NCBI GenBank assembly: GCA_031254805.1
Contig: JAIRTP010000051.1
Coordinates: forward strand, 1 to 41,085
From: Bacteroidales bacterium
GTDB lineage: Bacteria > Bacteroidota > Bacteroidia > Bacteroidales > WRLA01
Reading direction: 5' to 3'
Length of the DNA stretch: 41,085 bases
Part shown: positions 1-41,085 of the stretch, piece by piece
Layout: the number at the start of each line of letters is the position of its first letter
How positions within the stretch are numbered: the first letter of the stretch is position 1
Notes under the pieces: generated by a model
What the model was told of the DNA's origin: nothing
What the model saw: the letters and a program-made list of their open reading frames with translations, nothing else
Databases searched by the model: none
Program-made: the position numbers and the translations under genes

Positions 1-3000
1 GTTCCTTCGTACCATTGATATGCCGGATTTTGATATTCTTCGCTATTGGTCACTCGGATCGTTACGGCTCCTTCGGCGCCGCATATGTTCGGATTTTGTA
101 GATTCGGATAGGTCGACAATTGGGGCGTCGCTATTTGTTGCGTCGACATGGTTATTACCTCCGGCTGCGATGTGGACGAACAGCCGCCGTCTACTACTTG
201 GACGAAGTATATGCCGGCTTCCTCAGCAAAATAGCTGGCTTCAGATCCCTGCTGCACCACTTCCGAGTCTCTGTACCATATATACTGCGGCGCAACGTAC
301 GCCTGAACCGTGCTTACGGTCAGCTTGATGAATCCGCCAACGCAGATATTTTTCTCATCAGGAATTTTACTGATAATGGGTTTTGCTATTTCGGTATTAC
401 CGTCAAAAATGATCTCTTTTTCGGTAGACAGCGCCGCGCATTCGCCGTCGAGAACGACTAAGCGATATTTTCCGGGCGTTGAAACGGTCAAGATATATCC
501 TTGCTTGTCGTTTATATTATACGTGTTGTTATCGTATGCGTAGTTGTCTTTGAACCATCGATATGTTTCCGTTCCGTTGGTAAAGTCTTCAGGGTTTTCG
601 AAACGTAATATTACGCTTCCTTCTTTGCCGCATATTTTGCCGGCATTTGCCAAACTGGATATTTCCGGAGTGTTGATGCTGTTCGCGCCTTTCTCTACTG
701 TTATTGCGCTTGAATAAGCGCTACATGTTGATGGAACAGAAATAATCACTTTGATTTGATAGTTTCCTGCTTGCGTAACTTCCAAAGCGGGCGTGTTTCC
801 TGCTATTGCTGCGCCGTTTAAATACCATTCATATGTAGGCTGATGATCAATAAACGCATCTTTATTTTCTAATTGTAATAAAACAGATCCGCCATTGCAT
901 ACTTTCAATGAAGAAGGAATGGCAACCAAATTCGGAATGCCGGGCATTGAGCAGCCGTCGTTTTCTATATTGATGTTCATCGACCACGACGCGCATTCGC
1001 CGTCTACTGCTAATACTTTATAAATTCCTTCAACATTGGTTGTGATAACCGTATTTCCGCGTTCGGCAACTAATTCTTCTGTTCCTCTGTACCAATAGAA
1101 GATAACGTCTGCGCTATAATCTGTCGTAGCATTGTCGATTGTAACCGTTACATTGCCTCCGTTAGGAATTGACGGAGGCGTTACAGATATTTCCGGACGT
1201 TCTATACTGCCTGTTTCATCGTAGTTGACGACGATCGGAGAAGAGATTGAGCTGCATCCGTTATCGTCTACTACGCGTACATAATAAACGCCGTTTGTAG
1301 TTGCCGACAATTGGAATTTATCCTCTCCGGTTATTATTTGATTATTTTGATACCATTGATAAGAAGCGTAAGAAGAGGCATTGTTCAATGATAAAACAAC
1401 TACGCCGTATTTGCCGCATATTGTACTCCCTGTCGACGGCATTGAAATTACTGTCGGCGGCGTAATTGTACCTGTTCCTTCTCCTAACGTGATCGTATTG
1501 GAAAATACGGAACATGCGTTTTGTTTTACGTGTAATCTGTAATTATCAGCCTTTTCCGCAATATGCCAATTGTCGGTAGCTCCGGTTATCGGCGTCAATC
1601 CTTTATACCATTGATAAGTTGCTCCCGCGTAATGATCAGGATTGACCAAAGCCAATATGACTTTTCCGTTAGGTTCGCAAATTTTGGTTTCTCCATGCAA
1701 TGAGGCGATAGTTACAAGTAAAGCTGTTCCGTCAATAACTTCTTCTATATCGGAAACGGCCGTACATCCGCCCGATTTGACAACTACGAAATAATTTCCT
1801 GTTTCGGATACTGTTAAGCTTTCTTCTGTTCCGATAATATTATCTTCATAATTTTTATACCATGCGTAAGTTGTTCCGCCGGGATATGCGGTTTCTACGG
1901 TAAGGATTACAAAACTGTTATCGCCGCACAAAGTACCGTTGACTGGATCGCGAGAAACGATCAACTTGTCAATAACGTCGCCCGATACGGGATCAATAGT
2001 GAGAACGTCCGACCTCATAATACATTCATCTACGGTAATGCGCAGTTGATAATCTCCGGATTCTTTTACTATCAATGTCTTTTTAGTTCCCAATTCTCCG
2101 GTAATGTCGACTCCGTTTTTAATCCATTGATAATCTATGGAAGAAGGAGCGTACATGCTTGCATTGGAGAGATGTAGCAATAAACCGCCGTCTTCGCATA
2201 ATTTGGTTTGTCCTGTAGTTGATGCAATAGCCGGTTTTTCAAACTGCGTTGCGCTTTGTCTTATCTCGATAATTCCTATGGAGGTACAATTGCTTACTGT
2301 TATTACGGCGATATAAATTCCTTCTTCGGTGGCCGTATAAGTTGACGTGACGCTTAACGGATCGCTGTATGTGAAATCTTTATACCATTGATAAGAAGCC
2401 GAAGACATAGCGCTGAAATTTGTCTCGTTGATTGTTACTTGACTTCCATTTCCGCACAACATTTTAGTTTCAGGATCAGTTGTGAATGCAGGATCGCCGA
2501 TCATGGCAATATTAGGCGTTAGTTTAATTATATTTGAAACTAGAATACAGCCATCTATCGTTATTTGTAGTTGATATTCTTGATCGTCGTTAACGATAAG
2601 CATCTCTCTGGATCCTTCTGCGCCGGTCATTTTTACGCCGTTTCTGAGCCATTGATAAGATATGTTTTGTCCGGAATAATTTTCTTTATTCAAAATAGAC
2701 AATATCGCCTTTCCGCCCAGCGTACATAGGATATTGGTTCCGTTAACGGTTCCTATTTCCGGAGCGTCGATTGTAGCTCCGCTATCATTGACCTCGATAG
2801 TACCAACCGTTGTACAACTATTTGCCGATACAACGACGACGTAAACGCCTGCTTGAGTTACGGTATAAGTAGACGTAACGCTGAGCGGCGTTCCGTGGAT
2901 AAAATCTTTATACCATTGATAAGTTGCTCCCAATGCGACATATTTTGTCTCTGAAATTACTACTTTACTTCCTTTGCCGCACAATGTGGCAGATTCGGGA

Positions 3001-6000
3001 TCGATTGTAAAAACAGGATTCTCAATCATAGCGACATTCGCTATCAATTTGATTATATTGGATGCAAGTATACAACCCTCTACGGTTATTTGCAATTGAT
3101 ATTTTCCGGTATCTTCAACGATGAGCATTTCTCTGGATCCTTCTACGCCCGCTATTTTTATGTCATTTTTAAACCATTGATATGCGACTTCATATCCGGC
3201 ATATTCTTCTTTGTTAAGTATGCTTAACAACGATTTTCCGCCGATCGAACAGATAATATTCGATCCGTTGACAGCGCCGATAAACGGAGCGCCGAAATTT
3301 GATCCGCTATCTTTAATCTCAATAACGCCAACATTGGTACATCCGTTAAATGACACAACTGCAATATATGTTCCTGCTTCTGTAGCCGTATAACTTGAAG
3401 TCGTACTTAGCGGCGTTCCGTAAACAAAATCCTTAAACCATTCGTAAGTAGCTCCTAAGGCGCCGAATGTCGTTTCCGTAATAGTTACTTGGCTGTTTTC
3501 GCCGCATAACGTTCCCGTTTGAGGTTTCGTATCGAAAGCAACCGGATCAATCATGGCAACATTGGGAATCAATGTAATAGAATTTGATACTAAAATGCAA
3601 CCGTCAATGCTGATTTTTAATTGATATGTCGCGTTATCGTTTACAATGAGCATTTCTCTTTCGCCTTCTGCGCCGGTTATTTTTTCATCGTTTCTGAACC
3701 ATTGAAGAGAAATATTTTTTCCTGAATAGCTCTCTTTGTTTAATAATGCAACAAGAACATTTCCGTTTTCCGTACACCATATATTAGTTCCGTTCGTACT
3801 TCCGATGACGGGAGCGTCCAATGAAGTTTCATGATTTTCTACTTCGACGACTCCTGCTGTTGTGCAAGCGCCTGATTGTACCACGACTAAATAAGTTCCT
3901 GCTTCGGATACTTTGATTTCCGGCGTAGTAGCTATGACTGTATTCATATAATCTTTATACCAAGCGAAAGAGGCTCCTTCAAAATTGGAGACGGATAAAG
4001 TTACGATACTACTTTCACCGCAAAGATTTCCTGATTCCGGTTCTTGAGCAATTGCAGGCGGATCAATAGTATTACTTTCTGATTTTACAACATGATATGT
4101 ATTGGATATCAAAACGCATCCGCTTACGGAAAGATATAAGGAATAAGCGCCTTCTTCGGTTGCCAGATATATCTCGTTTCTACCTAATTCGGAATCTATT
4201 TTCACGCCGTTTTTCAACCATTGAAATTCTAATGCGCCGTAAGGAGCGTAATTGACTTGATTGTTTAAGTTCAACAATATGCTTCCGCCATCTTCGCACA
4301 ATTGCGATTGATTGGTTGTTGAAGCGATGACAGGCGTCTCTAATGACGAACTTCCGGCGCTTATGACAATCGCTCCAACAGTCGTACAGATTCCGTCATA
4401 AACTTCAACTAAATAATTTCCGGCTTCTCTTACCGTCAATATGTGCGTATTATTACCTTGAATCGGAGTTTCATCTTTGTACCAGAAGTAAGATGTTCCG
4501 GATTCGTACAAATTGTGATTTGAAACGGCGATCTCGACAAAACTGTTAGATCCGCATAATTCTCCTGAAGCGGGAACCGTACTAAAAGTGGGCTCGTTTA
4601 TTTCATTACCTCCGCCATATTCATTTATTGATGTAGATTGCGAATATGCCGAACAATTGCCTACTTCTACATATAATTTATAGCTTCCTGCATCGGTAAC
4701 GATAAGCATGTAACTATTTTCATTTGGTAATAACAGTTCGTCTTTGTACCATTGGAAAATTGCTCCGATATATTCGGTAGAGAGATGATCATCCATTCTC
4801 AAGATCAATTTTCCGTTGCCGTCGCATAAATGATAATTCTCCGTATTGGAAGATATCGAAACAGTCAGGATAGAAGAGGAAGATGTTATTTCAACCAAAG
4901 AGGATGCTGCCGAACAATCTTTGTCGACTACCTGTACAAAATATACGCCTTCTTCTTCTACATAGATTAAAGAAGATGATTCTGTTAGTAATTCATTATT
5001 TCTAAACCAATTATAAGTGGCTTCGGGATAGAGCATATCGGCGTTTTCAACATATAAAGCGACGCTGCTTTCCGGTCCGCAAAGCTCGCCATTGACAGGA
5101 GATTTTAATAAAGTAGGAGCATTAATGTTTCCGCCGCCGTCTTTGGTTACTTCAAAAGGCATGGAAAATCCCGAACAGTTACCTTCTATAACTTCAATAC
5201 GATATTCTCCTGCGGTTGTTACGATAAGCAGAGGATCGGTTGCGTTTCCTATGATATTATTATTTTGATCATGCCATCTGAATGTAACGAATTCGCTATA
5301 GTCCGAACGGTTTTCCAGCATGAGAATAATCGATCCGTTTTCTTCGCATATATTATTATCTCCGGAAGTGGAATAAATTCGAGGTTTTATAGTAGAACCG
5401 CCGCCTGATACTACATTGGCGGGCAGAGACATGGATGCGCAATTGCCTTCGAGTACGACTACATGATAGTTCCCTATGGTCGCCGTTTCATATTCGTCCA
5501 TATCAATGCCTTCTTCTACTATTGTAGTTCCTCTGTACCACTTATATAAAGAACCGGATTGATATTGATCGCTGTTTTCGACATAAATAATTACGCTTCC
5601 GCCGTCTGTACATAAATATCCTGTTGGCGGATTCATATTCAAATGCGGTTTTTCTATACTGCCTGATGGATTCGATTCTACTTCTATCGAAGTGGAGAAA
5701 GCTGCGCAGTTTTCTAAGGCCACGCGTATGCGATAGCTTCCTGTTTCTGTTGCATAGTAAACCGTTTGTTGTCCTTCGGATCCGGAAATCGGATCTCTTC
5801 CGTTATACCATTGTATTGCATATCCCTCAAACATATCCGGATTTTCGAACGTCAAAACTACGACGCCGTTTTCTCCGCAAATTTTATAATCGGGATAAGG
5901 AATAGCTGAAATAATCGGGTCGTTTTTTATATCTCCAAAAGGAGAATTGTTGACTTCTTGTTCTTTAGATATAGTGGCGCATGCTCCGTCGACAACTACG

Positions 6001-9000
6001 ACAGAATAATCTCCTTCGGTTTTTGCTTCATAAATAGTTAAATCGGCGCCTCTTTCCACTACGGTATTTCCGTTGAACCAAATATAAATACTTCCTTGTG
6101 AGAAATCTTCAGGGTTAGCCACCGAGAGCAATACGCTGCTATATATGCCGCATATTTGTCCGTTTTGCGGATCAATAGTCAGTTGCGGCTCTTTTCTATC
6201 GCTGGCTGTTTTGGTTACTTCGACGGGATCGGATATCACGCTACAATCTCCATAACTTATACGAAGGCGATAACTTCCCGCTTCTCTTGCGCGATAAATT
6301 TTGGAAGTAGCTCCGACAATAGAGATATTGTTTTTATACCATCTATAAGTAATATTGTCTCCGATTAGGTCGTCTCTCTCTCTTAAAGAGAGAACGACTA
6401 CGCCATAATCTCCGCAAATATTGTTTTGAAGAGGTTCCGAATTGATTTCCGGACGATCTTCAAACGGAGAATTTGCATCATAAGTCAACGTTTTGTATTC
6501 CGACAAAGCGACGCAACCGTCGGGGAAGATGGCTTGTAAATAATATCTTCCTTTAGCTTGCGAACCTATTGCTTCGTAGAATGGTTCCGTTCCTTCTTTT
6601 ATAATACTGTTTTCATGGAACCATACAAATTTAGTTCCCGTGGCATAATCTTGATGATCTTTGACGGTAAGCATGACGCTTCCATATTCTCCGCAAATTA
6701 CCGTGCTTGCCGATGCTGTGAAATCCGGCTGCGTCGTAGCTCCGCCCGGACGTTCGGTAAGACTAATAGGATCGGAGAAAGTAGAACAATTGCCGTCGTA
6801 AATGCGCAGACGATATGTTCCGCCTTCTGTCGCCGTATAATAACGTTCCGATTGCGTCGGCACGATCGGAGCATTGTCTTTGAACCACTGCAACGACATT
6901 CCTTGATAATTTTCGGGATTCGCCAACCCTATGACAACGCTTCCGTAATTATCGCAAATAAAATTGACGTTCGGCGGCGAAGTTACCAGTTCTACCGGCG
7001 AATGAACGCTGCTTGAAGAAGGCATGATCTCTATCTCTTCTGAAATGGAAGAGCAACCATTACTCAATACATGTACAAAATAGATCCCCGGTTTATCTAC
7101 ATATAAAGCTGAACTCGTTTCGTTTAACCTTTCATTATTTCCGTTATACCAAATAAATGTAGTTTGGTCGGGGTTAAATGAAGAAGCGTTAGAAACTTTA
7201 ATAAGAACTATGCCGTTTTCGCAAATAATCTTAGCGTTTGGAATAATTTCCAAAATCGGTTTTTGAACCATATATCCCGATATCGATTTGGGGTTTATAA
7301 TAATGGAAGATGAAAAAGAAGAACAATTTCCATCAACAACTTGAAGCTTGTATTCGCCGTCGGCGGCGGCAAAATAGTATGGCTTTGTCGCATTCGCTAT
7401 TTTTGTTGTTCCTTTATACCATTGATATTGAGGATTTGAATAAGGGATAGTCTCCATATTAAGGCGCAGTAGTTGAGCCGAATTACCGGCGCAAAGATCA
7501 TTTCCGCCTTCAGAATTGACGACAGGTTTAGTAATGTTTGTACCGCCCTGGAAAATAACGAACGGAAGCGATTCCGAAGCACAAGGATTTCCAACCACAT
7601 ATACCGTATAACTTCCTGTTTCGGTAACAAAGCATCTGTCGAGATCAACGCCGGCCGTATAATATATTCCGTCTTTGATCCAATAATAAGTCGCTCCGAT
7701 AAAAGATGATGCGTTTTCTACATATAATAATATTTCGCCATTGTTTCCGCATATTTGAGCGCCGTAAGGATCGCTTTTTATGACAGGTTTTACAGTAGGT
7801 ATTTCATAAGTATTTACCTGAATAGGATCGGACAATCCTGTACATCCCGATTCATTCATAACGACTTGCAGACGATATTTGTCTATCGTGCTGACTCCTG
7901 AATTATCCCATGTCGCTCTTAATATCGAATCTGTCTCATTTTCAAGAGGTATATTATTCCTAAACCATTGGAAAGTTGCATTGGTGTAATTTTGAGGAGA
8001 TTTCAGTTTGAGAATTACCGTTCCTTCTCTTCCGCAAATTTGCAAATTTGCAGAACCCAGGATATGTATTTCGGGTTTTGTAATGCTTCCCGCGCCGGGA
8101 GAGACGGTTATATTTTCCGACATTGTCCAACAAGAGCCGTCCAAAACGGCTACAGTATAAGCGCCCGTTTCCGTCGCTACTAAAGAAGGCGTATTTTCTG
8201 TTAAAATAACAACGCCGTCTTTTGTCCATGTATATTCCGGATTGGAATAATCCGTATAATTCGTAATGTGTAAAATCGCGCCTCCGCTGTTTGCATTACA
8301 GATATCTTTACCTATATTTTTCAGATTTGGTTTCGCTATGCTTCCCGATACGGTAAGCGTAACAGGTTGAGAAGGCGCCGATGTAACCGTAGGAGATCCT
8401 ACGGTCGGCGCCGCCGTTACGGTTGCCGTGTAGACGCCGGCAATATCGGTAACTAAAAGAGGCTCTGTAGTGGCTTCTGTTCCTTGCAAAGCTACTCCGT
8501 TGCGATACCATTGATATACAGGATTTATATATTCGTGATGATTTATTACTTCGATAAATGCCATTCCTTTGCCTTCATTGTCATTACAAATATTGTTGCT
8601 TTCGGGCGTTGACTTCAATTGAGGCGGATTAAGATAAGCTCCGTTTACCTCTAAATGATAAGATTTGCTATTGGCCGCGCAGCCGTTGTTGTAAATTGCT
8701 TGAACAAAATAGGTTCCCGATACCAACTCGTCATTTAAAGTAATGGTATGAGTAACTTCGACGCCAAAAGGAGGCGCGCTGACTTTGAGGAATCCTTCAT
8801 GGCTATACCATCTGTATTCAATTGCATTGGGATCGACGGCTACTGTTAAAAGCGCCTTGTCAGGCATTTGTCCGCCTACATATATTGTCCCTGTCATAGG
8901 ATCTGCCGTTAGATCGGCTACAGGATCGGGAATAAGGACGGGTTTTACTGCTGAAGATCCGTTTAAGTATTCTACGTCGAATCTGTATGAATAAGTGATA

Positions 9001-11900
9001 CAGCCGTTTCCGTCAGTTATTTGCAAACGATAATGTCCCGCTCCCATGGTAGCGTCGACAATCAATAATAATTTTGTCTCTCCGATAATAGATTGCTCGT
9101 CTTTGAACCATTGATAAGAGGGGTTATTAAAATCTTCGGGATTTTGCAAACGTATGATGACTGTTCCGTTAGGGCCGCAAATATTTTGGCTGCTCGGAAT
9201 TATCGACATCTCCGGAATTCTGATCGAATTACCGGATTGCGTAATCGTTTCGAATCCTGATACCGCAGAGCATCCATTAGCGTCGTATATTTGTGCAAAA
9301 TATACTCCCGGTTCTCTTGCGTAGAGAACCGGCGAAGTTTGTCCGCTCAATATCTCATTATCTTTAAACCAAATAAAAGTAGCGTTAGGGAACAAGATGT
9401 TATGATTTTTAATTCTTATCTGTACTACGCTGTTGATACATACATTATTACTCGGGTCTAATTCCAATTCGGGGCTGTTATTGATTATTCCTCCGCTTGA
9501 TTCAACATTAATATTATTGGATAAAGCCGAACAGGAACCCGTTGATACCAATAAACGATAAACGCCTTGTTCGCGGGCAATGTAAAGTGGCTCATTTGCT
9601 CCGGCGATAGGCATATCATTTTTGAACCATTGATAGGAAAGCGCTCCGACGATCGTATTGGTCAATTTCATCACAACAACGCCTTCTCCGCCACATAGCG
9701 CATTGTTGCCTGTTGTAGAAGCAATTTGCGGATTGGAAATCGTATTGTTGTTTTTGGTTAAATTAAATGTTTCCGTAATTTTAGAACACTCTCCGGAAAC
9801 AATTTGAACATAATAACGGCCTTCTTCTGTCGCTTCGTAACTGTATTTGCCGCCTGTTTGTACGATAACGTCGTTGCGATACCATATAAATGCAGGATTA
9901 ATATAAGAAGAAGCATTGTAAACTAACAATAAAATGCTGCCATTGTTTCCGCATATTTGTCCGCTGGCAGGATATCTTTGGAATACAGGCTCCGGCATAT
10001 TGTTATCTTCATATGTCAATACGTCGAAAGGATCTGATAAAGCAGAACACTCTCCGTCGATAAGCCGGACTTGATATTTACCTTCCGCAGTCGCTCGGAA
10101 TGTAGGCATGTTAAGTCCTAAATCCGAAATAACTTTTCCGTCTTTGTACCATACATATTGAACGTTTTGCAGATTGCTCACAATATTTTCTACTTGAAGT
10201 ATTAATACTCCGTGATTTCCGCATACATAATGAGTTCCCGATGGAGAAGTAATAACAGGCTTTTTAATCTCGCCGGTTTCAGATTTTGCAACTGTTATAA
10301 AGTTATCCGAAATAGCGGAGCAGCCGTTTGCAACTACGCGTACCATATACGATCCCTCTATGGTAGCAAAATATAGAGGATTGTTGCTTGCTTGAACCAT
10401 TTCGCTTCCTCTATACCATCTATAAGTAGGATTGTCGCCATATTCTATATAGTTTGACACATAGAGTAACGCGCTTCCGTCTTCTTCGCAAATCTTACCA
10501 TTAGGAGGCTCAAGCGTTAAAACAGGCGCCCTAAAATTGGTAGTAGTTCCTTGAGTTATTTCTTGCTCATTAGAGAAAATAGAACAGTTCCCTTCGGCTA
10601 CCAATACTTTGTATCTCCCTGGGGTACGAACTACATAACCGTAATCAGTTTGATCGTATTGCGGGATGCCGTCTTTAAACCACAGATAAGTTTGTCCGGC
10701 TTTAATATATTCTGCCTGAATGCGCAATGCGACTATACTTTGCGGACCGCAAAGTTCATAAATCTCGTATGTGCTATGAATGGATATATTATCAATACTA
10801 TTCTCAGAATGTCGTATTTCTTCAATATCGGAAATAGAGGTGCAATTCGACGATTTGATCATTACCACGTAGTCGCCTCCTTCGGTCACTTGATAGGCGG
10901 CATAATCCAATCCTGTGCCTTGGTATATGATTTTTCCATCTTTGTACCAAATATATTGCGCAGTTGCCAGATATTTGTCTGTATTGCTTACATATAATAA
11001 CATATTTCCGCCTTGACATAATTCTGTAGCGTCTGCCGGAATTTTTCCAAGCTGAGGAACTTCAATTTCTCCCTCTATAATCAGAGGCACCGTTAGTCCG
11101 GAAGAGAAAGCAGAGCATCCCGCCGTATTGGTGATCTGCAATGTATATGTTCCTTGCCGTCCTGCAATATACCAACTTAAATTAGCTCCGGAAATCGGGA
11201 CGTTTTCATAATACCATTGATAAGATGCAACGCTTGAGCTTGGAGGCGTGAGCATGGTTAATAGCGCTTTTCCTCCATATTGACACATCCTGTCGGGAGT
11301 TGAAGAAATTGTCGGCGGATTTATCGAATGGTTATCATCTCTTATCAGATTTACGACATCTTCTGAATGATTTCCGCAACTTCCTATAACTACATATACC
11401 TGATAATTGCCCGCTTCATTGGTATTGAGATAGGGATTTGTTCCTTGTCGATACAAAACGCTGTCTTTGATCCAATAGTAAATAGCCGAACTTGGATAGT
11501 CGTATGAATTGGTTACCTGCAAATTGACGTTTCCCGTATTACCGCAAATAATATTATTGGGAAAAGCTTGTAAACGGGGCGTATTAATATTTCCGTATCC
11601 GTTTTTTACATTGATCTCATTTATCGTAAATCCTTGACAGATATTCTCAATTACATAACATTTATATATTCCGGGTTCATTAGCAAAATATATCTGCGAC
11701 GTAGCGTCGTTAATGACTTGGTCGTTAATATACCATTGATAAATAGGCGTATGCTGAGAAGGGGATGCCGGATTTGCTATTAACATCACCGAAGCGCTAT
11801 CTCCGCAAAGCGTTGCCGATGAAGGCGTTGCCGAAATAGCATAGACCAAATAAGGGCAATCTATCCCTTTCATTAAGTTATTGGATAAATTACAGTCCAT
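1..11900 (-). repeat. Tandem array of 45 Ig-like domain repeats inside the giant gene
   Basis: Counting the conserved Y-x-W codon motif (plus-strand ccattgata and variants) gives 45 copies from about 11731 down to about 13. The average spacing is about 262 bases (87 residues). Spacing varies only a little (about 250-300), as expected for one domain per unit. Most units are strongly diverged in DNA, so the array is old apart from the 2.27-3.83 kb stretch. Each unit keeps a cysteine before the central Trp and another after it. Confidence 0.85.
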
Positions 11901-14900
11901 ATAATTTGTCGCAGGAAAATGTCCGCCGTCGTCGATGATTCGCGCCCAAATAATGCGATTGTTAAATTGACCTGTAATAGTATATTCCCTTTCATAAGTT
12001 TCTCCGGGGAAGATATCTCGTCCGACGATTAATGTTTGAATAAATGTTGCACTTGCAAAATTATCGACGTTTACGGCATTTGCATAAAAAGCAATAGGCG
12101 TATTAGCGTTGATAGAAGCTGTTCCGGTATTTCGAATAGTAAGCGTAACAGTAGCGCTTGTCGGATATTGTCCCGTGAAATTTATCCTTACTTTCATGTT
12201 CGAAAGAATGGCGTCGGGTTGGCGAACTACGGGGACGTATCTATGTCCTGCTTTTACTATCGGTTGCTGAGTCCACGAAGCATTGTAAGGCGTAATAATG
12301 TTGCCGTCGTCATCCAAATAATACGTCAATATCGGTTGCGGTTTGGTCGGCACCGTTAAATTTGCATTTATATGTAAGGGATCATATAATCCTTGGTTCC
12401 ATACCGGAGGACAAGGCGCCCACTTTTGATAACCGGGCGCATATTCATATACGGTAATAAAACTTCTTGTAGGCCCGGAAGATCCGTTGTCTCCGGAAGG
12501 ACGATTTGTAACAATAATATTGGCGCTTCCATCCATGTTCACGTCGGCAATAGCAGGCGCTTCAAAACCGGTACGGGAATAACAATCAGTACGGAAAAGA
12601 ATAGAAGGATGCGTTTCGGTAGCCGTAGAAGGAATATAGTCTGCGCCTCCTTTTTTCGGAGAAATAACCCTGATTGTATAAACGTCTCGATAACAGAGAT
12701 CTTTTGCCCCATCATTATCAAAGTCGAACATGGTTATTCCGGTAATATTGGAGTTATCCTGATGCCCTAAAGCCCAGCTTAATTTTAACCGATTTTCGAT
12801 GAGCGGTTCCCTGGCGTCGTAAGTCAATGCAAAAACATGCCCGCGCGTAGTGCGATCATTATCCCTGTTAAAAACCCTGTTAGAATTATTTGTTTGATTA
12901 TTATCCCAACCCGCGGCGGTTCCGCTATTGCCGGCAGTACCTCTTCTGAGGGTTTCATCCGACAACGGATGGAAGGGGATACCGCTTCTCCCTGCAACAG
13001 AAGCGTTACTCCTATTTATATATAGAGCGCCTGTAGTCAAACATATCTCCGGTAATTTTTTAGAATATCTAAAGCCGTCCCACCCATCTGATTTACCATT
13101 AATATCGCCTATGAATGGTATAGAGAAGTTGCCGTGATCGCCATCGGCGTAATAAGTTGTGACGGCTTTTGTTTCAATTGTTCCATTTGATGGATGATAG
13201 TTCCATGCGGCAATTAACCCAACATAGGAACGCGTTCTTCTAACATGCGTGAAATAAAGAATTTCCAATTGCCCATCTCCGTCAATATCGGCGACTCTTG
13301 TGAAGCCATCCGAGAGATAGAATGTTTTTTTTTCGCTACCGTTGCTGTTGACCGGAACATCAACGCTTGTCGGACCTTCTATTGTTTTATAGTTGTTAAA
13401 TATATGATTGGTTAGCGAGTTAAATTGAAATTTATGAATACGCGTGCCCGCAATAATTTCCAGTTCGCCGTCGTCGTCGATATCCACTATTGCTTTTACC
13501 TGATTGTATTGATCGGCATATACATTATAGCCGGGACGACGTCCTATCAGAGCGTGGTTGCGAATGTTATCTGAAGCGGATGGAGTGATATAATGATCAT
13601 CGCTATAACCTGCATAATAAAGCCCTGTCCCGCTGGATAAAGAACTGGGTCTCCAATTATAAGCGGGACCGTCCCATGCCATCAATAATGCTCCGGTTTG
13701 AGCATTATATATTTTATTATTAACAATTACTTCCGGAATTCCATCGCCGTTTAAATCGGTAATATAAGGCATGGCTGGACCAAATCCGTCTGCCCAATCA
13801 TTGTCTGTCGTAAGAGGCGCTTTGTGACCGACGCTTCCGTCCCACATTTTGGTAAATCCATTTATTAATCTAGTATATATATTGATAGTCGGTTTCAAAC
13901 AATATATTCGCCCGTTGGTTCCTGTTTCCACTACAATGACTTCGGTCAATCCGTCTCTATCTACATCCGCAATGGCCAATTGAGAAGGCGATCCGTGATA
14001 TGGAGTACTGCGAAGCCTGAATTGGTTTCCGGAGGCATAGTCCGCCCCTAAAGACTGGAGATCAAAACTTGTTAATAAGACTCCCGTTTGTCCGTCAAAG
14101 ACATTGATATAACGTCCGTATGCATCAAGGGAAGTACCTTTCGTAATTCCCAACGCAACCATTTCCGGTTTGCCGTCGCTATCAAGGTCTCCAACTAATG
14201 GAATAGAAAAACCGTCAATATAACAACTTTCGGGAGTGGTTGGCGTATTGAATTTTGTGTGAATGCCGAAAGTGACATTTTTCGGCATATTGTCAATACA
14301 TTCGGCATCTGCAGGAATTATGTTAAGCGGCAGATCATATTCTGGCGAGTATCTGTCCACGATAGATCTGCTTATTGAAAATACAGAACAATTGTTATCG
14401 CTGACCAGTACTTTATATACTCCTTCTTTGTCAACGATTATCTGAGGCGACGTTTGATTATACAAGGGTTCATCATTTTTAAACCAAAGATATGTCTGTC
14501 CCGGGAGAATACTGCTGGACGCCAAGTTCAGTTTAATTGAAGTATTTTCGTATGTTAATTCGTAAATGTCTCCTATTGAACTGATATACGGCGTATTTAT
14601 CGAAGTGGAGTTTCTTGTTAGTTCAATAATATTTGTCTTATAAGTAACGCCGGATATAACGATATCCGCTTGATATGTACCTGATTGGGTCTCAAAAATA
14701 TTTTGATTCCCCGATGTATTCGGGATTATGGCGCCGTTTCTATACCAATAAATATTACTTGCATAGGAAAAACTGCTTTCGTCAACGGATAATGTTACTA
14801 CCCCATTTGTCCCGCATAATACAGATGACGGAAAAGCGGAAATGGATAAGATTGCCCTAGCCGTAGTAGTTTCAGGAATTAATTGGCGCGCTTCCTCGTC

Positions 14901-15503
14901 ATAAGGTTCGGCATGTCCCGGTAATTCCCCTTCTATAGAATATTGTATAGATGCCATGTCTACAGAAGAAGGCTTGGAAATATATGACGACGACTTGTTC
15001 TGAGGATTGAAAATCCATGTCTCGTCTGTTGTTTCATGTTGATCATTAGAATCTGTATTTTCTCCCTCGGCAAAATGAAACTTGAATGAAGCCGTATGGA
15101 TGCAATCGTCGCTTTCTTCTTGATTTTTTTGAATCGTTTCTTGATAAGCGAGGTCGTTTTCATTGCTGGAAGCAGTTTTTCCTCTGATCTTAAAATTGTC
15201 TGTATCTTCCGACGCTTTGTTGAAAGCATGATTTCCGCTTGCATCTAAAATCATATCTCCATTTATTGCATCTGGTTTTGGTGATCGCGTCGCATCTGTT
15301 AATCCTACGCCTTGATTGGCGAAAGTTATTGCATTACTTTCACTACTTACATCCGGTAGAGAAATCCCAGTTGCTCTTTGCGTTGTTAGAAATAATTGAC
15401 CACATGGAGCGTCTCCATAGATAGGCTCTTCTTGCGCAAGATTTAAAATAGCCTGCGTTAAGAGTATTGCCAATAATCCGATTTTTGTAAATTTTTGTTT
15501 CAT
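1..15503 (-). CDS. Giant secreted multi-Ig-like repeat protein (3' end outside window)
   Basis: The frame starting at ATG 15503-15501 stays open to the left edge, giving at least 5167 codons with no stop. The N-terminus (MKQKFTKIGLLAILLTQAI...) is a signal peptide. A low-complexity stretch follows, then two Ig-like domains (Trp motifs near residues 254 and 340). Residues about 430-1010 carry seven DxDxDG-type FG-GAP/VCBS motifs such as DLDSDG, DVDRDG, DLNGDG and DIDDDG. Residues about 1090-1210 resemble CARDB. From residue about 1240 onward there are 45 tandem Ig-like domains (Ig_7/CHU_C-associated type), each with an ICG..G segment, a Y.WY..G core and a later GC. The final visible residues still read Y.WYEG in frame. 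By analogy with its secreted neighbours, a T9SS sorting domain probably lies beyond the edge, but it is not visible. Its role is likely a surface adhesin or stalk, which is inference. No enzymatic domain was recognised. Confidence 0.9.
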   Translation of the reverse strand, partial: MKQKFTKIGLLAILLTQAILNLAQEEPIYGDAPCGQLFLTTQRATGISLPDVSSESNAITFANQGVGLTDATRSPKPDAINGDMILDASGNHAFNKASEDTDNFKIRGKTASSNENDLAYQETIQKNQEESDDCIHTASFKFHFAEGENTDSNDQHETTDETWIFNPQNKSSSYISKPSSVDMASIQYSIEGELPGHAEPYDEEARQLIPETTTARAILSISAFPSSVLCGTNGVVTLSVDESSFSYASNIYWYRNGAIIPNTSGNQNIFETQSGTYQADIVISGVTYKTNIIELTRNSTSINTPYISSIGDIYELTYENTSIKLNLASSSILPGQTYLWFKNDEPLYNQTSPQIIVDKEGVYKVLVSDNNCSVFSISRSIVDRYSPEYDLPLNIIPADAECIDNMPKNVTFGIHTKFNTPTTPESCYIDGFSIPLVGDLDSDGKPEMVALGITKGTSLDAYGRYINVFDGQTGVLLTSFDLQSLGADYASGNQFRLRSTPYHGSPSQLAIADVDRDGLTEVIVVETGTNGRIYCLKPTINIYTRLINGFTKMWDGSVGHKAPLTTDNDWADGFGPAMPYITDLNGDGIPEVIVNNKIYNAQTGALLMAWDGPAYNWRPSSLSSGTGLYYAGYSDDHYITPSASDNIRNHALIGRRPGYNVYADQYNQVKAIVDIDDDGELEIIAGTRIHKFQFNSLTNHIFNNYKTIEGPTSVDVPVNSNGSEKKTFYLSDGFTRVADIDGDGQLEILYFTHVRRTRSYVGLIAAWNYHPSNGTIETKAVTTYYADGDHGNFSIPFIGDINGKSDGWDGFRYSKKLPEICLTTGALYINRSNASVAGRSGIPFHPLSDETLRRGTAGNSGTAAGWDNNQTNNSNRVFNRDNDRTTRGHVFALTYDAREPLIENRLKLSWALGHQDNSNITGITMFDFDNDGAKDLCYRDVYTIRVISPKKGGADYIPSTATETHPSILFRTDCYSRTGFEAPAIADVNMDGSANIIVTNRPSGDNGSSGPTRSFITVYEYAPGYQKWAPCPPVWNQGLYDPLHINANLTVPTKPQPILTYYLDDDGNIITPYNASWTQQPIVKAGHRYVPVVRQPDAILSNMKVRINFTGQYPTSATVTLTIRNTGTASINANTPIAFYANAVNVDNFASATFIQTLIVGRDIFPGETYEREYTITGQFNNRIIWARIIDDGGHFPATNYMDCNLSNNLMKGIDCPYLVYAISATPSSATLCGDSASVMLIANPASPSQHTPIYQWYINDQVINDATSQIYFANEPGIYKCYVIENICQGFTINEINVKNGYGNINTPRLQAFPNNIICGNTGNVNLQVTNSYDYPSSAIYYWIKDSVLYRQGTNPYLNTNEAGNYQVYVVIGSCGNHSEDVVNLIRDDNHSINPPTISSTPDRMCQYGGKALLTMLTPPSSSVASYQWYYENVPISGANLSWYIAGRQGTYTLQITNTAGCSAFSSGLTVPLIIEGEIEVPQLGKIPADATELCQGGNMLLYVSNTDKYLATAQYIWYKDGKIIYQGTGLDYAAYQVTEGGDYVVMIKSSNCTSISDIEEIRHSENSIDNISIHSTYEIYELCGPQSIVALRIQAEYIKAGQTYLWFKDGIPQYDQTDYGYVVRTPGRYKVLVAEGNCSIFSNEQEITQGTTTNFRAPVLTLEPPNGKICEEDGSALLYVSNYIEYGDNPTYRWYRGSEMVQASNNPLYFATIEGSYMVRVVANGCSAISDNFITVAKSETGEIKKPVITSPSGTHYVCGNHGVLILQVENIVSNLQNVQYVWYKDGKVISDLGLNMPTFRATAEGKYQVRLIDGECSALSDPFDVLTYEDNNMPEPVFQRYPASGQICGNNGSILLLVYNASSYINPAFIWYRNDVIVQTGGKYSYEATEEGRYYVQIVSGECSKITETFNLTKNNNTISNPQIASTTGNNALCGGEGVVVMKLTNTIVGALSYQWFKNDMPIAGANEPLYIAREQGVYRLLVSTGSCSALSNNINVESSGGIINNSPELELDPSNNVCINSVVQIRIKNHNILFPNATFIWFKDNEILSGQTSPVLYAREPGVYFAQIYDANGCSAVSGFETITQSGNSIRIPEMSIIPSSQNICGPNGTVIIRLQNPEDFNNPSYQWFKDEQSIIGETKLLLIVDATMGAGHYRLQITDGNGCITYSYRFDVEYLNGSSAVKPVLIPDPVADLTADPMTGTIYVGGQMPDKALLTVAVDPNAIEYRWYSHEGFLKVSAPPFGVEVTHTITLNDELVSGTYFVQAIYNNGCAANSKSYHLEVNGAYLNPPQLKSTPESNNICNDNEGKGMAFIEVINHHEYINPVYQWYRNGVALQGTEATTEPLLVTDIAGVYTATVTAAPTVGSPTVTSAPSQPVTLTVSGSIAKPNLKNIGKDICNANSGGAILHITNYTDYSNPEYTWTKDGVVILTENTPSLVATETGAYTVAVLDGSCWTMSENITVSPGAGSITKPEIHILGSANLQICGREGTVILKLKSPQNYTNATFQWFRNNIPLENETDSILRATWDNSGVSTIDKYRLQVVMNESGCTGLSDPIQVNTYEIPTVKPVIKSDPYGAQICGNNGEILLYVENASSFIGATYYWIKDGIYYTAGVDLDRCFVTETGSYTVYVVGNPCASESLPFVIFQGGTNITKPVVNSEGGNDLCAGNSAQLLRLNMETIPYSNPQYQWYKGTTKIANATKPYYFAAADGEYKLQVVDGNCSSFSSSIIINPKSISGYMVQKPILEIIPNAKIICENGIVLIKVSNASSFNPDQTTFIWYNGNNERLNETSSALYVDKPGIYFVHVLSNGCSSISEEIEIMPSSSSVHSPVELVTSPPNVNFICDNYGSVVIGLANPENYQGMSLQWFKDNAPIVPTQSERYYTATEGGTYRLRIYDGNCSTFSDPISLTERPGGATTQPDFTASASTVICGEYGSVMLTVKDHQDYATGTKFVWFHENSIIKEGTEPFYEAIGSQAKGRYYLQAIFPDGCVALSEYKTLTYDANSPFEDRPEINSEPLQNNICGDYGVVVLSLRERDDLIGDNITYRWYKNNISIVGATSKIYRAREAGSYRLRISYGDCSVISDPVEVTKTASDRKEPQLTIDPQNGQICGIYSSVLLSVANPEDFSQGSIYIWFNGNTVVERGADLTIYEAKTEGDYSVVVVDGACATISKEQEVNNSPFGDIKNDPIISAIPYPDYKICGENGVVVLTFENPDMFEGYAIQWYNGRDPISGSEGQQTVYYATETGSYRIRVALENCAAFSTSIEVESNPSGSIEKPHLNMNPPTGYLCTDGGSVIIYVENSDQYQSGSLYKWYRGTTIVEEGIDMDEYETATIGNYHVVVLEGNCASMSLPANVVSGGGSTIKPRIYSTSGDNNICEENGSIILMLENRSDYSEFVTFRWHDQNNNIIGNATDPLLIVTTAGEYRIEVIEGNCSGFSMPFEVTKDGGGNINAPTLLKSPVNGELCGPESSVALYVENADMLYPEATYNWFRNNELLTESSSLIYVEEEGVYFVQVVDKDCSAASSLVEITSSSSILTVSISSNTENYHLCDGNGKLILRMDDHLSTEYIGAIFQWYKDELLLPNENSYMLIVTDAGSYKLYVEVGNCSAYSQSTSINEYGGGNEINEPTFSTVPASGELCGSNSFVEIAVSNHNLYESGTSYFWYKDETPIQGNNTHILTVREAGNYLVEVYDGICTTVGAIVISAGSSSLETPVIASTTNQSQLCEDGGSILLNLNNQVNYAPYGALEFQWLKNGVKIDSELGRNEIYLATEEGAYSLYLSVSGCVLISNTYHVVKSESNTIDPPAIAQEPESGNLCGESSIVTLSVSNFEGASFAWYKDYMNTVIATTPEIKVSEAGTYLVVVQSGACTTAGVVEVENHETSLDAPVIGSTNGTNIWCTENGNVLVALLNKESYSGKNISLQWFRNDEKITGAEGEREMLIVNDNATYQLKISIDGCILVSNSITLIPNVAMIDPVAFDTKPQTGTLCGENSQVTITETTFGALGATYEWFKDFVYGTPLSTTSSYTATEAGTYIAVVSFNGCTNVGVIEIKDSGSNFGAPFIGAVNGSNIICSIGGKSLLSILNKEEYAGYEVAYQWFKNDIKIAGVEGSREMLIVEDTGKYQLQITVEGCILASNIIKLIANVAMIENPVFTIDPESATLCGKGSKVVISETKYVALGATYQWYKDFIHGTPLSVTSTYTVTQAGVYVVVVSANSCTTVGTIEVNDSGATIDAPEIGTVNGTNILCTLGGKAILSILNKENYSGQNISYQWLRNGVKMTGAEGSREMLIVNDDQEYQLQITIDGCILVSNIIKLTPNIAMIGDPAFTTDPETKMLCGNGSQVTINETNFSAMSSASYQWYKDFTYSDPLSVTSTYTATEEGIYIAVITVSNCTSIGIIEIRQSATQFEKPAIASTTGQTKLCEDGGLLLHLSNASMYAPSSIDYQWIKNGVDITGELGTKKTLIVKESGDYQLRITVDECIMRSDVLTIDPVSGDVIDKLIVSRDPVNGTLCGDNSFVILTVETAYPGGTTYAWYKNYEDNIIGTEESLTVSETGNYFVVVKSGGCTAVSDIEEVIDGTALLVTIASLHGETKICEPNGKVILALVNPDHYAGATYQWYKGLTPITGATDNWHIAEKADNYRLHVKQNACSVFSNTITLGEGTGTITPPTVISMPSTGSTICGKYGVVVLSLNNASSYASYQWYQNNQIITGEDKFQLSATTNGVYYVRVVDDNGCSSISSPIVVNYDETGSIERPEISVTPPSIPNGGNVTVTIDNATTDYSADVIFYWYRGTEELVAERGNTVITTNVEGIYKVLAVDGECASWSMNINIENDGCSMPGIPNLVAIPSSLKVCNGGSVLLQLENKDAFIDHQPTYEWYLNGAAIAGNTPALEVTQAGNYQIKVIISVPSTCSAYSSAITVEKGANSINTPEISSLANAGKICGKEGSVILRFENPEDFTNGTETYRWFKDNYAYDNNTYNINDKQGYILTVSTPGKYRLVVLDGECAALSTEKEIIFDGNTEIAKPIISKIPDEKNICVGGFIKLTVSTVQAYVAPQYIWYRDSEVVQQGSEASYFAEEAGIYFVQVVDGGCSSTSQPEVITMSTQQIATPQLSTYPNLQNPNICGAEGAVTIRVTNSEEYQNPAYQWYEG
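2260..3830 (-). repeat. Two-domain super-repeat (about 524 bp unit, three well-conserved copies)
   Basis: Within the Ig array two domain types alternate. Type A has its Trp motif at about 2650, 3173 and 3697. Type B has its Trp motif at about 2381, 2911 and 3437. Spacing between like copies is 523-530 bases. DNA identity between A copies is visible by eye (for example the conserved atcatggcaacatt-like stretch and the ctctggatccttct block). More diverged copies flank them (A-like at 2124 and 4217, B-like at 3959). This indicates expansion by duplication of a two-domain unit. Confidence 0.75.
11880..14200 (-). other. FG-GAP/VCBS-like block plus CARDB-like segment within the giant gene
   Basis: Seven acidic DxDxDG-type motifs lie at about 14160-14190, 13935-13975, 13730-13770, 13458-13490, 13262-13300, 12700-12730 and 12510-12545. 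In the protein they read as DLDSDGKPE, DVDRDGLTE, DLNGDGIPE, DIDDDGELE, DIDGDGQLE, DFDNDG and DVNMDG. Such motifs are typical of calcium-binding beta-propeller-like FG-GAP repeats. The segment encoded by 12230-11880 has the NTGTA...NNL pattern of CARDB domains. This block separates two Ig-like domains from the long Ig array. Confidence 0.7.
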
Positions 15504-16505
15504 ACTTCTATGTTTTTGTTTGCCTTTTCGTATCTATTTTTGAAATATTATCTTTATCGTTAATTTGAGATTACAATAGAATTGCTTCAAATCCTTTTGT
15601 ATAATTTGAAGTAACCAATACTTGCCGTATCGCGAACATCCCCGATGATAATTGGCAATACCGGATGCAGTATTTTCCTTCCATATAAAAATTTTAACAT
15701 AATTTAACATATTGATATGTCGTAATAAATGTCCGGCAACTTGAAAATATGCGTTCCTCTGTCCATGATCAAATTGAACTGTTTTGCATGTTCTTATCAA
15801 TTCAAGCATAAAAATCGAAATAAGGTTTATAAAAACTTGTTTTAAAAAGAGATGGACGTTGTGAAATAGTAGTAAGTTTTAAATTTTAAAGTCATCTATT
15901 TAATATCTTCAAATAAATAACGGCATCAATTTTAATAATTGAGATTTAGAAATGTATACATGCCGCTAAAGTCAAACCGACGGTTGCTTTATGTCTTTAC
16001 AAATACTTGGTAAAAATTACGTCCTCTTTTTTTATTTTAATTACTAATTATCGCAACAAAGGTAACTTGCAGCGCAATATATTTTTTTCCATAGTAACGG
16101 ATCTCATGTCCTTTAAAAAGTATTAATTCATTTATTATCAAATGTATACGTGGCACGTACTGTTAAAAAGAGATAAAAATATGGTGAAGATTTAACTTTA
16201 TTTATCGTGAGTTGATGTATTATTAGTTTTTTTATATAATGATAGTTAACATATTATAAAAACCATAAAAACGCAATCAACTGATATACAACAAGTAATA
16301 TAAAAATATAGAAAAATTACACTTTTAACATTATTTTTGTTTTGGCTTAAAATCGCAATCTTTTTTCCATGATTCATTATTTTTGGCGTAAATTATCATT
16401 TAAAAACAAGGCGATTGGGGCCGTATCAGTCGTTTTTAGAAAGACTAATGGGTCGTGAATTTTACTTGACGAGCTATGGTCGCAATTTGAATGATCAATA
16501 ATCTG
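15504..16505. other. Gene-free AT-rich region upstream of the giant gene
   Basis: About 1 kb with no supported gene. A 91-codon frame on the minus strand (15534-15809) has no recognisable domain and is judged spurious. The region is very AT-rich, with many homopolymer runs. The only convincing promoter-like match toward the giant gene is CAAAGGTA at 16057-16064. I saw no tRNA, riboswitch or clear terminator. Confidence 0.6.
16057..16064 (-). promoter_or_regulatory. Candidate -7 box for the giant gene
   Basis: The minus strand reads TACCTTTG, a perfect match to the Bacteroidetes -7 consensus TAnnTTTG, inside gttaccTTTGttgc. No clear -33 TTTG was found. If used, the transcript would carry an untranslated leader of about 550 bases before the start at 15503. 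Confidence 0.35.
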
Positions 16506-16513
16506 TATCTTTG
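16506..16513 (+). promoter_or_regulatory. -7 promoter box (TATCTTTG) of the nitrilase-like gene
   Basis: TATCTTTG is a perfect TAnnTTTG match, with a TTTG at 16486-16489 as a possible -33 element. It overlaps the in-frame TTG at 16511. That codon therefore cannot be the start, and ATG 16523 or 16529 is favoured. Confidence 0.6.
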
Positions 16514-16522
16514 CCGAAATTG

Positions 16523-17329
16523 ATGAATATGAAGGATGTAAATTCGCTTTTGATAGCAGTTGTTCAGGACGACATTATTTGGGGTAAAAGGGATGAAAAC
16601 TTTTCTCATTTTGAGAGAGTCTTGAAAAAAATTCCGAGAGAAGTTATGTTAACGGCTCTTCCTGAGACGTTTTCTACGGGTTTTATGGCTTTTCCCAATG
16701 AGATACCAGAAGAAGAGGAATCCATTGTGTTGAGTTGGTTGCAGGAACAAACGTCTCGATTTGGGTTTGCCATAGCGACAACGGCGATAGTCAATCGAGG
16801 AGGGAATCTGTTTAATCGATTCTTTTTTGTAGAACCGAATGGGAATTATACCGTATATGATAAACGACATCTTTTTACTTTGAGCGTTGAAAAAGATCTT
16901 TTGACGGAGGGGACGGAACGTGTTGTAATTGATTATCTTGGTTGGAAAATATTCCCTCAGATATGTTATGATCTTCGTTTTCCGGTATGGCAACGAAATG
17001 TTTGGAACGATGAAACCGGTTATGAATACGATCTGATGCTGTTATGCGCCAATTGGCCGGCATCGCGAATTACGGCTTGGAATATTTTGTTGCAAGGAAG
17101 AGCCGTTGAAAATCAATGCTATGTCGCCGCCGTAAATAGGGTGGGAAAGGACGGACAAAAAACGGAGCATAACGGACATTCGAAAATCCTCGATTTTAAG
17201 GGGAATGTTTTGGCTCATTCAGAGAATGGAAGAGAAATTCTTATCGCTGTTTTACAACAAAAAGATTTGAAGAAATTTAGAGATAAGTTTCCTTTTGGAG
17301 CAGATAGCGATCGTTTTATACTCTACTGA
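16523..17329 (+). CDS. Carbon-nitrogen hydrolase (nitrilase superfamily, omega-amidase/YafV-like)
   Basis: Predicted cytosolic amidase of the nitrilase superfamily, about 268 residues, the usual length. The catalytic triad is visible: Glu in LPETFSTGF, Lys in YDKRHLF and Cys in QICYDLRFP. The FSTGF and CYDLRFP signatures are closest to the YafV/omega-amidase branch, which hydrolyses alpha-ketoglutaramate or alpha-ketosuccinamate in methionine salvage and transamination clean-up. The exact substrate is inference. The start was chosen at ATG 16523 because the longer TTG start (16511) lies inside the -7 box. ATG 16529 is an alternative. The leader would be only a few bases. The gene converges on the downstream ATPase gene and overlaps its 3' end by 7 bases. 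Confidence 0.85.
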   Translation: MNMKDVNSLLIAVVQDDIIWGKRDENFSHFERVLKKIPREVMLTALPETFSTGFMAFPNEIPEEEESIVLSWLQEQTSRFGFAIATTAIVNRGGNLFNRFFFVEPNGNYTVYDKRHLFTLSVEKDLLTEGTERVVIDYLGWKIFPQICYDLRFPVWQRNVWNDETGYEYDLMLLCANWPASRITAWNILLQGRAVENQCYVAAVNRVGKDGQKTEHNGHSKILDFKGNVLAHSENGREILIAVLQQKDLKKFRDKFPFGADSDRFILY

Positions 17330-18528
17330 GAATGTTTTTTCTTAATTGGTTGCAACTCTATTTCCCTCCACATAAAATCAAGAAAATCAGATAATTCGCA
17401 GAGCGTAACATTTTCTTCGGCTTTTTGGATAGATGTCGACGCTACAATAATAAAGGTAAAGTCGGGGCGAATATCATACAGCCCGTTCCAAAAATTGTCT
17501 GTGATCTCGTGCGCCGAATAATGAATTTTAACGGCAACTTTTCGTTCTCCTTTCATCAAGATCAAATCCAATCGATATCCCGACGCCGCTTCATAAAAAT
17601 AGCAAGCCCAATCGGGAAGCGATGATATAATATTCTCGACCATATAACCTTTCCATGAAGCGGAACAGACAGGATGCTCCCGTAATTGATGAATATCTTC
17701 AATAGAAAGCAACCGGTGTAACAGGCCTGAATCCCGTATATAAATTTTTGGAGCTTTGATAATCCGTTTATAAGTATGGAACGGATAGGGATATAAAAGC
17801 CTCATCATGTATGCCTTATCCAGCATTTCAACATAACGACGAATTGTCGGATGGGTCAATTGAAACATGTCGGCGATTTTTGAAGTGTTCAAAAAATTAT
17901 TTTGGTAATTGGCAAATGTATTCAGAAGACGGTAAGTTTGCATGCCGCTCAATTGTATTCCTAACTTTGGACAATCATGTTCGATAAAATTCTTTAAATA
18001 GCCGTCTCTCCAATTTATACTGTTGGAATCGCTTGTCGCTAAATAACTTTCCGGAAAACCGCCTCGTAACCAATGCCGGTTGATAGAAAAATCGTAAGGA
18101 TGATAAAGCTCTTTTAAAGTAAGCGGAGGAAGAAAAAGAATATATACGCATTCACGGGAATTCGGGAGCGCGTTGAGAAAAGAGTTTTCACTCATTGTGC
18201 CCGCGATCAAAAATTTTGCTTGCGTTTTTTTTTCGGAAGCTAAAAAACGGTCGATAGGGCTTAACAATTCAGGAGCTAACTGTATGTTGTCTAAGCAGTA
18301 GATCGCTTTATCTTCGTCTCTGTTAAAAACAGTTTCAGGCTCGTATAAACGTTCCAGATCTTCCCATTTGTTAAGATTGAAATAGTGAAATACGCCTAAA
18401 TTCTCAGCTATCTTTTTGACGAATGTTGTTTTACCGGATTGTCTGGCTCCTAAAATAGCCACAATAGGATACTGTAGAAGCTTTTCAAAGATTATTTTTT
18501 CGATTTCTCGAGTTATGATGCCGTGCAT
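17323..18528 (-). CDS. AAA_14/DUF4143-type ATP-binding protein
   Basis: Protein of 401 residues with the layout of the AAA_14 plus DUF4143 ATPases that are abundant in Bacteroidales. The Walker A motif GARQSGKTT is at residues 27-35. The Walker B region reads YCLDNIQ (residues 77-83), where the family normally has LDEIQ. The catalytic Glu is therefore replaced by Asn-81. A winged-helix-like segment (SKIADMFQLTHPTIRRYVEMLDKA) and the C-terminal nuclease-like DUF4143 segment follow. The biological role of the family is poorly defined. The gene starts at ATG 18528, about 19 bases downstream of the expected transcription start of a perfect -7 box. It is divergent from the metalloprotease gene and overlaps the nitrilase-like gene tail to tail. 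Confidence 0.85.
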   Translation of the reverse strand: MHGIITREIEKIIFEKLLQYPIVAILGARQSGKTTFVKKIAENLGVFHYFNLNKWEDLERLYEPETVFNRDEDKAIYCLDNIQLAPELLSPIDRFLASEKKTQAKFLIAGTMSENSFLNALPNSRECVYILFLPPLTLKELYHPYDFSINRHWLRGGFPESYLATSDSNSINWRDGYLKNFIEHDCPKLGIQLSGMQTYRLLNTFANYQNNFLNTSKIADMFQLTHPTIRRYVEMLDKAYMMRLLYPYPFHTYKRIIKAPKIYIRDSGLLHRLLSIEDIHQLREHPVCSASWKGYMVENIISSLPDWACYFYEAASGYRLDLILMKGERKVAVKIHYSAHEITDNFWNGLYDIRPDFTFIIVASTSIQKAEENVTLCELSDFLDFMWREIELQPIKKKHSQ

Positions 18529-18552
18529 TTTGTAAAGAAAGTTTTCATTTTA

Positions 18553-18560
18553 CAAAGATA
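18553..18560 (-). promoter_or_regulatory. -7 promoter box of the AAA_14/DUF4143 gene
   Basis: The minus strand reads TATCTTTG, a perfect TAnnTTTG match 25 bases upstream of the ATG at 18528. A TTTG (plus-strand CAAA 18576-18579) lies about 15 bases further upstream, a short spacing for a -33 element. Confidence 0.5.
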
Positions 18561-18591
18561 AGAATTTTTTTGTCTGCAAAAAAATATTGCC

Positions 18592-18599
18592 TATATTTG
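18592..18599 (+). promoter_or_regulatory. Promoter of the M6 metalloprotease gene
   Basis: TATATTTG matches the -7 consensus. A TTTG at 18569-18572 sits 19 bases upstream, the usual -33 spacing. This places transcription start near 18605 and excludes the TTG codon at 18587 as translation start. Confidence 0.6.
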
Positions 18600-18625
18600 C
18601 CTTGCAAATTCAACATATATATGAT

Positions 18626-20938
18626 ATGAAAAAAATATTACTTTTTTTAGCATGGATGTGCCTCGTTACCAATCTATTTGGCGTTTATAGCGAGGATTTT
18701 CCCATAACTGTTAAACAACCCGACGGCACAGAGTTGATCTGTTATATTACGGGCGACGAGTATTATAATTGGCTGCACGATGCCGACGGTTATACCATTG
18801 TCAGAGATCCTGAAACGGGTTATTTGGTATATGCTCAATTAGAAAATGACGTTTTAGTAGCGACAAAACAGGTTGTCGGAATAGATAATCCTAAAGAGGC
18901 GGGATTAACGCCTTGGACGATTATTTCCGCTCAAAAACGCGCCGAATTGAGGAGAACTTTTCTTGAAAATACGCCCGAAAAGCCGGTTCTGAAAACGCCC
19001 GATTCGCAAAAATCGAGAAATCAAACCATAAATAACATTGTTATTTATATAAGATTTTTTTGGGGAGGCGAATATGAAAAAGACACAATGCACTATTGGA
19101 CTATGTTCAATAGTATGGAAGAACAAAATACGCCTTCTATGCGCAATTATTTTCAGCAAATGTCTTATAATAAAGCAGATATTGTTTCTTATTTCTATCC
19201 CATTTCTTTAACTGATAGCGTTATTTCTTATAGAAATCCGCACACTCGCCAATATTACATGCCCTATGATAGCGTGACAAATTTCGATGGTTACCGAGAT
19301 TTTTATGAGCGCATGGAGCGAGAACATACATTGTTACACAATGCCATAGAATACGTTAAAGATCAAATTCCCACCGATCTTGACCTTGATTTTAATAATG
19401 ACGGATATGTTGATAATGTTTGTTTTATAATCAAAGGCGAACCAACCGCGTGGAATACGTTATTATGGCCGCATAAATGGTCGCTCTATTCTGTCGACCC
19501 AACCTATTTAAACGGATGTCAGGTATGGGATTATAACTTGCTTATAGAATCGCATTTAGATATTCATCAGTCAAGCGTGATTTCTCATGAAACATATCAC
19601 ACTTTAGGCGCTCCCGACCTTTATCGTTATACCGACAGAACGATCGCTCCGGTAGGAAAATGGGACATTATGGCAAGCAACACCTATCCGCCGCAATCTA
19701 CCGCCGCCTATATGAAACATAAATATGGCGCTTGGATCGATGATATTCCGGTCATTACATCCTCGGGCGTCTATACCATTTATCCAGTATGGCACGATAC
19801 AAAAACCGTTTATAAAATACTTTCTCCAAATTCTAACGATGAATTTTTTACGGTTGAATTTCGCGATAACAATATCTTCTGGGATCAAAATTTGTCGGGT
19901 AGCGGATTGATCATTTACAGGATAAAGCCCGATCTTTGGGGAAATTCCGAAGGACCTCCGGATGAAATATATGTCTTTCGCCCTGATGAAGATTATCCTA
20001 ATGAAGACGGCAGAATCAACGACGCCTTTTTTTCGGCAGATGTCGGAAGAACCGAATTTACGGCAACAAGCAATCCCGCTTGCCTGCTTTCAAACGGCGC
20101 TTCTGGCGGTATTGAGATACGAAATATCAGCGCCGTAGGCGATTCCATGACTTTTGAAGTCAAATTTGCAATGAAACCTAAAGCCGATTTTAATTCTGAT
20201 ATACAAGCCGTTCATATTGGCTCGCAGGTCAGATTTTACGATCTATCTTCGAACAATCCCACAAAATGGGCATGGCAATTTGAAGGCGGGACGCCGGCAA
20301 CCAGCGCCGAACGAAATCCGGTAATTCGCTATGAAACAGCCGGAACTTATCCCGTAAAATTAACGGCGTCAAACGAATACGGATCGGATGTGATTACAAA
20401 AAACAATTATATTAAAGTAGGAACAACGCCCGTCGCCGATTTTGAAGCAGACAAAACGGATATCCAAATATTGGAGTCAATAAAATTCAAAGATTTATCC
20501 TTGAACAATCCTACCAAATGGAAATGGAATTTTGAAGGAGGTTTGCCGGCGACAAGCAGTGAACGAAATCCAACGATTTCTTATCCGAACGAAGGAAAAT
20601 ACGCGGTTTCGTTGACTGTTACCAATGAATTTGGCTCTGATGTAAAAGAAATTAACAGCTATATCGTCGTTTCTCCGATATCTATCAACGAAATCGATGA
20701 AAATCAAATAGCAGTCTACCCCAATCCAAACACAATCGGTATTTTTACTTTAGAAAACGAAGGTATTCCTTTGGGTTCTGTCATTCAAATGTACGATATG
20801 ACCGGACGCGAGATTATGACGAGAACAATGGATCAAAAAAATATGACTATTGATCTGTCCGCTTACCCTTCCGGAGCTTATTTTTTGAGAATTATAAATG
20901 GCGATATTTTTTACAATGCGAAGTTGATTAAGCAATAA
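18626..20938 (+). CDS. Secreted M6-family metalloprotease with two PKD domains and T9SS sorting domain
   Basis: A 770-residue exported zinc protease. MKKILLFLAWMCLVTNLFG is a signal peptide. The M6 (immune inhibitor A-like) domain spans about residues 110-430. Its zinc motif HETYHTLGAPDLYRY has HExxH at residues 321-325, and D335 follows in the family pattern HExxHxxGxxD. Two PKD-like domains follow (about residues 517-600 and 600-680), each with the W-x-W/FEGG pattern and closing GTYPVKLT or GKYAVSLT strands. The last ~85 residues (VYPNPNTIGIF...YPSGAYFLRI...AKLIKQ) are a type A T9SS sorting domain. The protein should therefore be exported by T9SS and anchored or released at the cell surface. 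The start at 18626 was chosen for the signal peptide and promoter position. The role is probably degradation of extracellular protein. Confidence 0.9.
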   Translation: MKKILLFLAWMCLVTNLFGVYSEDFPITVKQPDGTELICYITGDEYYNWLHDADGYTIVRDPETGYLVYAQLENDVLVATKQVVGIDNPKEAGLTPWTIISAQKRAELRRTFLENTPEKPVLKTPDSQKSRNQTINNIVIYIRFFWGGEYEKDTMHYWTMFNSMEEQNTPSMRNYFQQMSYNKADIVSYFYPISLTDSVISYRNPHTRQYYMPYDSVTNFDGYRDFYERMEREHTLLHNAIEYVKDQIPTDLDLDFNNDGYVDNVCFIIKGEPTAWNTLLWPHKWSLYSVDPTYLNGCQVWDYNLLIESHLDIHQSSVISHETYHTLGAPDLYRYTDRTIAPVGKWDIMASNTYPPQSTAAYMKHKYGAWIDDIPVITSSGVYTIYPVWHDTKTVYKILSPNSNDEFFTVEFRDNNIFWDQNLSGSGLIIYRIKPDLWGNSEGPPDEIYVFRPDEDYPNEDGRINDAFFSADVGRTEFTATSNPACLLSNGASGGIEIRNISAVGDSMTFEVKFAMKPKADFNSDIQAVHIGSQVRFYDLSSNNPTKWAWQFEGGTPATSAERNPVIRYETAGTYPVKLTASNEYGSDVITKNNYIKVGTTPVADFEADKTDIQILESIKFKDLSLNNPTKWKWNFEGGLPATSSERNPTISYPNEGKYAVSLTVTNEFGSDVKEINSYIVVSPISINEIDENQIAVYPNPNTIGIFTLENEGIPLGSVIQMYDMTGREIMTRTMDQKNMTIDLSAYPSGAYFLRIINGDIFYNAKLIKQ

Positions 20939-20997
20939 TTATTTGTAAAATCAACCGAAAACATTGTAAGAGATGCGTGGTTTTTTGCTATACAAGG

Positions 20998-21098
20998 TTG
21001 CCTGAAATGAAATTCGACGAAATCAAACGAAGTTCGGCGTGGTCAAAGGTAATATCTTCATAACCTCAGGTCGCCGGCCTGAGGCTATGAAGATCACG
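20998..21098 (+). repeat. Dispersed palindromic repeat, copy 1 (long form)
   Basis: This copy consists of ttgcctgaaa, two imperfect 20-base units (tgaaattcgacgaaatcaaa then cgaagttcggcgtggtcaaa), ggta, and a strong hairpin at 21054-21094. The hairpin arms are ATCTTCATA and TATGAAGAT, with inner arms CCTCAGG and CCTGAGG. The copy lies between two converging genes. Copy 2 at 26625-26722 matches it almost base for base in the opposite orientation. Confidence 0.8.
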
Positions 21099-21188
21099 AC
21101 GGCGTGGCGAAGGTTATTTTTTAAGTTCATTACCCGCGTTACGGCAAGCATATTGTAACAAGGATAAAATAGCTGATTTTTGACTTTT

Positions 21189-21223
21189 AACCGCCTCGTT
21201 CAGGCTAATGATAAAAGGCGGTT
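21189..21223. terminator. Possible bidirectional terminator hairpin
   Basis: AACCGCCT pairs with AGGCGGTT around a loop of about 19 bases, located between the converging metalloprotease and cardiolipin synthase genes. The downstream T-tract is weak (atttttat after a few bases), so this is tentative. Confidence 0.35.
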
Positions 21224-21234
21224 TCAATTGATTT

Positions 21235-22659
21235 TTATAATAACGGGCTGAACAATCTCATCACCGATTCGGCAAATTTCTTATACCAAGGACGTTTTTT
21301 CCACGCTGCAAGCGTCAATTCGGCGCATAATTCCATTTCTCGAATAAATATATCTTTGTTTTGAGCGGCAATTTTTTCGTCGTAAATATAGCTGTTGATC
21401 TCAAAACTTAACTCCAAACTTCTGAAATCCATATTGGCGGAGCCGATTACAGAGAGATAATCGTCGGCGACTAACGTTTTTGCATGAATAAACGTATCGT
21501 GGCGTTCATATATTTTAATTCCTGCAAGCAACGATTCCTCGTAATATGAATGAATGGCGGGATCCATAAAAAAGAAATCCGATTTGTGCGACAACATGAT
21601 TCGAACGTCGACTCCTCGCAACGCGGCGGTTTGTAACGCTTTCAAAAGCGACTCCGACGGTAAATAATAAGGCGTTTGAATATAGATGTATTTTTGAGTA
21701 ATATTAATAATGTGTATTATCGAAAGCAACAAATACGGCCAAGGCGAAGCCGGAGATTCGGGGACAATTTGCATTAAATTGTCGGAATAATTCTCATATG
21801 GAGGAAAATAAGGTTTGAAATCGGTAATTTGTTTTCCGTCGGAACAAAAAAAGTAATACAAAAACGATGATTGCAATACATGCGCCGCTTGTCCCATAAT
21901 ACGCAAGTGCGTATCGCGCCATTCGTTGACATATTCGTTGCCGATATTCATGCCGCCGGTGTAGCCGATTTTTCCATCGATGACGACAATTTTTCGGTGA
22001 TTCCGATAATTTATCTGTCTTCTGATCCACGGAAGCGTACTTTTAGAAAAGGCGACCACTTCGACCCCTGATTTCTTCATTTCGTTATAAAATCGCGGAG
22101 ATACGGCAATATTGGCAATATTCTCATGGATAAATCGTACTTCTACTCCTTCGGATGCCTTTCGCATCAATATCTCTTTTATCTTCTTGCCTGTTTCATC
22201 TTTCCGAAAATAGAAGTACTCCATGTGTATATGGTGTTTTGCATTTTCCAGATCCTCGACCAATGCGTCGAATTTACGCTTTCCTATTGTAATTACCTCT
22301 ACGTCATTTCCGTACGTCGTACGTGAATCGTCGCTTTTTTCTAACAGGTCGATTAATGTGGTATATTCTTTTCGTACCTTGTGCTGATGTATTTCAAAAT
22401 CAACTTGACTGGGATTTTGCACAAGGCAGGAGAGAACTTCGCGGGAAAATTTCTGATAAGACGCGTCGCTGTGTCGTTTTTTTCGACTGTCTTGTCCGAA
22501 CACAAAATAAAAGATCAAACCGATTGCAGGTAAAAACACCAAAACCAAAAGCCATGCAACCGTTTTGGTAGGAGTGCGATTTTCGGAAACCACCACTAAT
22601 ATTGTGCCTGCAATTAATAAAATATAGATTATGCTAAAAATTAGAGAGAGAACAGACAT
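21235..22659 (-). CDS. cls: Cardiolipin synthase (phospholipase D family)
   Basis: Membrane enzyme that joins two phosphatidylglycerols to make cardiolipin and glycerol. The 474 residues include two N-terminal transmembrane segments (about 3-24 and 33-54). Two HKD motifs follow: HRKIVVID (H221, K223, D228, then GGMN) and HAKTLVAD (H392, K394, D399, then GSANMDFRS). Length and layout match the bacterial ClsA type. A longer in-frame start at 22710 was rejected because it lies upstream of the -7 box at 22700-22707. ATG 22659 begins directly with the hydrophobic segment. The gene is divergent from the DsrC operon. Confidence 0.92.
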   Translation of the reverse strand: MSVLSLIFSIIYILLIAGTILVVVSENRTPTKTVAWLLVLVFLPAIGLIFYFVFGQDSRKKRHSDASYQKFSREVLSCLVQNPSQVDFEIHQHKVRKEYTTLIDLLEKSDDSRTTYGNDVEVITIGKRKFDALVEDLENAKHHIHMEYFYFRKDETGKKIKEILMRKASEGVEVRFIHENIANIAVSPRFYNEMKKSGVEVVAFSKSTLPWIRRQINYRNHRKIVVIDGKIGYTGGMNIGNEYVNEWRDTHLRIMGQAAHVLQSSFLYYFFCSDGKQITDFKPYFPPYENYSDNLMQIVPESPASPWPYLLLSIIHIINITQKYIYIQTPYYLPSESLLKALQTAALRGVDVRIMLSHKSDFFFMDPAIHSYYEESLLAGIKIYERHDTFIHAKTLVADDYLSVIGSANMDFRSLELSFEINSYIYDEKIAAQNKDIFIREMELCAELTLAAWKKRPWYKKFAESVMRLFSPLL

Positions 22660-22699
22660 ATATTTATCGCTTATTATAGATTTATAAAATATCAAGACA

Positions 22700-22707
22700 C
22701 AAAAATA
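22700..22707 (-). promoter_or_regulatory. -7 promoter box of cls
   Basis: The minus strand reads TATTTTTG, a perfect TAnnTTTG match about 40 bases upstream of ATG 22659. No good -33 element was seen. Confidence 0.45.
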
Positions 22708-22814
22708 CAAAATTTGTGCTGTATTTTTTTTCGCTTCGCGAATGATTTTTTAGAGATCAGACATGTTATTATTTCATATTAACGTTTTTTGCAAGGGTTG
22801 AATGAAAAAATATA

Positions 22815-22822
22815 TATCTTTG
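22815..22822 (+). promoter_or_regulatory. Promoter of the DsrC operon
   Basis: TATCTTTG is a perfect -7 match. TTTG at 22788-22791 is a possible -33 element with a slightly long 23-base spacing. Transcription would start near 22828, about 20 bases before the first gene. Confidence 0.55.
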
Positions 22823-22847
22823 TGCCTCGTAATTCTATTGGTATTTG

Positions 22848-23099
22848 ATGGATAAAACAAGTAATCAGGAAAAATGCCCTAATGCCTGTGGGTGTCAATT
22901 GCTTCATCTTTCTGGATTTTTGAAAGATGAAGCGCAAAAAGAATATTACAAAACGACATTTTGTATTGACGACTCGCCCAACGGATTCCAAAAATGCAGA
23001 CGATTTCAAACAAAAAAGGCATTAAATTTGTGTCCCGATTTTGTTTTGCCTGATTCTTTGTTGACAATAGATGAGATCATGGAAAAAATGGAAGAATAA
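22848..23099 (+). CDS. Small cysteine-rich protein, first gene of the DsrC operon
   Basis: An 83-residue soluble protein I do not recognise. It has six cysteines: C10, C14 and C16 in KCPNACGCQ, plus C39, C50 and C62. This pattern could bind a metal or an Fe-S cluster, but it fits no motif I can name. There is no signal peptide or membrane segment. The start is ATG 22848; the preceding TTG at 22845 is in frame but less likely. It is followed after 36 bases by dsrC on the same strand and sits directly behind the operon promoter. A role in the same sulfur or redox process is therefore likely by position only. Confidence 0.7.
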   Translation: MDKTSNQEKCPNACGCQLLHLSGFLKDEAQKEYYKTTFCIDDSPNGFQKCRRFQTKKALNLCPDFVLPDSLLTIDEIMEKMEE

Positions 23100-23135
23100 T
23101 TTTTTCTCATAAATAATTAGAACTGATAAAATATT

Positions 23136-23429
23136 ATGGTAGAATTGAAATTTGACGGAGACGGTTTTTTGACAAACCCTGAAATCTGGAGCGAGGAGGT
23201 AGCAAAACAAATTGCCCAAGAAGACGGCATTGATATGAGCGATCAGCATTGGGCGGTTGTACGCATTATTAGAAGTAATTATGAAGAAAAAGGTAATGCG
23301 CCGATGATACGCACTATTTGTAAAGAAACCGGATTGAAATTAAAAGATATTTACGAATTGTTTCCATTAGGGCCTGCGCGTGGAGCTTGCCGAATTGCCG
23401 GATTACCTAAGCCGGACGGCTGCGTATAA
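23136..23429 (+). CDS. dsrC: DsrC-type sulfur carrier protein (TusE/DsrC/DsvC family)
   Basis: A 97-residue small cytosolic sulfur carrier. The C-terminal arm reads GPARGACRIAGLPKPDGCV. It has Cys-85 and the penultimate Cys-96 separated by ten residues, the arrangement that defines true DsrC. TusE of tRNA thiolation normally keeps only the last of these cysteines. In sulfate reducers the two cysteines form the DsrC trisulfide, which is the substrate of the membrane complex DsrMKJOP. Here dsrC is followed after 23 bases by a DsrM/NarI-like gene and then a DsrK-like gene, which supports the same partnership. DsrAB is not encoded in the window. A third cysteine (C62) is also present. Confidence 0.92.
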   Translation: MVELKFDGDGFLTNPEIWSEEVAKQIAQEDGIDMSDQHWAVVRIIRSNYEEKGNAPMIRTICKETGLKLKDIYELFPLGPARGACRIAGLPKPDGCV

Positions 23430-23452
23430 GCCTGTTTTAAGAATATAAATTT

Positions 23453-24085
23453 ATGTATTGGTACCAATATCTGAGTTTGGGATGCCTAGGAATATGCGTC
23501 CTTGCTTGTTTGTGGCATTTTTTTAGGCTGATACGGTTGGGAAAACCTAAAGATCTATCCCGAAAAAGCGGGAATGTGACGAGGGCGGAGATCTATTCTT
23601 ATACCCTCGCCATGATGCCGAATAATAAAGAGTCTGCATACTTGCACATTCCGGCCTTTACGTCCGGGATTTTTCTTCACATAGGAACTTTTTTGAGTAT
23701 AGCGCTGTTTGTAGTCTTCTTTTTTGTCGATCCAAAAATATTTCCTGAATGGCTTACATGGACGTGCGTTGTGATATTACTCGTATCCGCCATATCCGGA
23801 TTATCGCTTCTTATCAAAAGAATGGTCTCCGGAAAATTAAGAGATCTATCAAATGTCGATGATTTTATTTCTAATTTATTGACAACGTTGTTTCATATTG
23901 TTACGATTTTCTATCTGATTTTTGCTTATCAGGCGGCAATTTATTACTACATAGAAGTATCTTTATTGCTATTATATCTTCCTGTTGGAAAATTGCGTCA
24001 TGTGATATATTTCTTTGCGGCGCGTTATCATTTAGGCTTTTTCTATGGCTGGCGTAACACATGGCCTCCTCAAAAAATGGATTAA
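23453..24085 (+). CDS. DsrM/NarI-like membrane protein (probable b-type haem quinone subunit)
   Basis: A 210-residue integral membrane protein with about five hydrophobic helices (roughly 3-25, 70-92, 102-122, 141-163 and 164-187). Histidines at positions 22, 65, 76, 148 and 183 lie in or beside helices and are candidate haem b ligands, as in the NarI/DsrM/HdrE family (nitrate reductase gamma fold). Known members exchange electrons between the quinone pool and a partner Fe-S protein. It ends 5 bases before the start of the DsrK-like gene, so the two are probably translated together as a membrane complex. Family assignment rests on topology, length and context; detailed similarity could not be computed. 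Confidence 0.72.
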   Translation: MYWYQYLSLGCLGICVLACLWHFFRLIRLGKPKDLSRKSGNVTRAEIYSYTLAMMPNNKESAYLHIPAFTSGIFLHIGTFLSIALFVVFFFVDPKIFPEWLTWTCVVILLVSAISGLSLLIKRMVSGKLRDLSNVDDFISNLLTTLFHIVTIFYLIFAYQAAIYYYIEVSLLLLYLPVGKLRHVIYFFAARYHLGFFYGWRNTWPPQKMD

Positions 24086-24090
24086 CGGTT

Positions 24091-25398
24091 ATGGAAAAAT
24101 TGACAAAAAAACAAATTGACGACGCTGTCCGGCTTTTGAAGATGCCGCCTGACAGCAAGTTGGTTACTCATTTGAACGCTTGCGTGCATTGCGGCTTGTG
24201 CGGCGAGAGTTGCATGTATTATAAAACAATGCGCGACAATCGGTTTATTCCTGCCAGAAAGGTGGAATTGGTATCGTCGCTATATAGAAGGTATTGCACT
24301 TTGACGGGAAAAATAGCTCCGTTTTTGGTCAATGCCAAAGAACTCGACGAGGGAACGGTCAAAGAGATGGTCGATATGCTCTTCGGCGCATGTACAATGT
24401 GCGGACGTTGCGTGAAACATTGTTCTATCGGAGTTGATATCTCATACGTCGTCCATTTTGGACGGAGAATGTTGGCGGCTATGGGATTAGTTCCCGACAC
24501 GTTGCAAGCCACTGTGAACGCGGCTCTTGATACGGGCAATAATATGGGAATTCCTGTGGGGGATTTTGTGGATACGATTGAATGGCTCGAAGAAGAGTTG
24601 ATAGACGAATATGGAGAAAATGCGCGTATTCCGTTGAATGAGAAAGAAAAAAAGGTTCTGTATACGTTGAATCCGCGAGAGCCGAAATTCTTTCCGCTTT
24701 CGATTTCCGCTATGGCGACTATTTTTTATGCCGCCAAAGAGAGTTGGACGATTTCGACTAATATGTACGATGTGACTAATTACGGCATATTTAACGGCGA
24801 CAATGCGCAAGCCGGGCAAATTGCTAAGCGTTTGCATGACGAGATGTATAATATGCAAAGTAAACTCTTGGTTTTGGGAGAATGCGGACACGGTTCTCGC
24901 GTCAATCGTTGGGAAGGGCCGAATTATTTGAAACATCCTTATGACTTTGAAGTCGCGACGGTTGTTGAGTTGATCAATTCTTATATCCGAAACGGTAAGA
25001 TCAAATTAGACAAAAATCGTAATCAGGAATTGGTTACCATTCATGATCCGTGCAATTTAGTTCGTAATGGCGGATTGTTGTCGGAAATCCGTTTTGCGGT
25101 GAAAAACTCTGTCGCTAATTTCGTAGAGATGAATCCGTGCGGAACGGATAATTTTTGTTGCGGAGGCGGAGGCGGACAATTAGCTATGAGCGAATATAAC
25201 GAACGCCGTTTGAAAATCGGAGAGATTAAAGCGGAACAAATTCGCGCTACGGGCGCAAAGATTGTGGCGACGCCTTGTCATAACTGCGTAGATCAACTGT
25301 CGCAATTGAATCATACGTATAAGTTAGGCGTCAAGATTAAAACAATTGCCGAATTGACGGCGGACGCTTTGGTATTTGACGAAGAAAACGAAGATTGA
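24091..25398 (+). CDS. DsrK/HdrD-like Fe-S protein (heterodisulfide reductase-related)
   Basis: A 435-residue protein with two ferredoxin-type CxxCxxCxxxC clusters (C31/34/37/41 and C101/104/107/111). A C-terminal CCG-type region follows: C265 in ECGH, DPC at 321, C350, CCGGG at 356-357 and CHNC at 396-399. CCG domains of HdrB/HdrD/DsrK hold a non-cubane [4Fe-4S] site that cleaves or forms disulfides. The expected substrate here is the DsrC disulfide or trisulfide, by context. Neither [4Fe-4S] motif has the proline that usually follows the last cysteine. The start was taken at ATG 24091. ATG 24061 would overlap the upstream gene by 25 bases and adds only ten residues. Confidence 0.85.
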   Translation: MEKLTKKQIDDAVRLLKMPPDSKLVTHLNACVHCGLCGESCMYYKTMRDNRFIPARKVELVSSLYRRYCTLTGKIAPFLVNAKELDEGTVKEMVDMLFGACTMCGRCVKHCSIGVDISYVVHFGRRMLAAMGLVPDTLQATVNAALDTGNNMGIPVGDFVDTIEWLEEELIDEYGENARIPLNEKEKKVLYTLNPREPKFFPLSISAMATIFYAAKESWTISTNMYDVTNYGIFNGDNAQAGQIAKRLHDEMYNMQSKLLVLGECGHGSRVNRWEGPNYLKHPYDFEVATVVELINSYIRNGKIKLDKNRNQELVTIHDPCNLVRNGGLLSEIRFAVKNSVANFVEMNPCGTDNFCCGGGGGQLAMSEYNERRLKIGEIKAEQIRATGAKIVATPCHNCVDQLSQLNHTYKLGVKIKTIAELTADALVFDEENED

Positions 25399-25428
25399 TT
25401 TTAGAACAATTAAAAAAACAGAGATAAT

Positions 25429-26583
25429 ATGATTTACTTAGATAATTCTGCAACGACATTCCCCAAACCGGATGTGGTTTATAGTTTTATGTCGGATTTC
25501 TATCGAAAACATGGCGTTAATCCGGGACGTTCGGGCTTTGATGCGGCTATCGAAACCGAAGAGATTATTTTTAATACCAGAAAATTATTAATGGATATAT
25601 TTCATGGGGGAGGAGATCCTAATCGTTTGACATTTAGCTCTAACGCTACCGATTCACTCAATATTATTATTCAAGGATTGGCGGAAAAAGGCGATCATGT
25701 AGTTACGACTATGCTGGAACATAATTCCGTATTACGTCCGTTATATTGCTTGCAACAACAAGGAATTATCGACGTAACATACGTTCCCTTCGATGAAGCG
25801 GGATACGTCGATCCCGGCGACATAAAAAAAGCGTTACGTCCTAATACAAAATTCGTCGTCTGCACGCATAGCTCCAATGTGATCGGAACAATACAGCCGC
25901 TTTCGAAAATCGGCAAAGTATGTAAAGAAGCAGGCGTTATTTTTGTTGTAGACGGTAGTCAGGGAGCTGGAGCAGTTGAAGTGGATATGGTTGCTTCCAA
26001 TATTGACGTATATATTTTTACCGGTCATAAATGTTTAATGGGGCCGACGGGAATCGGCGGTTCTTATGTGCGCGAAGGAATAAATATTCGTCATACGCGT
26101 TATGGCGGAACGGGCGTCCGATCGGCTTATCCGGCGCATTTGGAAGAATATCCGTATCGTTTGGAAGCGGGTACATTGAACCTTGTCGGAATTGCAGGAT
26201 TGAATGCCGGCGTAAAATGGGTGCAGGAACAGGGAATAGAAAAATTGCATAAGCAAGAGTTGGCGCTTTGGGATAAATTACGCCTTGCATTGCAAAATAC
26301 CGACGGCGTTACTACTTACTGCGCAGTGGATGCAAACAATCAAAATCCTGTTTTGAGTTTTAATATTAACGGTTTTGAAGCGGGCGATGTTGGTATGATG
26401 CTGGATGTAGATTATGATATCGCCTCTCGTACAGGATTGCAATGCGCTCCCAAAGTTCATGAGCGTATCGGCACGATCCATATGCATGGAACTGTTCGTT
26501 TGAGCATAGGGCCATTTTCTACTGAAAGCGACATTGACGCCGCTATCGAAGCGATAAGAGAGATCGCCGCGTTGAAGAATTAA
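25429..26583 (+). CDS. Cysteine desulfurase family protein (class V aminotransferase fold)
   Basis: A 384-residue PLP enzyme predicted to release sulfur from L-cysteine as an enzyme-bound persulfide. The PLP lysine is K201 in FTGHKCLMGPTG. The DGSQGAG segment at 175-181 holds the PLP-contacting Asp. The persulfide-carrying cysteine is C339 in RTGLQCAPKVHERIGT, the motif of the SufS-like branch. It resembles the cysteine desulfurase family that is often placed outside suf/isc operons, so no symbol is given. It is the last gene of the DsrC operon, 30 bases after the DsrK-like gene. That position suggests it could load DsrC with sulfur, which is inference. A palindromic repeat lies just downstream. 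Confidence 0.88.
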   Translation: MIYLDNSATTFPKPDVVYSFMSDFYRKHGVNPGRSGFDAAIETEEIIFNTRKLLMDIFHGGGDPNRLTFSSNATDSLNIIIQGLAEKGDHVVTTMLEHNSVLRPLYCLQQQGIIDVTYVPFDEAGYVDPGDIKKALRPNTKFVVCTHSSNVIGTIQPLSKIGKVCKEAGVIFVVDGSQGAGAVEVDMVASNIDVYIFTGHKCLMGPTGIGGSYVREGINIRHTRYGGTGVRSAYPAHLEEYPYRLEAGTLNLVGIAGLNAGVKWVQEQGIEKLHKQELALWDKLRLALQNTDGVTTYCAVDANNQNPVLSFNINGFEAGDVGMMLDVDYDIASRTGLQCAPKVHERIGTIHMHGTVRLSIGPFSTESDIDAAIEAIREIAALKN

Positions 26584-26624
26584 AATAGGAATTTAATGAA
26601 AATTTACCCAAGTCTCGAATAGGA

Positions 26625-26722
26625 TGTCGTCTTCATAACCGCGAGTCGGCGATTTGCGGTTATGAAGATATTGCCTTTGATTACGCTGAATTTCATTTGA
26701 TTTCGTCGAATTTCATTTCAGC
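26625..26722 (-). repeat. Dispersed palindromic repeat, copy 2 (long form)
   Basis: On the minus strand it carries two 20-base units (tgaaattcgacgaaatcaaa and tgaaattcagcgtaatcaaa), then ggcaat and a hairpin with perfect 12-base arms CTTCATAACCGC/GCGGTTATGAAG (plus 26631-26667). It follows the DsrC operon and precedes a pseudogene. It is nearly the same as copy 1 at 20998-21098 but inverted. Confidence 0.8.
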
Positions 26723-26778
26723 CGTCTTTATATTATTAAGGTTTCGCATCTCCCAAAAGTGAAATTTTAAGAGTTTTG

Positions 26779-27357
26779 TTATTTGCAATCTTTACGCTTC
26801 TTTTTCATCACGGAAAAATCAAATTTTCCTATTGTCTTTCCTAATTTAAAATACGTTCCGTTGGCATAAGAGATCAGTTCGGTTTTGAAATATCAAATGC
26901 GCCGTTTTTATTGATAAAAGCGCTATCGGCTTGTACGTTGACCACTTCAGTTAAAAACATGTGATGAGAACCTTGCTCAGTGATTTCTTTCATTTCGTAT
27001 TCGATGCTGATAGGCGATTCCGCAATAATTGGAGCGGAAATTTTTGTGGATGGAGCGGGCGTGAGATTCATTTCGGAGAATTTTCATGATCTCTACCGGA
27101 TTTTACGCCGCGCCAATCAGTGAAAAAAGCTAATTTTCTTGTCGTTAGATTGATAACAAGACAGCGGTTTTTTTTATGATGACTTCATAAGGGAGATGTT
27201 CCGGACAAAGACTGATATAGCATATCGGCGGATTGGCGCAGGTAGTTCCTGTTCATGCAACAGTAACGATGTTATACTCTTCGGGAGAAGCTCCGCAACT
27301 GACCATGACGACCGGCAACGAATTGACCATAGTTCCGGGTTTCCATTGTATTTTCAT
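26779..27357 (-). pseudogene. Decayed flavin reductase (flavoredoxin-like) gene
   Basis: Joining frames on the minus strand recovers about 193 residues, the usual size of FMN-binding flavin reductases. It starts MKIQWKPGTMVNSLPVVMV at 27357. Codon 35 is TGA (27255-27253), where the family motif NxVTVAWTG needs Trp. Further slips occur near 27165 (KKTA to CLVINLTTRK), near 27075 (GVKSGRDHE to SEMNLTPAPS) and near 26878 (DISKPN to LISYANGTYFKLGKTIGKFDF). The longest intact piece is 26874-27071. The ORF stops at TAA 26781-26779. One nonsense change plus about three frameshifts make this a clear pseudogene. It is not in frame with any neighbour and probably has no function. Confidence 0.85.
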
Positions 27358-27470
27358 TTAGAATAATTTTCTATTTTTCTTATGCGCTCGTTGCGACTAA
27401 TATTGTCAATTCATAAAATGATATATCAACAAAGACGCTTTATTATATTGAAAAGATCATTGATCTCTAA

Positions 27471-28748
27471 TTATTTTCTCCATTCTCTTCCAATATCCTT
27501 TCTAAAATGGACGCCGTCGAATTTTATTTCATTTGCTTTTTTATAGCTTTTCGTTAAAGCCTCTTCTATTGTCGACGCTAGAGCGGTAACCGCTATAACG
27601 CGTCCTCCGGAAGTGACGACTTGATTGTTTGCATTCAAAGCTGTTCCCGCATGAAATAAAATCACATCGTCGTTTTCTTCTATTCCTGTCATGATCTTTC
27701 CTTTCTCGTAACTGTCTGGATATCCGCCGGAAACTAACATGACCGATACGGCCGTTTCCGGTTTGATACGAATGGAAGCGTTTGCAATTTCATGTTGAAC
27801 GACGGCTTCGAAAAGCGTAACCAGATCGGATTCTACGCGAGGAATAACCGATTCCGTTTCAGGATCGCCCATTCTGACATTATATTCGATCACGTAAGGA
27901 TCGCCGTCGACATTCATCAACCCGAAAAATATAAATCCGGCGTAGGGAATATTTTCCTTTTGCAGACCCGACATTGTCGGTTTGATGATGCGTTCTTCAA
28001 CTTTTTGCATGAAATTCTTATCTGCAAAAGGCACAGGAGACACGGAACCCATTCCTCCCGTGTTAGGACCGGTATCGCCTTCTCCAATACGTTTATAATC
28101 TTTAGCTTCCGGAAGTAACAGATAATCTTTCCCATCCGTAAGGATAAACACGGAGAGTTCGATCCCTTTTAAAAACTCCTCTATGACCACTTTAGAACCC
28201 GCCGTTCCAAATTTTCCCGACAACATCGCTTGCAATTCGTGCTTTGCTTCATCCAATGTCGCGGGTATTACGACGCCTTTTCCGGCCGCTAATCCATCTG
28301 CTTTCAAAACATAAGGCGGTTGTAATGTCTTTAAAAACTGCAATCCTTCTTGTAACGTATCAGGCGTAAAAGTCTGATAAGCGGCGGTAGGAATGGCATG
28401 TTTTTGCATAAACTCTTTCGCAAAATCTTTGCTGCTTTCTAATAAGGCTCCTTTTTTCCGAGGTCCGATGAAGGCGATACTTGCCAATTTTTCATCATTG
28501 GCGAAAAAATCTCCCAATCCATCCGCTAAAGGAGCTTCAGGTCCGACGACGACCATTTGTATGTCGTTTTTTAAGACGAAGTCTTTTATTGATTCAAAAT
28601 CTGAAAGATTGAGCGTTACATTCTCTCCCGTTGATCTTGTTCCCGCATTTCCGGATGCGATGAACAATTTGTCCGTTTTCGGACTTTGCGCTATTTTCCA
28701 TGCGAAGGCGTGTTCTCGCCCGCCGGATCCTAAAAGTAAAATATTCAT
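27471..28748 (-). CDS. purD: Phosphoribosylamine-glycine ligase (GAR synthetase)
   Basis: Second step of de novo purine synthesis: ATP-dependent joining of phosphoribosylamine and glycine. The 425 residues begin MNILLLGSGGREHA, the classic PurD N-terminus. The ATP-grasp motif LKADGLAAGKGV is near residues 148-159 and RMGDPETE follows in the ATP-grasp fold. Length is normal. Its ATG overlaps the stop of the upstream glycosyltransferase gene as ATGA (28745-28748), so the two are translationally coupled and share a promoter. The pairing of a purine gene with a glycosyltransferase is not an obvious pathway link. Confidence 0.95.
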   Translation of the reverse strand: MNILLLGSGGREHAFAWKIAQSPKTDKLFIASGNAGTRSTGENVTLNLSDFESIKDFVLKNDIQMVVVGPEAPLADGLGDFFANDEKLASIAFIGPRKKGALLESSKDFAKEFMQKHAIPTAAYQTFTPDTLQEGLQFLKTLQPPYVLKADGLAAGKGVVIPATLDEAKHELQAMLSGKFGTAGSKVVIEEFLKGIELSVFILTDGKDYLLLPEAKDYKRIGEGDTGPNTGGMGSVSPVPFADKNFMQKVEERIIKPTMSGLQKENIPYAGFIFFGLMNVDGDPYVIEYNVRMGDPETESVIPRVESDLVTLFEAVVQHEIANASIRIKPETAVSVMLVSGGYPDSYEKGKIMTGIEENDDVILFHAGTALNANNQVVTSGGRVIAVTALASTIEEALTKSYKKANEIKFDGVHFRKDIGREWRK

Positions 28749-29875
28749 GATGATTTTAATGCTTTTTCAATACAATTCCACAAACGCTTGCCGGATTTTT
28801 CCCAAGTGAACACATCTTCCCGTCGATGTCCTTTAGCGATCAAGTCTTTTCTTAAATCATTGTCGCTTGCTATTTTCAACATGGCTTTGGTAATACTGAT
28901 TCTGCTAAATGGATCGATCAGCAAAGCGGCGTCGCCGGCAACTTCAGGCATGGAAGTAATATCGGAGGTAATAACGGGAACGCCCGCTTGAAACGCCTCT
29001 ACGATTGGAATGCCAAAACCTTCAAAATATGAAACATATGTAAGCGCCAAAGCGGCGCCTAAAACTTCTCTTAATTTATCCGAAGTAAGGCTTCCGGTAA
29101 AAATGACTTCATCCTTATGTTGCATGGCTTCATACGTTTGTTGCATCTCTTGGCCGTGCCATTTTTTATCTCCGACGACCACCAATTTTATATGACTGTC
29201 GCTCTCTTTTCTGAAGGCGTCAAAAGCCCTGAAAAGCGTTTTTAAGTTTTTTCTTGGCCGTAATGCCCCAATATAGATAAAATAAGGCTCGCCGCCGGTC
29301 AGAGAGTTGCGCACATCGGCGATTTCCTCTTCGGAAAGCGGCGTATAAGCTTTATTGACGCCGTTATATATAACGTCGATTTTGTCCGGATTAATTTGAT
29401 ATAGATTGACGATATCGTTTTTCGAATATTCCGACACAGTGCCGACCCGTACCGCTTTTTTTGCATATTTAGAGAAATATCTTTTAAAAAATTTGCGATT
29501 TGCCCAACTCACATCTTGCGGATAATATTCAAAATTCAGATCGTGGATAACTGTAATAGAAGGAATTTTTGTTCGTAAAGAGAGATAACCGTCCGTTGAC
29601 AGAAAAAGATCGGGTCGCGTTTTCTTTAAAAGATGGGTTATGCCGAATTCAAACCAAATATATTGCAACACAGGATGTCGCGTCGGCGGGAACAAAACAA
29701 CGGGTTTTACATTGTCCGAAAATATAAACTCTTCATCATAAGGACGATCGAAAACGAAGATGAATTCATGTTCGGGATGATTTTGAGTAATATATTTTAT
29801 GGTTTCATAAGAAAACCAGCCGATTCCTTCCAATTTGTTTTTTAATAAAAGTCTGGTGTTAACAACTATTTTCAA
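28745..29875 (-). CDS. Family 4 glycosyltransferase
   Basis: A 376-residue GT-B fold enzyme that transfers a sugar from a nucleotide-sugar donor to a surface glycan precursor. The GT4 signature EGFGIPIVEAFQAG lies near residue 285, after the Rossmann-like segment YIGALRPRKNLKTLFRAF. HDLNFEYYP and GTVSEYSKNDI match the N-terminal half of mannosyltransferase-like GT4 proteins. The donor and acceptor cannot be told from sequence. It is divergent from the flippase gene at 29995, suggesting a shared role in exopolysaccharide or lipid-linked glycan assembly. It overlaps purD by 4 bases. Confidence 0.88.
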   Translation of the reverse strand: MKIVVNTRLLLKNKLEGIGWFSYETIKYITQNHPEHEFIFVFDRPYDEEFIFSDNVKPVVLFPPTRHPVLQYIWFEFGITHLLKKTRPDLFLSTDGYLSLRTKIPSITVIHDLNFEYYPQDVSWANRKFFKRYFSKYAKKAVRVGTVSEYSKNDIVNLYQINPDKIDVIYNGVNKAYTPLSEEEIADVRNSLTGGEPYFIYIGALRPRKNLKTLFRAFDAFRKESDSHIKLVVVGDKKWHGQEMQQTYEAMQHKDEVIFTGSLTSDKLREVLGAALALTYVSYFEGFGIPIVEAFQAGVPVITSDITSMPEVAGDAALLIDPFSRISITKAMLKIASDNDLRKDLIAKGHRREDVFTWEKSGKRLWNCIEKALKSS

Positions 29876-29905
29876 AATATAGTCTCTTTAAGTCTAAATT
29901 ATTAA

Positions 29906-29913
29906 TATTTTTG
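29906..29913 (+). promoter_or_regulatory. Candidate -7 box of the flippase gene
   Basis: TATTTTTG matches the -7 consensus about 80 bases upstream of ATG 29995. No -33 TTTG is present at the right spacing. It lies 3 bases from the opposing -7 box at 29917, forming a compact divergent promoter pair. Confidence 0.4.
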
Positions 29914-29916
29914 CCG

Positions 29917-29924
29917 CAAAGTTA
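29917..29924 (-). promoter_or_regulatory. -7 promoter box of the glycosyltransferase-purD operon
   Basis: The minus strand reads TAACTTTG, a perfect TAnnTTTG match about 42 bases upstream of ATG 29875. Confidence 0.5.
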
Positions 29925-29994
29925 GGAAAATATAATTGACAAAAAAAGATAAAGCGATAAAACTGTCTTTCTGTTGTTTTTTCAAGTAAATGGA

Positions 29995-31443
29995 ATGAAA
30001 AAGAAGTTTTTAACAGGCGTCGGATTGATTCTGTTGCTTAATTTCATTATAAAACCTATTTGGGTTCTTGGTATTGACCGTACAGTCCAAAATGTAGTCG
30101 GTCCGGCAGAATTTGGTTTTTACTTTGCCATTTTTAATTTTTCTTTGATTTTCAATATGATTCTTGATTTTGGGATTACGAATTATAATCAACGAACCAT
30201 ATCTCAAAGTCCGCAAATTCTTCAAAAAATCATTTCGCGCGTATTACCGTTGAAGTTGATTCTTTCTCTTGTATATGCGGTTGTACTTTTTATTTTAGCG
30301 TTTGCGTTAGGTTATGACGGTCGGCAATTTTATTTTTTGATCTTTTTAGGATTTAATCAGATTTTGGCTTCTTATATACTTTATATGAGATCGAATATAA
30401 CCGGAATGATGATGTTTAAGACCGACAGCATTATTTCGATTATGGACAAAGGATTGATGATTTTGTTTTGTTCGGTTTTATTATGGGGCGGGGATGCCTT
30501 CGTTCCGTTTAAGATAGAATGGTTTGTGTATTCTCAAACTGCGGCGTATATCATTACTTCAATTGTCGTTTCGATCGTGGTTTTCCCAAAAACGAAATTG
30601 CAGCGTTTTTCGTGGAACAAACGATTTTTGTTTTCACTTGTCCGGCAGGCTTTTCCCTATGCGTTACTTTCTTTGCTAATGTCGTTCCATTATCGAATTG
30701 ATGCGGTTTTGATTGAACGTATGTTGCCTGAATGCGGCAAGTATCAGGCGGGAATTTATGCAATGGCTTATCGAATTTTGGATGTTTTTTCCATGGCGAG
30801 TTATATGATGAGTTTCTTTCTTTTGCCGATGTTTTCTCGTTACATAAAACAAAAAGAAAATCTGAAAGAGATTGTCGGATTGGCGTTTTCTATATTGATC
30901 ACGATCTCCGTCATTGCTTCCGTAATTTGCTCTTTTTATTCTTCCGATTTGATGAATCTGATGTATGATAACGGCGCAGATCTTGCCGCCGATGTTTTCA
31001 GAATTTTAATATGGGGGTTTATTGCTATTTCCACTTCGTATGTTTTTGGAACTTTGTTGACGGCCAACGGGAGCTTGAAACAATTGAATATTGTAGCGTC
31101 AATAGGGATCATTGTAAATCTTTCCGTAAACTTTATTTTGATTCCGAAACTTATGGCGGCGGGTTCTGCTTACGCCAGCTTGGCGACGCAGTTTGTAACG
31201 GCTATTATACAGATTTTCATCGCTTACAAAGTGTTCAAACTAAAAATCGACATAAAATATTGGCTAAGAACGGCATTATTTATCGCAGGAGTTATTTTTA
31301 TCAGTTTAGGATCAAAATATATTCCGTTGAACGCTTTAATAAACTTTGTAATAGCCGTCGTGGCGTCGCTGCTGTGGGCGTTTATTTTAAAGATCATTAC
31401 GCCCGCTTATATTATAAAAATGTTGAAGGAAAAAGAAGAATAG
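29995..31443 (+). CDS. Oligosaccharide/polysaccharide flippase (Wzx-like, MOP superfamily)
   Basis: A 482-residue inner-membrane protein with about 12-14 hydrophobic helices across its whole length and few charged residues. The N-terminal pattern (GVGLILLLNFI...GPAEFGFYFAIFNFSLIF...DFGITNYNQR) is that of polysaccharide biosynthesis/Wzx flippases, which move lipid-linked sugars across the membrane. An in-frame TTG at 29974 was rejected; ATG 29995 gives a normal N-terminus (MKKKFLTG). It is divergent from the GT4 gene and converges on rsgA with a 44-base gap. The substrate is unknown. Confidence 0.88.
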   Translation: MKKKFLTGVGLILLLNFIIKPIWVLGIDRTVQNVVGPAEFGFYFAIFNFSLIFNMILDFGITNYNQRTISQSPQILQKIISRVLPLKLILSLVYAVVLFILAFALGYDGRQFYFLIFLGFNQILASYILYMRSNITGMMMFKTDSIISIMDKGLMILFCSVLLWGGDAFVPFKIEWFVYSQTAAYIITSIVVSIVVFPKTKLQRFSWNKRFLFSLVRQAFPYALLSLLMSFHYRIDAVLIERMLPECGKYQAGIYAMAYRILDVFSMASYMMSFFLLPMFSRYIKQKENLKEIVGLAFSILITISVIASVICSFYSSDLMNLMYDNGADLAADVFRILIWGFIAISTSYVFGTLLTANGSLKQLNIVASIGIIVNLSVNFILIPKLMAAGSAYASLATQFVTAIIQIFIAYKVFKLKIDIKYWLRTALFIAGVIFISLGSKYIPLNALINFVIAVVASLLWAFILKIITPAYIIKMLKEKEE

Positions 31444-31487
31444 AAGCTGCGCTGCCAAACTTCCGTGAAAAAATGAAATCAAAAAAA

Positions 31488-32435
31488 TTATCTCTTCCAA
31501 TCGGCGATATAAAACGATTCGTCGTTCAAGATCGATAAATAATTTTGATATCTGCTTTCACTAATCGTCCCATCTTCGACGGCCTTTTTCACAGCGCAAT
31601 TTGGTTCATGCGTATGCGTGCAGTTATGAAAAGCGCATTGATGAATCAAGGCGGCCATTTCGGGAAAATAATGCGATACTTCTTCTTTTTTTAAATCGAT
31701 CATTCCAAATTCTTTGATGCCGGGCGTATCAATAATAAATCCGCCGAACGACAACGGAAGCATCTCCGCAAAAGTAGTAGTGTGCATCCCTTTTTGATGA
31801 TATTCCGATATGGCGCCGGTTTTTAAAAATAGTTGAGGCTCAATAACGTTGATCAGCGCAGATTTTCCAACGCCCGAATGTCCCGAGAAAAGCGATACCT
31901 TATTTATTATATCTTGCTTTACATTTTCGATTCCTGCTCCCGTCAATGCAGAAACTTCATAGCAAGCGTAACCGATGGAAGTATAGATGTGTTTAATCTC
32001 GTTCAAACGGTTTATCTCTTTCGACGTAACAAGCAAATCGATCTTATTGAAAATCAAAACAGAAGGAATATGATACGCCTCCGCCGTAACCAAAAAACGA
32101 TCAATAAATCCCAAAGAGGTGCGTGGGGAAGCCAAGGTAACGATCAAAAATGCGCAATCCAAATTGGCGGCGATAATATGAGACGCTTTTGAAAGGCGGG
32201 TTGCTCTGCGTATCATATAATTTCGGCGCGGTAAAATTTTTGTGATAACATTTTCATCCTCTTTTTGCGAAAGAGCAATTTCCACATGATCTCCGACGGC
32301 AATAGGATTTGTAGTTCTAATGCCTTTGGTGCGAAAAATACCTTTTAATCTGCTATTAATAACGTTTTCGTCTTGAGTAAGAACGCTATACCAACTTCCG
32401 GTGGAACGTATTACAACGCCTTCAATTATGTTCAA
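31488..32435 (-). CDS. rsgA: Ribosome small subunit-dependent GTPase A
   Basis: Circularly permuted GTPase that aids 30S ribosome maturation. The 315 residues show an OB-like N-terminus and then the permuted order: G4 NKID at 130-133, G1 GHSGVGKS at 185-192, G3 DTPG at 236-239. The C-terminal zinc site is C267, C272, H274 and C280 in CAFHNCTHTHEPNC. Length and motif order are typical of RsgA/YjeQ. The start is ATG 32435 and a -7 match lies about 40 bases upstream. Confidence 0.95.
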   Translation of the reverse strand: MNIIEGVVIRSTGSWYSVLTQDENVINSRLKGIFRTKGIRTTNPIAVGDHVEIALSQKEDENVITKILPRRNYMIRRATRLSKASHIIAANLDCAFLIVTLASPRTSLGFIDRFLVTAEAYHIPSVLIFNKIDLLVTSKEINRLNEIKHIYTSIGYACYEVSALTGAGIENVKQDIINKVSLFSGHSGVGKSALINVIEPQLFLKTGAISEYHQKGMHTTTFAEMLPLSFGGFIIDTPGIKEFGMIDLKKEEVSHYFPEMAALIHQCAFHNCTHTHEPNCAVKKAVEDGTISESRYQNYLSILNDESFYIADWKR

Positions 32436-32473
32436 GTAAAATCATTTAAAATGGTGACACATAAAAAACGCCT

Positions 32474-32481
32474 CAAAATTA
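32474..32481 (-). promoter_or_regulatory. Candidate -7 box of rsgA
   Basis: The minus strand reads TAATTTTG, a TAnnTTTG match about 39 bases upstream of the rsgA start. No -33 element was identified. Confidence 0.4.
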
Positions 32482-32712
32482 GATAATATTCTTATCCCTT
32501 TACCGTAGAATTTGATTTTTTTGACATGAAATTTCATATTCTTTTTAAAATATTTATAATCAAAAAAATATGAAAACGGATCATATTACAAATAGAGGAG
32601 TGGAAACTTTTTTTGCTAAAATTTAGAAAAAGGAACTTTTATATTAATATTCTTCGTAACTTGTGCCACTTTTTAGAGTGAATTAATAATTGTATAAATA
32701 AAATAATACGAC

Positions 32713-35700
32713 ATGAAGATTAAAGGTTTACCGGTCAATGTTTTAGCATTATTCTTTGGCATTTCTATTTTAGGTTTTTCGATAAATTCTTTTGCCAATA
32801 ATGCTGCAAATTCTCCAGAAAAAGGACAATTTGAGAACCAAGATGGAGATGAACTTAAGAGAATTCAAGCAAATCAGGTAACAGGAACGATTGACTTGAA
32901 CGACGTAAAAGCTGCACAAATGCAGGCGGCTAATTTTGAAACTAATAAAAAATCTACCGATGGTATGAGTTGGAAACATGTTGGGCCAAACAATATGGCA
33001 GGTCCTATTACCTCTATTGTATCGGAAGATTTAAGCGGAAAAGTGATTTATGTAGGCTCGAAACATGGCGGAGTTTTTAAATCGACAAACGGCGGAGATA
33101 AGTGGGGCCCTGTCAATGTTGAGGGCGACGTTAATCTTTTTGTTACAAGTTTAGTCTTTTCCGATTCTAAAAAATTATATGCGGGTACCGGTGGAGATTT
33201 TCCGGCGCAAGGAATCTGGGTCTCTGAAAATGGCGCTCCTTTTAAAATTTTGGAAGGAACTACGGAATGGGGAACGATTAATAAAATTGCAGTCCACACA
33301 AAAGGTGGTCAGGATCATATATATGTGGCAACCGATAAAGGGTTAAGATATTGGAACGGTTCAGGTTGGTCGCTATGTACAGGATATAACGAGGTTAACA
33401 TATTGATGAATGCGAATTTTTCGGAATGGAATAGTAACGGAAGAGCAGTTGGATGGCATGGCATAGTTACAACCTCAGGGAATGATATAATAGCAAGGTC
33501 TAACATTTATCATAGCGATCCTTATTCTTGTCAATTAACTAACGTAGAGTCTACTCCTAAACGATTTTCAACAACCTCATTCAAAATTACTGCAGACCAC
33601 GAGTATAGCATCAAATTTTGGGTACGCGGACAAGGAGAAGTAAGAGTGGGCGTTTGGAATGGAAACGACAGGGAAAATGAGGAAAACTATGCATATTCCG
33701 GAGATTATATAAAAGTTGATTCGGATACATGGACTTTTCATAGCCTAAATGTTAAATCTCTTTCGAATCAACAAAATATGGGACAATTTGTTATCTTTTT
33801 CAAGAACACCTCAGGCGACCATATTTTAATTGACGATGTCGAGTTTTTTGTTGGTAATATGGTATTTGATACAAAAGTGACAGATATTGATGTTTCGGGA
33901 GAAAATTGTGTGATAACAAGTTTAATTAATGATTTTGGAAGTTTTTGTTATGTATCAAGTTCTCTGGGAAGCGATAAGTTTGAAGGCGCGGTATTTGATC
34001 CGAATTTGTCAAATATTGAAAATATAGCAGTTGCTGTCGCTCCTTCTAATCCCGATACAGTATATATCTCAGTATCAAGAAGGGATGGGAAATTGGCAGG
34101 CGCTTACGTCTCGGGCGATAGAGGGCAAACATGGCGTAAAATAATCCAAGCGTCAGGAGATTTGGATCCATTGGGGGGTAATGGCAATAGCATTAATAAA
34201 ATCTTTGTCGATCCTTTGAATACAGGAGGCGTATATATAGTGTCTTTACAAGTTTGGCAAGGCGTAAAATATTCTGAAACAGGATTTTATGATTTCGGTC
34301 TCAAAGCTTTGATGGGTGATTTACATAGTAATGTACATGATGTATTCCTGTTTGAAAGTTCTCTGGGAAGCGATTTTAGAAATGCTTATGTGGTAACCGA
34401 CGGAGGTGTTGCGTTGATAACTATTAGCATTTTCCAGAAATATTTTATGAGTTATGAGAAAAATAGAAATTTTGAATCCGGATCGTTTTCCCATATTGCT
34501 CCTCATAACAAACAAGGCGTTATAGGCGCTACTCCTACATTAGGGGCGCAAGCTATTGGCGATAGCACTAATTTCGCTACGAATGCAAGACCTTATTGGT
34601 CGATAGAGACGGGAACAAGGTTGTTTATCAATGAAGGAAAAGCAGGTCCGTGCTTTGCTTCGTGGATTGATGAACGATTCTACATCTATACAAATATGCT
34701 ATCTGGATCTTCCGAAGTAAGGCGGAGTAATGATCGAGGATATTCTTATCAACCGGCTGACGCTAATGCTGAACAATGGTTGACGGAAGATATGCGTAAA
34801 GATAACAAATATAATAGGCCAATGTTGATGTGGGAAACATTCAATGTAAAATATACTGTTGATACGGTTGAATTTGAGGCCGTTTACGGAGAAAATTTTA
34901 TTGAAAAGGATCGGATTGTCTTCCCCAGAAGCAAAACCCTTGAATATCCTATGAGATATGAGTTGGAGGAAGGAGATGATATTAAGAATGGAGAAACAAG
35001 ACGATATCCCGATGTTGTACAAAATCGTTTATTCTATGGACAAGAACGAACAATTTGGATGACGAAAGAGGCCGTAGATTTGAAGAATATGGGAAATTTG
35101 ATATCATGGTATAAAATTGCATATTTGAATCAGGGAGATTCGGCAAGTTGTTTTGCCGTCTCAGATGATGGAAATCATCTATTTATCGGTTCTGTTAAAG
35201 GGAATATTTATAGAGTTTCCAATATACTATATGCCAATGACTCTGCAACGGCTATCATTGACAGCGCTTCATGCAAGTTGGATACGCTGTTCCTTCATAA
35301 TTTTGACAATAGATACGTTACGTCGATTGCCGTCAACCCGACAAATTCAAACAATGTAATTGTTACATTAGGTAATTATGGGAACAATGATTATGTATAC
35401 GAAAGCAACAATGCTTTAGAAAATTCTGTTTCATTTACTTCGATACAAAATAATCTGCCCAAAGCTCCCGCTTATGCATCTCTTATATCTAAAATATCTA
35501 AAGGCGGCGAACAGTATAAAATTATTGGAACCGAATTTGGATTATATTACAAAACAGAAGGCGAAGGGTGGATGCAAGCTCCGGAATTAAAACATGTTCC
35601 TGTTATGACGTTAGCGCAAGTAACAACGGACCGCCCTGCCGTAAACGAAGTCAGAACGTATAATGGGCGAGATATGAAAATAGTAGATTATCCTGATAAC

Positions 35701-36048
35701 CATACCAACTATCTCGGCATTTTTGCAGGAACTTATGGAGCGGGCGTATTCTATTATAATGGTTTCGTTCCGGTTGGCGGAATTGATCCGTTTGAACGTG
35801 GAGATCAAAGAGAAATGATAATGGTTTATCCGAATCCCGTAACAAGTAATACTATGCTTGATATTAACTTGAAAGAAGGATCGTCTGCAGTGGTTCAAAT
35901 TTTTGATATTAATGGACGCTGCATTCAAGAGTTCGTGACTTCTTCAAATAGAAATGATTTGGACTTTTCAAATAAAGCGGCAGGTATTTACTTAATACGC
36001 GTGACTCAAGGAAATGTGACTAAATCTGCTAAAGTCGTTAAGTATTAA
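32713..36048 (+). CDS. Large secreted Asp-box (BNR) repeat protein with T9SS sorting domain
   Basis: A 1111-residue exported protein with a signal peptide at about residues 1-28 (...FFGISILGFSINSFA). Asp-box-like turns of sialidase/Vps10-type beta propellers are visible: STNGGDKW at 124-131, SGDRGQTW near 467 and SNDRGYSY near 671. Residues about 229-385 form an inserted jelly-roll, carbohydrate-binding-like module (NANFSEW...YSCQLTN...HEYSIKFWVRG...ILIDDVEFF; CBM_4_9-like). The last ~75 residues (VYPNPVTSN...DINGRCIQEF...AGIYLIRVTQG...AKVVKY) are a type A T9SS sorting domain. No catalytic sialidase arginine triad could be assigned, so enzymatic activity is not claimed. It stands alone, followed by a strong terminator. 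Confidence 0.85.
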   Translation: MKIKGLPVNVLALFFGISILGFSINSFANNAANSPEKGQFENQDGDELKRIQANQVTGTIDLNDVKAAQMQAANFETNKKSTDGMSWKHVGPNNMAGPITSIVSEDLSGKVIYVGSKHGGVFKSTNGGDKWGPVNVEGDVNLFVTSLVFSDSKKLYAGTGGDFPAQGIWVSENGAPFKILEGTTEWGTINKIAVHTKGGQDHIYVATDKGLRYWNGSGWSLCTGYNEVNILMNANFSEWNSNGRAVGWHGIVTTSGNDIIARSNIYHSDPYSCQLTNVESTPKRFSTTSFKITADHEYSIKFWVRGQGEVRVGVWNGNDRENEENYAYSGDYIKVDSDTWTFHSLNVKSLSNQQNMGQFVIFFKNTSGDHILIDDVEFFVGNMVFDTKVTDIDVSGENCVITSLINDFGSFCYVSSSLGSDKFEGAVFDPNLSNIENIAVAVAPSNPDTVYISVSRRDGKLAGAYVSGDRGQTWRKIIQASGDLDPLGGNGNSINKIFVDPLNTGGVYIVSLQVWQGVKYSETGFYDFGLKALMGDLHSNVHDVFLFESSLGSDFRNAYVVTDGGVALITISIFQKYFMSYEKNRNFESGSFSHIAPHNKQGVIGATPTLGAQAIGDSTNFATNARPYWSIETGTRLFINEGKAGPCFASWIDERFYIYTNMLSGSSEVRRSNDRGYSYQPADANAEQWLTEDMRKDNKYNRPMLMWETFNVKYTVDTVEFEAVYGENFIEKDRIVFPRSKTLEYPMRYELEEGDDIKNGETRRYPDVVQNRLFYGQERTIWMTKEAVDLKNMGNLISWYKIAYLNQGDSASCFAVSDDGNHLFIGSVKGNIYRVSNILYANDSATAIIDSASCKLDTLFLHNFDNRYVTSIAVNPTNSNNVIVTLGNYGNNDYVYESNNALENSVSFTSIQNNLPKAPAYASLISKISKGGEQYKIIGTEFGLYYKTEGEGWMQAPELKHVPVMTLAQVTTDRPAVNEVRTYNGRDMKIVDYPDNHTNYLGIFAGTYGAGVFYYNGFVPVGGIDPFERGDQREMIMVYPNPVTSNTMLDINLKEGSSAVVQIFDINGRCIQEFVTSSNRNDLDFSNKAAGIYLIRVTQGNVTKSAKVVKY

Positions 36049-36068
36049 TATAGAGAATATATTTGCAT

Positions 36069-36076
36069 TATTTTTG
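36069..36076 (+). promoter_or_regulatory. Candidate -7 box upstream of trxB
   Basis: TATTTTTG matches the -7 consensus. It lies upstream of the terminator hairpin at 36089-36110, so a transcript from it would begin near that hairpin. This makes the assignment uncertain. Confidence 0.25.
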
Positions 36077-36088
36077 TAGTGAATAAAA

Positions 36089-36110
36089 GGGCGTTTTTAC
36101 GCCCTTTTTT
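36089..36110 (+). terminator. Rho-independent terminator after the Asp-box protein gene
   Basis: GGGCGT-tttt-ACGCCC hairpin followed by six T. It is a textbook intrinsic terminator 41 bases after the stop at 36048. Confidence 0.85.
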
Positions 36111-36131
36111 AATAAATAAAATATATAAAAA

Positions 36132-37094
36132 ATGAAAACCAGTTTCACCAATTGTTTAATTATTGGATCAGGGCCGGCGGGATATACGGCGGCAATTTAT
36201 GCTGCGAGAGCCGATATGAAGCCTATGTTATATGAGGGCATGCAACCCGGCGGACAACTGACCATAACGACCGAAATTGAGAATTTCCCCGGATTTCCAA
36301 ATGGAATTTCCGGCGCAGAATTAATGGAGCAAATGCGTCGACAAGCGTTGAATTTTGACGTTGATATGCGCAGAGGAACGATAACGAAAGCGGATTTTTC
36401 AAGTCGGCCATTTAAAGTGTGGGTTGACGACGATGACTATGAAGAACATGTGATTGAGGCTAAAACTGTTATTATTGCAACCGGAGCGACGGCAAGATGG
36501 CTTGGATTGGAATCAGAAAGCGAATTTAGAGGCGGAGGCGTTTCTGCTTGCGCTACCTGCGACGGTTTTTTCTATCGGGGAATGGATGTGGCGGTGGTTG
36601 GCGGAGGCGACACCGCTTGCGAAGAGGCAACTTATTTGGCGAAAATTTGTAAAAAGGTTTATCTGATTCACCGCAGAGATCAACTTAGAGCGTCAAAAGC
36701 AATGCAATGCCGCGTAATGGAAACCGAAAATATTATTCCTGTATGGAATAGCCGTATTGTTGAATTTTTTGGCGAAGTGGATAAATTTGACAAGGTATTG
36801 AGAGGAATAAAAGTAGAAAATATACCTGCGGGAGAGATCACGGAAATAGCAGTTGACGGCGTTTTTATTGCCATCGGACATCATCCCAATTCCGATGTTT
36901 TCAAAGATCAAATACATGTCGATCAAGAAGGATATATCATAACTCAAGGTCATTCGACGCAAACCAATATTCCAGGCGTTTTTGCGGCAGGCGATATTCA
37001 AGATACTCAATTCCGCCAAGCTATTACGGCGGCGGCTTCCGGGTGTATGGCGGCGATTGAAGCAGAAAGATTTTTATTGGATGCGAAAGATTAA
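36132..37094 (+). CDS. trxB: Thioredoxin-disulfide reductase
   Basis: Cytosolic FAD enzyme that reduces thioredoxin with NADPH. The 320 residues have the FAD motif IGSGPAGYTAAIYAARA at 11-27, the redox CATC at 140-143 and the NADPH motif VGGGDTACEEA near 156-166. The C-terminal GVFAAGDIQD contacts FAD. Length and motif order are standard. Its stop abuts the stop of the convergent GH20-like gene with no gap. Confidence 0.96.
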   Translation: MKTSFTNCLIIGSGPAGYTAAIYAARADMKPMLYEGMQPGGQLTITTEIENFPGFPNGISGAELMEQMRRQALNFDVDMRRGTITKADFSSRPFKVWVDDDDYEEHVIEAKTVIIATGATARWLGLESESEFRGGGVSACATCDGFFYRGMDVAVVGGGDTACEEATYLAKICKKVYLIHRRDQLRASKAMQCRVMETENIIPVWNSRIVEFFGEVDKFDKVLRGIKVENIPAGEITEIAVDGVFIAIGHHPNSDVFKDQIHVDQEGYIITQGHSTQTNIPGVFAAGDIQDTQFRQAITAAASGCMAAIEAERFLLDAKD

Positions 37095-38591
37095 TTAATA
37101 CTCGGAAAATTGACTTTGAAGTTTTGATATCTCGCTAAGAAGATCAAGATATTGCGTAGAAAATCGCTCAGGAAATTCTGAGCGATTTTCTATTTTCAGT
37201 AAAGTCGCATGAGCATTTTGCAGATGTGTAATATTCTTTTCTAATATATCCAATATTTTCAACGCCTCCTTGATATTAATCGCTTTTCCCGCTTGATATT
37301 GATGCAATGACACAGATGCAATATTTTTCAAAACAATAAATTCAATGCGTTGCAATGCAAAGATTTCCGAAAGAACGATTGCTTCGTTTTTTATCGGATA
37401 TTCTGTGGTTACAAAGCTCAAATACTCTTCCAATTCAACTGATTTGTTGATAATATCTTCAATATATTTTATATTATCAACGTATTGCGTTCCTCCAAAG
37501 GCGACCTTTTGCCAAAAATCTTTGTTTGTTAAGTTCCTTTGTCGAAGCGAATCGATCTCCTGCATTTTCTCAACCAACGGAAAATCGGTTCCGAAAAATT
37601 GGACGTTCAAAGCTTTGTCAAACTGATCAAGCCTTTGAAAAAATAGCTCTCTATTGGAGATTTTTATGGGGCGCCACATCATCTCGGCTCCCAAGAGGAT
37701 CAGATACCAATTATCCATCAACAATACCTCAGAATCAGGAAGGACGACAATCCCCGATGTCGCTTCAAAATTATTAGAGATTTTAGAACTTAATGCTTCT
37801 GCAGATTGATGAAAGGCGGGATAAATAGCGTCTTTACTATCTATGACAAAATCTTGAATAGAATCTTTTTGCGCCGGATCTACAATTAATTCGACAAAAT
37901 ATGTTTCCGCGAATTTTTGAAGATAGAACAACTCCATCTCCGATAATGATTTGACGTAATGATTTTCAGAAAAATCAATTATGTTATATTTGTAATATGA
38001 AGATAATTTGATCAAATTTCTCAAGAAGTTGTAATCGGGCGTTTTATTGTTTGAATATCTATATCGCCAGCCTCGTTTTTTAAAATAAGGAACGTCGTTG
38101 ATTGTCATACAATCAATGGAACCGAACAGAGAAGACGTCTGCAATATCTGTATTAACGTCTGAGAACCGTAATAGAGTCCTGCATTACTATTTGCCAAAA
38201 TTTCGATTTTGTTGGTAAAAATATTTATCTGATAACCTTCATCTCCAACAGGAAGAATGACTTTGTCTTGATTTTTTTTGGGCTTTTCATGAGTTAGATT
38301 CCGAAGAACAATGGCTTTTTCGACTTTTTGTTTGTCGGTAATGGTTAATTCTTTTCCAAAAGCTTCATAATAACTCTCGCAAAAGAGCCAAACAGCTTGT
38401 TTTTCTTCTGTAGAGGATTTTTTATCAAGATAAACAGGAACAAGCTCGTTCATCTGAAATTTTCCTTCGAGCTTAATCATTTGTTGAGGAGCGGGAATTA
38501 AAGTCGGTATTTGAGCTTGAGTAGCAGGAAAGAATGCAATGAATGTGCAAACAATGATTGTAATTTTTAAGAGAGATATTCGTTGTGTCAT
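37095..38591 (-). CDS. Secreted GH20-like protein lacking the catalytic motif
   Basis: A 498-residue protein with signal peptide (MTQRISLLKITIIVCTFIAFFPATQAQ). Residues about 30-165 match the GH20b domain that precedes beta-hexosaminidase barrels (IPTLIPAPQQM...YQINIFTNKIEILANSNAGLYYGSQTL). Then INDVPYFKKRGWRYRYSNN matches the first barrel strand of GH20, which normally reads DxPxFxxRGxxxDxSR. The GH20 catalytic H-x-G-G-D-E segment is absent, the barrel is short, and the C-terminal ~130 residues are helical and unfamiliar. It is likely a non-catalytic or repurposed member. Only ATG 38591 precedes the signal peptide. The -7 box at 38599 implies an almost leaderless mRNA. Confidence 0.72.
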   Translation of the reverse strand: MTQRISLLKITIIVCTFIAFFPATQAQIPTLIPAPQQMIKLEGKFQMNELVPVYLDKKSSTEEKQAVWLFCESYYEAFGKELTITDKQKVEKAIVLRNLTHEKPKKNQDKVILPVGDEGYQINIFTNKIEILANSNAGLYYGSQTLIQILQTSSLFGSIDCMTINDVPYFKKRGWRYRYSNNKTPDYNFLRNLIKLSSYYKYNIIDFSENHYVKSLSEMELFYLQKFAETYFVELIVDPAQKDSIQDFVIDSKDAIYPAFHQSAEALSSKISNNFEATSGIVVLPDSEVLLMDNWYLILLGAEMMWRPIKISNRELFFQRLDQFDKALNVQFFGTDFPLVEKMQEIDSLRQRNLTNKDFWQKVAFGGTQYVDNIKYIEDIINKSVELEEYLSFVTTEYPIKNEAIVLSEIFALQRIEFIVLKNIASVSLHQYQAGKAINIKEALKILDILEKNITHLQNAHATLLKIENRSEFPERFSTQYLDLLSEISKLQSQFSEY

Positions 38592-38598
38592 TACTTAT

Positions 38599-38606
38599 CA
38601 AATTTA
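38599..38606 (-). promoter_or_regulatory. -7 box of the GH20-like gene
   Basis: The minus strand reads TAAATTTG, a TAnnTTTG match only 8 bases upstream of the ATG at 38591. A nearly leaderless transcript is implied. Confidence 0.4.
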
Positions 38607-38619
38607 AACAAGAAAAGAG

Positions 38620-38627
38620 TATTTTTG
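38620..38627 (+). promoter_or_regulatory. -7 box of the TlpA-like gene
   Basis: TATTTTTG is a perfect match to the -7 consensus. It makes the upstream GTG 38585 unusable as a start and supports GTG 38645. Confidence 0.45.
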
Positions 38628-38644
38628 CGTCAAATTTTCTGAAT

Positions 38645-40018
38645 GTGAAAAAAATAATTGCAAAAGTAACGATTTTATGGTTGGCATTATTGCCTTTGTA
38701 CGGATATGCGCAGTCGCTGACCGTTGCGATTCCTTGTACGGATACCATTCAAATGCTCTATTTATATGATTATTGGGGAGAAAGCAGGAAGTTAATTGAT
38801 ACGGCGCATCGTAATAACGAAGGAAAATTTCATTTTGTATTGAAATCCGGATTGCCGGCAGGTTTATATTCGATACAATCGGGACGACAAAAAGCTGATA
38901 TCATTCTAAGCGACAAAGAGAAAAGAGTCGAACTTTCTATCTGTTTGAACGATCCGTTACACGCCATGAAATCTATTCGTTCTCAGGAAAATGCCATTTA
39001 CTACGACTTCTTGCGTATCAATGAGGGATTATGGCAGGCCATCGGCGCATTGGAAAACTCTATTTTACGTTATCCGAGAAATGAGCCGTTTTTTGATACG
39101 TTGGCGCAGAAATATCAACGACTTCAAGAACAAAGAATTGAATTAATAGAAGACGTGCAACGGCTTTATCCGGATTCTTACGCTGCAAAATTAGCTTCTG
39201 TTTATCGGACGCCCTTTTTGAGCGCGCATTTAAGTAATAGCGCGCGAAGTCAAGTAATGCGGGAAGATTTTTTTTATAAAATCAATATGGCTGATACAGC
39301 TCTTTTGCGTAGCGATATCTATATTGAAAAAGCTAATCGATACATGGAGATGTTTATGAATCCGAACGCATCTTATGAAGAACTTCAAATAGAAATGATA
39401 ACGGCAATTGATAAAATTTTGGCCGCTTCATCTGAAAATGAGAAAGTTTTGAATTTTATGGTAGAATATTTCTCCGCCATGATGGTAGAGTATAATTTTG
39501 TGTTTGTTTTGGATCATTTATCTGAGAATTGGATGAGTTCGGATTGCGACGATCCTTCTGAATCCCGTCTTCAAACGCGTATAAAAAGATATCAAAATTT
39601 GACGATCGGAACACAAGCTCCATCCTTTGCAGTGCGAAATCAAGAAGGAGAAGCGATCCCGTTAGAAAAAATTGATGCTGAATATACTTTGATCGTTTTT
39701 TATGCTTCGACTTGTTCGCATTGCCGTCAATTGCTTCCAAAGATTGTTGAAAGAAAACGGAAATTATCAAATGATCAGTTAGAAGTAATAGCCGTTTCTA
39801 TTGATGAGGATGAGAGCGAATGGGAGCGATATATCAGTACCAATCCTTTTGAGTGGATCAATGTGAGAGAAGCAAAGATTTGGGACGGTTCGGTTGTTTC
39901 GGCGTATAATGTTTACTCGACGCCTATGATGTTTTTGTTGGATAAAGATAAAAAAATTGCAGCAAAACCTAACGATTGGAGCGAATTAAGAAAAGAATTG
40001 AACAAAATAGGACTTTAA
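38645..40018 (+). CDS. Exported TlpA-like thioredoxin-fold protein
   Basis: A protein of about 457 residues. VKKIIAKVTILWLALLPLYG (first residue read as Met) is a signal peptide. An N-terminal beta-rich region resembling DUF4369 (SLTVAIPCTD...GLPAGLYSIQ) precedes a long helical middle. The C-terminal thioredoxin domain has the redox motif CSHC at residues 357-360 (YASTCSHCRQLLP) and a cis-Pro STPMMF loop. This is the usual layout of Bacteroidetes TlpA/DUF4369 thioredoxins, which act on periplasmic disulfides or cytochrome maturation. The start was placed at GTG 38645 rather than GTG 38585, which overlaps the divergent gene and both promoters. It stands divergent from the GH20-like gene, near trxB. 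Confidence 0.82.
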   Translation: MKKIIAKVTILWLALLPLYGYAQSLTVAIPCTDTIQMLYLYDYWGESRKLIDTAHRNNEGKFHFVLKSGLPAGLYSIQSGRQKADIILSDKEKRVELSICLNDPLHAMKSIRSQENAIYYDFLRINEGLWQAIGALENSILRYPRNEPFFDTLAQKYQRLQEQRIELIEDVQRLYPDSYAAKLASVYRTPFLSAHLSNSARSQVMREDFFYKINMADTALLRSDIYIEKANRYMEMFMNPNASYEELQIEMITAIDKILAASSENEKVLNFMVEYFSAMMVEYNFVFVLDHLSENWMSSDCDDPSESRLQTRIKRYQNLTIGTQAPSFAVRNQEGEAIPLEKIDAEYTLIVFYASTCSHCRQLLPKIVERKRKLSNDQLEVIAVSIDEDESEWERYISTNPFEWINVREAKIWDGSVVSAYNVYSTPMMFLLDKDKKIAAKPNDWSELRKELNKIGL

Positions 40019-40075
40019 TTCTGTTTTTCGGCGCTTAGTAATACAAAATAAACAAGATATAACAGTTTTTCTGAA

Positions 40076-40124
40076 GCAATTTTCATAAGCTCAGGTCGCC
40101 GACCTACGCTTATGAAAATATTAC
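40076..40124. repeat. Dispersed palindromic repeat, copy 3 (short form)
   Basis: Hairpin with arms TTTTCATAAGC/GCTTATGAAAA (40080-40118) and an inner AGGTCG/CGACCT pair, followed by tattacc. The core matches the other copies at TTCATAA, GGTCGCC and TTATGAA. Compensating base changes keep the outer arms paired. The tandem 20-base units are missing. Confidence 0.7.
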
Positions 40125-40707
40125 CTTATTTGTAAAGGCAGGTAAAAATTAATCAGGGAAACAAAAATCCGGTATTTTGTCCTGACTTATCCGCCTTTAG
40201 AAAAGTATAAAAACAAGGGCTGACCCCCAGTTTATTAAGGACAAAAACAGTAAATTTGTCGCACTAATTTGGATAAGTCGGAAGTTTGTGAAGTCGATAA
40301 AGTTGTAAAGTCAGAAAAAAGTATAACAAGTCCGTAGGACTTAAACAGGGATAACCCTTGCAAGGCGAAGCCTCAACTCGGAGTGGGGCATATCTTGTTC
40401 ATCATTCGAACTCCGAAGGAGTTCAATTGTAAACGCTTAGTGGTTCATGATGTTTTTTCGCTTCATCTATGCATCACTATTTGCTATTCTTGCCGCAACT
40501 TTTGAAATGCGACATTGTCAACAGATATTAAAAAAGTCATCTGTTTGAAGAGAAAAGGCAGATGGATTATTGAAAAAGTTATCATGAACACGCAATGAGA
40601 TAATTTTCTCAAGGCTCAGGTGGATGTGAAAATCATGAATAGTGAATAACGCGGAAAACGTAAGGAAAGATCGCATTACGAGCCGCGAAGCGACGAAGCA
40701 ATCTAAT
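40125..40707. other. Gene-free, palindrome-rich intergenic region
   Basis: No reading frame of note. It contains a run of small perfect palindromes: AAGTCC-gta-GGACTT (40328-40342), AGGG-ataa-CCCT (40347-40358), AGGC-gaa-GCCT (40363-40373) and GAACTCC-gaa-GGAGTTC (40408-40424). From memory, gaactccgaaggagttc-type motifs recur in Bacteroidales intergenic DNA, but I cannot confirm that here. The function is unknown. Confidence 0.6.
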
Positions 40708-40770
40708 TTGCCTGAAAGGCAATATCTTCATAACCGCAAGTTGCCGAACCGCTGGTTATGAAAATCACGC
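40708..40770 (+). repeat. Dispersed palindromic repeat, copy 4 (deleted form)
   Basis: TTGCC-tgaaa-GGCAA (40708-40722) is followed directly by ATCTTCATAACC...GGTTATGAAAAT (40724-40765) and cacg. Compared with copy 1, the two 20-base units between gcctgaaa and the hairpin are precisely absent. One outer-arm base is mismatched. Confidence 0.72.
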
Positions 40771-40898
40771 CCCATTCGGATTTCAAAAAAATGTTATACC
40801 TTGTTTATTCCGCATCGCTAAGCAAGAAAAATAAGATAGTAAACTTTATCAATTTTCACTACTGTCCGGTAAACATTTTGAGGGGAGGGCAAAAAATC

Positions 40899-40934
40899 AG
40901 GGCTGATTTCCGATGATGGGAGTCAGCCCTTTTT
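40899..40934 (+). terminator. Terminator-like hairpin upstream of the transposase
   Basis: AGGGCTGA pairs with TCAGCCCT around a 16-base loop, followed by five T. It lies inside the IS upstream of the transposase promoter and could block readthrough from the chromosome into the transposase. Confidence 0.65.
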
Positions 40935-40937
40935 GGC

Positions 40938-40945
40938 TAATTTTG
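40938..40945 (+). promoter_or_regulatory. -7 box of the IS4 transposase
   Basis: TAATTTTG matches TAnnTTTG 27 bases before ATG 40972, directly after the hairpin T-tract. Confidence 0.45.
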
Positions 40946-40971
40946 CGATATCAAACAATAAAATTAGACCA

Positions 40972-41085
40972 ATGAGCAAAGATACAAATTTTAGCGGACA
41001 GCCGGTGTTTAATCAACTGTTAAAGTTGATACCACGTCAACAAGTAAAGCAATTGAGCAAAAATATTCGCGGCAGCGAGAAATAT
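40972..41085 (+). CDS. IS4-family transposase, N-terminal fragment (DUF4372)
   Basis: Only the first 38 codons are in the window. They begin MSKDTNFSGQPVFNQLLKLI and continue with PR, then a basic stretch. The pattern FSGQPVFNQLLKLIPR is the opening of the DUF4372 domain that heads Bacteroidetes IS4-family transposases, where it is thought to help bind the element ends. Whether the gene is intact cannot be judged. A -7 box and a blocking hairpin precede it. Confidence 0.75.
   Translation, partial: MSKDTNFSGQPVFNQLLKLIPRQQVKQLSKNIRGSEKY

Follow-up and report, generated by a model that had tools for sequence, protein, structure and literature searches.

Which reaction might be served by an operon that joins a DsrC protein and a DsrMK-like membrane pair to a cysteine desulfurase, and where would the sulfur come from if no sulfite reductase is encoded? 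The question is raised by a locus in the 41,085 nucleotides of contig JAIRTP010000051.1 of a Bacteroidales bacterium; this whole stretch is called the window below. The original prediction had proposed a five-gene operon and a cysteine-to-sulfide relay that works without sulfite reductase.

The operon and its encoded proteins

All five open reading frames were present at the positions and on the strand originally assigned to them. An ORF check of the window revealed that they span 22848-26583 on the + strand and that the intergenic gaps are 36, 23, 5 and 30 bases long. The features are:

22788..22822, + strand: promoter-like motif TTTG-N23-TAnnTTTG of the Bacteroidota type, a suggestive pattern match about 25 bases 5' of the first ATG
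22848..23099, + strand: small protein of 83 aa, rich in Cys, whose gene opens the operon but is facultative
23136..23429, + strand: two-cysteine DsrC, 97 aa, with CysB = C85, CysA = C96 and the clade-typical C62
23453..24085, + strand: DsrM/HmcE-like membrane protein, predicted cytochrome b subunit of NarI-like fold, 210 aa
24091..25398, + strand: DsrK/TmcB/HmcF-like CCG iron-sulfur protein, 435 aa, assigned by profile scores, cluster motifs and a conserved ATG
25429..26583, + strand: cysteine desulfurase (csd) of the TIGR01977 (EF2568) family

The promoter pattern had nine matches in the window, compared to 2.6 expected. The upstream neighbour is a phospholipase D-like gene (21235-22710) and the downstream neighbour is a purD-like gene (27471-28748). 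Both are located on the - strand, and thus the operon is an isolated transcription unit. For the DsrK-like protein the start at 24091 is preferred, because it is conserved in relatives, which makes the in-frame ATG at 24061 less likely.

The genome encodes one copy of DsrC, and the claim that it is a true two-cysteine DsrC was borne out. It matched PF04358 (E 1e-35, 123 bits, cut-off 24.9) and TIGR03342 (E 4e-30, 104 bits, cut-off 53.5), and its tail, GACRIAGLPKPDGCV, carries C85 and C96, separated by ten residues. C96 is the penultimate cysteine typical of the family (CysA), and C85 is the second cysteine (CysB), which separates DsrC sensu stricto from TusE. Both were invariant in 38 aligned sequences, as was C62, a residue that Chlorobia-type genomes lack in their canonical DsrC.

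In the DsrK-like protein we found two CxxCxxCxxxC clusters together with a complete C..CCG..CxxC motif, all invariant in 12 aligned sequences, in agreement with the description of the protein as an HdrD/DsrK-like CCG protein. The CCG motif thus has a full CxxC end, in contrast to the DsrK of Chlorobia-type genomes, in which it ends with CAID. An identity as DsrK in the narrow sense did not hold, and the TmcB and HmcF profiles scored higher (284.6 bits each) than the DsrK profile NF045796 (237.7 bits). All three scores were below the equivalog cut-offs of 735, 750 and 400 bits, respectively, and genuine DsrK proteins of the same phylum reach about 700 bits with the DsrK profile. A search of solved structures by sequence gave a single partial match, 9ojn. 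In an unrooted tree from which TmcB and HmcF were left out, 34 operon DsrK proteins were found on one side of a branch (97/96); the DsrK-like proteins of two genomes of the same phylum (G647 and G659, family f151) were nearest to this clade, and DsrK of the DsrMKJOP type was far off.

The DsrM-like protein had no match in Pfam or in the sequence-based search of solved structures, and its match to HmcE was weak (1e-6, 28.3 bits, cut-off 275). The AF2 model (pLDDT 91) was more informative, as its best solved matches were all NarI chains (Z 10.6, rmsd 6.2, 169 residues aligned; by chance, helical bundles can reach 13). H76 and H183 were conserved in all sequences, H65 in 95% and H193 in 83%. His65 and His76 share one helix, and His183 and His193 lie in the last helix, an arrangement that resembles that of the haem ligands of NarI. 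Fold and histidines are compatible with the predicted DsrM/NarI-like membrane subunit.

The assignment of the last gene was likewise upheld, since the protein scored 417.7 bits with TIGR01977 (curated cut-off 377) and both the PLP lysine K201 and the persulfide cysteine C339 were invariant in 30 aligned sequences. The desulfurase activity is predicted from homology, and TIGR01977 is a hypothetical equivalog. Another strong class-V PLP/desulfurase-family protein, distinct from the operon copy, is encoded on contig C18 of the same genome and is probably SufS.

The Cys-rich protein had no match in Pfam or NCBIfam, and its AF2 model was poor (pLDDT 58). Five cysteines (C10, C16, C39, C50, C62) were invariant among its relatives, and it may be an accessory or sensor protein. 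Its gene was detected in about ten of 53 dsrC-dsrM-dsrK loci, which is a lower bound because the gene is short and diverged. It was therefore rejected as a core part: of the five-gene operon, a conserved core of four genes stood, and the Cys-rich gene is facultative.

Sulfite reductase, sulfur donors and gene order in other genomes

The assembly comprises 2.2 Mb in 127 contigs and is 97% complete, and the absences reported here rest on family searches. No siroheme sulfite or nitrite reductase, and thus no DsrAB, was found in the genome with the NIR_SIR family, so that the observation "no DsrAB in sight" extends from the window to the whole genome. A NIR_SIR protein was also found in none of 28 other carriers of two-Cys DsrC, i.e., in 0 of 29 genomes in total; the same search did detect it in G647 and in Chlorobia-type genomes. 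An ordinary Dsr set split across contigs is thus ruled out, and by DsrAB none of the 29 genomes belongs to the dissimilatory sulfite reduction pathway. The genes dsrJ, dsrO and dsrP were absent from the operon and its flanks. TusA and DsrE are the customary sulfur donors of DsrC. Searches of the own genome for TusA and for the DsrE family, which covers the TusBCD/DsrE-type donors, were also negative, and the genome therefore does not qualify for a TusE relay.

DsrC was found in 93 of 295 genomes of the order, and about 32 of the matches belong to the two-Cys class, as judged by score and by reading of those fetched. dsrM adjoins dsrC in 28 of the 29 loci of relatives that were fetched first; in L010/L038 the desulfurase adjoins dsrC instead. 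Among 80 named loci, dsrC-dsrM-dsrK were contiguous in 53, and csd comes after them in 48 of the 53 (in one case with an intervening gene), leaving five without csd nearby; the loci were taken from two collections that overlap, and some represent the same contig. The flanking genes vary between relatives. The order is kept in many families amid varying flanks, which rules out chance clustering and reveals a strong co-occurrence of the core. Of the two findings that the original prediction had named as contrary to it, dsrAB in the genome and a lack of conserved co-occurrence, neither was made. Pairwise distances of DsrK and the desulfurase had the highest correlation of all pairs (r 0.85, shuffles <=0.17), some of which arises from shared ancestry alone. 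The carriers include Bacteroidales from rumen, horse, digester, lake and groundwater, Bacteroidales bacterium CF, Ignavibacteria and probably termite-gut Bacteroidales, with habitats taken from isolate names; one carrier, Butyricimonas synergistica DSM 23225 (L143), is cultured. A plasmid search for a mobile origin of the operon returned distant matches only, and this idea was dropped.

Several loci deviate from the common layout. In L038 csd comes immediately after dsrC, without an intervening dsrMK, and in L037 dsrCMK is found near sufB-C-D-S, separated by one transaldolase-like gene. Five loci (L093, L097, L121, L126, L141) have a second class-V PLP protein of about 500 aa before dsrC, a DsrE-like protein after csd and a divergent Crp-like regulator. 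In L031-L033 and other rumen lineages dsrC and dsrM are together and dsrK is located elsewhere; the solitary dsrK has no partner common to all, as a MalY/PatB-like protein is encoded upstream in one group and unrelated genes are found in others. By their gene content, the variants appear to tie the module to persulfide handling via several partners.

The tails of 111 DsrC proteins were compared. Both cysteines are present in 79, among them those of genuine Dsr sets from Chlorobia-type genomes; in the other 32, CysB is replaced by Ser, Thr, Ala or Met. Two-Cys DsrC is found together with DsrM/DsrK (in L038, together with the desulfurase instead); one-Cys DsrC occurs in another operon. The one-Cys dsrC genes inspected, which are from the same order, are accompanied by genes for a Crp-like regulator, an SQR-like FAD protein, often a protein of about 225 aa, and, after dsrC, a DsrE-like protein (family names assigned by eye). 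This separate operon is, at the level of gene content, a natural control for CysB tracking DsrMK. CysB has been described to occur, with few exceptions, only alongside DsrAB, and TusE-type proteins usually do not have it (PMC3397948). The distribution fits this rule, except that here CysB accompanies DsrMK without DsrAB.

A proposed cysteine-fed DsrC cycle and its alternatives

The operon resembles known systems in parts. It shares with DsrABCMK(JOP) the two-Cys DsrC and the DsrM/DsrK-type membrane pair in adjacent genes, but the genome encodes no DsrAB or other NIR_SIR protein, JOP are not found beside the operon and a desulfurase takes the place of the sulfur source. The TmcB and HmcF families and HmcE, from the Tmc and Hmc complexes of Desulfovibrio (TmcBC/HmcEF), gave the best NCBIfam matches of the DsrK-like and DsrM-like proteins, but with scores far below the cut-offs, and the operon has neither a multihaem cytochrome nor an NrfD-type gene. 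The dsrC-dsrM-dsrK genes of G647 and G659 encode a DsrC that also has the extra cysteine (KLCKETG), but they are not accompanied by a desulfurase, their DsrK-like protein has about 540 aa instead of about 430, and in G647 dsrAB-dsrN-dsrL adjoin. The IscS-TusABCDE-MnmA relay also combines a cysteine desulfurase with a DsrC-family protein, but TusE usually has one tail cysteine, and the operon adds a membrane redox pair.

The best explanation is a cysteine-fed DsrC redox cycle ending in H2S, and we would give the whole mechanism, read from genes and residues, about an even chance of being correct. The TIGR01977 desulfurase would remove sulfur from L-cysteine, yielding alanine and a persulfide on C339, and the persulfide sulfur would move to the penultimate C96 of DsrC. 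Attack by C85 would release H2S and leave a C85-C96 disulfide (or a trisulfide, with an oxidation step), which the CCG cluster of DsrK would reduce with electrons that arrive from quinol via DsrM. The net reaction would be cysteine + 2[H] -> alanine + H2S, in which cysteine would serve either as an electron sink or for a controlled supply of sulfide. It joins two precedents: in vitro, A. vinosum DsrC acquires a persulfide on its penultimate Cys in the presence of E. coli IscS and cysteine (PMC3397948), and DsrMK(JOP) uses menaquinol to reduce the DsrC trisulfide (PMC10504309, PMC13232883). We infer the transfer partners, the direction of DsrMK, the quinone coupling and the physiological purpose, which may be an electron sink, the supply of sulfide or the control of persulfides. 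The rumen lineages with dsrK apart from dsrC-dsrM and the five dsrCMK loci without csd count against the cycle. The more specific version, in which cysteine is a terminal electron acceptor and quinol-linked DsrMK converts the DsrC persulfide to H2S as a sulfite-independent respiratory or electron-sink process widespread in gut, rumen, termite and sediment Bacteroidales, is conceivable, but we lean against it. By our rough estimate from formation energies, the cysteine/(alanine + H2S) couple would lie near -0.1 V and could take electrons from NADH or H2 via quinone.

The original prediction had named menaquinone as the electron carrier, and this part was not supported. Family searches found no MenD and no MqnA/D in the own genome, and a single UbiA-family protein was nearest to the MenA models, below their cut-offs. 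With this MenA-like gene alone left, menaquinone is unproven as the carrier. Among 21 carriers, full-scoring MenD was found in six, MqnA/D in six, and neither in nine (the own genome and eight of the 20 others). Quinone coupling through salvage is possible. The relay from cysteine to sulfide without sulfite reductase remains the best reading of the conserved genes, the missing NIR_SIR and the in vitro precedent with IscS.

The tight genetic link between desulfurase and DsrC could instead reflect biosynthetic thiolation. The desulfurase would then charge DsrC, which passes sulfur to MnmA for 2-thiouridine in tRNA or to another thiolation enzyme, with DsrMK keeping DsrC reduced. E. coli uses such a route, IscS-TusA-TusBCD-TusE-MnmA (PMC3397948), and without TusA and DsrE a direct step from desulfurase to DsrC would be needed here. 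We consider this unlikely, as TusE-type proteins usually do not have CysB (PMC3397948), whereas C85 is invariant and the membrane redox pair is conserved, and as DsrC, in 93 of 295 genomes, is too unevenly distributed for a core role in tRNA biology. The cysteine-fed cycle accounts for CysB and the membrane pair; a plain TusE relay does not. Desulfurases commonly serve Fe-S assembly, and together with the neighbourhood of sufB-C-D-S in L037 this would fit an aid to Fe-S cluster or metal-sulfur assembly, in which DsrC/DsrMK reductively free sulfide from the desulfurase persulfide. L037 was, however, the one suf-linked locus seen, no suf genes were found beside the operon in the other carriers inspected, and the probable SufS on contig C18 would be at hand, which leaves this role improbable as well.

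The reverse direction, in which DsrMK oxidises a DsrC persulfide or dithiol with quinone and sulfane sulfur is stored or detoxified, has a parallel in sulfur oxidisers, where the Dsr machinery runs in reverse (PMC10504309), and the DsrE-like protein downstream in five related loci would be in line with it. In the own genome DsrAB, TusA and DsrE are absent, so that nothing would take the sulfur further, and a desulfurase draws sulfur from cysteine, not from sulfide; we give this direction little credence. The operon could also be the decaying remains of a gene set for sulfite reduction, given that the related dsrC-dsrM-dsrK genes adjoin dsrAB in G647 (L195) and that G659, of the same genus, has no NIR_SIR protein. 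However, the residues of the active sites do not vary across many families, the desulfurase is consistently added and the operon DsrK forms one clade, and decay is thus very improbable.

Implications for sulfide formation in Bacteroidales

No paper describing the operon was found in the open full-text literature. The new aspect is a DsrC-DsrMK module in which the sulfite reductase is replaced by a cysteine desulfurase; all parts except the Cys-rich protein belong to known families. The operon also represents a large, systematic exception to the rule that CysB occurs almost only with DsrAB (PMC3397948).

Taken together, the conserved gene set, which resembles the final step of bacterial sulfate respiration, in which sulfide is released, suggests an undescribed formation of sulfide from cysteine with membrane-derived electrons in gut and sediment Bacteroidales. 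If this is true, H2S in animal guts would have an unrecognised membrane-linked, cysteine-fed source that surveys for dsrAB overlook, and the numbers of dsrC genes counted in gut metagenomes would have to be interpreted anew. With Butyricimonas synergistica DSM 23225 as a cultured carrier, the proposed cycle is testable now.

Operons with dsrC and dsrK

The genes dsrC-dsrM-dsrK were found in two genomes of one genus, G659 (locus L194) and G647 (locus L195). At L195 they are adjoined by dsrAB-dsrN-dsrL, and the genome G659 encodes zero proteins of the siroheme sulfite/nitrite reductase family (NIR_SIR). Hybrid operons, with an additional class-V PLP protein of about 500 aa encoded 5' of dsrC and a DsrE-like protein 3' of the desulfurase, were seen at the loci L097, L048, L093, L121, L126 and L141, the first two of which are on one contig. 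A MalY/PatB-like aminotransferase, a possible C-S lyase, is encoded upstream of solitary dsrK genes (loci L095, L107, L127, L136), which is a further hint at a cysteine or cystathionine link.

One-Cys DsrC (CysB replaced, CysA kept) forms a second class within Bacteroidales, with its own conserved operon (loci L051-L070). Its gene order, with neighbour families assigned by eye, is exemplified by:

L058:7817-11414: Crp-like regulator (divergent), SQR-like FAD protein, ~225-aa protein, dsrC, DsrE-like protein

This operon looks like a sulfane-sulfur handling unit.

Further ORFs of the window

3-15503, - strand: giant ORF, at least 5167 aa, start resembling a signal peptide, extending past the window edge
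26874-27071, - strand: short ORF, 65 aa, resembling a fragment of a flavin-reductase-type protein, degraded stretch

The former probably encodes a giant secreted or surface protein. The latter lies in the interval that separates the purD-like gene from the window's dsrC operon and could be the remnant of a pseudogene.

Quinone genes

Neither full-scoring MenD nor MqnA/D was found in the window's own genome and eight other genomes with two-Cys DsrC. A MenA-like prenyltransferase (L219) is retained in the own genome, and its retention without MenD and MqnA/D suggests that the quinone is obtained by precursor salvage.
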